Positions 1-64,000 of a stretch of 64,000 nucleotides of DNA are shown here, piece by piece. The notes under the pieces were generated by a model. That model saw nothing but the letters and a program-made list of their open reading frames with translations. It was not told the origin of the DNA and ran no database searches. The DNA comes from Echinarachnius parma (taxonomy: Eukaryota > Echinodermata > Echinoidea > Clypeasteroida > Echinarachniidae). The stretch is taken from contig JBAMJV010008492.1 in NCBI GenBank assembly GCA_037951105.1, positions 1 through 64,000 on the forward strand, given 5' to 3'. The translations under genes and the position numbers were made by a program. The stretch's first letter is position 1. Every line of letters starts with the position of its first letter.

Positions 1-1588
1 TACAATTCCATAGTGGTACAGCGCCATATAGGGGAAGAGAGGCAGAATTAATAGAATGGACATGGCTGATGACATGAAATGAGGAAAGCGAAAGAGAGAG
101 AAGGATATGACGGAGCCTTTGCCTTGGAGGAAGCTGTCGAGCCACTGGTGTCGCCCCCAAGGCCAAGCCACAGCTCAGCTACGGGATAGGTGAGAACCTG
201 ATGATGCATGATGTTTCACAAAATGTTTTTTTTTAACAAACACCGAAGCATAATATTTGTCTTTGATAGTCATGACTTTAGTTTGTAGTTCATTACACAT
301 CTACAAAGTATATGGTCCACTTGGGTGGACCATTTACACGCAATATATGGTAATACACGGAAGATTACCGTACTGCCTATTCATACACTGTACAGTTCAT
401 CAGTTGAACGTTGTGTGTTAGGATGCATCGGTAATGAAAACAGACGGGAAACAACCCTTTTTTCTACATTTTGCTATCTTCAAAACAACAAAGTCGATCA
501 TTATTATCAAAGTATATGACTTAGGGATCACATAAACGGAAGTTTTTTTTTGCATTTGCTGATAAATTTAGGGAGAAATCGGCGGGCAAGAATTGTTTGT
601 TTTGGATAGTGCAGCAGGTGGAAGAGGTTGATCTCCACACAATGCTATAAACAATGTACCTATGTGTGGTTCATTAAGAATAATGGACATGAATATAGCC
701 TATTTTCATGTCCATTATTAAGTAGGTCACTTGCTAAAAGTTAATTGAAAAAATGATTTTGTTGCTCAAATTTAAAATGCTTTATTATTATGGCATTCTT
801 TACAAAGTCAACGTGCAAACATGTAAATGACTTAATTATTCTCTGTGGGCTCGTTTTCAAATATAATGCTGGTTTATGAAATGTCATTGATTACTTATCC
901 CTTATCATTCCAATTGCAGGTGAGCAGGTGAGCATAGATTGGATATGATGTGACCAAAAACAAATGCTTTTAATTGGTATTTGTTCTCTGTGACAGCTTG
1001 TACCGTGACATTTTAAGGTGATACGTGCAAGACATCGACTGTTGGAACAAGACTTATAAATCTGAATGATGAATCTGTGTGTCATTGAATATAGTTTAGG
1101 TAACTAGACTATGTATACTATATTTTACAATCTATTGAGTACAACTTTGTTTTTATTTTCATGTTATGTATTATATTTCAGCTTATCAAGCAGCCTCTCA
1201 TGTATGCAGTAGACGCCTGGATTTGCGGGGCTACCTAGCAGATAGAAGACCACGACAGAAGGGATCCGCCCAAGCTGGAGGAGGATGACAGAGCAAGACG
1301 GGTTGGCAAGACGTGGTGTGGCAAGCTTGGTAGAACGTGTGCCTTCCAATGTGAGGTCCCAAAATCGAGCCCAAGGTATGCCCATCATAATTGTTATCCA
1401 CATTTGCTGCTCTCCTCGACCCAGGTGTGAAAATGGGCACCCGGAAGGATGGAAAGGAGTTACGTAGCACTGTCTGCAAATTGGAGGTTTCCTAGCTGGA
1501 ATATTCCCCAGGGAGTGGACATTGTGCACTTTTCACTTTTTGTGCTGACTGTGGTAAAGTGATGCAACGGGAGCTACGAAAGACGGAA
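1..1588. other. No gene recognised
   Basis: No reading frame here looks like a protein domain, and I see no rRNA or tRNA. The only clear structure is the hairpin at 679-718. Short exons of a host gene could be present but cannot be recognised without transcripts. Confidence 0.5.
679..718. repeat. 15-bp perfect hairpin
   Basis: AATAATGGACATGAA at 679-693 is followed after 10 bases by its exact reverse complement at 704-718. TTAAG-like sequence on both outer sides extends the pairing with one bulge. It may be the remnant of a small inverted-repeat element. Confidence 0.6.
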
Positions 1589-1596
1589 CGTGCGCT

Positions 1597-1911
1597 CAGT
1601 AGCGTACCCAGGATTTTTTTCTAATGGGGGGGGGGGGGGGGGGGGGGGTAGTCGTATAAAATTTTCAAAGCCGAGACCAACAATTTTTGACATTTTCGAG
1701 GCTGAGACCACGATTTTTCGACATTTTCGAGGCCAAACCCCCAATTATTCAACATTTTTGAAGCCGATACCATGCTTTTTTTTGCAGTTTTCGAGGTCAA
1801 GACCATCAAAAATGCCGGTCGAGACTGCTTAAATTAGGTCTCAAGTCCACCAAAACAGTAATTTTTTGGTCACCCCAACCCCCCCCCCCCTCTCCCCTGG
1901 GTACGCCTATG
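1597..1911. mobile_element. Non-autonomous hAT-type MITE, 315 bp
   Basis: The ends are inverted: the left starts CAGTAGCGTACCCAGG and the right, reverse-complemented, starts CATAGGCGTACCCAGG. The perfect 8-bp duplication CGTGCGCT flanks it at 1589-1596 and 1912-1919. Termini starting CA-G plus an 8-bp duplication fit the hAT superfamily. It contains a G-run (about 1625-1648), about five degenerate ~33-bp tandem units (1662-1806) built on a TTTTCGAGGCCGAGACC-like core, and a C-run near the right end. It encodes no protein. A relative starts at 63881. Confidence 0.75.
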
Positions 1912-1919
1912 CGTGCGCT

Positions 1920-3330
1920 ACATTTAAGTAGCCACAATTATTATTATTTGGGGAAAAGGACTGGCATAGTCACTAGAGAATGTATTCATTTCACTACAAA
2001 ATGATAACATTCTATTTGATTGAATGAATCAAAAGTCATATATGTTGTGTACTCTTTTTGGATTAAAAGTTTGAAGAATAAAAATACATTCACTTTGTTG
2101 GGCTTTTTTTATTCTCAGTCAATTAACGAAGCATTACCCTTTGTTTCTCAGGCCTTTACGGTTTAATATAGTCAAACCATATTACTGTATTTATGACCAC
2201 TGCAGAGTAACAAAAAAAGTTACCACTGTAATTAGTTTGCTGGTATAAAAAAGTGGCTGCTGAGAAAAGTTTGACTGGATGTTTGTGTGTGTCTGTGTGT
2301 GTGTTTTTATGTATGTATATATGTGTATAGTCTATATTGTATGCATGTATGTATGAAATTATGAATCAATGTGTAACACTGTATGATTATCTGTTTTATG
2401 AGGATGAGTTTTATCTGTATTTATGTGCTTGAATGAGTGTGTATGTTGGTATGTTTGCCCATGTTTGTGCCTTGTGAATAATTAATCGTAAGATACGCCA
2501 AAGAAAAATCAGCTGCAAATTCAATTCTTGGCTTTAGGGGCGCGGCACTACCTGCCATACAGACTATGGCGCCGCCCCTGCCCCTGAAGATGTTGTAACG
2601 AGGGACACACCTGCACCACCTGCACACTGCACCCTGCACATTGTATATAGTGCACGGAGAACAACCACCATCACTTCACCAACACCACATCACCAACAGC
2701 ACGCAACACAGCACAGCCCTCTCCAGGACAGCGTTAACGCTTTTGGGAGAGTAATTCTTCAAGGTTCAAGGTTACGATCAATTTTAAAACTTACGACCAA
2801 TAGTTACGATTAATATCAATCGTAACTTCTTTCTGCAACAGGATTGATCGTAAATCTTGGATTGGTCGTAAGTTATGAGCACTAAGGCCATTTACGATCA
2901 ATTTTGGGACTTACGATCGATCGTAACTCTTTCTGCAACGGGGCCTTGATCACACTAGATCACCCTTCTCTCTCTTCGTTAGTTTGATTCATTAATTCAT
3001 CTCGATATCGCATGCAACAAATTGAAAGTAACCACGAAGTCACGCAGATCACCGCACAGGCACCAGACACAATTGTGAGTACGTGGGACAGTGTAACTCT
3101 TCCTGCGACCGGGCGACGGGCGCTAGATTTGTTCAGTTTCATGAAAACACACTTCAAAATATCGATTTAGAGGTATATATAATGCTCATTAAACTCCCAT
3201 GGTGGTACTAAGAATGTTAAGTTCATGAGTCTCTCAATTCTTTAAATTTAAACCGGAACAAAAGCTGAAATGTGCCTAAATGAACACGCGTCACCAGTAT
3301 ATGTATATAAAGAAAACTCGAGAACACGCA
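1920..3330. other. No gene; GT-rich patch and palindromes
   Basis: There is no recognisable coding sequence. A GT/TATG-rich simple-sequence patch lies at about 2281-2460. The TTACGATC-based palindrome cluster is listed separately. The rest is unremarkable AT-rich DNA. Confidence 0.5.
2768..2940. repeat. Cluster of TTACGATC palindromes
   Basis: Several inverted repeats use the same core. AGTTACGATT and AATCGTAACT form a 10-bp stem over a 6-base loop. CTTACGACCAAT near 2790 pairs with ATTGGTCGTAAG near 2860. TTACGATCGATCGTAA near 2912 is a perfect 16-bp palindrome. CGTAACTCTTTCTGCAAC-like phrases recur twice here and again, degenerate, near 3098. It looks like a decayed inverted-repeat element; the family is unknown. 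Confidence 0.5.
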
Positions 3331-3334
3331 ATTC

Positions 3335-4700
3335 CGTTATTTATAAATAAGGGTTTTGCGACAGATCCATTTATTTATAAATAATTGGAAATGCGTCTTC
3401 ACGCGTTTGCTTTATATACATATGGGCCATTCTTTGAAAAGTGAAACTTTTTCGGAAAAATTGAAGTTTTATTTTTCTGTAGTTTTGTTCCATTTTTGGA
3501 ATGATCCATGTGTAAAGTTTCATGAAATACATGATTTGAAGTTTAAAATGAAACTTTTTTACTCATTTGCATAAATTTACATATTTCAATATTTTTCTAA
3601 TAATCATAATTCAGAAAATAATCAAGATATCAAAACGATAATTAGCAAGCTCATTCTTCTCACTTTCCTGTACAGGTTGATACCAACTTTGTAAAAATTC
3701 AACCTTTCATTCTTTTCTAAACCCGATATTATAAAATTCCCATTTTTCCATTCATATTGTACATGTCACACACGTGACCACCCCAAAATGTCACACACGT
3801 GACCAGACGTTGCCACATAATTAAGTACTATAAAAAAACAACGGTTTGATATAATTGTCATTCATTGCTATTGTTGTACTTACAAATGTATAGTACTTCT
3901 CTGGTAATAAGATGAACATTATAGCTATTCATATTTTAAAGAATTTTCCAAATGAAATTTAGTTATGAAAAAAGCGCTCCGTGCGAAGTCACACACGTGA
4001 CCCATGCCATTTGACCTCTGACATTGAGTTACGTAATCCTTATAAAATCTTTTGTGTTAAGTTTGAAAGACTACAACATATTCAAGTCACATATGAAGTA
4101 AAAATCATTATAGTCTCATAATTACTGAAATATAAGCATCCCATTTCAAAATTTGTCATGTTTTGGGTCACACACGTGACCAAGAATGGCCCATATAATT
4201 GTGACGTGTGTTCATTATATAATATATAATGATTTTGCACTAAACCAGAATGATTATTTATAAATAATGGAAATGTGAATTGCAATTATATTTATTTATA
4301 AATAATAGCAATGTGAATTGGAATTATTTATAAATAATGAAGTTTCTAATTGCAATTAATTATAAACAATAGCAATGTGAATTTGAATTATTTATAAATA
4401 ATGAAGTTCGAATTGCAATTATTTAAAAATAATGAAATATAAAACGTAATTATTTATAAATAATAGTAATTATATTAATATATTTTTTCATTATATGTAA
4501 ATAAAAAAGATGAGTTTTATAATTATTTATAAATAATGAAAATTATATATAAATAAAGGAAATGTAGATTGCAATTATTTATAAATAATGGAGTATGAAT
4601 TATATTATATATAAACAATTACAGTTGTATACAAATTATTTACAAATAAATTGATACATTTACTTACATTATATGTAAATAATAGTTATTATATATTAAA
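3335..4700. repeat. AT-rich palindromic repeat array
   Basis: The core ATTATTTATAAATAAT is a perfect 16-bp palindrome. It recurs, exact or slightly changed, about ten times between 4251 and 4640, separated by variable linkers such as GAAATGTGAATTGCA, and again at about 3338-3390. The array is interrupted by the element at 3424-4192, so the two parts were probably contiguous before that insertion. Confidence 0.65.
3424..4192. mobile_element. Inverted-repeat element with CACGTG motifs, copy 1
   Basis: It starts GGGCCATTCTT and ends with the exact reverse complement AAGAATGGCCC. ATAT flanks it on both sides (4-bp duplication). Inside, a motif reading GTCACACACGTGACC occurs four times (about 3767, 3790, 3990 and 4168). 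It has no coding capacity. A near-identical copy lies at 6201-6968. A 4-bp duplication with G-rich termini might suggest a Chapaev-like element, but this is only a guess. Confidence 0.75.
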
Positions 4701-6200
4701 TAACGATTATATAACATGTAATAAGTGTATATAATAAATTAACAAAGGGCGCCCCATAGACATTTGGTCATTTTTAATAGCATAATAACTTTCCTTTAGT
4801 ATGCACTGCTGCTGATGTACTTTTAGGTTTTTGATATTTATGGAAATAATTTGAAAAGAAAAATTGATTAGATGAAATATAATTAAGAGTGTTCATAAAA
4901 ATAAAAAAACACTTAAGTTTGTATTTGATTAGTGGAGACAATGTATACAAGCATACAAATAATGAATGTTGATACGTGACAATTTATTGAATTCACTATT
5001 TATATTTTGATATAAATGTATGAAATTGATAACAGCATGATACATTTTATTGCAAATTATTATTTGTTGATTTGTATACATTATTTGGATTTTGAGAACA
5101 AAACAATAATAGTTTGATTTATTAAGCATTTGAAAATATCCCCTTTCGACAAATTCGGAATACAATTTGTTTTGGTTAAATTTCTTAAAAATTTAGAGGT
5201 ATCATTTTAATGTACATAGGTCATTTTATGATAGAAAAGACACAGAAATATATAAACAGTAAATAATATTAATGTTACAGATACATTTGTAGGGTTCAGT
5301 TGATAAAATGTATCTCAACTATTGTTTGGATGAATTTGTATTCAAACAGTATATATGTAGGCCTATATGCATATAGGCTACTTATACATTTTTTTTATTT
5401 TGATCACACTGCCAAATGTTGCTAAGATCGTTAATATTGTTTTAAAATTCATTTTAATTTGTTGATGTAATACATGTACACATGTAATGCATGTAATGAT
5501 GATACATTCGCGTGATTCTAATCGGCCGACTATACTGTTTGAACGTTGAACGGTCCCTCATTGTTTGTTTTTGTTTATTATACACGTTGGGTTTATATTA
5601 CGTCACACGTTCCTGCAATGTTCGTGGGTTGCCTGGGCGTGACGAGGATATCCAGCGCTCTAATTTAGAACGCGGGGTCATCCATTGTCATGTTCCGCAT
5701 CCCGGCGAATGTGGCGGGTGAAAATGGGCTATTTAAATTTTAAAAAAGGATCGAATACGCGAATCTGATCGTCCATCGTATTGTTGGTATAATTGAGTCA
5801 GTCCGCATCCAAAAGGCATTCTTGTGTTTTTAATTATTTAGCCTACATTCCAGTCTACCTGTAGGATGCACGTGTAAACTGTTTATGACTTGAACTGTAC
5901 TACTTATTTTCATGAACTTAGATTCGACTGACTTTTAGTCTATTGCCGAAGTATATTGCCCATGTTTTTATTATACCTTTTACTGCGTTGTTCGTGACCG
6001 CTGTGTATTTGGCTTTACACGATCGTGGCCGGGTGTGACCGGCGGTCTATTGTGGACCGCTGGACAACCTTTTGTCATTTTTTTGTTTCTCTCTTTTTTT
6101 CCATCGAGTACGGCGGCCACGAATGAAGTAGTAAATTGAGGTCGAATAAGTTAACGGTATATTGCTTGAATACATAATTTATTACTGCTATTTCCCTTTT
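4701..6200. other. No gene recognised
   Basis: AT-rich DNA without a convincing reading frame. A near-perfect palindrome around GCCTATATGCATATAGGC lies at about 5358-5382. The sequence turns GC-richer at about 5500-5720 and 5985-6120, without identifiable features. Confidence 0.5.
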
Positions 6201-6968
6201 GGGCCATTCTTTGAAAAGTGAAACTTTTTCGGAAAAATTGAAGTTTTATTTTTCTGTAGTTTTGTTCCATTTTTGGAATGATCCATGTGTAAAGTTTCAT
6301 GAAATACATGATTTGAAGTTTAAAATGAAACTTTTTTACTCATTTGCATAAATTTACATATTTCAATATTTTTCTAATAATCATAATTCAGAAAATAATC
6401 AAGATATCAAAAGGATAATTAGCAAGCTCATTCTTCTCACTTTCCTGTACAGGTTGATACCAACTTTGTAAAAATTCAACCTTTCATTCTTTTCTAAACC
6501 CGATATTATAAAATTCCCATTTTTCCATTCATATTGTACATGTCACACACGTGACCACCCCAAAATGTCACACACGTGACCAGACGTTGCCACATAATTA
6601 AGTACTATAAAAAACAACGGTTTGATATAATTGTCATTCATTGATATTGTTGTACTTACAAATGTATAGTACTTCTCTGGTAATAAGATGAACATTATAG
6701 CTATTCATATTTTAAAGAATTTTCCAAATGAAATTTTGTTATGAAAAAAGCGCTCCGTGCGAAGTCACACACGTGACCCATGCCATTTGACCTCTGACAT
6801 TGAGTTACGTAATCCTTATAAAATCTTTTGTGTTAAGTTTGAAAGACTACAACATATTCAAGTCACATATGAAGTAAAAATCATTATAGTCTCATACTTA
6901 CTGAAATATAAGCATCCCATTTCAAAATTTGTCATGTTTTGGGTCACACACGTGACCAAGAATGGCCC
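6201..6968. mobile_element. Inverted-repeat element with CACGTG motifs, copy 2
   Basis: Same element as 3424-4192, in the same orientation and differing at few positions, with identical 11-bp inverted termini. It is flanked by TTTT on both sides, which differs from ATAT around copy 1. The two copies are therefore independent insertions rather than one local duplication. High similarity suggests recent movement. It is non-autonomous. Confidence 0.75.
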
Positions 6969-7068
6969 TTTTATATGTCTCTTTTTTTTCAAATCCACAT
7001 TATATAGACAATACGGACTTTTCGCAAACCTGAGGACGACGAATAGTAGAGTGGTTAATGGGTCCGTG

Positions 7069-7274
7069 ACTGCATTTTGGGGTACGATTGTTTTACTTGA
7101 CATACATACTCCTTGGATCAAAAGAAGAAAATTCGTCCAAAGAGACGCTCTGTATCTATGCAAATTAGGCCTAATTTCCATAATTGAATATGATCTCTCA
7201 AATATATCAATAAAAACACCAATTTTATAGATATCCCATATCCCAAGTAAAACAATTGTACCCCAAACTGCAGT
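7069..7274. mobile_element. Small inverted-repeat element (MITE-like)
   Basis: Arms of about 31 bp at 7069-7099 and 7244-7274 share TTTGGGGTAC, GATTGTTTTACTTG (CAATTGTTTTACTTG in the other arm) and an ACTGCA outer end. The ~145-bp centre has no coding potential. I could not identify a clear target duplication. Confidence 0.5.
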
Positions 7275-7449
7275 GAACACCATATTTGTGGCCCCTACTA
7301 GAAGAAATGACGTCATTTAGGCGAGAAATTACGTCACTTACGTTCTCTCTCGTCGTCTGGCCAATCTGAGCACTAGTTCATGCCCGATTTCAGGTTCGTC
7401 GGAAAATCCAGTACACCGTCTTCAGAATTACGTAATCAGAGAATTATCA

Positions 7450-7960
7450 ACATATATGTGTGTGTGTGTGTGTGTGTGTTTTATACGTGTGTATGTGTAT
7501 GTGTGGTGGATTATGTAACTGGTGTATGCGTGTGTGTTTGAATGTGTGCGTTTGTGGCTGTGTGTACGTGTGTGCGCATTTGTGCGTGTGTGTGTTTGTG
7601 AGTGTATATGTGTTTGTTTGTGTTTGTTTGAGTGCGAGTGCGTGCGTCTGTGTGGGAGTTTTATTAATGTTGTGTTTGTGTGTATACGCGTGTGTAAGGG
7701 TTTGTGTTTGTGTGTGCGCATGTGTAGGGTGTTTGTGTGCATTTGTGTTTGAGTGCGAGTGCGTTGCGTGCGTGCGGGAGTGGATGTTTGTGCGTGTGTG
7801 TATACGTGTGTGTAAGTGTGTGTGTGTGTTTGTGTGATTGAATGTGTGTATATATGTGTGTGTGTGTGGACAGTGTGTCTGTGTTGGAGTTTGAGTATTT
7901 AAGTGTTCGGTGCGCATGTGTGTGTGTGAAAGTGTATGTATGTGCATGAGTGTTGACTAA
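7450..7960. repeat. Imperfect GT-rich satellite, about 500 bp
   Basis: A long run of TGTGTG interrupted by GCG, TTT, GAG and TAT words. It opens long Cys/Val-rich or His/Thr-rich frames on both strands, which are products of the repeat and not genes. Confidence 0.85.
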
Positions 7961-8040
7961 AAGCGAAAATGGTTGAAAGGCAGCGAACAGGTAGTGAACA
8001 GGACGGGTTGACTAGATCCAATAGACCGCTTCTGTGATGT

Positions 8041-8197
8041 ATGCAAATAATATGCGTATGACGTATAGACTCCCCGTTGACAAGCTTAACAATAGTAACT
8101 AGGTCCGACAAGCTAAGTATGCCGGAGCTTGACGGACCTAGTTACTATTGTTAAGCTTGCCAACGGGGAGTATTACGTCATACGCATATTATTTGCT
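8041..8197. repeat. Large palindrome, arms about 70 bp
   Basis: The left arm (8043-8107) and right arm (8132-8196) are inverted copies containing AACAATAGTAACTAGGTCCG and the GACGTAT/TACGTCA and GCATATTATTTGC blocks. About 25 bases separate them. The pairing appears to resume after the mariner-like element: TCACAGAA at about 8422 matches TTCTGTGA at about 8031. The palindrome therefore predates that insertion. Confidence 0.7.
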
Positions 8198-8199
8198 TA

Positions 8200-8418
8200 T
8201 ACAGGGTGGCCCAGAAATAACGGAACGGGGTACTTTCCATTATAAAGAAACATACAGACTAGGTTCACTGGATAGATAATCTTTTAAAAAGAAATTTGAT
8301 ATCAACAACAGTAATTTGGTCAAGTAGTTTTTTGTTTGGTATCTGTCCGGTGAACCTATTATGTACGTTTCTTCACAATGGCAAATACCCCGTTCCGTTA
8401 TTTCTGGGCCACCCTGTA
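8200..8418. mobile_element. Mariner/Tc1-like MITE with TA duplication
   Basis: The ends are perfect inverted repeats of over 30 bp, beginning TACAGGGTGGCCCAGAAATA and continuing through CGGAACGGGG. TA dinucleotides flank it at 8198-8199 and 8419-8420, as expected for Tc1/mariner relatives. At about 220 bp it is too short for a transposase. It is inserted in one arm of the 8041-8197 palindrome. A related single end lies at about 62134. Confidence 0.75.
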
Positions 8419-8750
8419 TACTCACAGAAACTGTCGTTTGAGGACGGGAAACTCGTTCTCGTCCACATAGCGTAAAGACCCTATTGACCCCACTTACCTC
8501 CCCATACTCGTATAGGACTATACTTACTTCATAGGCTTTTACTATGTAAACAAACATTTACATTTCCAGCCCGTAGTAATCCGGTGCTCTCAATTGGTGA
8601 TCATGTATTGTAACTTCCCTTTGATTTTCTTTGTTTACTTTTTTTTTGCACGCACTGACACACACTACAAGCACACATGCACGTATTTGCGCTTAGACAC
8701 GGACTTTCTTTTGTACCATGATATGACGAAATTCATTGAAACATTGTTTA

Positions 8751-11747
8751 ATGAATAATAATAATATAGATAATCAGGTTTTGATCCCCGAAAATGAAAG
8801 TAAATATTATACGATTGAAGATTTTAATTCCACTATTACTTCTCAAGGAAACAATAACACTAATATAAATATAAATGGTAATAATAATACTCCAAACTTA
8901 AAGTTTAGCTTGTTACATATGAATGTTAGAAGTCTCCCCAAAAATTTTGAAAATGTTGAAACATTTTTGTCTTCAATGGATGCATTTTTATTCTCTATAA
9001 TAGGCTTCACAGAGACATGGTTACACTCACTTTCTTCGCCATTATTTAGTATTGATAATTATACATTGATTGGTGATGATCGTAAAGAGGGTAGAGGAGG
9101 AGGAGTAGCGGCTTATATACATAGTGATGTTGTATTTAAGATAAGACAAGATATTCATATTGAAGGAGTCGAAAATATATTCATTGAAGTAGTTGAAAAT
9201 AATATAAAAAATAAAATTGTAAGTATTATTTATAGACCGCCTAATAATTCACTTGAAACATTTCTGGATAGCTTAGAATCGTCTCTTGATAAAATTTCTC
9301 ATGAAAATAAAAATATTTATTTAATGGGGGACTTTAATATTGATATATCTTTACCTTTTACTAACGTAAGTCAAAGATTTGTTAATAAATTTTCAACGTA
9401 TGCATTATATCCCCTTATAAATAAACCAACTAGAATTACACAATTATCTCACACAATAATTGATAACATATTTACTAACGAAATTAATAATAGGACTAAT
9501 GGAATATTGTATTACGATATTTCTGACCATTTACCAATATTTATGATAAATAAAAACAATAATTATTCTATTAAAAATCGTCCAAATATAAAAATGAAAA
9601 GGAAAGAGACTGACCACAATATTGAATCTCTTAAAATTGAGTTGAGCCAGGAAGAATGGCAAAATATTTATATTGAATTGGACGTAAATAAATCTTATAC
9701 ACAATTTATTGATAAGCTTATTTTTTATTATAATAAACATATACCTCTTGTTCGGTCTAAATTTAATAAAAAGAATAAACCTAAACGACCATGGATTACT
9801 CACGGTATACTAAAATCGATCTCGACTCGAAATTGTTTGTATAAGAAATCATTACAACACCCCTCAAATGAAAATCATACAAAATATACACAATATCGTA
9901 ATAAATTAACTACTATTATTCGTTTATCCCGTAAATTATATTATTCAAAACAAATTGATAGCAATGGGAATAATAGTAAGTTAATGTGGCAAACTATAAA
10001 CTCAATTCTTGATCCTAAAAAGAATGTGCAAAACATTCATGAGATTGTTGAAAATGGGCAAACTATAAAAGACCCAGGCCAAATAGCAAATGCTTTTAAT
10101 AATTATTTTATAAATGTTGGTCCAGAGTTAGCATCTCTGATACCACATACAAGACACCACTATTCAGAATAGATACAATACAATAATGAACAATCTTTAT
10201 TTTTCAACCCAATAACTATTAATGAAATTTTGGAAGTTACACATTCATTAAAATGTAGTAAATCAAGTGGATATGATGAAATAAGTGTATATATGTTTAA
10301 AAAGATTATTCATTTTATTGCTTCCCCGTTGTGTTATATTTTTAATTTATCTCTCACAAATGGAATTTTCCCAAATGTATTAAAAATAGCAAAAGTAATT
10401 CCTATACATAAAAAAGATGACCCATCTGAAATGAAAAATTATCGACCAATTTCTTTGTTACCGAGCATATCTAAAATAATAGAAAAACTTGTACATAAAA
10501 GATTATATTCATTTTTGAATATTAATAATATATTAATACCTAACCAATATGTATTTAGAAAAGATCACTCAACTGATTATGCAATTTTGCAATTATGTGA
10601 TCAAATCACAAATTCATTTGCTAAGAAAGAACACATTGTAGGAATTTTTATGGACTTGTCAAAAGCGTTTGACACTATTGATCATAGAATATTGCTTTAT
10701 AAATTAGAAACTTATGGAATTAGAGGGACCGTTCTTTCTTGGTTTAAAGACTATTTAAATAATAGACGACAATTTGTTGATTTTAAATTTAATTCGTCGT
10801 CAACTTCAACCATTAAATGCGGAGTGCCACAAGGCTCTATTTTAGGTCCCTTACTCTTTTTGATTTATATTAATGACATTGTAAACACATCACCACTCTT
10901 AACATACATTTTATTTGCAGACGACACTAATATATTTTATTCACATACAAATTTGAATACTCTCATTGAAACTTTGAATAGTGAATTAGATAAATTATCT
11001 AATTGGTTTAGATGTAATAAACTATCTTTAAATATAAATAAAACTAACTTTATATATTTTAAGAGTTTGCACTCTACACACGAATTTGTTGCTAATATAT
11101 GTATTGATAAGATTCCTATTGTACAAAAAGATTCAGTTAAATTTCTAGGTGTAATAATAGATTCCAATTTGATATGGCATCCTCATATAAATAATATTTG
11201 TACTCAGATTTCTAGAGCCATAGGTATATTATATAAATTGAAATACTTTCTTTCAAAAAGAACACTAATAACGATATATAATTCATTTATACTTTCTTAT
11301 ATTTCATACTGTAATATAGCATGGGGAAATAGTAGTGTGACGAAAATTAATACAATATTTCTTCTACAAAAGAAAGCATTACGTATATGCGCTCATGCGC
11401 ATTTTTTAGCCAACACAGATCCTATATTTTATGAATTTAAAACTCTGAAAATTAATGATATACACACCTTCCAATCAGCAATATTTATGTATAAATTTTC
11501 AATCAATATACTTCCGAAACCATTCCATATTTTATTCACATATAATACTGATATTCATTCGTACCCCACCAGACATTCATCTGACCTTCACCTTAATAAT
11601 CCTAAAGTTTTAATAGCCCATAAATCTATAAGACATCATGGACCCGACATTTGGAATAATCTGCCCCAAGACATAAAACAACGCACATCCCTTTATTCTT
11701 TTAAAGCCCATTTGAAAACAAATCTTATATTAAAATATTTAACTTAA
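8751..11747 (+). pseudogene. LINE endonuclease-reverse transcriptase, one in-frame stop
   Basis: Single long frame of a non-LTR retrotransposon (CR1/Jockey-type group, clade uncertain). Its product nicks target DNA and reverse transcribes the element RNA there. ATG 8751 is chosen because the following residues align with the start of the related LINE at 33252. The AP-endonuclease half shows LLHMNVRSL, FTETWL, IYRPP, MGDFNI and SDHLPIF. The reverse transcriptase half shows MDLSKAFDTIDH (motif A), GVPQGSILGPLLF (motif B), FADDTN (catalytic motif C) and FLGVIID. The only lesion is TAG at 10170-10172 between the two halves; the frame continues unchanged on both sides. No separate first ORF is visible upstream. 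The AT-rich 3' UTR probably runs to about 12350-12380, where A-rich sequence with AATAAA-like words occurs. The single stop suggests a young but dead copy. Confidence 0.88.
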
Positions 11748-12120
11748 ACTCCCATTAAAACCTGATTATTTTATTCATGAAAATTGATAAATAGTGTATC
11801 TATGGATTATTTGTTATTTGTTGATTAATTGTCATTGGTATATTTTTCAATATTTATAATTGTTATGGCGCGACATTATTAAAAAAAAACAACAACGTGT
11901 GTTTTGCACCCGCACCAGCACGTACAATATACATGCACCCCTTTTTATTTTATACAATATAGAATAAACATACGTTTGCACTTGTACTGTTGACCCACTA
12001 AACACGCTTTTAATTTATTTTATTCTTTTTTGTATTTAAACATGTTTTTTATAATTTAGATTGCTCATTCAAGTGACGAGTTAGTAATTATTATACAACA
12101 CCTTTTTGGCACCATGTAGC

Positions 12121-12142
12121 TCCCCCCCCCCCCCCCCCCCCT
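12121..12142. repeat. C homopolymer
   Basis: Run of about 20 C residues in the LINE 3' region. Its length in the assembly is probably unreliable. Confidence 0.8.
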
Positions 12143-12797
12143 CCCATGCCATCATCCACTCAAGCTCCCTGCTTATGATGGTTGGTCTGCTGCATATGTT
12201 TATTTGTTGTAATAATATACATACATTATTGTCACATTAATTTAAATGATTATATAACTATCCCTATTTCATTGTTTTATTATTATGTATGTAAAATTGT
12301 TCTTTGTATATTTTATTTTGATTTTGTTAATAAATGCAGAAATAAATCTGCCCTAAAAAAAATTAATAAACGTAATGTAAACACATCTTTTTTTTTAAAT
12401 AGGAAATCAAAGGTGTCCCACCAAGAGTCTCAGAAATGTAATTTACTATGATAAATCATAAGCAGGATTCTAGAATTATTTGATTTAATTTCAAAAATTG
12501 CGTGTGAATGTCCTTCCGTTACCGTGGAATTGCCCTTCATATAACATTCTGACCCACACGAAGATTTGGATGGGGTGACCCCGGCCCGCTCTATGACTTG
12601 TTGAATGTACTTTGGTGATGTTTCGTGCATTACAACAGATAGGCCTTTAATGCAATCTCAAATTTAAAGGAGCATTTTAGATAATTATTTACTTCATCTC
12701 TATGGGACAATTATATATCAAAATGTTAAAGCGAAACAAAACGCATAATACATAGCAAACTGTGCAGTTAGACATATTTTCACACATCTCAAATGTT

Positions 12798-13425
12798 TCG
12801 GAAATAATATCGCTAATGATATTCGCTTGTCTCGCAATGTAAAACTAGGAATCTAAACGATCACGACGTTTCGTATGCTACTGCAATACTTTGTCAAATG
12901 ATAATATCGAATGTAGACACTCGGCTTTTATGCTCTACCGTGGCTCCCAACATCACAATCTCGCATGAGCGATTGCGTTCCTGATAGGTCAACAACGGAA
13001 CCCGCTGATTGGCCGGTGCACACGGGCAAACAACCAATCAACGGAACACTGGATCGGCCCGCCTAACGAAACAGCGTACGATACGTCGCCACGACACTAC
13101 CCCGAACAACCGGCCCACAACGGTTGATGCCAAACCCACGGCAGAACCCCCCTAGCCACCGTCTCGCTACAACGCTCATATCTACGTATCAATTTCAGGG
13201 CAGGGTGCCCGTATGTTCAATCAATAATAGTAAATATATAATCCATTGCGGATATAGTATCGGAAATAATATCGCTAATGATATTCGCTTGTCTCGCAAT
13301 GTAAAACTAGGAATCTAAACGATCACGACGTTTCGTATGCTGCTGCAATACTTTGTCAAATGATAATATCGAATGTAGACACTCGGCTTTTATGCTCTAC
13401 CGTGGCTCCCAACATCACAATCTCG
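12798..13425. mobile_element. Retrozyme- or TRIM-like element with direct terminal repeats
   Basis: Near-identical direct repeats of about 166 bp at 12798-12963 and 13260-13425 (period 462 bp) enclose a ~295-bp non-coding middle. The 8-bp sequence CAAATGTT flanks the whole at 12790-12797 and 13426-13433, which supports insertion as one unit. Each terminal repeat contains, on the minus strand, TTGACAA, a bulged stem, then GAAACGTC. This resembles a hammerhead core but with two conserved positions changed. The layout, 1.36 copies of a ~460-bp monomer with a target duplication, fits animal retrozymes or a Penelope-derived non-autonomous element. A miniature LTR element is the alternative. Confidence 0.6.
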
Positions 13426-13433
13426 CAAATGTT

Positions 13434-13768
13434 CCCGAATCACCCCTTCCATTATTTCTTTTGAAGAGTGGGCATAGTTTCTGTTTTGCTATCGCAGGCT
13501 CTTTATGGATGCTCTGAGTGGCGCCATGACTTTTGTTTGCCGCCGAAACGTGACGTTTTTCTGGACTGACGTTGATTGGTCTAGCCAAATGCCATTTTAA
13601 CTATTCGTTAAATAACGTATTTTGATCAAAAATCGGAGCAAACAAAAATACATTGCACTGCTTATAGTTTAGCATTTTGAATCCAATTATTTAGTATGTG
13701 TTTTATTTGTTTCTACTTCGAATTTTTTTTTAAAATGATATTACTTATTTTCTAGTCAGAACGAGGGT
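13434..13768. other. No gene recognised
   Basis: Short unannotated spacer between two mobile elements. No coding or structural signal is seen. Confidence 0.5.
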
Positions 13769-13777
13769 GTTCATACG

Positions 13778-14584
13778 GTTACAGTCCGTTATTCCGAAGG
13801 TTCGTTATTCCGAAGGTTCAGTTATTCCGAAGGTTCAGTTATTCCGAAGGTTCGTTATTCCGAAGGTTCGTTATTCCGAAGGTTCGTTATTCCGAAGGTT
13901 CGTTATTCCGAAGGTTCGTTATTCCGAAGGTTCGTTGATCCGAAAATAAAATCGGGTTCGTTATTCCGAAGGTTCGTTATTCCGAAGGTTCGTTATTCCG
14001 AAGGTTCGTTGATCCGAAAATAAAATCGGGTTCGTTATTCCGAAAATTAAATCGGTCTTGTTATAATACTATAGTTTGTGTTTTGTGTATTTAATTTACA
14101 GCCTGCATTAAGCATACCCCTCCCCCTTTTCCTCCCTTGGCCAGACCAATCAATCATTTAAGTTTATTTTATCTCTTTATATGAAATTATAGCATTATAA
14201 CAAACCCAAGTTCATTTTCGGATTAACGAACCCGATTTCATTTTAGGAATAGCGAACCTTCGGAATAACGAACCCTCGGAATAACGGACCTTCGGAATAA
14301 CGAACCTTCGGAATAACGAACCCGATTTCATTTTAGGAATAGCGAACCTTCAGAATAACGAACCTTCGGAATAGCGAACCTTCGGAATAACGAACCTTCG
14401 GAATAACGAACCTTCGGAATAACGAACCTTCGGAATAATGCAACAAATGTTCGGATTAACGAACCCTATTTCATTTTCGGATTAACGAACACTCAGGTAT
14501 AGGAAATTTGCGTGTTCGGATTAACGAACCTTCGGAATAACGAACCATCGGAATAACGAACCTTCGGAATAACGAACCGCACCC
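13778..14584. mobile_element. Foldback element with 16-bp tandem-repeat arms
   Basis: The left arm (about 13786-14055) is a head-to-tail array of the 16-bp unit TTCGTTATTCCGAAGG. The right arm (about 14218-14580) is the same unit inverted, with units varying at CCGAAAATAAAATCGGG-like variants. About 160 bp of unique sequence separates the arms. The 9-bp sequence GTTCATACG flanks the element at 13769-13777 and 14585-14593. It has no protein. Tandem repeats as inverted arms plus a target duplication define a foldback-type DNA transposon. Confidence 0.75.
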
Positions 14585-14593
14585 GTTCATACG

Positions 14594-15328
14594 ACCTTTG
14601 ACTTGAATGATAGTACCGAGCACGTACGCGTTGGCAATCCTCCATAATTATAATATTTTTGGTACTTTTAATTCAATAGTTATACTTAGAAATATCATGG
14701 TATATATAAATAATAATGATACAAGAAGTCGTGCATTTATTTCCGCCCTAGCGAAGCATAATTTAGACCACGAGCATTTATTATTCTGATATGAATCACT
14801 GCAAAAGCAACTAAATGGGCATCAGACAGGGAAACAATGCCATCTCGATACTACAACTCAATTGTTTAGGTGAAATAGTGGAGTAAATGACAAACTTGCA
14901 TTTCTTAAAACTGTAACTATAGATATACGTGTAGGCAGTTCATTCACTGTACAAGCCTTTGTTTTGTACGTCATAGAGGAATAACACCCCCTTCCAAATC
15001 AAAGAAAAGGAATATTTGGTACGTAGTTCGGAATCATCGCAGCTGTTTTGGGGGCATGCTAGAGAAAATCGTACATGATCGGCACGAATCATATACAGTA
15101 GTGTGCATGCACGTTCATGCTTATGCCAACACAATTGTTACCATGGCAACCTCTGACAATTCTGTCAAAAAGCTATGGTATATTGGCTAAATAACCACAT
15201 TTAGTCACATTTCCACACTTCCCGTCTCGAATGGTCGTTGGTTAATATATTCTCTTTTTATATACACTTTTTGTTGTGGCCTGTGTTTCAACAAAGACAA
15301 AATTGTCTCTTCTTTTAACATGATCATG
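14594..15328. other. No gene recognised
   Basis: Ordinary AT-rich sequence between two insertions. No domain-like frame or repeat is seen. Confidence 0.5.
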
Positions 15329-15336
15329 AATGGAGA

Positions 15337-16137
15337 CAGGCGCGCCGGAAGCAGTTTTGGATTGGGGGGGGGGCAAAGACCTAAGGCGGCTCACGATTTT
15401 TTTCCTAGGGGCTCATGCCCATGCAATCACACTCACAGGGTTGCCAACTTTGAGCCAGAGGTGAGGGTGAGACATTGCAAGGGAGCGAAGTGACTGCGCG
15501 GGGGGAGGGTGTGGGAGGGGTGCCCCCCTCCCACGGTAGAGAGCTTTTGCATTTTTGGACTTGAAATTGTGCAATCTGGTGCATACCTAGATAGGAAATT
15601 CGGGATTAAGATTAACTGTACCTAGGAAAGCGTGTTATGATTTGATCGACCAGAAATTTGAAATATATTTTTCACGAAGAAAATAAATGACACACTAATG
15701 AATATCCACCCCAACACACACAAATGTTGTATTTAGTGTCATACACAGTTCAAACATAAACCATATGCTACATTATGTATGATCCAATAACATAGCCTAC
15801 AGCCAAGAATGAGTCCCGAGGGAGCTAAGCGACCGAGGGCTGGGGCAGAGCCAGAGGTGAAGGGTTTGGGAGGGGGTATCCCCCTCCCACGGGGAAGATT
15901 TTCTGGAAATTTTTCTGGATTTTCTGCAATTTGGTGCACGTCACACAAGCAGCCAGAGAAATGCCAGCCTAGACGGGAAATACGTGGCCCACAGAAAAAG
16001 TACTCACCCCAGACCATACGCAAGTTACACAAGCTCATACATGCTATCTTTTCTTTCCCACTCTTCTTCTTCTTTTTTTTTCGGGGGGGGGGGGCCCTGC
16101 CCCCCCCCCCCCCCCCCCCCCACTTCCGGCGCCTATG
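15337..16137 (-). mobile_element. Inner hAT-type copy forming one end of unit A
   Basis: This ~800-bp block has both termini: CATAGGCGCCGGAAG (reverse strand, at 16137) and the CTTCCGGCGCGCCTG end at 15337. It would be a complete short element by itself. Internal features are long G and C runs, a TTTCTTTCCCACTC stretch and a GGGAGGGGGTATCCCCCTCCC-type hairpin. Its outer end is also the outer end of the whole 6.5-kb unit. Confidence 0.7.
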
Positions 16138-16368
16138 AAATAGGGTTAGATTTTTTCAAATGCCCCTTTAGTATCACGATATCTATCATTCAGCTCAAAA
16201 GCGTTAACAAACGGTCATAAACCTCATAAACGTCCGTTGTAAAAGCTGACGCATATTTTCGCCTTTTTAACCAGGAAAGCAGTGTTCTTTTTCAATGAAA
16301 CTTTCACACATCATTCGGACATATCTGACACTTTACAGGCCTCTTAAACACCAATTTCAAATGTGTGC

Positions 16369-16370
<2 letters not shown>

Positions 16371-16408
<38 letters not shown>

Positions 16409-16460
16409 GCGTGTGCGTGTGCGTGTGCGTGTGCGTGTGTGTATGTGTGTATGTGTATGT
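16371..16460. repeat. (GT)n/(GTGTGC)n microsatellite
   Basis: Perfect GT run followed by GTGTGC hexamers and GTAT words. The same tract occurs inverted in unit B (about 30693-30795) and unit C (about 37655-37745), with different repeat numbers. Confidence 0.9.
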
Positions 16461-17119
16461 GTGGCATGGGTGTGGCGAGATGCGGTCAACCGTGTAATGT
16501 CTGAACCTTCACAAACACACTAACACACATGCACACCCAACGAGCTTTTGTGCGTCTGGCGCCCGTCTGGCGCCAAAACTGTTCAATAATAATGTAGCAG
16601 CCCAGCTAATAACTAGAAAGTTATAAAGAAGGGTCGGTATAAAAAGTCCCAATCCTGTTAATTCGTATAAGCTTTGATTTGGCTTTTTCCCATGCATACC
16701 AGGGCCCCATCATTATGTAATAACGTTCTCTCATTTTGAAAGGATGTTCAGTAAACCATTTCAAGAAATTAAAGTACGCATTGAGATGGCAGCCCCTCTA
16801 AGTATATAAGAATATACAAATATTCATAATAGGAGCGCGTAAACAAATTCGACATGGTTGATTTGTTATGGTCTTTTGTTGCACTACTCTAAGAAGGAGA
16901 CAAATTCTGAGGGATAATTGCCTTGACTTAATTAACACTCCTGAAGGAAGGATAACTAAAGAGATCGATTTATCCTAAAAATGAATAAAAAACGCCCGAC
17001 ATAAATGACCTACTTTACTTTAAAACCTTTCTATCGCCATGTAGACAAGATTCTTGTCGAAAGCGCGCAGCGAAAACTTAAAATGAATGTATAAATTAGT
17101 TTTTGAACGTGAGAATTAA

Positions 17120-17427
17120 AGGGAAAGTTGAGTTCTGGTAGAGAGAGTACAGTTTTTAGTCAAACTGAATTTTAGTAACCAAAACCTGCACCATTATATT
17201 ACAAACTAATAGTTATAACTCCACCATGCTCAAAAGGAATAAACACATTACAAACGACTAAGTAAAAAGCCTGTAATCCTTCAAAAAGAGCTGTTTAAAC
17301 TAAAGAGGGCACTTTCAAAAAATGCATTTGTTTAAACCATTTAAAATAAAATATTGTGCATGTGATGTTTTGTTGAAATAGTGATTAGGCTAGATAGAGA
17401 GATAATCAACAACTATCTAAAAACCTC
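17120..17427. mobile_element. Half of a TTAA-type MITE, beside the LINE 3' end (unit A)
   Basis: Starts after TTAA at 17116-17119 with AGGGAAAGTTGAGTTCTGG and is homologous to the second half of the intact element at 48914-49473. The LINE (AAATG)n tail joins it at about 17428. The other half is absent on the far side of the LINE, so the insertion was accompanied by loss or rearrangement. Confidence 0.7.
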
Positions 17428-17897
17428 TTTTTCATTTCATTTCATTTTATTTCCAATAATATAAAAACATCAAAATTACAAAGAATTCGAGTACAAAATT
17501 AATATTGCATTGTAACATAGATATGACGGAGTAAAATCAAAAATATAATATTGTAGAATGATCAATAAAACTGGAAATATGGGAATTGTCCGCAAAGCAA
17601 AAGCTTGAAGGAAGGACAACCCGTTGTCAAAAGGCAAATATAGTTTTAATCCAAATAATACAATTAAGACTCCATATTATATCACTAAAATTAACAAAAA
17701 ATAAACAGGAAGGAGAAGCCGGTGCAACCCGTCCTCCCCCCCCCCCCCCCCCCCCCACCCCAACCCCACCCCGGTCTGTGAGTTATCACTATAAACAATA
17801 ATATCCTTAACTACAAACATTCACATTATATGATTATACAGTATTCCACATTCATTACTACGTATTTATAAATACCTCGTTTAACACACAAAACAAA

Positions 17898-20874
17898 TTA
17901 TTCTGTTACACATGCATACGACTTGTACAGTTTCTTTTTTAGAGTAGATTTAAAGGAAAATAACGATGAACATTGTTTCACATCAACTGATAGGGAGTTC
18001 CAAATGTCTGGTCCACAGTGTCTAATTGATTTACATGCTACAATAGTTTTGGGATTGGTAACATGAAAGTCGTCACGATTTCTTGTGCTATAGTTATGAA
18101 TCTGATTATTACGTATAAACATATCACAAAATCGATCAGGAAGGTTCTTATGAGTACATTTATACATAAATATAGCGATTTGATAATAATTAATATCACA
18201 TAATTTTAACAATCTGTGTTCATTAAACAAGGGGTCCGTATGAGCTAGATAATCTGAGTTAGTACATAGTCTGAGAGCTTTTTTCTGTAATATAAGTAGA
18301 GAATCTGTGTTTTTCTTGGTGGTTTGGCCCCATGCGATATTGCAATAAAGCAAATATGGCAATATGAGAGAATTATATAAAATAATCATAACGTAAGTCG
18401 GTAATAAGCCTTTTAATTTATATAACACTCCGATTGATTTTGATATGGTCGAAATTATGTATGAACAATGTTGATTCCAATTCAAATTATCATCAATAAT
18501 GACCCCTAAGAATTTACTATAATATTTGCGTTCTAAATGATAATTATCAATAACAATATCACATATGGTATCATCAATTTGAGTTCGGGGACCCTTAAAT
18601 ATAATATAATTTGTTTTAGATAAATTGAGGGATAATTTGTTGCAAGCGAACCATTCAACAAGTTTAGGCAATTCAATATTTACGGAACGAATTAATTCAT
18701 TAAATTGAGGGTGTGAGCATAAAACATTAGTGTCGTCTGCAAATAGTACATAAGAAAATAATGATGACGCATTAATAATATCGTTTATATAAATGAGAAA
18801 CAACAATGGTCCTAAGATTGACCCTTGCGGGACGCCACAATTCAATTCTAGGATGGATGATTGTTCCGTACCAAATTCAACAAATTATTTTCTATTCAAA
18901 AGATAATCATTCAACCATAATAAAGGAACTCCTCGTATACCGTAGTATTCTAGTTTGTATAGTAAAATCTGGTGATTAAGGGTATCGAAAGCCTTCGATA
19001 AGTCAAAGAATAATCCAATTACATAATGCTTTTTGGCTAGTAACATAGAGATGTTATCATATAAGTCTACTACAGCTAATTCGGTTGAGTGGTTCTTACG
19101 AAAACCATACTGGTTTGAGCAAAGTATATTTTGTTGCATTAAAAATTCATATAATTGATTATGTACTATTCGTTCCAGTATTTTAGAAATACTTAGTAAT
19201 ATGGATATTGGTCTATAGTTAATACATTGTTTTGAGTCTCCCTTTTTTATAGATTGGTACAACCTTCGCTAACTTGAATGAATCTAAAAAAATACCAGTT
19301 GAAATAGATAAATTAAAAATGTAACATAGAGGGTCAGCTATATAATAAATAATCTTCTTCAACAACCAAGAACTGATTTCATCATGACCACAAGATTTGC
19401 TTGATTTAAGGTTTTTTGTAATATCAATTATATCAGTTGCTTGCACTGGCTTAAAAAAGAGGGATTTCTCTGAACGTTCAGAAAGAAAATCAACAAATAC
19501 TTTATTAGGAGAATTTATAGACGCTTGTATGTCTGTCCCAATTGACACAAAATATTCATTAAATAAATTGGCAATGCCATTATCAGTACATGATGATTGA
19601 TTACCATGAAACATTTCCTTTGGAATTTCAGCTTTTTTCCCTTTACCTAATACATTATTAATTACGGCCCATGTTAAAGACACGTTACCTTTCACCTTAT
19701 TTAGCTGGTCAGCATAATACATTTTACGAGAAGCTTTAATTACAGCGTTCAATTTATTACGATATTTTTTAAAATTATCGTGATGTGAGGAATCATCAGG
19801 ATTGCGTATATAAAGTTTAAATAAATTATTTGTTTTATTAATAGATTTCATTATACCTTTTGTTATCCACGGTTTACGTATATTTAATTTTTTATTCTTC
19901 ACTTTCTTTAAAGGTATATTTTTTTCAAAATATTTTTTCAACCGTATATAAAACAATGCATATGCTTTATTTACGTCATTTGTTTCTTTATAAACTAAAA
20001 ACCAATTTTCGTGTGCTAAGTCACGAATAAGAGATTTTACATTACTATCATTACACTGTCGAGTATATCTACTCTCGTTACTAACAGAGGACATCTTTAT
20101 TTTTTTACAAAATACAAAAATTGGAAGGTGATCTGATACATCACTATATATAATACCACTATGAAATGCAGCAGGTAATATGTTTGTAAATATATTGTCA
20201 ATTAGTGTTGCTGATTGCTGAGTAATCCTTGTAGGTTTATCTATTAGAGGGAATAAAGAGTGTGTATTCAGACACGTCAAAAATGAATTATTCTTCAATT
20301 CCTTTTCTGCTAATAACAAGTTTATGTTAAAGTCGCCCATTAAATATAAAGGTTTCCCACCTTTGCATACAGATTCAATACACATGTCCAGATTAGTTAT
20401 AAATGTATCAATAAAAGAACTGGGTGGGCGATAAACAATACCTATTACAACGTTTTTACCATGTGGATTTATAATTTCAATAAAGAGCGTTTCACATTCA
20501 GGAATTAATGGTACACCATTTAACAAATTATAAGAAAGACCCTTTTTTATATACATGGCCACTCCACCACCTCGGCCGTTTGGGCGATCAGAACGTAACA
20601 ATGTATAATCTTCTAGGTCAAAGAGTGCTGGTGACTGTACATTCAACCATGTTTCACTTAAGCCAATAACAGAGAATGGGTGTTGTAGTGATGAGAGTAA
20701 TGATTGAAGGGATTCAAAGTTACGGTTAAGACTTCGTGTATTCAAGTGTAATAGACTAAAATCGTCACGGTTGTCACGTTCATTTATCCTGGATTTGAGT
20801 TCTTCTGGTAGGTAATAATGGCATTCAATAGATGGGTTTAATCTATTATCATCACTTTCTAAAACCTTATTCAT
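17898..20874 (-). pseudogene. LINE endonuclease-reverse transcriptase in unit A, dead
   Basis: Non-LTR retrotransposon frame of about 992 codons, starting ATG at 20874. The endonuclease shows LLHLNTRSL, LSETWL, VYRPP, MGDFNI and SDHLPIF. The reverse transcriptase shows FDLSKAFDTLNH, GVPQGSILGPLLF, FADDTN and FLGVIIDDN. There are two lesions. An extra A in the run before GGGAGACTC (about 19249-19254) shifts the frame at IYKKG. An in-frame TAA at 18885-18887 follows NRK, where the relative at 8751 has Gln (CAA) in the same context. The stop is shared with copies B and C and the frameshift with B only. The protein is in the same family as the 8751 LINE but clearly divergent. It ends with an (AAATG)n tail near 17428-17450 rather than poly(A). 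Confidence 0.9.
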
Positions 20875-21884
20875 AGTATTATTCTAGGATTAATAAGGTA
20901 CTTTGACATGTTGTTGGTAACACTTTGACATGTGTACATATAGACTAGATAATGAGTGTGTGTTTTCAATTTAAAATAAGCTGTCCAAAAAAGGTTGTAG
21001 CGTTCAACTTTGCAGAATACATTTTATAGGTAATTAGCAGGATATTATTTGTACAATATAAACCAAAAAAGAACGAAGTTAACTTGAGCATGGAAGCAAA
21101 TTAAACAAAATTAAAAAACAAAATGAATGATATACCCACAAAGTAATTACAAAATGTATGAAAATAAATTCAAAATTTGTGAAAACAAATATTACAGTTC
21201 ATAAAAGAACAGAACAATAAGTAAGAAGAAACAACGGTATTGAAGTGTTGAATCAGATTTACATTAAATATAAATGCATATATTATAACAAATGAATAGA
21301 AAGATTTGTATCAATTCAAAAGCAAATACCAGAATATCAGGCATAACTAAAAATCAAACGATCGTGCCATCGTATAGTGTTTATTTTATAATTCTTAAAA
21401 GTTCAGTGTTCTAAAGAAAAGAGAACAAAAATTAGAGTCCGTTCCGTGCCATCAGGCACAATAAAAAGTGTATATTTCACTTGTCCTATTTAAATTACAG
21501 TGTTCATAAAACATAACAAAGTGAAGGTCCATTCTTTCAACAACAAAAAAATTGGTGCACTTCATGCCATACTTGTGAAGGAAATTTAGAATCCGAGTTA
21601 TAAAAAAAAGAGTGAAATGTCTATGCTCTTATCAGATGTTTAAAACAAACTGAGGTAGTCTATTCGCGCGCGAAGCGCGCAGCGAAAATTGAAAATTGAT
21701 GTATAAACTTGTTTTTGAACGTTAGCTCATACATTTGATTTTGTCTTTCCCACTCTTTTTTTATTTTATTTTTTTTGGGGGGGCTTTTTGGGGGGGCAAA
21801 ATTGCGTTTTGCCCCCCCACTTTTTGGATTGGGGGGGCGGCCGCCCCCCTGCCCCCCCCCACTTCCGGCGCCTATGAATGGAGA

Positions 21885-22562
21885 TTTAGCTTTGAAGTCC
21901 AAAACAACGTCACATCTTTGCTGGGGGTCTGCACAAAAATGTTAACATGGCAGTCTCCATGTTAGTACGGGACGCCGCAAACAAATTATTTGTGTCGTCT
22001 TTTTGCGAGATTGGTGTGGCCTCATCAGTGTGCCATTTTTGGTGATTTGTATATCAGATTAATGCTCTCGGTGTCGCAAACGAACTAGCATAGATGAAAT
22101 GCTATCATTTTGGTTCGTTTAAGTATTTCGTCAATCCATTGTGAATCAGTAAACGATTAAAGGTTCAAGATTTCCCCCTTTTCGTCCGCATGTACGCATT
22201 TCTTTAGGGTTCACAAAATGACATGAATATGAAGAAGTAATTTGCAATATTATGAAAACATCACAGCATGTTTCTGTCGCATAGAGTAAGTCTTACGCAT
22301 GTTCAATACTGTACATCTTATCCTCCTCAGACTGACGCATCAAACTCCCTAACCGACCTTTGAATGACTGGACTCGCCCTTGTCGATGACAACGGATGGC
22401 ACGATTGATGTTGTTTGTTCTAAATCGACGCTATACCGGCTATATAGTCTCACCGTATTGGTTTTTCCGTTGCATATTTTGTAACTAAATGTAGTTGTAT
22501 ATTGTTCTAAATTACAATTGTATCTCATCCGGTACTTGTTTTCACCAATAACTGTTCTGATT
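21885..22562. other. No gene recognised
   Basis: Spacer between unit A and a TTAA-type MITE. No coding or structured feature is visible. Confidence 0.5.
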
Positions 22563-22566
22563 TTAA

Positions 22567-23052
22567 AGGGTTAGTGCAGTTTTGGTTCAGAGGGCGCTTC
22601 AAGAAATAACTAATGTTTGAGGTAATAAAAAACTAAGTGTAGTATTTGGAAGAGCACCTGGTTTTAAAAATAAAACAAACATTATTTAATAAAAATCGGA
22701 TCAGAAAGAGCTGAAAATCAATAAATATATCCGATTGGATAAATGTGGGACGCACAATTATTCAACAATCAAAAACAAAATCTATATAATGCCTACATTT
22801 CTTCCAAAATATACCAATGGTGTTTTAAAATAGTCGTTAATGGTCTCTCTATTGGATCATTATGTTAACTAAACATCACATTCACAATTTGTTATAAAAA
22901 AATGGTTGAAACCAATAATTATGTTTTAGAGAGCGCCCTCTTGTGTTTTAACGGCTGTTTTTTTTTTAAAATGATAACAGCATTTTTTTGTAATAACATG
23001 GAGCAAGTTTTGGTTACTTACATTAAGTTTTACAAGAACTGCACTATTCCTT
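22567..23052. mobile_element. TTAA-flanked MITE (piggyBac- or Kolobok-type)
   Basis: The left end AGGGTTAGTGCAGTT and the reverse-complemented right end AAGGAATAGTGCAGTT form imperfect inverted repeats. TTAA lies on both sides (22563-22566 and 23053-23056). An AGAGGGCGC motif near each end is shared with the longer relative at 48914. The 486 bp encode no protein. TTAA duplications are used by both piggyBac and Kolobok elements, and I cannot choose between them. Confidence 0.75.
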
Positions 23053-23370
23053 TTAAGAATTCCCCACATTATTAGCTGATAGGTATATCATACGTTTCAT
23101 CTTTTTGATTTCATCAAGGTTTTATTATCATTATATTATTATTATTATTATTTCTTCCCAATGTCGCAAAGTCGCATATCTCAAGAATGGATGACTGCAT
23201 TGTCATGAAACTGTGCATGATAAAGACCTTGAACTTTCCAGTAACGAATCTCACTGTGACGTAATCAGGACGCCATTTTGTAAAAGTTCATTAATAGCCA
23301 TATCCCAGTCGGTAGCGACTTTCGGGTTCGTGGCAAGTGTACGAAAGTCGTTGAGCTTTCATAATATACT

Positions 23371-25218
23371 CAGCGCAAAAAGAAACAGGACACTTATTTA
23401 AGACAAAATAACTCATATTTTTTAGTGATAAAATATCTGTTATTGCATATCAAATTAAAGATAAAATTACCCTCTTCGATATTAGCATAGAATCCAGGAG
23501 AAATCATTCATGCATGACTTGTCATGGTCAATTAACCACCGCAAGGTCTTAAATGTCTTTAAATGTTGACAAGCATGATATAAACGCTATATTCATGACA
23601 TGGCATAATTATTTCATTACAACATTTAGTTTCATCTCAATAGAAAACGTGTAAATGAAGACAAACTGTGAACGTTGTAGGTTTTATTTTCATCCAAATG
23701 TAACAAAATGGGGAATTCCATGGCTAAGGTTTATTCGTCGAAACTACAGTTTGTGCCCTTATTTCAACATTAAAATTGGTATAAATTCTTCTCAAAAAAT
23801 TCGACCGTAATCCAAAAATCTTCAAAATCTGATTTCACCCTTGGTCAACCATTTGGGCAGTCTCTAACATGTTACTTATCTAGGTAACTATGGTGGAAAT
23901 TGCAAGGGACACATGAAACAGACAAGCTTTATGCCTCAAAACAAACCAATATGACTGTTGATGTTTTCATAACCTGGCCCAGTTTTATTGGAAAATGTGT
24001 ATTTTTGTTCAAGACAATAAGGTTGAATGGTGTCATAAAAGACCTGCCCCGCAAATCTTGTTTCAATCAAGACGCTTACTCATTGCAGTCGAATGGTGCG
24101 GTCATCCATTGTTTTTGCTTTTTTTGAAAACAGACCATGCTATTGTTAATTGATCATGGCAGTTCATGCATGAACGATTACACCTTTAATTCATATTCTG
24201 CCTGTAGAGGACTAAATTTCCTTTAATTTGATATATACACTCTGTCGTACATGAATATTAATTATTTCATTGCCTGCGTTCACACGGTAAAAGCCTAACT
24301 CGTGGTTATCTTGTGGTTTCCAAACCACAAGATAACCACAAGATACTTTAAGATTTTGCGCAATCTATTTTGTTTACCGTCTGAACACAATCAACTTCGA
24401 GACTCGTAGTTTAGGTTGACCTCATGAACGAGATATGCTTCCGGTGTGAAAACAAGTCAAGTGAGTGCGCGCGACCTCAAATGAGAAAGGCGCGCACACT
24501 ACTTCTGGTTTTAATTCTTAAGAATAGCCGTATTCAGACGATGAAAGCCAAGTTCTTAAGAATTGCAATTCTTAAGAATTGCAATTCTTAAGAACTTCAA
24601 AATGTGTGTTCAAACGATGCCAATTCTCGAGAGTTGCAATTCTTAAGAATTAAAACCGGAAGTAGCATGCGCGCCTTTCTCATTTGAGGTCACGCGCGCT
24701 CACTTGACTTGTTTTCACACCGGAAGCATATCTCGGTCATGAGGTCAACCCAAACCACGAGTCTCGAAGCTGATTGTGTTCAGACGGTACAAAAAGTAAC
24801 TGCGCGCAGTCGCGCGCTTATCGCGGGCTCATTCTGCGCAAAATCTTACAAGTATCTTGTGGTTATCTTGTGGTTTGCAAACCACAAGATAACCACAAGA
24901 TAACCACGAGATTGCGCATTTTTTGCAGTGTGCGCAATCTCGTGGTTTGGAAACCACAAGATAACCACGAGTTTTTGCGTGTTCAAACGAGCGCAAACCA
25001 CAAGATATTCTTAAGAATTGCAAACCACAAGATAACCACAAGATAACCACGAGATTTGCTTTTATCGTCTGAATGCGGCTAATTACAACTCTCGAGAATT
25101 GGCATCGTTTGAACACACATTTTGCAATTCTTAAGAGTTGCAATTCTTAAGAATTGCAACTCTTAAGAATTGGCTTTCATCGTGTGAACACGACTAACTT
25201 AAACAAGTGTCCTGTTCA
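23371..25218. mobile_element. Inverted-repeat element, interrupted by a foldback element
   Basis: AACAGGACACTT near 23384 is mirrored by AAGTGTCCTGTT at 25205-25216. Inner arms also pair: ATATCAAATTAAAG near 23448 with its complement near 24215, and the CATTCATGCATGACTTG region near 23507 with its complement near 24165. The left end reads TACTCAGCGCAAAAAGAAAC, which is mariner-like. The right outer end differs beyond 25218, so it is truncated or rearranged. The insert at about 24269-25196 splits the right arm. No transposase is present. Confidence 0.55.
24269..25196. mobile_element. Foldback element of nested inverted modules
   Basis: Outer ends GCGTTCACACGGTAAAAGCC and, inverted, GTGTTCACACGATGAAAGCC form diverged terminal repeats. 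Inside, arms of about 160 bp at about 24369-24535 and 24635-24800 are inverted copies, sharing TTGACTTGTTTTCACACCGG and CTCATTTGAGGTC. Two short motifs are repeated in both orientations: CTTAAGAATTGCAATTCTTAAG and AACCACAAGATAACCAC. Phrases of the form TTCANACGRT recur at module borders. It is non-coding. The target duplication is unclear. Confidence 0.6.
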
Positions 25219-26292
25219 GGGGGGTGTCACTGCTGCCAGAGTGCAGCGATTTTTGCTCACCGGAAGAGCCCACAACTGGTTGCATTATGGGCATAGGCGC
25301 CGGAAGTGGGGGGGCAGGGGGGGCGGCCGCCCCCCCAATCCAAAAAGTGGGGGGGCAAAACGCAATTTTGCCCCCCCAAAAAGCCCCCCCCCAAAAAATA
25401 AAATAAAAAAAGAGTGGGAAAGACAAAATCAAATGTATGAGCTAACGTTCAAAAACAAGTTTATACATCAATTTTCAATTTTCGCTGCGCGCTTCGCGCG
25501 CGAATAGACTACCTCAGTTTGTTTTAAACATCTGATAAGAGCATAGACATTTCACTCTTTTTTTTATAACTCGGATTCTAAATTTCCTTCACAAGTATGG
25601 CATGAAGTGCACCAATTTTTTTGTTGTTGAAAGAATGGACCTTCACTTTGTTATGTTTTATGAACACTGTAATTTAAATAGGACAAGTGAAATATACACT
25701 TTTTATTGTGCCTGATGGCACGGAATGGACTCTAATTTTTGTTCTCTTTTCTTTAGAACACTGAACTTTTAAGAATTATAAAATAAACACTATACGATGG
25801 CACGATCGTTTGATTTTTAATTATGCCTGATATTCTGGTATTTGCTTTTGAATTGATACAAATCTTTCTATTCATTTGTTATAATATATGCATTTATATT
25901 TAATGTAAATCTGATTCAACACTTCAATACCGTTGTTTCTTCTTACTTATTGTTCTGTTCTTTTATGAACTGTAATATTTGTTTTCACAAATTTTGAATT
26001 TATTTTCATACATTTTGTAATTACTTTGTGGGTATATCATTCATTTTGTTTTTTAATTTTGTTTAATTTGCTTCCATGCTCAAGTTAACTTCGTTCTTTT
26101 TTGGTTTATATTGTACAAATAATATCCTGCTAATTACCTATAAAATGTATTCTGCAAAGTTGAACGCTACAACCTTTTTTGGACAGCTTATTTTAAATTG
26201 AAAACACACACTCATTATCTAGTCTATATGTACACATGTCAAAGTGTTACCAACAACATGTCAAAGTACCTTATTAATCCTAGAATAATACT

Positions 26293-29270
26293 ATGAATAA
26301 GGTTTTAGAAAGTGATGATAATAGATTAAACCCATCTATTGAATGCCATTATTACCTACCAGAAGAACTCAAATCCAGGATAAATGAACGTGACAACCGT
26401 GACGATTTTAGTCTATTACACTTGAATACACGAAGTCTTAACCGTAACTTTGAATCCCTTCAATCATTACTCTCATCACTACAACACCCATTCTCTGTTA
26501 TTGGCTTAAGTGAAACATGGTTGAATGTACAGTCACCAGCACTCTTTGACCTAGAAGATTATACATTGTTACGTTCTGATCGCCCAAACGGCCGAGGTGG
26601 TGGAGTGGCCATGTATATAAAAAAAGGGTCTTTCTTATAATTTGTTAAATGGTGTACCATTAATTCCTGAATGTGAAACGCTCTTTATTGAAATTATAAA
26701 TCCACATGGTAAAAACGTTGTAATAGGTATTGTTTATCGCCCACCCAGTTCTTTTATTGATACATTTATAACTAATCTGGACATGTGTATTGAATCTGTA
26801 TGCAAAGGTGGGAAACCTTTATATTTAATGGGCGACTTTAACATAAACTTGTTATTAGCAGAAAAGGAATTGAAGAATAATTCATTTTTGACGTGTCTGA
26901 ATACACACTCTTTATTCCCTCTAATAGATAAACCTACAAGGATTACTCAGCAATCAGCAACACTAATTGACAATATATTTACAAACATATTACCTGCTGC
27001 ATTTCATAGTGGTATTATATATAGTGATGTATCAGATCACCTTCCAATTTTTGTATTTTGTAAAAAAATAAAGATGTCCTCTGTTAGTAACGAGAGTAGA
27101 TATACTCGACAGTGTAATGATAGTAATGTAAAATCTCTTATTCGTGACTTAGCACACGAAAATTGGTTTTTAGTTTATAAAGAAACAAATGAGGTAAATA
27201 AAGCATATGCATTGTTTTATATACGGTTGAAAAAATATTTTGAAAAAAATATACCTTTAAAGAAAGTGAAGAATAAAAAATTAAATATACGTAAACCGTG
27301 GATAACAAAAGGTATAATGAAATCTATTAATAAAACAAATAATTTATTTAAACTTTATATACGCAATCCTGATGATTCCTCACATCACGATAATTTTAAA
27401 AAATATCGTAATAAATTGAACGCTGTAATTAAAGCTTCTCGTAAAATGTATTATGCTGACCAGCTAAATAAGGTGAAAGGTAACGTGTCTTTAACATGGG
27501 CCGTAATTAATAATGTATTAGGTAAAGGGAAAAAAGCTGAAATTCCAAAGGAAATGTTTCATGGTAATCAATCATCATGTACTGATAATGGCATTGCCAA
27601 TTTATTTAATGAATATTTTGTGTCAATTGGGACAGACATACAAGCGTCTATAAATTCTCCTAATAAAGTATTTGTTGATTTTCTTTCTGAACGTTCAGAG
27701 AAATCCCTCTTTTTTAAGCCAGTGCAAGCAACTGATATAATTGATATTACAAAAAACCTTAAATCAAGCAAATCTTGTGGTCATGATGAAATCAGTTCTT
27801 GGTTGTTGAAGAAGATTATTTATTATATAGCTGACCCTCTATGTTACATTTTTAATTTATCTATTTCAACTGGTATTTTTTTAGATTCATTCAAGTTAGC
27901 GAAGGTTGTACCAATCTATAAAAAAGGGAGACTCAAAACAATGTATTAACTATAGACCAATATCCATATTACTAAGTATTTCTAAAATACTGAAACGAAT
28001 AGTACATAATCAATTATATGAATTTTTAATGCAACAAAATATACTTTGCTCAAACCAGTATGGTTTTCGTAAGAACCACTCAACCGAATTAGCTGTAGTA
28101 GACTTATATGATAACATCTCTATGTTACTAGCCAAAAAGCATTATGTAATTGGATTATTCTTTGACTTATCGAAGGCTTTCGATACCCTTAATCACCAGA
28201 TTTTACTATACAAACTAGAATACTACGGTATACGAGGAGTTCCTTTATTATGGTTGAATGATTATCTTTTGAATAGAAAATAATTTGTTGAATTTGGTAC
28301 GGAACAATCATCCATCCTAGAATTGAATTGTGGCGTCCCGCAAGGGTCAATCTTAGGACCATTGTTGTTTCTCATTTATATAAACGATATTATTAATGCG
28401 TCATCATTATTTTCTTATGTACTATTTGCAGACGACACTAATGTTTTATGCTCACACCCTCAATTTAATGAATTAATTCGTTCCGTAAATATTGAATTGC
28501 CTAAACTTGTTGAATGGTTCGCTTGCAACAAATTATCCCTCAATTTATCTAAAACAAATTATATTATATTTAAGGGTCCCCGAACTCAAATTGATGATAC
28601 CATATGTGATATTGTTATTGATAATTATCATTTAGAACGCAAATATTATAGTAAATTCTTAGGGGTCATTATTGATGATAATTTGAATTGGAATCAACAT
28701 TGTTCATACATAATTTCGACCATATCAAAATCAATCGGAGTGTTATATAAATTAAAAGGCTTATTACCGACTTACGTTATGATTATTTTATATAATTCTC
28801 TCATATTGCCATATTTGCTTTATTGCAATATCGCATGGGGCCAAACCACCAAGAAAAACACAGATTCTCTACTTATATTACAGAAAAAAGCTCTCAGACT
28901 ATGTACTAACTCAGATTATCTAGCTCATACGGACCCCTTGTTTAATGAACACAGATTGTTAAAATTATGTGATATTAATTATTATCAAATCGCTATATTT
29001 ATGTATAAATGTACTCATAAGAACCTTCCTGATCGATTTTGTGATATGTTTATACGTAATAATCAGATTCATAACTATAGCACAAGAAATCGTGACGACT
29101 TTCATGTTACCAATCCCAAAACTATTGTAGCATGTAAATCAATTAGACACTGTGGACCAGACATTTGGAACTCCCTATCAGTTGATGTGAAACAATGTTC
29201 ATCGTTATTTTCCTTTAAATCTACTCTAAAAAAGAAACTGTACAAGTCGTATGCATGTGTAACAGAATAA
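26293..29270 (+). pseudogene. LINE endonuclease-reverse transcriptase in unit B, dead
   Basis: Same LINE as in unit A, with the same motifs in order: endonuclease LSETWL, GDFNI, SDHLPIF; reverse transcriptase SKAFDTLNH, GVPQGS, FADDTN. There are three lesions: a private extra A at about 26618-26627 (frame shift after MYIKKG), the +1 A at about 27918-27926 shared with A, and TAA at 28281-28283 after NRK shared with A and C. Otherwise the predicted residues are almost identical to A and C. The upstream segment to about 25512 is presumably the LINE 5' UTR and lacks a second ORF. Confidence 0.9.
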
Positions 29271-29738
29271 TTTGTTTTGTGTGTTAAACGAGGTATTTAT
29301 AAATACGTAGTAATGAATGTGGAATACTGTATAATCATATAATGTGAATGTTTGTAGTTAAGGATATTATTGTTTATAGTGATAACTCACAGACCGGGGT
29401 GGGGTTGGGGTGGGGGGGGGGGGGGGGGGGAGGACGGGTTGCACCGGCTTCTCCTTCCTGTTTATTTTTTGTTAATTTTAGTGATATAATATGGAGTCTT
29501 AATTGTATTATTTGGATTAAAACTATATTTGCCTTTTGACAACGGGTTGTCCTTCCTTCAAGCTTTTGCTTTGCGGACAATTCCCATATTTCCAGTTTTA
29601 TTGATCATTCTACAATATTATATTTTTGATTTTACTCCGTCATATCTATGTTACAATGCAATATTAATTTTGTACTCGAATTCTTTGTAATTTTGATGTT
29701 TTTATATTATTGGAAATAAAATGAAATGAAATGAAAAA

Positions 29739-30046
29739 GAGGTTTTTAGATAGTTGTTGATTATCTCTCTATCTAGCCTAATCACTATTTCAACAAAACA
29801 TCACATGCACAATATTTTATTTTAAATGGTTTAAACAAATGCATTTTTTGAAAGTGCCCTCTTTAGTTTAAACAGCTCTTTTTGAAGGATTACAGGCTTT
29901 TTACTTAGTCGTTTGTAATGTGTTTATTCCTTTTGAGCATGGTGGAGTTATAACTATTAGTTTGTAATATAATGGTGCAGGTTTTGGTTACTAAAATTCA
30001 GTTTGACTAAAAACTGTACTCTCTCTACCAGAACTCAACTTTCCCT
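29739..30046. mobile_element. Half of a TTAA-type MITE, beside the LINE 3' end (unit B)
   Basis: Homologous to the right half of 48914-49473, ending CTCAACTTTCCCT followed by TTAA at 30047-30050. It joins the LINE (AAATG)n tail directly. The same junction is present in units A and C. Confidence 0.7.
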
Positions 30047-30757
30047 TTAATTCTCACGTTCAAAAACTAATTTATACATTCATTTTAAGTTTTCGCTGCG
30101 CGCTTTCGACAAGAATCTTGTCTACATGGCGATAGAAAGGTTTTAAAGTAAAGTAGGTCATTTATGTCGGGCGTTTTTTATTCATTTTTAGGATAAATCG
30201 ATCTCTTTAGTTATCCTTCCTTCAGGAGTGTTAATTAAGTCAAGGCAATTATCCCTCAGAATTTGTCTCCTTCTTAGAGTAGTGCAACAAAAGACCATAA
30301 CAAATCAACCATGTCGAATTTGTTTACGCGCTCCTATTATGAATATTTGTATATTCTTATATACTTAGAGGGGCTGCCATCTCAATGCGTACTTTAATTT
30401 CTTGAAATGGTTTACTGAACATCCTTTCAAAATGAGAGAACGTTATTACATAATGATGGGGCCCTGGTATGCATGGGAAAAAGCCAAATCAAAGCTTATA
30501 CGAATTAACAGGATTGGGACTTTTTATACCGACCCTTCTTTATAACTTTCTAGTTATTAGCTGGGCTGCTACATTATTATTGAACAGTTTTGGCGCCAGA
30601 CGGGCGCCAGACGCACAAAAGCTCGTTGGGTGTGCATGTGTGTTAGTGTGTTTGTGAAGGTTCAGACATTACACGGTTGACCGCATCTCGCCACACCCAT
30701 GCCACACATACACATACACACATACACACACGCACACGCACACGCACACGCACACGC

Positions 30758-30797
<40 letters not shown>

Positions 30798-31028
30798 GCA
30801 CACATTTGAAATTGGTGTTTAAGAGGCCTGTAAAGTGTCAGATATGTCCGAATGATGTGTGAAAGTTTCATTGAAAAAGAACACTGCTTTCCTGGTTAAA
30901 AAGGCGAAAATATGCGTCAGCTTTTACAACGGACGTTTATGAGGTTTATGACCGTTTGTTAACGCTTTTGAGCTGAATGATAGATATCGTGATACTAAAG
31001 GGGCATTTGAAAAAATCTAACCCTATTT

Positions 31029-31821
31029 CATAGGCGCCGGAAGTGGGGGGGGGGGGGGGGGCAGGGCCCCCCCCCCCCGAAAAAAAAAGAAGAAGAAGTG
31101 TGGGAAAGAAAAGATAGCATGTATGAGCTTGTGTAACTTGCGTATGGTCTGGGGTGAGTACTTTTTCTGTGGGCCACGTATTTCCCGTCTAGGCTGGCAT
31201 TTCTCTGGCTGCTTGTGTGACGTGCACCAAATTGCAGAAAATCCAGAAAAATTTCCAGAAAATCTTCCCCGTGGGAGGGGGATACCCCCTCCCAAACCCT
31301 TCACCTCTGGCTCTGCCCCAGCCCTCGGTCGCTTAGCTCCCTCGGGACTCATTCTTGGCTGTAGGCTATGTTATTGGATCATACATAATGTAGCATATGG
31401 TTTATGTTTGAACTGTGTATGACACTAAATACAACATTTGTGTGTGTTGGGGTGGATATTCATTAGTGTGTCATTTATTTTCTTCGTGAAAAATATATTT
31501 CAAATTTCTGGTCGATCAAATCATAACACGCTTTCCTAGGTACAGTTAATCTTAATCCCGAATTTCCTATCTAGGTATGCACCAGATTGCACAATTTCAA
31601 GTCCAAAAATGCAAAAGCTCTCTACCGTGGGAGGGGGGCACCCCTCCCACACCCTCCCCCCGCGCAGTCACTTCGCTCCCTTGCAATGTCTCACCCTCAC
31701 CTCTGGCTCAAAGTTGGCAACCCTGTGAGTGTGATTGCATGGGCATGAGCCCCTAGGAAAAAAATCGTGAGCCGCCTTAGGTCTTTGCCCCCCCAATCCA
31801 AAACTGCTTCCGGCGCGCCTG
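31029..31821 (+). mobile_element. Inner hAT-type copy forming the right end of unit B
   Basis: It begins CATAGGCGCCGGAAG, like the outer left end of the unit, and ends with the unit's CTTCCGGCGCGCCTG terminus. The 8 bases before it (CCCTATTT) are not repeated after it. This is expected if its right flank was lost when the whole composite moved using this right end. Confidence 0.7.
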
Positions 31822-31829
31822 ATTATGGG

Positions 31830-32221
31830 CTACTTGGGAACTACAGTTAACCAATCACAGAGTAGTTCAAACGCGTCGTCACGGGATCGAGGTCAATAAA
31901 ACAAGTTCATATGCATACGTCACAATGGCTCCCGTTGTTCTCATAAGCGTGATGAAATCTAGGACAGTGCGCAGGAAAATAGGCGCGATAGTCTACGCAC
32001 TGCATAGGCATGATGATTGGTCCAGTATTTCTAGGTCACTACGCGATGACGTAGAGAAGTGGGCTACGGGAGCTTCAAAAATCGGTTCACTCCGCCATGT
32101 TGCCCATGTACAAAGTCTATGGGACACGTGACTTGCGCGCGTTAAGTGAGCCTTCTAGTTATAAACGGGTTGGTTTGTTTATTCATACTTCTATGGTCCT
32201 GTTTCTTTTCGTGCGCAGTAT
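31830..32221. other. Spacer between units B and C, no gene
   Basis: Unique DNA of moderate GC. A short frame at 31925-32131 has no recognised domain and I do not call it. Only about 740 bp separates units B and C. Confidence 0.45.
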
Positions 32222-32465
32222 GAGCTCGCTTCCAAAAGGCGCTAAATCCACTTTCCATAAAAATTGAGTTAACGATATATATATACATGTATTATCTACG
32301 TAGCTATCTAGGAATCCACATTTGACGACAAATAACTCACTCAAAATCAAAATATAAAAAGTTCAATTTTCATATTCCCATAGGCACGTGTACAAATTGG
32401 GACAAAGAAACCTGTTTTCCTCGGAAGTTGAAAAAGTGGATTTAGCGCCTTTTGGTTGAAAGCTC
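32222..32465. mobile_element. Small inverted-repeat element (MITE-like)
   Basis: AAAAGGCGCTAAATCCACTTT-type arms near 32233 and 32434 are inverted copies of at least 20 bp, extended outward by imperfect AGCTCGCTTCC and AGCTTTCAACC. About 180 bp separate them. It is non-coding. No confident target duplication was found. Confidence 0.6.
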
Positions 32466-33251
32466 TTGCACGCGCGCGACCGCGGACTTGCAACACGTCT
32501 GAAATGTGTACGATTGTTTTATGATTTCTGCATTTGTTTGTGTTTTAGTAAACAAAATCAAAAAACATTTCCTTTACTCATAGGCGCCGGAAGTGGGGGG
32601 GCAGGGGGGGCGGCCGCCCCCCCAATCCAAAAAGTGGGGGGGCAAAACGCAATTTTGCCCCCCCAAAAAGCCCCCCCAAAAAAAATAAAATAAAAAAAGA
32701 GTGGGAAAGACAAAATCAAATGTATGAGCTAACGTTCAAAAACAAGTTTATACATCCATTTTCAATTTTCGCTGCGCGCTTCGCGCGCGAATAGACTATT
32801 TGCTTTTGAATTGATACAAATCTTTCTATTCATTTGTTATAATATATGCATTTATATTTAATGTAAATCTGATTCAACACTTCAATACCGTTGTTTCTTC
32901 TTACTTATTGTTCTGTTCTTTTATGAACTGTAATATTTGTTTTCACAAATTTTGAATTTATTTTCATACATTTTGTAATTACTTTGTGGGTATATCATTC
33001 ATTTTGTTTTTTAATTTTGTTTAATTTGCTTCCATGCTCAAGTTAACTTCGTTCTTTTTTGGTTTATATTGTACAAATAATATCCTGCTAATTACCTATA
33101 AAATGTATTCTGCAAAGTTGAACGCTACAACCTTTTTTTGGACAGCTTATTTTAAATTGAAAACACACACTCATTATCTAGTCTATATGTACACATGTCA
33201 AAGTGTTACCAACAACATGTCAAAGTACCTTATTAATCCTAGAATAATACT

Positions 33252-36227
33252 ATGAATAAGGTTTTAGAAAGTGATGATAATAGATTAAACCCATCTATTG
33301 AATGCCATTATTACCTACCAGAAGAACTCAAATCCAGGATAAATGAACGTGACAACCGTGACGATTTTAGTCTATTACACTTGAATACACGAAGTCTTAA
33401 CCGTAACTTTGAATCCCTTCAATCATTACTCTCATCACTACAACACCCATTCTCTGTTATTGGCTTAAGTGAAACATGGTTGAATGTACAGTCACCAGCA
33501 CTCTTTGACCTAGAAGATTATACATTGTTACGTTCTGATCGCCCAAACGGCCGAGGTGGTGGAGTGGCCATGTATATAAAAAAGGGTATTTCTTATAATT
33601 TGTTAAATGGTGTACCATTAATTCCTGAATGTGAAACGCTCTTTATTGAAATTATAAATCCACATGGTAAAAACGTTGTAATAGGTATTGTTTATCGCCC
33701 ACCCAGTTCTTTTATTGATACATTTATAACTAATCTGGACATGTGTATTGAATCTGTATGCAAAGGTGGGAAACCTTTATATTTAATGGGCGACTTTAAC
33801 ATAAACTTGTTATTAGCAGAAAAGGAATTGAAGAATAATTCATTTTTGACGTGTCTGAATACACACTCTTTATTCCCTCTAATAGATAAACCTACAAGGA
33901 TTACTCAGCAATCAGCAACACTAATTGACAATATATTTGCAAACATATTACCTGCTGCATTTCATAGTGGTATTATATATAGTGATGTATCAGATCACCT
34001 TCCAATTTTTGTATTTTGTAAAAAAATAAAGATGTCCTCTGTTAGTAACGAGAGTAGATATACTCGACAGTGTAATGATAGTAATGTAAAATCTCTTATT
34101 CGTGACTTAGCACACGAAAATTGGTTTTTAGTTTATAAAGAAACAAATGACGTAAATAAAGCATATGCATTGTTTTATATACGGTTGAAAAAATATTTTG
34201 AAAAAAATATACCTTTAAAGAAAGTGAAGAATAAAAAATTAAATATACGTAAACCGTGGATAACAAAAGGTATAATGAAATCTATTAATAAAAAAAATAA
34301 TTTATTTAAACTTTATATACGCAATCCTGATGATTCCTCACATCACGATAATTTTAAAAAATATCGTAATAAATTGAACGCTGTAATTAAAGCTTCTCGT
34401 AAAATGTATTATGCTGACCAGCTAAATAAGGTGAAAGGTAACGTGTCTTTAACATGGGCCGTAATTAATAATGTATTAGGTAAAGGGAAAAAAGCTGAAA
34501 TTCCAAAGGAAATGTTTCATGGTAATCAATCATCATGTACTGATAATGGCATTGCCAATTTATTTAATGAATATTTTGTGTCAATTGGGACAGACATACA
34601 AGCGTCTATAAATTCTCCTAATAAAGTATTTGTTGATTTTCTTTCTGAACGTTCAGAGAAATCCCTCTTTTTTAAGCCAGTGCAAGCAACTGATATAATT
34701 GATATTACAAAAAACCTTAAATCAAGCAAATCTTGTGGTCATGATGAAATCAGTTCTTGGTTGTTGAAGAAGATTATTTATTATATAGCTGACCCTCTAT
34801 GTTACATTTTTAATTTATCTATTTCAACTGGTATTTTTTTAGATTCATTCAAGTTAGCGAAGGTTGTACCAATCTATAAAAAGGGAGACTCAAAACAATG
34901 TATTAACTATAGACCAATATCCATATTACTAAGTATTTCTAAAATACTGGAACGAATAGTACATAAACAATTATATGAATTTTTAATGCAACAAAATATA
35001 CTTTGCTCAAACCAGTATGGTTTTCGTAAGAACCACTCAACCGAATTAGCTGTAGTAGACTTATATGATAACATCTCTATGTTACTAGCCAAAAAGCATT
35101 ATGTAATTGGATTATTCTTTGACTTATCGAAGGCTTTCGATACCCTTAATCACCAGATTTTACTATACAAACTAGAATACTACGGTATACGAGGAGTTCC
35201 TTTATTATGGTTGAATGATTATCTTTTGAATAGAAAATAATTTGTTGAATTTGGTACCGAACAATCATCCATCCTAGAATTGAATTGTGGCGTCCCGCAA
35301 GGGTCAATCTTAGGACCATTGTTGTTTCTCATTTATATAAACGATATTATTAATGCGTCATCATTATTTTCTTATGTACTATTTGCAGACGACACTAATG
35401 TTTTATGCTCACACCCTCAATTTAATGAATTAATTCGTTCCGTAAATATTGAATTGCCTAAACTTGTTGAATGGTTCGCTTGCAACAAATTATCCCTCAA
35501 TTTATCTAAAACAAATTATATTATATTTAAGGGTCCCCGAACTCAAATTGATGATACCATATGTGATATTGTTATTGATAATTATCATTTAGAACGCAAA
35601 TATTATAGTAAATTCTTAGGGGTCATTATTGATGATAATTTGAATTGGAATCAACATTGTTCATACATAATTTCGACCATATCAAAATCAATCGGAGTGT
35701 TATATAAATTAAAAGGCTTATTACCGACTTACGTTATGATTATTTTATATAATTCTCTCATATTGCCATATTTGCTTTATTGCAATATCGCATGGGGCCA
35801 AACCACCAAGAAAAACACAGATTCTCTACTTATATTACAGAAAAAAGCTCTCAGACTATGTACTAACTCAGATTATCTAGCTCATACGGACCCCTTGTTT
35901 AATGAACACAGATTGTAAAAATTATGTGATATTAATTATTATCAAATCGCTATATTTATGTATAAATGTACTCATAAGAACCTTCCTGATCGATTTTGTG
36001 ATATGTTTATACGTAATAATCAGATTCATAACTATAGCACAAGAAATCGTGACGACTTTCATGTTACCAATCCCAAAACTATTGTAGCATGTAAATCAAT
36101 TAGACACTGTGGACCAGACATTTGGAACTCCCTATCAGTTGATGTGAAACAATGTTCATCGTTATTTTCCTTTAAATCTACTCTAAAAAAGAAACTGTAC
36201 AAGTCGTATGCATGTGTAACAGAATAA
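33252..36227 (+). pseudogene. LINE endonuclease-reverse transcriptase in unit C, two stops
   Basis: The best-preserved copy of the cargo LINE, open in one frame for 992 codons except two stops. TAA at 35238-35240 after NRK is shared with A and B. TAA at 35916-35918 is private: TTA became TAA in the HRLLKLC context. The endonuclease spans roughly residues 35-240 (LLHLNTRSL, LSETWL, MGDFNI, SDHLPIF). The reverse transcriptase spans roughly residues 510-850, with motif A FDLSKAFDTLNH, motif B GVPQGSILGPLLF and catalytic FADD. It lacks the IYKKG frameshift of A and B. The C-terminal part matches other CR1/Jockey-type LINEs in layout. Confidence 0.92.
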
Positions 36228-37712
36228 TTTGTTTTGTGTGTTAAACGAGGTATTTATAAATACGTAGTAATGAATGTGGAATACTGTATAATCATATAAT
36301 GTGAATGTTTGTAGTTAAGGATATTATTGTTTATAGTGATAACTCACAGACCGGGGTGGGGTTGGGGTGGGGGGGGGGGGGGGGGAGGACGGGTTGCACC
36401 GGCTTCTCCTTCCTGTTTATTTTTTGTTAATTTTAGTGATATAATATGGAGTCTTAATTGTATTATTTGGATTAAAACTATATTTGCCTTTTGACAACGG
36501 GTTGTCCTTCCTTCAAGCTTTTGCTTTGCGGACAATTCCCATATTTCCAGTTTTATTGATCATTCTACAATATTATATTTTTGATTTTACTCCGTCATAT
36601 CTATGTTACAATGCAATATTAATTTTGTACTCGAATTCTTTGTAATTTTGATGTTTTTATATTATTGGAAATAAAATGAAATGAAATGAAAAAGAGGTTT
36701 TTAGATAGTTGTTGATTATCTCTCTATCTAGCCTAATCACTATTTCAACAAAACATCACATGCACAATATTTTATTTTAAATGGTTTAAACAAATGCATT
36801 TTTTGAAAGTGCCCTCTTTAGTTTAAACAGCTCTTTTTGAAGGATTACAGGCTTTTTACTTAGTCGTTTGTAATGTGTTTATTCCTTTTGAGCATGGTGG
36901 AGTTATAACTATTAGTTTGTAATATAATGGTGCAGGTTTTGGTTACTAAAATTCAGTTTGACTAAAAACTGTACTCTCTCTACCAGAACTCAACTATCCC
37001 TTTAATTCTCACGTTCAAAAACTAATTTATACATTCATTTTAAGTTTTCGCTGCGCGCTTTCGACAAGAATCTTGTCTACATGGCGATAGAAAGGTTTTA
37101 AAGTAAAGTAGGTCATTTATGTCGGGCGTTTTTTATTCATTTTTAGGATAAATCGATCTCTTTAGTTATCCTTCCTTCAGGAGTGTTAATTAAGTCAAGG
37201 CAATTATCCCTCAGAATTTGTCTCCTTCTTAGAGTAGTGCAACAAAAGAGCATAACAAATCAACCATGTCGAATTTGTTTACGCGCTCCTATTATGAATA
37301 TTTGTATATTCTTATATACTTAGAGGGGCTGCCATCTCAATGCGTACTTTAATTTCTTGAAATGGTTTACTGAACATCCTTTCAAAATGAGAGAACGTTA
37401 TTACATAATGATGGGGCCCTGGTATGCATGGGAAAAAGCCAAATCAAAGCTTATACGAATTAACAGGATTGGGACTTTTTATACCGACCCTTCTTTATAA
37501 CTTTCTAGTTATTAGCTGGGCTGCTACATTATTATTGAACAGTTTTGGCGCCAGACGGGCGCCAGACGCACAAAAGCTCGTTGGGTGTGCATGTGTGTTA
37601 GTGTGTTTGTGAAGGTTCAGACATTACACGGTTGACCGCATCTCGCCACACCCATGCCACACATACACATACACACATACACACACGCACACGCACACGC
37701 ACACGCACACGC

Positions 37713-37748
<36 letters not shown>

Positions 37749-37979
37749 GCACACATTTGAAATTGGTGTTTAAGAGGCCTGTAAAGTGTCAGATATGTCC
37801 GAATGATGTGTGAAAGTTTCATTGAAAAAGAACACTGCTTTCCTGGTTAAAAAGGCGAAAATATGCGTCAGCTTTTACAACGGACGTTTATGAGGTTTAT
37901 GACCGTTTGTTAACGCTTTTGAGCTGAATGATAGATATCGTGATACTAAAGGGGCATTTGAAAAAATCTAACCCTATTT

Positions 37980-38021
37980 CATAGGCGCCGGAAGTGGGGG
38001 GGGGGGGGGGGGGGGGCAGGG

Positions 38022-38060
<39 letters not shown>

Positions 38061-38786
38061 AAGAGTGGGAAAGAAAAGATAGCATGTATGAGCTTGTGTA
38101 ACTTGCGTATGGTCTGGGGTGAGTACTTTTTCTGTGGGCCACGTATTTCCCGTCTAGGCTGGCATTTCTCTGGCTGCTTGTGTGACGTGCACCAAATTGC
38201 AGAAAATCCAGAAAAATTTCCAGAAAATCTTCCCCGTGGGAGGGGGATACCCCCTCCCAAACCCTTCACCTCTGGCTCTGCCCCAGCCCTCGGTCGCTTA
38301 GCTCCCTCGGGACTCATTCTTGGCTGTAGGCTATGTTATTGGATCATACATAATGTAGCATATGGTTTATGTTTGAACTGTGTATGACACTAAATACAAC
38401 ATTTGTGTGTGTTGGGGTGGATATTCATTAGTGTGTCATTTATTTTCTTCGTGAAAAATATATTTCAAATTTCTGGTCGATCAAATCATAACACGCTTTC
38501 CTAGGTACAGTTAATCTTAATCCCGAATTTCCTATCTAGGTATGCACCAGATTGCACAATTTCAAGTCCAAAAATGCAAAAGCTCTCTACCGTGGGAGGG
38601 GGGCACCCCTCCCACACCCTCCCCCCGCGCAGTCACTTCGCTCCCTTGCAATGTCTCACCCTCACCTCTGGCTCAAAGTTGGCAACCCTGTGAGTGTGAT
38701 TGCATGGGCATGAGCCCCTAGGAAAAAAATCGTGAGCCGCCTTAGGTCTTTGCCCCCCCAATCCAAAACTGCTTCCGGCGCGCCTG
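37980..38786 (+). mobile_element. Inner hAT-type copy forming the right end of unit C
   Basis: Same block as in A and B. Its G and C runs after GGCGCCGGAAGTGG are longer than in B, indicating homopolymer expansion or assembly uncertainty. Confidence 0.68.
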
Positions 38787-38794
38787 CCTTTACT

Positions 38795-40782
38795 AGCCAA
38801 GACAATACCAACCAGTTGCGAAAACGAATCAGATGTAAACACATGTACATATGAATACGGTAAATAACTTTCGTACACTATTATGTACCCGAAAGTCGCT
38901 ACCATCTCAGTGATGCATTATCAATTTCAATTCAAATTTAGCATCAATATCAATCAGGTTGTTGAAAATTCTCAAATTCCCTAACCAATATATATATATA
39001 TATACGTTTCAGGCAATTTTAAACGTTAAAAAAATTGTTCGCACGTTTACGTCGGCGCGCGCTTTTTTTGGCGCGTAACGCAAATGGATTGAAAATGTTA
39101 CTCTTTTTCACTCTTTTTCCATAGAAGGGCTTGCATCCACTCACTTCTTCGATTGACTGAAAATGTTTGGAAGAGTTGACCATTTCCTGGACTAATTTAT
39201 CTAAGAACTAATTAAGAATCTATCGCCTTAATATGTTCTAGAGTGCGTTGCATTTACACTGACGCACGAAATTAATCTGTTTTATAAAACGAGCTCAACC
39301 ACGGAATTGTTTATGATCGCAGGATTATATTTAACATGCTTGTCACAATTATGTTTAATTACTGACACTAACTCATCACTCGATCACGGACTCACTCACT
39401 CTGACTTTGACTGTGCACACATAGCTGCCGTGCCAGTCACATTCACTTGAGTCAGTCAATCGAATCAAAATTATCGCGAAATCGCAGTAAACTGTCGGTG
39501 AAAAGTGTATTTCCATTCCCTGAATTAAAAGTATCAGACGCGTATCATCGTATTTACGAAACTGCCTACATATTGTGTTTGATATAGAATATATATTTTA
39601 CAAAACAAAGCATTTCCGTCCTTTCCACGATCATTTTCGCAGTTTGTCGGCGGTACTAACAACAACAACAACAACAACACGTAAACAATCATTGTGACGT
39701 AACAACCGTGCCGTTGAAGTTGAAGTTTCTACATTCATATGCGATAGCGCGAATTAAAATACAACTCACGCGCAAATTTATTGGCAAACGTTATCAAAAC
39801 ATACTCATCTTTTTTCGGCCATAACTTCTTTAAATGCATGGATACCCCAACGTTGTCATATTTGGAAAGTATATGAGTTGTAGATATAAATTCATACTAC
39901 AGTTTGCTTTATCAGATGGTCTTACGTCGTCATTACGCACGTTAAAATTAGAAATTCAAATTTTGTTCGATTTTAATCTATCTCGTTTGGGAAGATGCTG
40001 CACTTTTGACGGTATATCGGTTGTTTTTCATTGTCTCTCTCTCCCAAATGTTATTATGATGTAGCTGAGATTATAATCTTAAACATTTATTGTAAAATTA
40101 TCTTTTTTGTGACACTATATTGACGGTTGATTGAAAATAATTTGTTCAAATCAACTTTCACTTCTTACATGCACGTGTAGCTCAGTAAGCGAGGATCAGA
40201 GAAAATATATTTGTTCGTATAACTTTAGATTCTGATACCCTTCTCAAGACTTCCACTTGATTTCCGGGGGCAGAATTTTGGATTTATCATAAGGGAATTT
40301 TCATCAATATGTAGCATGAAATAAATGTACTTTATCGATTTGCATTAGCATTTGGTATGGTTGAAGGTTCAATAAATTGACTCTATCATAACATTGGCAA
40401 ATATTGTTCGTGTCTCTCTTTTCAAAAAGCAAATAATATGTTTATACTTACAGTTGTTCATCTTTCTTATTTGCAATTGTTATAACTACACTTACCAAAT
40501 TTAAATAATCATTATAAATTCAATATGTGGACTATTGTTTAACACAATAGTGAGGATTTAAGAGTTAATGATATCGCAAGTAAAGCCTCAACATGTATTT
40601 ATGTAGTTAAACGCTAAATGACAAAGAGCGTTTATCAAACTTTGTTTTAGTAGTTACAGCTTCTGTGTTATCAGAAAGGATATTCTAATATGATTGAGGA
40701 GGGAAATCTCAGAGAGTGTGTTTGGATTCAGACTTGAAGCCGTTGGTGCAAGAGGGCGCTATCTACACGCCTTCAACCTTTA
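38795..40782. other. No gene recognised; simple repeats only
   Basis: A short (TA)n lies at about 38989-39004 and (AAC)n at about 39657-39677. GC-richer stretches near 39050 and 39650 are unremarkable. The frame at 39834-40064 has no recognisable domain. If a host gene exists in the window, an exon or promoter could lie here, but nothing supports it. Confidence 0.45.
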
Positions 40783-43700
40783 CTCTTTTTTTTTTTTTTT
40801 TTTTTATTTGATTCATTTATTATTGCAACTGATAAAACATAGTTGGCTTGATACAAATTAAAATACAATATAATATAATATACAAATATATGAAACACAA
40901 TTAAACAAAATTGAAAAGGCAAATAATATTAAATGAATAAATGAATCTTATATATAAAAAAACAAACATTTTTTTAAAGTACAAATACACCTCGAAAGAC
41001 CAGACAAGATAACCCAAACAAAATCAATCCCACGGGAACCCGGACGACCACAAGGCAGATCAGCCCGGGAACTCGGAAGAAAAAAAAATAGAAAGAAAAA
41101 AACCCAAAGGAACCATCCCGTGCGAGAAAATAATTTTTATTACCACAAAATTGAAGGAAAGAAACACGCATGAAAGCACCCACAAGTACAAGTGGCTAAA
41201 AGCGAACACCACTAGCATACGCAACATAGTTTCACATACTCACACACACACACACGCAAACTCACACACACACACACAGACCACAACCATAACGCAACTA
41301 CTCACACGCTCTCACAACATATCCATATCCACACACAAACACACACACACACACACGTATACACAAACTCATTCATCGAGCATGCACGAGTGTTCGCCCC
41401 ATATGGGTATGAACACTCCTGCATGCACAATCATCACTGTGGTAAACTTACTCGCACGAGGAAATTCCATCCTAAATTCCATCAAAAAAACCCGTCCAGA
41501 CCCCCAGCCCAACCCGTCAAGTGAAAACCAGGTGCCCATTGGATGAGTCATTTAGGTCGGGTCATTCCAAGATCCTTCGAAGTGTATAATTAAAAACTGT
41601 ACATCTACTACATTAAAACAACTATATTGTGTTACAGTTACCCTTATAGTTAAAATTGTAATTATAAAATGCATTATAAAATGCGTTATAAAATGCGTTC
41701 CTCATTTCTTCACATACTGAATTATACCAAAAATCTAACATTCATTCACTAGTGGTTGGTTGAAAGAAATTTAAGTGATTACAAATATGCATTTTCAACA
41801 TTTAAAAAGAATGGTATGTTTGTGAAAAAGTACACAACATTGACAGATTATTATATTATTGTAAATTGTACAGACACCAGGAAACAAAACTATTTTTGAA
41901 TCTGTTTGTTTTACATCTTGGCAAAGGAAAGGGTTTACTGTTACGTAATTCATATCTACTAGTATTCTCCCTTTTTTTCTGGTAAAAGGTTATGTAATTT
42001 GTGAGATGTATTCTGCATCTGAGTAAATAAACAGTGACACATATTTGCTCTACGATCTTTCAGGGTTTGTAAGCCAAAAACATTAATTGCGTCATTATAA
42101 TTTAAATCTGGATCAATTATTCGTAAAGCTCGTTTCTGAACAGATTCTAGCAAATCACTTTGTTCCTTGGTTAGGCCCCCATGGAAGACCTGGCAAGCGT
42201 ATTCTAGAACAGACCTAATACAGGTTGTATAATATTTGCACAAATCCTTTTTACACAAACCAGCCCTACGCAGTTGGACCAATAAATAAAGTAGTTTTAC
42301 AGCTTTGGAATAAATATCATTGACATGTGTATCCCAATTAAGTTTATCATTAATCCAGACTCCTAATAATTTTGCTTCATGAACTTGTTCTATAGATTCA
42401 TTATTCATAGTCAAATTTACATCGTACTCATTTTTTGTGAAATTAATAACCAATTGTTTAGTTTTCTTTTGATTAATGGTCATACAATTATCACTAGTCC
42501 ATTTAATCAACTCATTTAAAGACTCCTGGAGTAGTCCATTTTGACCTAATTTTAAAACATCATAAACAGTGGTATCATCAACATACTTAACTACAGGTAA
42601 AACTGGTTGGAGATCTGTTAACATGATTATAAACAATAGGGGTCCAAGCTTTGTGCCTTGAGGAACTCCTCCATTTACGAATGACCATTCGGATGTGGTA
42701 TCACCTAATTTCACTCTCTGTTTTCTATCACATAAAAGGGCATGTATCCAATTTACAATAACTCTATTTATACCCAAACTAACAAGTTTATCAATTATAA
42801 TTACATGATTAATTCTATCAAAAGCTTTAGAAAAATCTACTAATACAACCTGAAGTGCTTGCTTTTTAGAATCAGTTAAAAAATACCAGTTGTGACATAA
42901 ATCTATAAGAGCTAGTACCGTTGACGAACCAGGTATACTGCCAAATTGGCTTTTATCAATATGAGGTAAATATTCATTCCACAACCATTTATAAATAAAA
43001 TTCTCTAACAATTTAGCAAGTACAGGGGTCAAAGAGATGGGTCCTGTGCTGGTGGGTTGACTTTAGGAATGGTTACAACGTTTGCAGATTTCCAAATAGG
43101 AGGAACATATGCTTGAGCAATAGAGGCATACAAAATTGAACAAATAGGACCACTTAAAATATGGGGAAAATCTTTAAGAATCCATGATGGGATTTGATCT
43201 GGACCTGGAGACTTTTTGGTGTCAACAGATCTTAACTGTTTTCAACTTGATGAACTTGAATAATAAAATGGTCAGATATAAGGTTTAAAAAGTCTAAGTT
43301 TCTGTCATCATGATTCTCCGGTGGGTTCAACCGCGGTAGATCTGCAGACACTGATGCAAAAAAGGTATTGATCTTCTCCGCGAGTACTGACTTGTCCCCT
43401 TCTGCGATTTTTTCCGCTAGATTGTACAGTGGATCAAAGTTAGACTGTTGACCAGTTAGGGATTTAACTTCTTTCCACCAATTGCGAGATTGGTCGTTAT
43501 CCAGGCTGTCTACATGACTCTTGCAATGGCGCTTTCGAAGAGACTTCCTCATACGGTTCACTTTATTTCTTAAAATGCGATACAGTGACTTGTCGTTGAG
43601 GTAGGCTATTTGTCGTTCGCGAACAGCATCACGAAAGTTGTCTGTGACCCATGGTTTTTCAGTTTCAACGCGAGTAACTAATTTAGTGGGAAAATGCTTT

Positions 43701-44033
43701 TGAATCAGAGAATGCATTACATTTTCAAAAATATCATATTTTTCTTGACAGGGTTGCACCCTATAAAGGGGTGCCCAATTGATGTTTTCCAGTTCATTTG
43801 CGAACATTGCTTTACTATTTTGACTAAAAATTCTGACTTCTTGGGTCCATTTTCTGAGTTGCGATATCGTGTAAGAAGGCTTCGGCGAACAAACCACTAC
43901 TTGATGATCGGAAAGACCAAGAGCAGCATCAACTTTTGGCTCCTGGTAGTAGCTAGCCATGTTAGTGTAAATTAAATCCAATTTAGCATTTAGCCGAGTC
44001 GGTTTCTTAACTATTTGTTTAAGGTAATAATTA
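40783..44033 (-). mobile_element. 5'-truncated poly(A)-tailed LINE
   Basis: On the minus strand the element runs from within the endonuclease (about 44030) through the reverse transcriptase to a 3' UTR with a CA microsatellite (about 41237-41357). It ends in a ~23-base A tail (T run at 40784-40806) preceded by AATAAATGAATCAAAT-like sequence. A poly(A) tail separates it from the (AAATG)n- and (AAT)n-tailed LINEs in this window. Confidence 0.75.
41959..44030 (-). pseudogene. LINE endonuclease fragment and reverse transcriptase, frameshifted
   Basis: The reading begins inside the endonuclease (KQIVKKPTR, LDLIYTNM, GLSDHQVV) and continues to the linker. A frameshift near 43028-43042 separates the first part (43981-43232) from the reverse transcriptase (43032-41959): the expected DLRPISLTPVLAK-type junction is broken, reading PPAQDPSL then stop. 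Premature termination also occurs near 43232. The reverse transcriptase shows VDFSKAFDRINH, GVPQGTKLGPLLF and YVDDTT, with LLGVWINDKL downstream. It is a CR1-group LINE of a different lineage from the composite cargo. The N-terminal endonuclease is missing, so this is a typical 5'-truncated dead copy. Confidence 0.85.
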
Positions 44034-44044
44034 CTTTTTCTCTG

Positions 44045-45330
44045 AAAAAATGGTAAAACTGATATTAAAGAGATCTAGTAACATTGTCCAAATCCAGAAA
44101 ACTTACTTAGAAATCTAGTGGTTCTCTCATACCTTATAATATTCGTATTACCAATAGAAGTAGGGTGTTCAGAGTGATGACGTAGTGAGTTCGCTTTGCG
44201 CGAGTGTGTAGTAATCTGTGTGTGTCTTTCGATTACTACGTAAACTCCGTAGCCACACACAACTTCGCACTCAAATCAAGGAACAATGCGACGGCACCGC
44301 AATATCGTACTTTTCGGAAAACATCGCTAAAACTTCTCCTCCTCTCTCCTCTTTTCCGGGCTAGATCTTTCTTGAAAAAAATTATCCGAATATACCCGAT
44401 TGAAGCCGACACAGTGCCCTTCATGCCGATGTAACCTAAGTTTTTGTAGCTCAAAGAGAACTGACAAAAAAATGCCATGAAGTTTTAAAAGCTACGATTA
44501 CATCATTTTCCCGTAATCTGCACCCAACTTAGGTTAGTAAGTATGAAAATATAAAGTCTGCTTATTCCGAAAATGTATTGGTTGTCGATATTTTATCAAA
44601 TTTGAAGCCCGGAAAATACAATTAGTAAGGCCAGATTCTTTAAAAAATCGATCGAATTTGTTCTCCGCCGTGAGCTGGCTTTGAAAGGACCGCTCGGTTT
44701 GACATCGGACCTATGGGCAACTACATTTCTCACGTAGGGGTGTTAATGTTATCTATCGCGGAAGAAGCGAACATAGTTAAAAATTGTCCGCAAATCGAGG
44801 GTCTTTGACGTAATTTAATTGATTGGTAATCATAGAAATAATATCTTTAACTATATTTCAAAGCTCCGATGTAAAATAATGAAAAAAACAACCCCCAAAT
44901 AAAGTATAATTATTAACTAATGTCCAAGAAGTTATGGTACATTCCGGACCAACATTGTGTAAACAGTATGATTTTGACAGAATATTATCGAGTCAAACTC
45001 GGTATTTTTTTAGTTTGTGAATATTTTGTAGGACTAAGACATCAGGGTACGTATTACAATTGTAATCAAACTATTTTCCAATGTATGAACATCGCAAATA
45101 ATACGATTTTAGGGGCTAAAACTCGATAATAGTTTCGATTTTGACGTGATCCCCGTCTCGAAAATCCCAGTCCCGTACGTTCATTATTGTGTCGGTGAAT
45201 GTGAATGTGAATGTGAATGTGAATTTGTCGGCTATTTCTTCTTCTTCTTCGTTCAATAAAGTGTAGCTTTAGACTGGAATATTACGCATTTACTGGATAA
45301 TAAAGAAATGCTTAGGGCTTGAATATTTAT
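44045..45330. other. No gene recognised
   Basis: No domain-bearing frame. A (TGTGAA)n tract lies at about 45199-45224 and a short TTC run at about 45237-45250. Confidence 0.5.
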
Positions 45331-45334
45331 TTTT

Positions 45335-45683
45335 CTTGTCCTTGACAACGTGTCACCAGAGCAGTTCTTCTCGCGGGCGGAGTACCAATCCACAAGAGGT
45401 CACGCCTTCAAGCTTTTCCAGCCAAGATGTCGCTTAAATGTTAGACTAAATTTCTTTAGTCTCCGTATCATTAACGACTGGAATAGCCTACCTCAGGACA
45501 TTGTTATAGCACCATCTTTGGACATTTTTAAGAATGGATTGGACAAATTTTGGTGGAATGAAAGATTTAAATTACACTAATCCGTCTCAATGCGACCGCC
45601 CATCCATAGTCTAAATTTGTAGCAACACACCAACTTGTTTAAGACCGGAAGACCAACAGGACATCGACCTACCCTTCCGTACA

Positions 45684-45716
<33 letters not shown>

Positions 45717-45718
45717 AA
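45335..45718 (+). pseudogene. LINE 3' fragment (reverse transcriptase C-terminus)
   Basis: An open stretch of about 76 residues ending at 45580 carries TRGHAFKLFQPRC, NFFSLRIINDWNSLP and a LDKFW-like end. This is the C-terminal signature of CR1-type LINE proteins. A short 3' UTR and a (GAT)n tail at about 45686-45717 follow. Everything upstream of the C-terminus is missing, so it is a strongly 5'-truncated insertion. Confidence 0.75.
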
Positions 45719-47100
45719 TAAATCGTATGCAGAAAAAGTAAAGGGATTTGTAACTAAATAGTATACAAATAATGTCTTCCTTTTTTGGTGTTGCCATGGC
45801 CATGCTAGATTTGTCCATGTCGTAAGTTTGCGTCATGAATGTTGACTTTTGAAGTGTGTCAGTCACGCTGACTTGTAAACAAGTTGTGTATATTCTTCAA
45901 AATATGGTTTAGACAACTTGAGATGGGTTTTTTGTTTGTACTTTGTTCACAAAGTTTAGATCGCCTTTGTTATTTTTCTTATAAAAAATCAATTTGTTCT
46001 GATTTTATGAATCTTTAGATGTTGGACACTGAGCTGCGAACATGAAGATGATGAGGCAGAGCAGAGGAAATGTTAATCAGAAACAGTTATTTTTGATGCA
46101 ACACATAAGAGAGAGGACAAATCGACATGAAATAATAGTCTTGAAGGACAAGGCATCGAGGAGACATCCCATTGATCTGTCATGAAGAAAGATGATGCAT
46201 CTCCCCTCTTTTCATTTGATGGGAAACAACCAAAATATCAAAACAAATGTATTGCGATTTAATCAAGCATGTCAAAACACTTTCAACAAATAAACAATCT
46301 GTTATAAAAGTTCAGTAAAATAATTCTTAAGAATGATGAATATAAAACTAGATTTTGAAGGGGGGACAAATCAAAGCAACATTTGCAATTAAATAAGTAA
46401 AGAATTATGAAGTGAAACAAGAACAATTAAATATGCAACAGTGAATAAGAAAATGAACAAAAGAACAACCAATGAATCAAGGAAAACATTGACACAATCC
46501 TTGTAATTATTAAACATTAAAATAGATGTAACAAAAAGGTCATAAAAAGATGACGAAAACATGCATAAAGAAAAGGTGTTGCATTAAATTTGACGGTTTT
46601 ATATTATATAAGATGTCTGTTTGTGTGGGTTTCTTGTGTGTGTTCATGTGTCACTGCCACTATAAATAAGTATACTCCTGTGTGAATGTTGTTGAAGTCT
46701 GATAATCATAATTAAATTTAAGAAGACAAAACCGTTAGAAATATGAATGTTAGTTGAGACCAAACAATAACAGACAAACAATATAAAACAAAGAAAAACA
46801 ATTTAAATCAAGAAAAAAACAATATAGAACAAAAGAAATACATTCAAACCACTTGTTCTTGAGTCATATTAACTTGATTACCTGTTTGATATCCAAGAAG
46901 TAAAAGAAAAAATAATACATGATTTATAAACATTATTTTGTGTATGTTACGCAAAAACAATACAATACATTAACAAATCATAAAACAAAGAAAAACATAA
47001 GATGGGTAACTATTTAGTAATCAATTACATAATATACTTAAATCTATGATATTACTACTTGATTGGCAAAAACTGAGTGCATTTGGCCCATTCCATTCAT
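45719..47100. other. No gene recognised
   Basis: AT-rich, A-biased DNA without a domain-like frame or repeat structure. Confidence 0.5.
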
Positions 47101-47126
47101 GAGATATGAACATTTATGTTTATTAC

Positions 47127-47560
47127 GCATAAATTTGCATACATTTGCATATTTAATTATTAAACACTAAGATGAAGTAATATGAATTACAAATTCCTGT
47201 ATCCTGCAAGGATATGCACAAAATTTGTGAAAACTAGATTTCTGACTCGTTTAATTAAAGGGATATCACCGTTTTTCATAAAAAACTGCATAAATTTGCA
47301 TAAATTTGCATATTTAATTATTAACGCTAAGATCAAGTAATATGAATTACAAATTCCTGTATCTTGCAAGGATATGCATGAAATTTGTGAAAACTAGATT
47401 TCTGACTCATTAAATTCAAGAGATTTTCCATATAATTGAATAAATTTGCATAAATTTGCATATTTAAAATCTGATTAATAATGTCAAGTAAATATGAATC
47501 ACAATCTACTGTATCTTGAGGAGATATGTAGAAAATTTCATCGTTGTTGGATCCTGCATC
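47127..47560. repeat. Tandem repeat of about 155 bp, three units
   Basis: Units start near 47127, 47288 and 47440 (spacing about 160 then 151 bp). Each carries one or more AAATTTGCAT words followed by ATTTAATTATT, then AGTAATATGAATTACAA, a CTGTATCTTG block and AAATTTGTGAAAACTAG. The third unit is the most diverged. ATTTGCAT equals the POU octamer motif, which may be coincidence in AT-rich DNA. Confidence 0.7.
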
Positions 47561-47564
47561 ACAG

Positions 47565-48909
47565 AGATATTGATTAATATGTTTTAAACATACATGGTAA
47601 ATCTCTTACAAAGAGTACCATAATGGTGCCGTTTGTAAAACAATAGAAATAAAAGAAAAAGTCACGTGACCAATGTGAAAAATTTCCCTTAAAAATAATT
47701 CTTTAAAAAATTGTAACTCCGGAACGCTTTGGCCGATTTTCAAAATTTTAACTGTTTTATTCTTCTAAAATTACACTCTATCAACTTTTTGAGGAAATTA
47801 AGCCTCGGCTATATAAGAAAAAAATCACCTGAACACCCTAATAGAAGCATGAAAAGTTCTTTGCTTTTTCGAAATTGTATTTCGTTAAAAAGATATCAAC
47901 GATTGGAGTGTTCATACTTTATTTTTATTTTATTTTTATTTTCCGAAACACAAGTAAATACAAAATATTCGGAGGGATGGCCCATTCAGTGCCGTCTATG
48001 CAGACATTGCTGTTCCACCATGGGGTCCCTTAAAGGAGGGGGGAAATCCCGGCTTTGATACAGGTTTATAGCTTTAAACTGTGCCTTTATTGATATACCA
48101 CACTCTTTTTTTCAAAGAAATCCTTAAGGTGGGAAAAAAAGGGACATTTCATGCAACTTTTTTGCTTTATTACGCATCGGCGTTCCATGCTCCTGAAAAA
48201 GTCATTTATAGCAGAGCTGGAATGTGCGCACGTGTCACCCGATTCATGACATCACAGGCAGACCGCAACGCGGAGGAATGTACATGGTTTACATGCAGAG
48301 CCTATGACTTGCGAGTAAAACAAACTCGTTTTTGCTTGTAAATTGAGGCTTAACTGAAAGTGCTTAAGAATTGCTAAGAAATGAATTGTAGCAGGATGCA
48401 GCTACACATCTGAGTGTATATCGTCCATGATATAAACCTAAGCAAATGTTTGCAAATATTGAAACAAATGGAAATAATATCTCTCTGTCAAGGTGAGTAT
48501 TGCACTCAGCGTGTACGTCTATGACCGAGCTAAACTGCGATTGCCTGCATGTGACGTCACAAAGATGACGTCATTTTTTTTTCGCCCGGACTCAGTTTTT
48601 TTACGGGGGTTCCGAAAGTGATTTTACAAGTTGATTTTTTTTATTTTACCGGGTTTTCCCACGAGGAAAATTTGTTTGTATTAGTAATCTTCATGAAAAT
48701 CTACCTTAGATACAGTAAAACACAATTTTGAGTCAGTTTTCTTGTCACCATACCTTTAACAACACTATACTAACAATAATTAACAGTAATTAACTATATA
48801 ATCAAAAATGAATTTCAACAAACAATTAACCATTTACAGCAATTAACAATAACTAACAATGAATTTCAACAATTATTATGATTACAAGCTACAACTACGA
48901 GTGCAGCCT
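47565..48909. other. No gene recognised
   Basis: Contains short frames (for example 47729-48058) without recognisable domains. A GTCACGTGAC palindrome lies at about 47661-47670. Nothing else is supported. Confidence 0.45.
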
Positions 48910-48913
48910 TTAA

Positions 48914-49473
48914 AGGGATAGTTGAATTTTGGTAGAGAGGGCGCTACATACAATAATTTGTTTGTGAGATAATGGAAAACTGAGTGTCAAATCTGTAAGA
49001 GCATACAATTTTCATGGCAGAATAAACTTTATTTGCCAAAATCGGTTCAGAAACGGCTGAAATATCCATAAAAATTTGTAATATATGTGGGGCCCCTCAA
49101 GTATTCGATAATTTTGAACCAGCCGTTAAAATTCGTTTTAAAATTATTTCTCTTTTCAAAAAATGTTTCAAAGAGTTTTTTAGATAGTTGTTGATTATCT
49201 CTCTATTTAATCACTATTCCAACAAAACATCACATGTACAATATTTTATTTTAAATGGTTTAAACAAATGTATTTTTTGAAAACGCCCTCTTTAGTTTAA
49301 ATAGCTCCTTTTAATGATAACAGGCTTTTTGCTTAGTCGTTTGTAATTTTTGTATTCCTTTTGAGCATGGTTGAGTTATAATTATTAGTTTGTAATGTAA
49401 TGGTGCAGGTTTTGGTTACTAACATTCATTTTGACTAAAACTGTACTCTCTCTACCAGAACTCAACTATCCCT
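48914..49473. mobile_element. Intact TTAA-flanked MITE, 560 bp
   Basis: The inverted ends share AGGGATAGTTGA, a 2-3 base variable step and TGGTAGAGAG. TTAA flanks it at 48910-48913 and 49474-49477. An AGGGCGC motif and a TTTTGACTAAAACTGTACTC region lie near the ends. Its right half is the sequence fused to the LINE tail in units A, B and C. Non-autonomous, piggyBac- or Kolobok-type. Confidence 0.8.
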
Positions 49474-49893
49474 TTAAGTATCCACTGGCATGTTATAACT
49501 GTGTACAAAGTCATTACAATGAGTCTTCGCATATTGAATATCACTTTGCATTTTCGCTCATTACTTGGCCATATGTGATATTTATTTTAACGTTAAATGT
49601 GCACACATTACTCAGTGGACATACCATATCACAAAAATACACATTTTATCAACAATTCATCATGTTTTGTACTTGTCAACAAAATTACTAGATCCCTTAT
49701 TAGAAAGACTATTATAATTGTCTAAGGCAATTCGTATGACAGTATGTATGGAAAGAATGCGTTTCTCGAATCCTGCACTTAGTTTTCCCTTACCTCGCCA
49801 AAACAGTACTGTCCCTGTAATGTAAACGAGTATTTTTAAAATAACAACGCGTACTTGTCATACTTATGTTCCCATAATGCAATCTCATGTCGA

Positions 49894-49968
49894 GGTGTTG
49901 TGGCACGATCGGATAGCAGCGCTTGGCTTCCAATCACAAGAGCCAGGTTTGAAACCGATCGATGCCCC
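49894..49968 (+). repeat. tRNA-like SINE head (degenerate)
   Basis: A tRNA-like arrangement: GTGGCACGATCGGATAGC resembles box A and a D-arm, GCTTGGCTTCCAATC an anticodon arm, and GGTTTGAAACC box B (normally GGTTCGAATCC) at about the right distance. No CCA or acceptor stem is convincing. I read it as the 5' part of a tRNA-derived SINE rather than a tRNA gene. Confidence 0.4.
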
Positions 49969-49969
49969 A

Positions 49970-51150
49970 GCATATGTTTCCTTCAGTATGTGATCCAAGA
50001 CCCCCGGAGCGACGAAATGTTTAATAATATCGTAGAAAAGGTTCATAGGAATAAAGGATGCTGCTGAAAATCTTACGTTTTCCTCCCAAGTCAGAAATAA
50101 TCTTGCAACAACATCATTGCATTATTCAGTGAACAACATGGCGCTTGTCCACTTTTTCTTTCCTTGGCACTAGATTAAACATAATTTATAATACTTAACT
50201 ATAAAAAGGTAATCTTGGACCAAACGCCCTCTGTTGGCTCAATCATTACAATATCAACATCAAATTAATACATTCTAAAATAATTGAATTAATTTATCTA
50301 CAAACTTAAGTATTATTTATGTAAAGCTTTTTCGGATTTGATGCATTTCCAACTCACACACGACGTTAGACAGTTTCTCGTACTGCACACTTCCCGATAG
50401 GATATCGATTACAAATGGGATATCATAATACATAATACAATGGCGCAACGTGGGTTAACAGGCGGGGGGAAGGGTTCACCAAAAAATATTTATGTAATAC
50501 TTTATCCTACATGTCCTTTGGATTTCATATTGTTTAATTAGGGGAATCGGGAGCTAAGTTCGCGCCAATAGCTCGTACACTTTGTATCACTGTTTTCAAT
50601 TTTGATATGTATTTTTATACCGATGTCTTTCTATTTCGTTTGATGCACTGTTTTCAGAAATTCCCATCATTTTCAGCAGCAGAGTGTTCAATGAACTACC
50701 TCAAGGGTAAAGTCATACCTTTAGTGTCAGCTAGCAGAGTTTCATGATTACGATTTGGTTGATGTTAAATCCTTAAATGCAAAGAATGACAGCTCCTCAA
50801 GAAAAGAGGACAGTTGATGTTTACAGAATGAACCATGAAATTATATCATGTTGGCGAAGGCGAAAGAGAAAAAAAAATATCATGTTGGCTAAAATGCACA
50901 CGATCCCACAGTCAAACATACCTACATCACACATACCAATACACAAACACATATGCGCAGAGACACACGCAAGCACACATCAAACACTAACGAACACACA
51001 GAATAACAAACACCCGTGTGACTTTGACATAATACTGATTATGGCGGCGATGAAGATGGCAATGATGAGGATGACGGTGCTCATGTTAGTAACGATGATG
51101 ATATCGATGCTCCTGATGGTTGTGGCAATGATTACGATGGTCATGTTAGT
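49970..51150. other. No gene; simple sequence at the right side
   Basis: No recognisable gene. CA-rich sequence lies at about 50895-51005, and degenerate GATGRT repeats at about 51040-51160 run up to the LINE fragment. Confidence 0.5.
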
Positions 51151-53556
51151 TGATGATGAAAAGCTCTGTTTTGACTTTTTCCACTTTCGAATATGCACAC
51201 ATTACTGATGTGTCATGTTCGGTTAATTTTTTCATTGTATATAGACCACCACTCTCTTCAGTAAATAGATTTACATCTTCAGAGTTCCTGAGTGAATTTG
51301 ATGAATTTGTAAGTGAGATATCACTGTATTCAGGGAAATTGGTGTTATTTGGAGACTTTAATGTCCACTAGGAAGATATGACTAAAAATGATGTACTCCA
51401 TATGAAGAGCACCATAACATCTGCTGGGCTCATCCAACATGTCCGTGGTCCAACACATAACCTGGGCCACACCTTAGATTTAATTTTTACTCGTGACGAA
51501 TCAGTAATATTAGGTTGTGACATAGTTGAAACATGCATTTCTGATCATTATATGATCTGCTTCTCACTGCCTAAACAGAAACCAGAGCCAATCTCTATTA
51601 CTTCTACTTTACGTAACTATCGCAAGATTGATAAAGTTCAATTCTCTATAAAAGCTTTGCATGATTTAGTGTCATCTCAACCTGAAGGATTAGATTGTGA
51701 GTCTTTGTTTGATTGGTATATTTCTGGAGTCACTAAGGTACTTGATACCTATGCTCCATCTGAAACAATGTCTCGCCCTTTGAAATTACGTATGCCTTGG
51801 TTCAATGAGTCCGCACTTGTGGCTCGCCAACATCGCCGTAAAGAGAACGCAAATGGCGTTAAACAAGACTGGACTCAGATCGTAAATTGTTCATAGAAGC
51901 AAATGAGAATGTATGTCAAGTCATTAATGTCACTAAAGAAAACTTCTTGAAAGATAAATTGGGCTCATGCACTGTCAAGGAGGTATATCACATTATTCAT
52001 TCACTTTTGAATAAGAAGTCAAGTCATCTCTCCTTGTATGATTCTGCATCCAGATTAGCTAATCAATTTTCTTTGTTTTTTGATAAAAATAAAAGAAAAA
52101 TTAGAGATGAAATAGATGCTTGCAATGGACTTGTTGAAACTCAATTTGACGACATTGTGAACGAAAATATTCCTCTTTTTGAGAATTTTCAGTTGCTTAC
52201 ACAATCAGATTTGTCCACAATTATTATGTCATCTGCTACTAAATCTTGTCAACTTGATCCCATCCCAACATGACATCTGAAAGAGAACCTTGATCATGTA
52301 CTACCATTGCTGACAAGCATAGTCAACCAATCTCTTTCCACATGTACTTTCCCCAAAGGAGCTGCACACCTAGCAATAATCAAACCACTTTTGAAAAAAC
52401 CCAGTCTGGACCAAAATGAACTTAAACATTAGAGACCAGTGTCAAACTTAACATTTGTAGGTAAACTCATTGAGAAAGCAGCTTGTAAACAGTTAGAACA
52501 TCACATTGAATCTAATAATCGTTTTGATTCTTTCCAATCTGCTTACAGGTTAAGGCACAGCACTGAGTCAGCTTTAGTAAAAAGTAAAAAATGATATTAT
52601 GTTTGCCATTGATTCAAACAAGGTTGTTCTTATGGTACTTTTAGATCTATCAGCCGCATTTGATACAATTGATCATCAAATATTTATATCCTGTTTATTT
52701 AGACGAAAAAGTGTTAGGTCAACGGTTTTGTCCTGGTTTCAGTCATACCTCTCAGGATGGTCTTCTCAAGTTGACATTGCAGGCAACTTGTCAAATCCAA
52801 TAACGTTAGAATTTGGACTTCCCCAGGGATCAATAGTAGGACCCATAGGGTATACTCTTCCAGTTGGGGAGATTGCTCGTCATTTTGAAATTAATTACCA
52901 TCTCTATGCCGATGACATACAGTTATATATTTCTTTTGAACCCAGAACTTCAGGAGCTCTTGATAATGCCCTTTCCAAACTTCAAACATGTATTGAAAAT
53001 ATTAGGAAATGGATGGTAGTAAATAAGTTGAAATTGAATGATTCAAAGACTGAATTTTTTGTTGCAGCTTCAGCCCACAACCTGCGCAATCTTCCAAATG
53101 TTCAGTTGAATGTTGGTAACACACTCATTAGCCCTTCAGAAAAAATAAGGAATCTTGGCGTTAACTTTGATCATCGCATGTCAATGTCTCACCATATTCC
53201 TCACATTTGTAGTACTGTAACATTTCATTTAAGGAATATTGCTAGAATCAGGAGATTTATTGATCAATCTGCCTGTCATAATGATGTGCGTTCTCTAGTT
53301 CTATCTCGTATTGATTATTGTAACGGGCCTCTCTCTTCCATTCCTTCAACTCAATTGAATCGTGTGCAACGACTTCAAAATTGGGCAGCCCGATTGGTGT
53401 TTCAGGTTTCTAGGGACCACCCATCTCAGCCACTCTTGAATTCGTTGCATTGGCTTCCTTTGAAACAACGGATAATATTTAAATTACTCTTGTTTGTCTA
53501 TAAATTCCTGAGTAATCAAGCACCAACATAATTATTTAGATACTTGTTTGAATTTA
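51150..53556 (+). pseudogene. L2-clade LINE, 5' part (endonuclease to thumb), degenerate
   Basis: It begins within the endonuclease (VYRPP, LVLFGDFNVH, SDHYMICF), with a TAG at 51369-51371 and further frameshifts or stops near 51890, 52271, 52430 and 52590. The reverse transcriptase is best preserved from 52599: LLDLSAAFDTIDH (motif A), FGLPQGSIVGP (motif B) and YADDIQLY (motif C), then LVLSRIDYCNG, NRVQRLQNWAARLV and LHWLPLKQRI, which typify L2-like LINEs. The sequence breaks at the TTTGAATTTA duplication. The remaining C-terminus is found 6.4 kb away at 59993. Joining the two parts restores a colinear protein. Confidence 0.87.
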
Positions 53557-53605
53557 ATAATACGTGAGGTTTGCGGTTGCACCATGTGAGATGGGTGAAT
53601 TGGTG

Positions 53606-53922
53606 AGTCCTGAAAAGGACTATGGTAGTCCTAGAAAGGACTGTTGTTAGTCCTAGAAAGGACTGTTGGTGTAGTCCTGAAAAGGACTGTTGGTATTCTT
53701 TCTAGGAGAGTTCTAAAAAGAACTATTGGTAGTCCTAGAAAGGACTGCTGGTAGTTCTAAAGAGAACTGTTGGTATTCCTAGAAAGGACTGTTGGGATAG
53801 TCCTGAAAAGGACTGTTGGTATTCTTTCTAGGAGAGTCCTAAAACGGACAGTTGGTAGTCCTAGAAAGGACTGTTGGTAGTCCTAGAAAGGACTGTTGGT
53901 AGTCCTAGAAAGGACTGTTGGT
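53606..53922. repeat. Array of about 13 small hairpins, 22-36 bp apart
   Basis: The unit is AGTCCTAGAAAGGACTGTTGGT. In it AGTCCT pairs with AGGACT over a 4-base loop. Two units (53709-53724 and 53753-53768) read AGTTCT...AGAACT, changing both sides of the stem so that pairing is kept. Two longer units include TATTCTTTCTAGGAG. The array is a Penelope-like element 3' module on the minus strand. Confidence 0.8.
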
Positions 53923-53953
53923 TTGCGAGGAGAGGGTGGATGGTAGGAGAGGG

Positions 53954-53992
53954 CTCGACGTTTCGAATAGGTTGACTATCCGTCGTCAGGAG
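53954..53992 (-). ncRNA. Hammerhead ribozyme motif
   Basis: On the minus strand the core elements occur in hammerhead order: CTC (stem I strand), CTGACGA, a 6-bp stem GGATAG/CTATTC with one bulged C and loop TCAAC, GAAA, a very short ACGT stem III, the cleavage triplet GTC, and GAG closing stem I. All invariant core positions of CUGANGA...GAAA...UH are present. Hammerheads with minimal stem III are known from Penelope-like elements, and the palindromic ACGT would allow pairing between two copies. The short stem I (3 bp) and the bulge are weaknesses. Activity is untested. Confidence 0.6.
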
Positions 53993-55065
53993 TTAGTTAG
54001 TTTTTGTTTTAGATGGCGACTCAGTCAAAATTGACTATTTACGCCATGTCTATATAATTGGCCGAAGGCCAAACATATACAATGGGCAAGGCGTTTGGCA
54101 CCTGACTAGTGCGAATGCACTAGTTCGCGGAGGCCACGAAAAACCCCCATCGTGATGGGGGAAACGTGGTTGCGTCCGTGGATGCCAAACGAGGGCGCAC
54201 TCCCTGTCTCCTTGTAAAAAATAATAATTTAAGTATTAATCTTTATAATCATTCCCACCTACGGTTATCAATATGTGCGCACCCGCGCTCACACCGATAA
54301 ACGCATACAAACATATATAATAGCCAAAGGAGCTATCATTTATTTCAGGAGTTAGTTTTTTGTTTAAATGGCGACTCAGTCAAAATTGACTATTTACGCC
54401 ATGTCTATATAATTGGCCGAAGGCCGAACATATACAATGGGCAAGGCGTTTGGCACCTGACTAGTGCGAATGCACTAGTTCGCGGAGGCCACGAAAAACC
54501 CCCATCGTGATGGGGGAAACGTGGTTGCGTCCGTGGATGCCAAACGAGGGCGCACTCCCTGTCTCCTTGTAAAAAATAATAATTTAAGTATTAATCTTTA
54601 TAATCATTCCCACCTACGGTTATCAATATGTGCGCACCCGCGCTCACACCGATAAACGCATACAAACATATATAATAGCCAAAGGAGCTATCATTTATTT
54701 CAGGAGTTAGTTTTTTGTTTAAATGGCGACTCAGTCAAAATTGACTATTTACGCCATGTCTATATAATTGGCCGAAGGCCGAACATATACAATGGGCAAG
54801 GCGTTTGGCACCTGACTAGTGCGAATGCACTAGTTCGCGGAGGCCACGAAAAACCCCCATCGTGATGGGGGAAATGTGGTTGCGTCCGTGGATGCCAAAC
54901 GAGGGCGCACTCCCTGTCTCCTTGTAAAAAAATAATAATAATAATAATTTAAGTATTAATCTTTATAATCATTCCCACCTACGGTTATCAATATGTGCGC
55001 ACCCGCGCTCACACCAATAAACGCATGCAAACATATATTATAGCCAAAGGAGCTATCATTTATTT
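53987..55065. repeat. Three tandem copies of a structured ~355-bp repeat
   Basis: Units: 53987-54345, 54346-54700 and 54701-55065, nearly identical. In unit 1, ATGGCG (54013) pairs with CGCCAT (54042) enclosing AGTCAA/TTGACT. GGCC-GAA-GGCC lies at 54060-54070. CGTTTGGCA (54092-54100) pairs with TGCCAAACG (54183-54191) and encloses two hairpins: ACTAGTGC/GCACTAGT (54105-54124), and CCACG/CGTGG around CCCCCATC/GATGGGGG (54134-54169). The last two plus the outer stem form a multi-branched junction. No protein is encoded. Confidence 0.8.
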
Positions 55066-55363
55066 TTTTATTATAATGCATATATAAATTTATATATCTT
55101 TTATAATATAGTATGTATATTATGACCACTATCATCGACAGAATGTACGCACCCGCGTCCGATCTGAGGACAATATTTTATTTTATTATATATATTATGT
55201 ATTTGTGTGTATCTGTGTATGCGCCCTCGCGCATTTCACCGAAACAAATTCATATATATATCAAAATCTTGTCTATAAAACATATGTGCACCCCCGCGCA
55301 CAGGCATGTGTATTTATATCTATACTACAAGTTTACAGAGTATGTGTCTATATCTCATTTATA
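55066..55363. other. AT-rich Penelope-like element 3' region with GC motifs
   Basis: AT-rich DNA punctuated by three diverged motifs related to GTGCACCCCCGCGCAC (about 55148, 55218 and 55286). The motif recurs right of the foldback element at about 58774, next to an ATCTATACTACA...TTTACAGAG block present on both sides. Confidence 0.55.
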
Positions 55364-58300
55364 GGGGTGGGCCCGCTAGTCATAAGGACCGCTAGTCATA
55401 AGGACCGCTAGTCAAGGACCGCTATTCATAACGTGTAACATCCTATACGTGAAGGACCGCTATTCATAATACGAAAAGGGGGTCGCTATTCATGAAAGGC
55501 ATAAGGACCGTTATTCATAAGGGACCGTTATTCATAATGTGAGATGAGGGTCGCTATTCATAATTCACATTGCGGGTCATTACTCATAAGGACCACTATT
55601 CATAATACAAAATCGGGGTCGCTATTCATAAACATGAAGAAGGGGCGCTACTCATAATTTATATTGGGGGTCACTACTCATAAGGACCCGCTATTCATAA
55701 TACGAAAATAAGGCCGCTACTCTCATAATACGGAATGAGGGTCGCTAGTCATAATACGAGAAGAGGACCGCTATTCATAATACGAGAGTAGGACCGCTAC
55801 TCATAATACGAAATGGGGGTCGCTAGTAAAAATACGAGAAGGGGACCGCTACTCATAATACGGAATGAGGACCGCTATTCATAATACGAGAAGAGGGTGG
55901 CTAGTCATAATACGAGAAGAGGACCGCTACTCATAATACGGAACGAGGACCGCTAGTCATAATACGAGAAGGGGACCGCTACTCATAATACGGAATGAGG
56001 ACCGCTAGTCATAATACGAGAAGAGGGTCGCTAGTCATAATACGAGAAAAGGACCGCTAATCATAATATGGAATGGGATTCGCTAGTCATAATATGGAGT
56101 GAGGGTCGCTAGTCATAATGTGAGAAGAGGGTTGCTAGTCATAATACTAGAAGAGGACCACTACTCATAATACGGATTGAGGGTCGCTATTCATAATATG
56201 AGAACCGGATCGCTATTCATAATATGGAATGAGGGTCGCTAGTCATAATATGGAGTGAGGGTCGCTAGTCATAATGTGAGAAGAGGGTCGTTAGTCATAA
56301 TACTAGAAGAGGACCGCTACTCATAATACGGATTGAGGGTCGCTATTCATAATATGAGAACCGGATCGCTATTCATAATATGGAATGAGGGTCGCTAGTC
56401 ATAATATGGAGTGAGGGTCGCTAGTCATAATGTGAGAAGAGGGTCGCTAGTCATAATACATGCAGGCTACGCCATCAATGAACTACGAAAATTGTTGGTA
56501 ATTATGTATGTACAAAGGGAATACTCCGGGAGGGTTGGCCGAATGGCGGAACACGGTCAGTCTGATGGGTGGGGGGGGGGGGGGGGGGGGTGATGAGTCG
56601 CGTACGTTATTGGACACGTATTTTGTCTTTATTTGTTAAGAAATATATTGTGTTTGTAAAATTAGCAGCGGTGGATCTAGGGGGGGTGGGGGGGGGGGGG
56701 GTTAGGGGGTTTAACCCCCCCCCCCCCCCCCCCCCTCCCCCCCTTGGGCTGCCAAGTGAAAATGTATCAGTGAAAAAAGTGGACAAAAAGTGAACAAAAA
56801 AATCACTTACGGTGGCTCATGGACGATGCTCCGCATCGTCATTGGGTCAAACCCCCCCTTAGCAAAAAGCTAGATCGTCATTGGGTCAACCCCCCCCCCC
56901 CTCCCTTAGCAAAAATCTAGATCCGCCCCCTGATAAGTATACAGTATATGTTATCAGGTTCGATTCCCACGACCTATTTAAGTTAACCGCATACCGCGCA
57001 TTCGCGCGATTACCAGGAATGAGTTATATTTATCCGCCATGTGGCATAATGTATGTTGTGATTCATTAAAGGGGACCACCCAGGCAAATAACAACACATT
57101 ATTATATGTTTTGGTACCGTTTTTCTGATATCAAATAGATACCCAACATTTCGCAAAGGGTTGTGTAATTCATTAACAAAGCAATTAATTTCCACCACTT
57201 ACGGAACCACTATTATTTCCTGGTTCCGAACGGGCCAAACATTTGCGAGTGCGCCAATGCTATTCACGCATACGTTTGTAGACAATTATAATCCCGGGCG
57301 ATTCGTTCACCCTGCACACATTAGTCCTCGCAATTCAGACCACAACGCATGAACGCATGGTTTAGAATGGTGATGCGTTTTCCAATTATATGTATATATT
57401 TTTTTCTGGTAACATATTTTTAGTGAACTTGTTGATGGAATGGAATACTAAAGATGTTACCTTTCTTTAATAAAAAATATATTATTTTTGGGTAGTGGTA
57501 CCCTTTAAAGCTCAGTGATGAAGCAGACGTGTGTTTTATTTCTCTGATGATCAAGTATATATACAAGTACATACAAAAAATGTATGTTTTCAAAAAATGT
57601 TTTTGACAAATATTCGGGGCCGTGTGTCGCCCCCCCCCCCCCCCACCTTATAGCTATGCCACAGCAATTAGGGTGTCCCCCATCCAAATTTCCCTTTATT
57701 ATTATAATGTTGTTGCTTATTAATTTTGTATGGTTAACGACCCTCTTCTCGTATAGTGACCCTCATTCCATATTATGAATAGCGACCCTCTTCTCGTATT
57801 ATCACCTACGATCCCCATTTCGTATTATGAAATAGCGACCCTACTCTCGTATTATGACTAGCGACCCTCTTCTCGTATTACGAATAGCGGTCCTCATTCC
57901 GTATTATGAGTATCGGTCCTACTCTCGTATTATGACTAGCGGTCCTCTTCTCGTATTATGAGTAGCGGTCCTCTTCTCGTATTATGAGTAGCGACCCTCT
58001 TCTCGTATTATGAATAGCGGTCCTCATTCCGTATTATGAGTAGCGGTCCTACTCTCGTATTATGACCTAGCGGTCCTCTTCTCGTATTATGAGTAGCGGT
58101 CCTCTTCTCGTATTATGAGGAGCGACCCTCTCCTCGTATTATGACTAGCGACCCTCATTAAGTATTATGAGTAGCGGTCCTACTCTCGTATTATGACTAG
58201 CGACCCTCTTCTCGTTTCATGACTAGCGACCCTCTTCTCGTTTTATGAATAGCAGTCCTCATTCCGTATTAGGAGTAGCGGTCCTACTCTCGTATTATGA

Positions 58301-58756
58301 CTAGCGGTCCTCTTCTCGTATTATGAGTAGCGGTCCTCTTCTCGTATAATGAGTAGCGACCCTCTTTTCGTATTATGACTAGCGAACCTCATTTCGTATT
58401 ATGAGTAGCGGTCCTACTCTCGTATTATGACTAGCGACCCTCTTCTCGTATTATGAATAGCGGTCCTCATTCCGTATTATGAGTAGCGGTCCTACTCTCG
58501 TATTATGACTAGCGACCCTCTTCTCGTATTATGAATATGGATCCTTATGAATAAAGACCCCGATTTTGTATTATGATTAGCGATCCTCTTCACATATTAT
58601 GAATAGCGACCCTCTTCTTGGATTATGAATAGCGGTCCTTATGAATAATGACCCTTATGAATAGCGGTCCTTATGAATAGCGGTCCTTATGATTAGCGGT
58701 CCTTATGACTAGCGGTCCTTATGACTAGCGGTCCTTATGACTAGCGAGCGGACCCC
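55364..58756. mobile_element. Foldback element with 26-bp tandem-repeat arms
   Basis: The 8-bp duplication CATTTATA flanks it at 55356-55363 and 58757-58764. Termini GGGGT...ACCCC lead into CGCTAGTCATAAGGACCG on both strands. The left arm (to about 56457) and right arm (from about 57730) are inverted arrays of a ~26-bp unit such as AGTCATAATACGAGAAGAGG plus ACCGCT. In 56096-56457 a six-unit, 156-bp higher-order repeat is visible: GGAGTGAGGGTCGC starts at 56096, 56252 and 56408. The centre (about 56460-57730) is non-coding and holds a small hAT-like element. No transposase is present. Confidence 0.8.
56668..56933. mobile_element. hAT-like short element inside the foldback loop
   Basis: The left end CAGCGGTGGATCTAGG and the reverse-complemented right end CAGGGGGCGGATCTAG are inverted repeats typical of hAT MITEs. 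It contains long G and C runs and a short internal duplication of CTAGATCGTCATTGGGTCAA. No matching 8-bp flanks were found, so it may be old or rearranged. Confidence 0.5.
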
Positions 58757-59083
58757 CATTTATAAAGTGTCTGTGCACCCCCGCGCACTTATATATATAA
58801 TCTATACTACATATTTACAGAGATTGAATGCCTTCTGGAGTAGCATCATCAATCCGGACGCACACGCGCTGGCGGCGCTGTCAATCTCTCGGCTCGCTGG
58901 TCGCGGACACGGGTGACGCCGGGCTCTTCTGCGGGTAGCGGCGGGTGATTTACGGTTGGCTGGCTGGCTGGCTGTTGCATGTCGGTGCGCTGGTTGCGGA
59001 TTTGAGTGACGCTAAGCTGCTCGGTTTCCTCTGTGGGTGGCGGTGGGTGATGAGTGGCTGGCTGTGTAGGCTGTGTCGGCGGT

Positions 59084-59982
59084 CTATTTGTGTCCTTGTT
59101 GATGAGTGGTTTCCAGATGTCGCTGATGTATAATCCTGTATCTTGAGGTACTGTGTTGTGCGGTGAATTTTGATGCTTCTCGGATGCGGCGTGTGTTCCA
59201 ATGTTTGATGGTGGTGATGTGCTTGCTGTCGTCCCATTGAATTACGTGTTCGTGCTGTTGTGCGTGCTTGACGATGGCTGACTTGTCCCAATCGCTGAGT
59301 CTGTAGCTGGTCTTGTGTTCTTTTAGTCGTGTTTCCAGATTTCTGCCCGTTTCCCCAATGTAGACTTGACTGCATTCGCATGGTATTCTGTAGACTCCTG
59401 CTTTCTTGTGAAGTGGATGCCTGTCCTTGTGAGTGTGGAGTGCTGAGTGGAGCTTGTTGGATGAGCTATGTCGAACGTTGATGTCTGCTGCCTGAAGGAT
59501 GCGTTGAATCTTGTGTGAGGCTGGTCCGATATATGGTAGAACAACTGTTTGTGTTGGTGGTGTAGCTATGGGTTGGTCCCATTCCGTTGTGGTGTCGGCG
59601 ACGGGGCCTGCTGGCTGGATCCTGGTCTTGATCTTGTTTCTTGGGTACGTGTTGATGTCAGTGAGGGCAGTGGTAACGTGCTTGATTTCCTGTTGGAGAT
59701 GGTCGGCATCGCTGAGTTGGTGGGCTCGGCGGATGAGGGTGTTGGGTACTGACTGAATAACTGCTGGATGGTGGAACGATCTGTAGTGCGGGTATCTGTC
59801 GGTGTATGTGGGCTTCCTGTAGACTTGGTGGGCGGGTTTACCGGATGGCGATCTAGTAACGAGGACGTCGAGGAAGGGGATGCTGTTGTGTTCCTCAGTC
59901 TCCATGGTGAATTTGATGCTCGGGTGTTGCTGGTTGATGTGGGTGAGGAAGGTGTCCAAGTCGTCTCTGCTGTGTGGCCAGA
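59084..59982 (-). pseudogene. Penelope-like RT C-terminus with GIY-YIG nuclease, 5'-truncated
   Basis: Open from the truncation at 59982 to a stop at 59084. From the first Met (59959), residues about 1-80 match the end of a Penelope-type reverse transcriptase (IKFTMETEE, IPFLDVLV, VYRKPTYTDRY, SVPNTLIRRA). Residues about 186-265 form a GIY-YIG endonuclease: GVYRIPCE, VYIGETGR, the conserved Arg in ETRLKEH, and a Glu-bearing REASKF near residue 260. In Penelope-like elements this nuclease is thought to cut target DNA to prime reverse transcription. The catalytic reverse transcriptase motifs upstream are absent, so the copy cannot act alone. The frame it keeps is undamaged, which suggests a fairly recent insertion. 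Confidence 0.88.
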
Positions 59983-59992
59983 TTTGAATTTA

Positions 59993-60280
59993 TACACACC
60001 TACCAGGAGGTTGAGGTCATCCAGTGATCCTCTCTACCTCACATTTTCTGTTACTCGCACCTTGGCAGGTGATAGGACATTTACTGTATCTGCATCAAAA
60101 TACTGGAATGATTTACCACTTGCTATTAGACAGTCTTCATCAGTCAGTGCCTTCAGACAGGCTTTGAAAACACATCTTTTTAGTAGTTTGTGATTGAATG
60201 ATTTTCATTGTATGTGTATTTATAATTATTGTTGAATTTGATTGTAAGCGCTTTGGGCCTTATGGGAAAGCGCGGTATAA

Positions 60281-60282
<2 letters not shown>
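59993..60282 (+). pseudogene. L2-clade LINE, 3' part (C-terminus and 3' UTR)
   Basis: It continues the LINE of 51150-53556 after the Penelope-like insertion: LYTPTRRLRSSSDPL, AGDRTFTVSASKYWNDLPL and ALKTHLFSS, then a stop near 60191. The 3' UTR ends with an L2-type hairpin, GCGCTTT (about 60249) pairing with AAAGCGC (about 60268), just before the (AAT)n tail. Confidence 0.85.

Positions 60283-60336
<54 letters not shown>
60283..60336. repeat. (AAT)n microsatellite, LINE tail
   Basis: About 18 AAT units directly after the L2-type 3' hairpin. Short tandem repeats instead of poly(A) are usual at L2/CR1 3' ends. Confidence 0.9.
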
Positions 60337-60337
<1 letters not shown>

Positions 60338-60652
60338 TCATCTGCAACCTTAAATGATTCAAATATTCCCCATTTATTTTAGTTCCTCTCGATTGCCAAT
60401 CCAGGTTTCTAAAGATTAATGTTTCTTATTACATAAATATGCGAAATAGCTAACTATCTTTATAATGTTTATACAACAAATTGCTCAATTGTCACCTTGG
60501 CAACAACGCTTTTTTTTCCCTATACACCATTTAGAACATGGAATAGTACAACAACAAAAACATTTGACTAATGGACATTAGGCCATGTAGGGATATCTAC
60601 AGGACAAGCACTGTTGTCGTATCTTTTCAGGTATTATATATTCACTCTCAAA
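60337..60652. other. No gene recognised
   Basis: Short AT-rich spacer with no feature seen. Confidence 0.5.
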
Positions 60653-61709
60653 ACACTGGTAAAATACTCATGTATTCAAACTGGTTGGTTAAAATAAATA
60701 ACCAATCATTAGTTAAAGTGACATGGTTGATTAAAAATGGTGTTTGTTAAAGATCGTTCCGCATACGTTGGTTAAAGATTATGTGGAATTACCGCCGTTC
60801 GAAGTTGGTTAAAAGTTTTGAACATGTGACATAAAATTAGCCAATGAGAAACAAGGAATCGCAGTAATATTATTTCGGCTATAATTAAGCATCGTGGAAG
60901 CTGTAACAGAAAGACTCAAGCAGTTGGGTTTTGAATTCCTTATTAAAGTGTTTGCAGGTAAGCCAAACAAATATTTACTATACCAATCTATTGGCTAATT
61001 TTTATAGTACATTGAAACCGTTAAAATTCACACAATATGTTGAATAATGTGTTAAAATCGCCGTGACGTGGACCGCCAATTCCCCCATGCAGCCCCGGCA
61101 AATTCCCAGTGATTGCTGCGTGCATGCAGCACCTGCCAGCCCGGGACGAGTCGGGACTAGTCTGCATCAGCATTACGGTACATCATTACCAGGCAGGGAA
61201 TCGGCAATCATAATGGCGTAATGTATTCCTGTTTTGATTGGAATCTTAAGTGTACAGTATCTTTCTGCTGTAGGATTGCTAAACCATATGTATCCATTGT
61301 ATTTTTGCAAAAATGATCTTTCACTTCCACTTCCACAACATAGCAATCACCCTACCATTTCTCAATATTCAAAATATTGTGGGAATTTTTAACGGTTTCA
61401 AATGTATTATTAAAATTGATCAGTACACAGAAAAAAAAATCTGAGTCAATGACTCACTTAGGTGAGTCTTTAGTTTGTCCGTGTAGCGACACGTTTTTTT
61501 TCTTTTACTGAGTCTTCTTACCCACACATACCGAGTTTTGTGGGGTAAAAGTGGTGGGAAATAAAAATAATTATTTATGTTAATTGAACAGTTGCTTATA
61601 CGGATTGAACATAAGCCTAAACCTATCACCTTATCAACCTTAACCTAAACTTAAACCTATCACCCTATCATCCTACCGACAATTGTTATTATCGGTTCAA
61701 TATGTATAT

Positions 61710-61815
61710 ATACACATCTTCTTGATATGCTTGTTTAATAATGGTTAGTGTTTGCAGGGAGTTGATATTGAAATAATAAGCCTTCCATTCATATTCATTA
61801 CACTATATACAGGTG
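61710..61815. repeat. Direct repeat, first copy (second at 62040-62140)
   Basis: Both copies share TCTTCTTGATATGC, AATGGTTAGTG, TGCAGGGAGTTGAT and AATAATWAGCCTT in order and end near CACTATA. They are about 335 bp apart. Confidence 0.65.
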
Positions 61816-62132
61816 TTATTTATATTTGGTATATATTATATACAACATAAAAGACACGAATAACAATATTTTCAATATGAATAATTACAAAAAGAAAAAA
61901 AACAAATTTTATATTTTACATTTCACTTACCATTGTTTATGATCTATCATACATAGGCCGATAGCAATGGGAAAGCGTGGGGATCGATTATGGAGCCAGC
62001 ATGTGCTGCCCACATGGGCCCCATCGGTTCACTGTTATCCAACACCTCTTCTTGATATGCGTGATGTATAATGGTTAGTGTATGCAGGGAGTTGATTCCG
62101 AAATAATTAGCCTTGAATTATAGTCATAACAC

Positions 62133-62175
62133 TATACAGGGTGGCCCCCCCAAATAACGGAACGAGGCACTTCCC
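62133..62175. repeat. Solo mariner-like terminus
   Basis: TATACAGGGTGGCC, then AAATAACGGAACG, resembles the terminus of the element at 8200-8418. No opposite end was found, so it is a truncated copy. Confidence 0.55.
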
Positions 62176-63039
62176 AAAACAAAGTCCAAAGACTCACTAA
62201 AAATGTAACATTCGTTATTGTGAGTCTTTTGACTCAGTAAAAGATGTGAGTCAGAAGACTCTCCCGCAAGTGAGTCAGATGACTCAAAATTAATGCAAAA
62301 TGTGTCACAATATCGAGCTGTGCTTCTGACTCAGCATAAGCAAAAATGAGTCAAAACGTGAAGCTGACTCGTTTATAACACAATACCGTGTCACATAGAA
62401 CGATGTCAAGTGAGTCATCTGTTGTGTTACTCATTTGTTTAAATTAAGGTGAGTCATTTGTGACTCATGAGGTCTAAAAGTGAGTCAGAATGGCAATGAC
62501 TCACACAATATTGCGTTTAATGAGTCAAAGTACTCGGCATTATTTTTGTGTGTAGAATGGTATTGTAAATTTTGCTTGGCTTACCTGCAAACAATTGTTG
62601 GATGGATAACAAAATTAACCAACAGTTGTTTACGTAGATACAAATGTAAGCAACTGTTGGTTACTTTTATTAACCAACCAGGGTTGGTTAAAAGTATTTA
62701 TCAAAAATTTGGTTTAAGTTTTAGATAAATAGTTGGTTATATTTGTAACCAACTAAGGTTGATTAAAAATAGTTAACAAATAATTAGTTAGTTTTAATAT
62801 AACCAACTAGCTTTGATTTAAACATATTTAACAAATAATTAGTTAAAGTTTTAATAAATTTAATAGTTGGTTAGACTTGTAACCAACTAGGGTTGGTTAA
62901 TCTGTTAACCAAGAGTTGGTCGGTTCACCTGGAAACCAACTGTTGGTTAACATTTTTTTGAGAGTGTTGGATAAGCAGCTTTGGACATATTTTGTATTAA
63001 GGTTTGCCCTAAGCGAACTCCACAGAGTTGAGAGAAATT

Positions 63040-63185
63040 GTCTTGGGGGTAATTGGGGGGTAATTGTCCTAGGGGGGTAATTGTCCGGGTGGTAGTTGTC
63101 CGGGGGTAATTGTCCTAGGGGGGTAGTTGTCCGGGGGTAATCGTCCGGGTGGTGGTTGTCCAGGGGGTAGTAGTCCTGGAGCCAT
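63040..63185. repeat. GGGGTAATTGTCC minisatellite
   Basis: About eight degenerate units of 15-20 bp on the pattern GGGGGTAATTGTCCTAGG or GTCCGGGTGGTAGTT. Confidence 0.75.
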
Positions 63186-63525
63186 CATAATCATTGCATC
63201 ATGGTCACCATCTTCATCATCATCACCATCATCACCATCACCACCACCACCACATCATCATCCTAATCACCATCATCATCAACAACATCTTTCATCCTCA
63301 TCACCATCATCATCATTGCATCATGGTCGGTCACCATCTTCATCATCATCATCATCATCATCATCACTACCACCATCATCATCATTGCGTCACGGTCACC
63401 ATCTTTATCATCATCACCATCATCATCCTAATCACCATCATCATCTTGATCATCATCATCATAATCATTGCATCATGGTCACCATCTTCATCATCATCAC
63501 CATCACCATCATACCACTCGCAACA
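63186..63525. repeat. (ATC)n/(CAC)n compound satellite
   Basis: CATCATCACC repeats with three or four recurrences of TTGCATCATGGTCACC at roughly 130-150 bp. The Ser/His-rich frames over it are repeat translations, not genes. Confidence 0.85.
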
Positions 63526-63543
63526 GTAATAAGAAGGGCTTGG

Positions 63544-63690
63544 TACGAACAGTCACGTTCACGTCACGTTCACGTCACGTTCAGGTTCTGTACCTTTTGT
63601 GAAACAGGTCACCCAAATCTACGAACAGTCACGTTCACGTCACGTTCAGGTTCTGTACCTTTTGTGAAACAGGTCACCCAAATCTACGAA
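63544..63690. repeat. Tandem repeat of about 70-75 bp, two units
   Basis: Each unit contains ACGAACAGTCACGTTCACG, GTTCAGGTTCTGTACC and GTGAAACAGGTCACCC. The first unit has an extra CACGTCACGTT. Confidence 0.8.
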
Positions 63691-63880
63691 GTGTAGGGTA
63701 ACGTGACCCAACAATTTGTTGACCTGCTATATGCAATCTACGAAAGCTCACGTAAATTGCCGCTGGCGTTTTAAAAAATTACGTAAATTGTCATTGAGAA
63801 GAGACTAATGGCAATATAGCTGGTTCAGGGCGAAGATGTCGTATAGATTATGTGAAATGAATGAAACAAAATGTACCATT

Positions 63881-64000
63881 CATAGGCGTACCCATGGGGG
63901 CGGGTTGGGGGGGTTTGTACCAGAAAAATACTGTTTTGGCTGTTTTTAATTCACTCCAAATATCTACAGCTAACCCCCCCCCCCCCCCCCCCCCCCGCTC
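63881..64000. mobile_element. hAT-type MITE, left end only (cut by window edge)
   Basis: It starts CATAGGCGTACCCATGGGGG, matching the inverted terminus of the element at 1597-1911. It continues with a TACCAGAAAAATACTGTTTTGG stretch that resembles that element's interior and ends in a C-run. The far end lies outside the window. Confidence 0.6.

Follow-up and report, generated by a model that had tools for sequence, protein, structure and literature searches.

LINEs insert by target-primed reverse transcription, in which a target site duplication is usual but not universal, and LINE-1 insertions with a target deletion are also known, in which the LINE is 5'-truncated and DNA has been removed at the site. 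Ac/Ds macrotransposons were reportedly described by Huang and Dooner in 2008. In the hAT superfamily, LTR retrotransposons have been found inserted in maize Ds and Ds-like elements, a Ds-like compound element with a truncated second copy is known, and it was argued that size alone is no bar to transposition (PMC3260210). The hAT ends of Ac/Ds macrotransposons and composite insertions move long intervening DNA and can increase in number (PMC4270019, PMC9910405), macrotransposons moving nested retrotransposons have already been described (PMC3260210, PMC4270019, PMC9910405), and Ac shows local jumping with copy gain during replication (PMC9910405). Because maize Ds elements carry retrotransposons (PMC3260210), the kind of arrangement reported below is already known; nesting of transposons and retrotransposons is not new, and the present case is one in which most of the steps are readable from the sequence. 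For a LINE carried by a hAT element, open-access titles and opening abstract lines contained no clear precedent, which is no proof of absence. To these examples the present case adds a passenger that is a LINE, accompanied by relatives that lack it, by empty sites for two of the three units and by a candidate source of transposase.

The DNA analysed, hereafter the window, runs from position 1 to position 64,000 of contig C8477, and the assembly searched is of 1.2 Gb in 14,790 contigs. Three units with exactly common 15-base termini, proposed in the earlier note at 6.2-6.5 kb each, were found again at the positions listed below, and so was the perfect 8-bp duplication that flanks each of them (3/3, all different):

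15337..21876, minus strand: unit U1, a hAT element with a LINE fragment, defined by its termini and duplication and 99.7% identical to U2 over the whole unit (BLAST)
25292..31821, plus strand: unit U2, defined by termini, duplication and pairwise alignment
32579..38786, plus strand: unit U3, defined in the same way, with a 329-bp deletion relative to U1 and U2
15329..15336, no strand: one side of the U1 target duplication, which reads TCTCCATT in the orientation of the unit
21877..21884, no strand: U1 target duplication, other side
25284..25291, no strand: U2 target duplication ATTATGGG, left
31822..31829, no strand: U2 target duplication ATTATGGG, right
32571..32578, no strand: U3 target duplication CCTTTACT, left
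38787..38794, no strand: U3 target duplication CCTTTACT, right

Our main reading, to which we give a probability of about 0.9, is that a hAT element of about 3.4 kb took one LINE insertion and that the loaded element then transposed with transposase provided in trans. Like the maize Ds elements (PMC3260210), the units are non-autonomous hAT-type elements enlarged by retrotransposons, but the passenger here is a 5'-truncated LINE whose entry cost the host element some of its DNA, and one genome holds both the LINE-free relatives and three loaded copies, each with a different duplication. The likeness to the Ac/Ds macrotransposons (PMC4270019, PMC9910405) is that hAT ends carry long intervening DNA as a unit; those macrotransposons, however, pair the ends of two neighbouring elements, whereas here one pre-existing element appears to have been invaded. 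On this reading the LINE was not enclosed between the ends of two separate neighbouring elements. With LINE-1 target-deletion insertions the locus shares a 5'-truncated LINE and removal of DNA at the site, the difference being that the DNA deleted here belonged to another transposon, which afterwards spread the deletion.

The interior of the units is made up of the following parts, to which a complete copy of the MITE elsewhere in the window is added:

25292..25618, plus strand: hAT left part of U2, common to LINE-free family copies up to 25618
25619..25632, plus strand: filler of about 14 nt between hAT and LINE, matching neither
25633..29735, plus strand: 5'-truncated LINE in U2, with endonuclease and reverse transcriptase, an (ATGAA)n tail and an interrupted ORF2
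17431..21534, minus strand: the same LINE in U1 (coordinates derived from junction searches)
32799..36690, plus strand: the U3 copy of this LINE, from which the 329-bp deletion has taken the initial ~200 bp (coordinates derived)
29736..30050, plus strand: right half of a TTAA MITE in U2, with neither the left half nor the DNA preceding it present
17116-17430, minus strand: right half of the TTAA MITE in U1
36691-37005, plus strand: right half of the TTAA MITE in U3
48910..49477, plus strand: complete TTAA MITE of the same family as the units' half
31029..31821, plus strand: block B in U2, which runs from a second hAT left end within the unit as far as the outer right end
15337-16137, minus strand: block B in U1
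37980-38786, plus strand: block B in U3

The LINE, recognised by the Pfam domains Exo_endo_phos and RVT_1, had been taken as nearly complete in each unit, a description that does not hold, as it is 5'-truncated, without ORF1 and with an interrupted ORF2 in all three. Its start in U2, at 25633, lies about 100 bp downstream of the ORF1 frame in the related copy L041, and related LINE copies remain alike for about 680 to 1,250 bp upstream of the units' LINE start (pairs with L041 running through it). The best match outside the units, on C12999 (two parts read, 99.5% and 99.2% identical), is preceded by a 292-residue open frame, without a Pfam match, whose position fits ORF1 and which is absent from all units. 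The (ATGAA)n tail is found in other copies of the LINE family too. Of the features of target-primed reverse transcription, an endonuclease with reverse transcriptase, a simple 3' tail and 5' truncation are all present; no target site duplication of the LINE was found, and by comparison with 9 of the 10 copies tested a deletion of about 0.5 kb stands in its place. The entry of the LINE fits an insertion that deleted target DNA.

Among the best-scoring matches, both LINE junctions were seen in the units alone. When the genome was searched with the junction of the LINE tail and the half MITE, only the three units matched end to end among the best 40 of 1,751 candidates (3/40 scored matches), and the remaining 37 stopped inside or soon after the LINE tail. 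The 5' junction between hAT and LINE, which in U3 has been removed by the 329-bp deletion, was matched over its full length by U1 and U2 and by no other of the 41 rows (best 40 of 1,828 candidates); the other rows of that set split cleanly, with hAT matches ending at or before 25618 and LINE matches beginning at 25633-25635. No fourth LINE-loaded copy stood at the top of these results (best 40 of 1,751 and of 1,828). The half MITE itself, also claimed in the earlier note, was confirmed against the complete copy at 48910-49477.

A view of the element without the LINE is given by C1853 (9592-13007, minus strand), an element of 3,416 bp that has both outer termini and is flanked on either side by CCCATGGT. 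Its parts are the hAT left part, a TTAA MITE that is complete (about 90% identical to 48910-49477), a stretch 99.1% identical to 29735-30704, which covers the MITE half and what follows, and block B, in which the internal left-end motif is present too. Other LINE-free copies with both outer ends and an 8/8 duplication are C3709 (ATGTTGGC), C3029 (GGAGAGGT) and C5551 and C10066 (TATACACA), the last two being probably one insertion seen twice because their flanks are the same; short elements of this kind are present on C20 (TGGTGCAC) and C12 (CTGGTGCA). An 8-bp duplication was found for 3/3 window units and for 7 of the 8 other copies with both outer ends on one strand, the exception being C17, in which both ends were read and the flanks do not match; the flanks do not match either in C337 and C357, short elements with inverted left ends. 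This count left out one-end copies (C1421, C1068, C13807, C7374, C3489, C5993, C8707, C1815, C10467, C5782, C6507, C14714, C3032, C69, C6183 and further loci).

Of the 10 distinct copies tested, 9 have both the left part of the hAT and the right half of the MITE (C1853, C3709, C1421, C5551, C7374, C6183, C13807, C69 and C8707, some read partially; C1853 is present twice in the comparison, as L046 and L069), and the two are separated by 460-531 bp in eight copies and by 1,059 bp in C69; for the tenth copy, C3029, the spacing comparison gave no result. The units are without this stretch of 460-1,059 bp and the LINE stands in its place. Since LINE-free copies with the same ends hold 460-1,059 bp there, the LINE would have landed in an existing hAT element, with about 0.5 kb deleted. 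The best surviving alternative, which we nevertheless hold to be improbable, is macrotransposition proper, in which two neighbouring hATs would have flanked an existing LINE and the left end of one would have been used with the right end of the other. It agrees with the outer left and right ends coming from different hAT blocks, with the second left-end motif inside the units and with the internal right ends that are seen also in C12419 and in nine B-type copies, but C1853 already has the same outer ends, block B, a complete MITE and an 8-bp duplication with no LINE, and what the LINE replaces is about 0.5 kb of an element of exactly this kind. Macrotransposition may account for the LINE-free ancestor, not for the entry of the LINE; that ancestor and C12419, with its three right ends, may have had a macrotransposon-like origin. 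The composite origin proposed in the earlier note thus stands as far as the movement of the block by its outer ends is concerned, but the LINE was not trapped between two hATs, having entered an element that already possessed these ends. The full short hAT-type copy noted in each unit is present (block B), but it is also a part of LINE-free C1853.

Block B was also considered as an independent element with duplications of its own and rejected. The left flanks of nine B-type copies differ, while the right flank is the same in 9/9, one sequence with single bases of difference, so that the right end is internal to something longer and these copies give no duplication test.

The hAT and P superfamilies both make 8-bp duplications and both begin with CA, and the possibility that the mobile family is of the P superfamily was accordingly weighed. 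The genome contains 34 hAT-dimerisation matches and 30 P-element domain matches, the latter being a point in favour of P. When stretches of about 5 kb were read around 6 of the 34 and 4 of the 30, however, the units' termini were seen on one of the six hAT-type stretches (C12419, with both ends) and on none of the four P-type ones, and membership in the P superfamily is hence very improbable. C12419 has a frame of 853 residues with DUF4371 and Dimer_Tnp_hAT above cut-off, a left end at 25152 (94% identical to the units over 119 bp) and a right end at 11964 (91% over 98 bp). It is a candidate for the hAT with matching termini that the proposed movement in trans would involve, by its predicted transposase and its ends, but its flanks, GCGGTGTT and GCGGTGTC, agree only at 7 of 8 positions. 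Its termini were found through direct comparison with the units' ends; a terminal-repeat search of the ten transposase stretches gave no pair in 10/10, the C12419 stretch being then without its right end. At E 0.001 its transposase had no sequence relative among solved structures.

The terminal inverted repeats of the units, CATAGGCGCCGGAAG and CAGGCGCGCCGGAAG read inwards, are equal at 12 of 15 positions. Since CATAGGCGCCGGAAG occurs 1,241 times in forward and 1,266 times in reverse orientation genome-wide (reversed control, 0), the ends belong to a large family. An 8-bp duplication, short terminal inverted repeats and a transposase-bearing relative with matching termini, the predicted source, are the hAT characters found. 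The duplication consensus nTnnnnAn of Ac-type hATs, a subgroup trait that does not define all hATs, is not followed, with T at position 2 in 3 of 9 and A at position 7 in 1 of 9 distinct 8/8 duplications.

In 200,000 trials with random position pairs of the window, a common 8-mer was seen 16 times, from which the chance that all three units have matching 8-mers is about 5e-13. BLAST identity of U3 to U1 and to U2 is about 99.4% over 6.0 kb and 98.2-98.6% in the first 220 bp; 6,193 gap-free columns contain 8 (U1/U2), 12 (U1/U3) and 14 (U2/U3) substitutions. With all pairs aligned together with 300 bp of flank, 200-column bins within the units are 97.5-100% identical except at the 329-bp deletion of U3, and identity drops to background at the termini in 3/3 pairs, that is, homology of the units does not continue past their ends. 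An assembly artefact, in which mis-joined reads placed one unit three times, might be imagined in an assembly of 14,790 contigs, but it has very little left to recommend it given that the units differ by substitutions, by the 329-bp deletion and by run-length changes, and that each has different flanks and its own duplication.

Empty sites in the same genome, which the movement of the units would lead one to expect, were found for U1 and U2, and that of U3 is weak. With the flanks of U2 joined across one ATTATGGG, the joint was crossed in 45/45 rows, and for 32 of these an identity of 100% over 205-207 bp was printed; the host is a repeat, young and of high copy number, whose start is about 75 bp to the left of the insertion, and the whole query was covered by a single row of the 45 (C2170, 93%). 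The joined flanks of U1 were crossed in 40/40 rows at 93-97%, and a 30-base pattern across the joint was matched 11 times in the genome (reversed control, 0), never exactly, since one and the same base of the 8-mer is changed in all 11. For U3, among 63 rows, the joint was spanned at 92% (C4051), at 68% (three places) and at 80% (one short match), and its joint pattern had no match in the genome with up to three mismatches allowed. Segmental duplication or ectopic gene conversion that copied one unit to two places would suit three near-identical copies within 24 kb, but its probability is reduced almost to nil by the perfect 8-mers, which differ from unit to unit although the two termini are the same, by the lack of homology beyond the units and by the repeats in which the empty sites of U1 and U2 stand uninterrupted.

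Returning to a hAT element loaded with a LINE, the distinct duplications, the empty sites of U1 and U2, the LINE-free relatives and the transposase-bearing relative support the claim of the earlier note that a pair of hAT-type ends moved the block, LINE included, in trans. The starting element would be a hAT of about 3.4 kb, non-autonomous and a patchwork inside, that could already move by its two outer ends, and the LINE, 5'-truncated and with ORF1 lost, would have entered at its internal TTAA MITE. The 5' end of the LINE would have been joined to hAT DNA about 0.5 kb upstream, the intervening DNA being deleted, presumably in the same step, and a filler of about 14 nt left behind. A hAT transposase acting in trans, from a relative such as C12419 to judge from the likeness of the ends, would then have recognised the outer ends of the enlarged 6.5-kb element, and its movement would have given three copies within 24 kb in both orientations. 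Because the junction of LINE and MITE is common to all three units, at least two jumps took place with the LINE aboard, though not necessarily three, as one of the sites may be the landing site of the LINE. The clustering of the units within 24 kb suggests that, in whatever order the jumps came, there was local jumping with copy gain, either because the element moved while the DNA was being replicated or because it was restored from the sister strand.

On this reading the locus is a nearly complete natural record, within one genome, of how a cut-and-paste transposon came to carry a retrotransposon. It indicates that dead LINE DNA can multiply without RNA, a point of relevance for the counting of LINE insertions from copy number, and that a net gain of about 3.6 kb did not keep this hAT element from moving.

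More tentatively, and with odds that we put well below even, this hAT family may repeatedly build composites with several internal ends and so take up and spread other DNA, in which case retrotransposon DNA would multiply without RNA by this route. This idea draws on the LINE of the units, on the differing inserts of C3709 and C3029 and on the triplicated transposase block of C12419 with its three right ends. C3709 and C3029 contain larger inserts, whose open frames were catalogued and which were compared mutually and with the window; they proved unlike each other and without a match to the LINE part of the units. In C12419 the C-terminal part of the gene and the right end are present three times in tandem, 99.7-99.8% identical.

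The transposase-bearing hAT relative whose ends match those of U1, U2 and U3, the three hAT units of the window that carry a 5'-truncated LINE, contains a tandem triplication, and other copies of the family hold differing inserts:

C12419:11964-25152 (assembly G000; L100, L109), hAT element, 13.2 kb
C3709:4650-8150 (L097), hAT family copy with insert
C3029:31650-34950 (L098), hAT family copy with a different insert

In the C12419 element, a block made up of the C-terminal portion of the transposase gene and the right end is present in three tandem copies (3.69 kb, 99.7-99.8% identical), and this triplication gives the element three right ends; its outer flanks are equal at 7 of 8 positions. 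The inserts in the C3709 and C3029 copies, each of about 2.5-3 kb and lying near a (CA)n stretch, differ from each other, and that of C3029 has inverted ends of about 290 bp that are 90% alike. At the nine loci of the kind of block B, the stretch of U2 from its internal second hAT left end to the outer right end (L110-L127), the left flanks differ and one and the same sequence stands beyond the first right end; these copies, too, therefore contain an internal right end.

U2 lies within another repeat:

window 25216-25291 and 31822-31959, repeat serving as the U2 target

Among the matches listed for this repeat, 42 of 45 have a printed identity of 98-100%, so the target was itself amplified recently. 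Immediately to the left of U2 (24296-25200), the sequence is densely palindromic and rich in inverted repeats.

A 186-bp tail of the units' LINE is joined to one common downstream sequence (ATTGTCCAGGGGGTAG...) in 6 loci (L031-L035, L038) out of the 27 LINE-tail loci read, and this combination is a second dispersed repeat bearing LINE-derived sequence.

Elsewhere in the window, two direct repeats of 770 bp each (3423-4192 and 6200-6968), 99.4% identical and 2 kb apart, may be the long terminal repeats that bound a young element, and a short unit forms long inverted and tandem arrays, about 68-82% alike, at 55361-58759. Three reverse-transcriptase frames are additional to the LINE of U1-U3, and a GIY-YIG frame is reminiscent of Penelope-like elements:

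10230-11747, plus, reverse-transcriptase frame
41959-43032, minus, reverse-transcriptase frame
52599-53531, plus, reverse-transcriptase frame
59084-59959, minus, GIY-YIG frame
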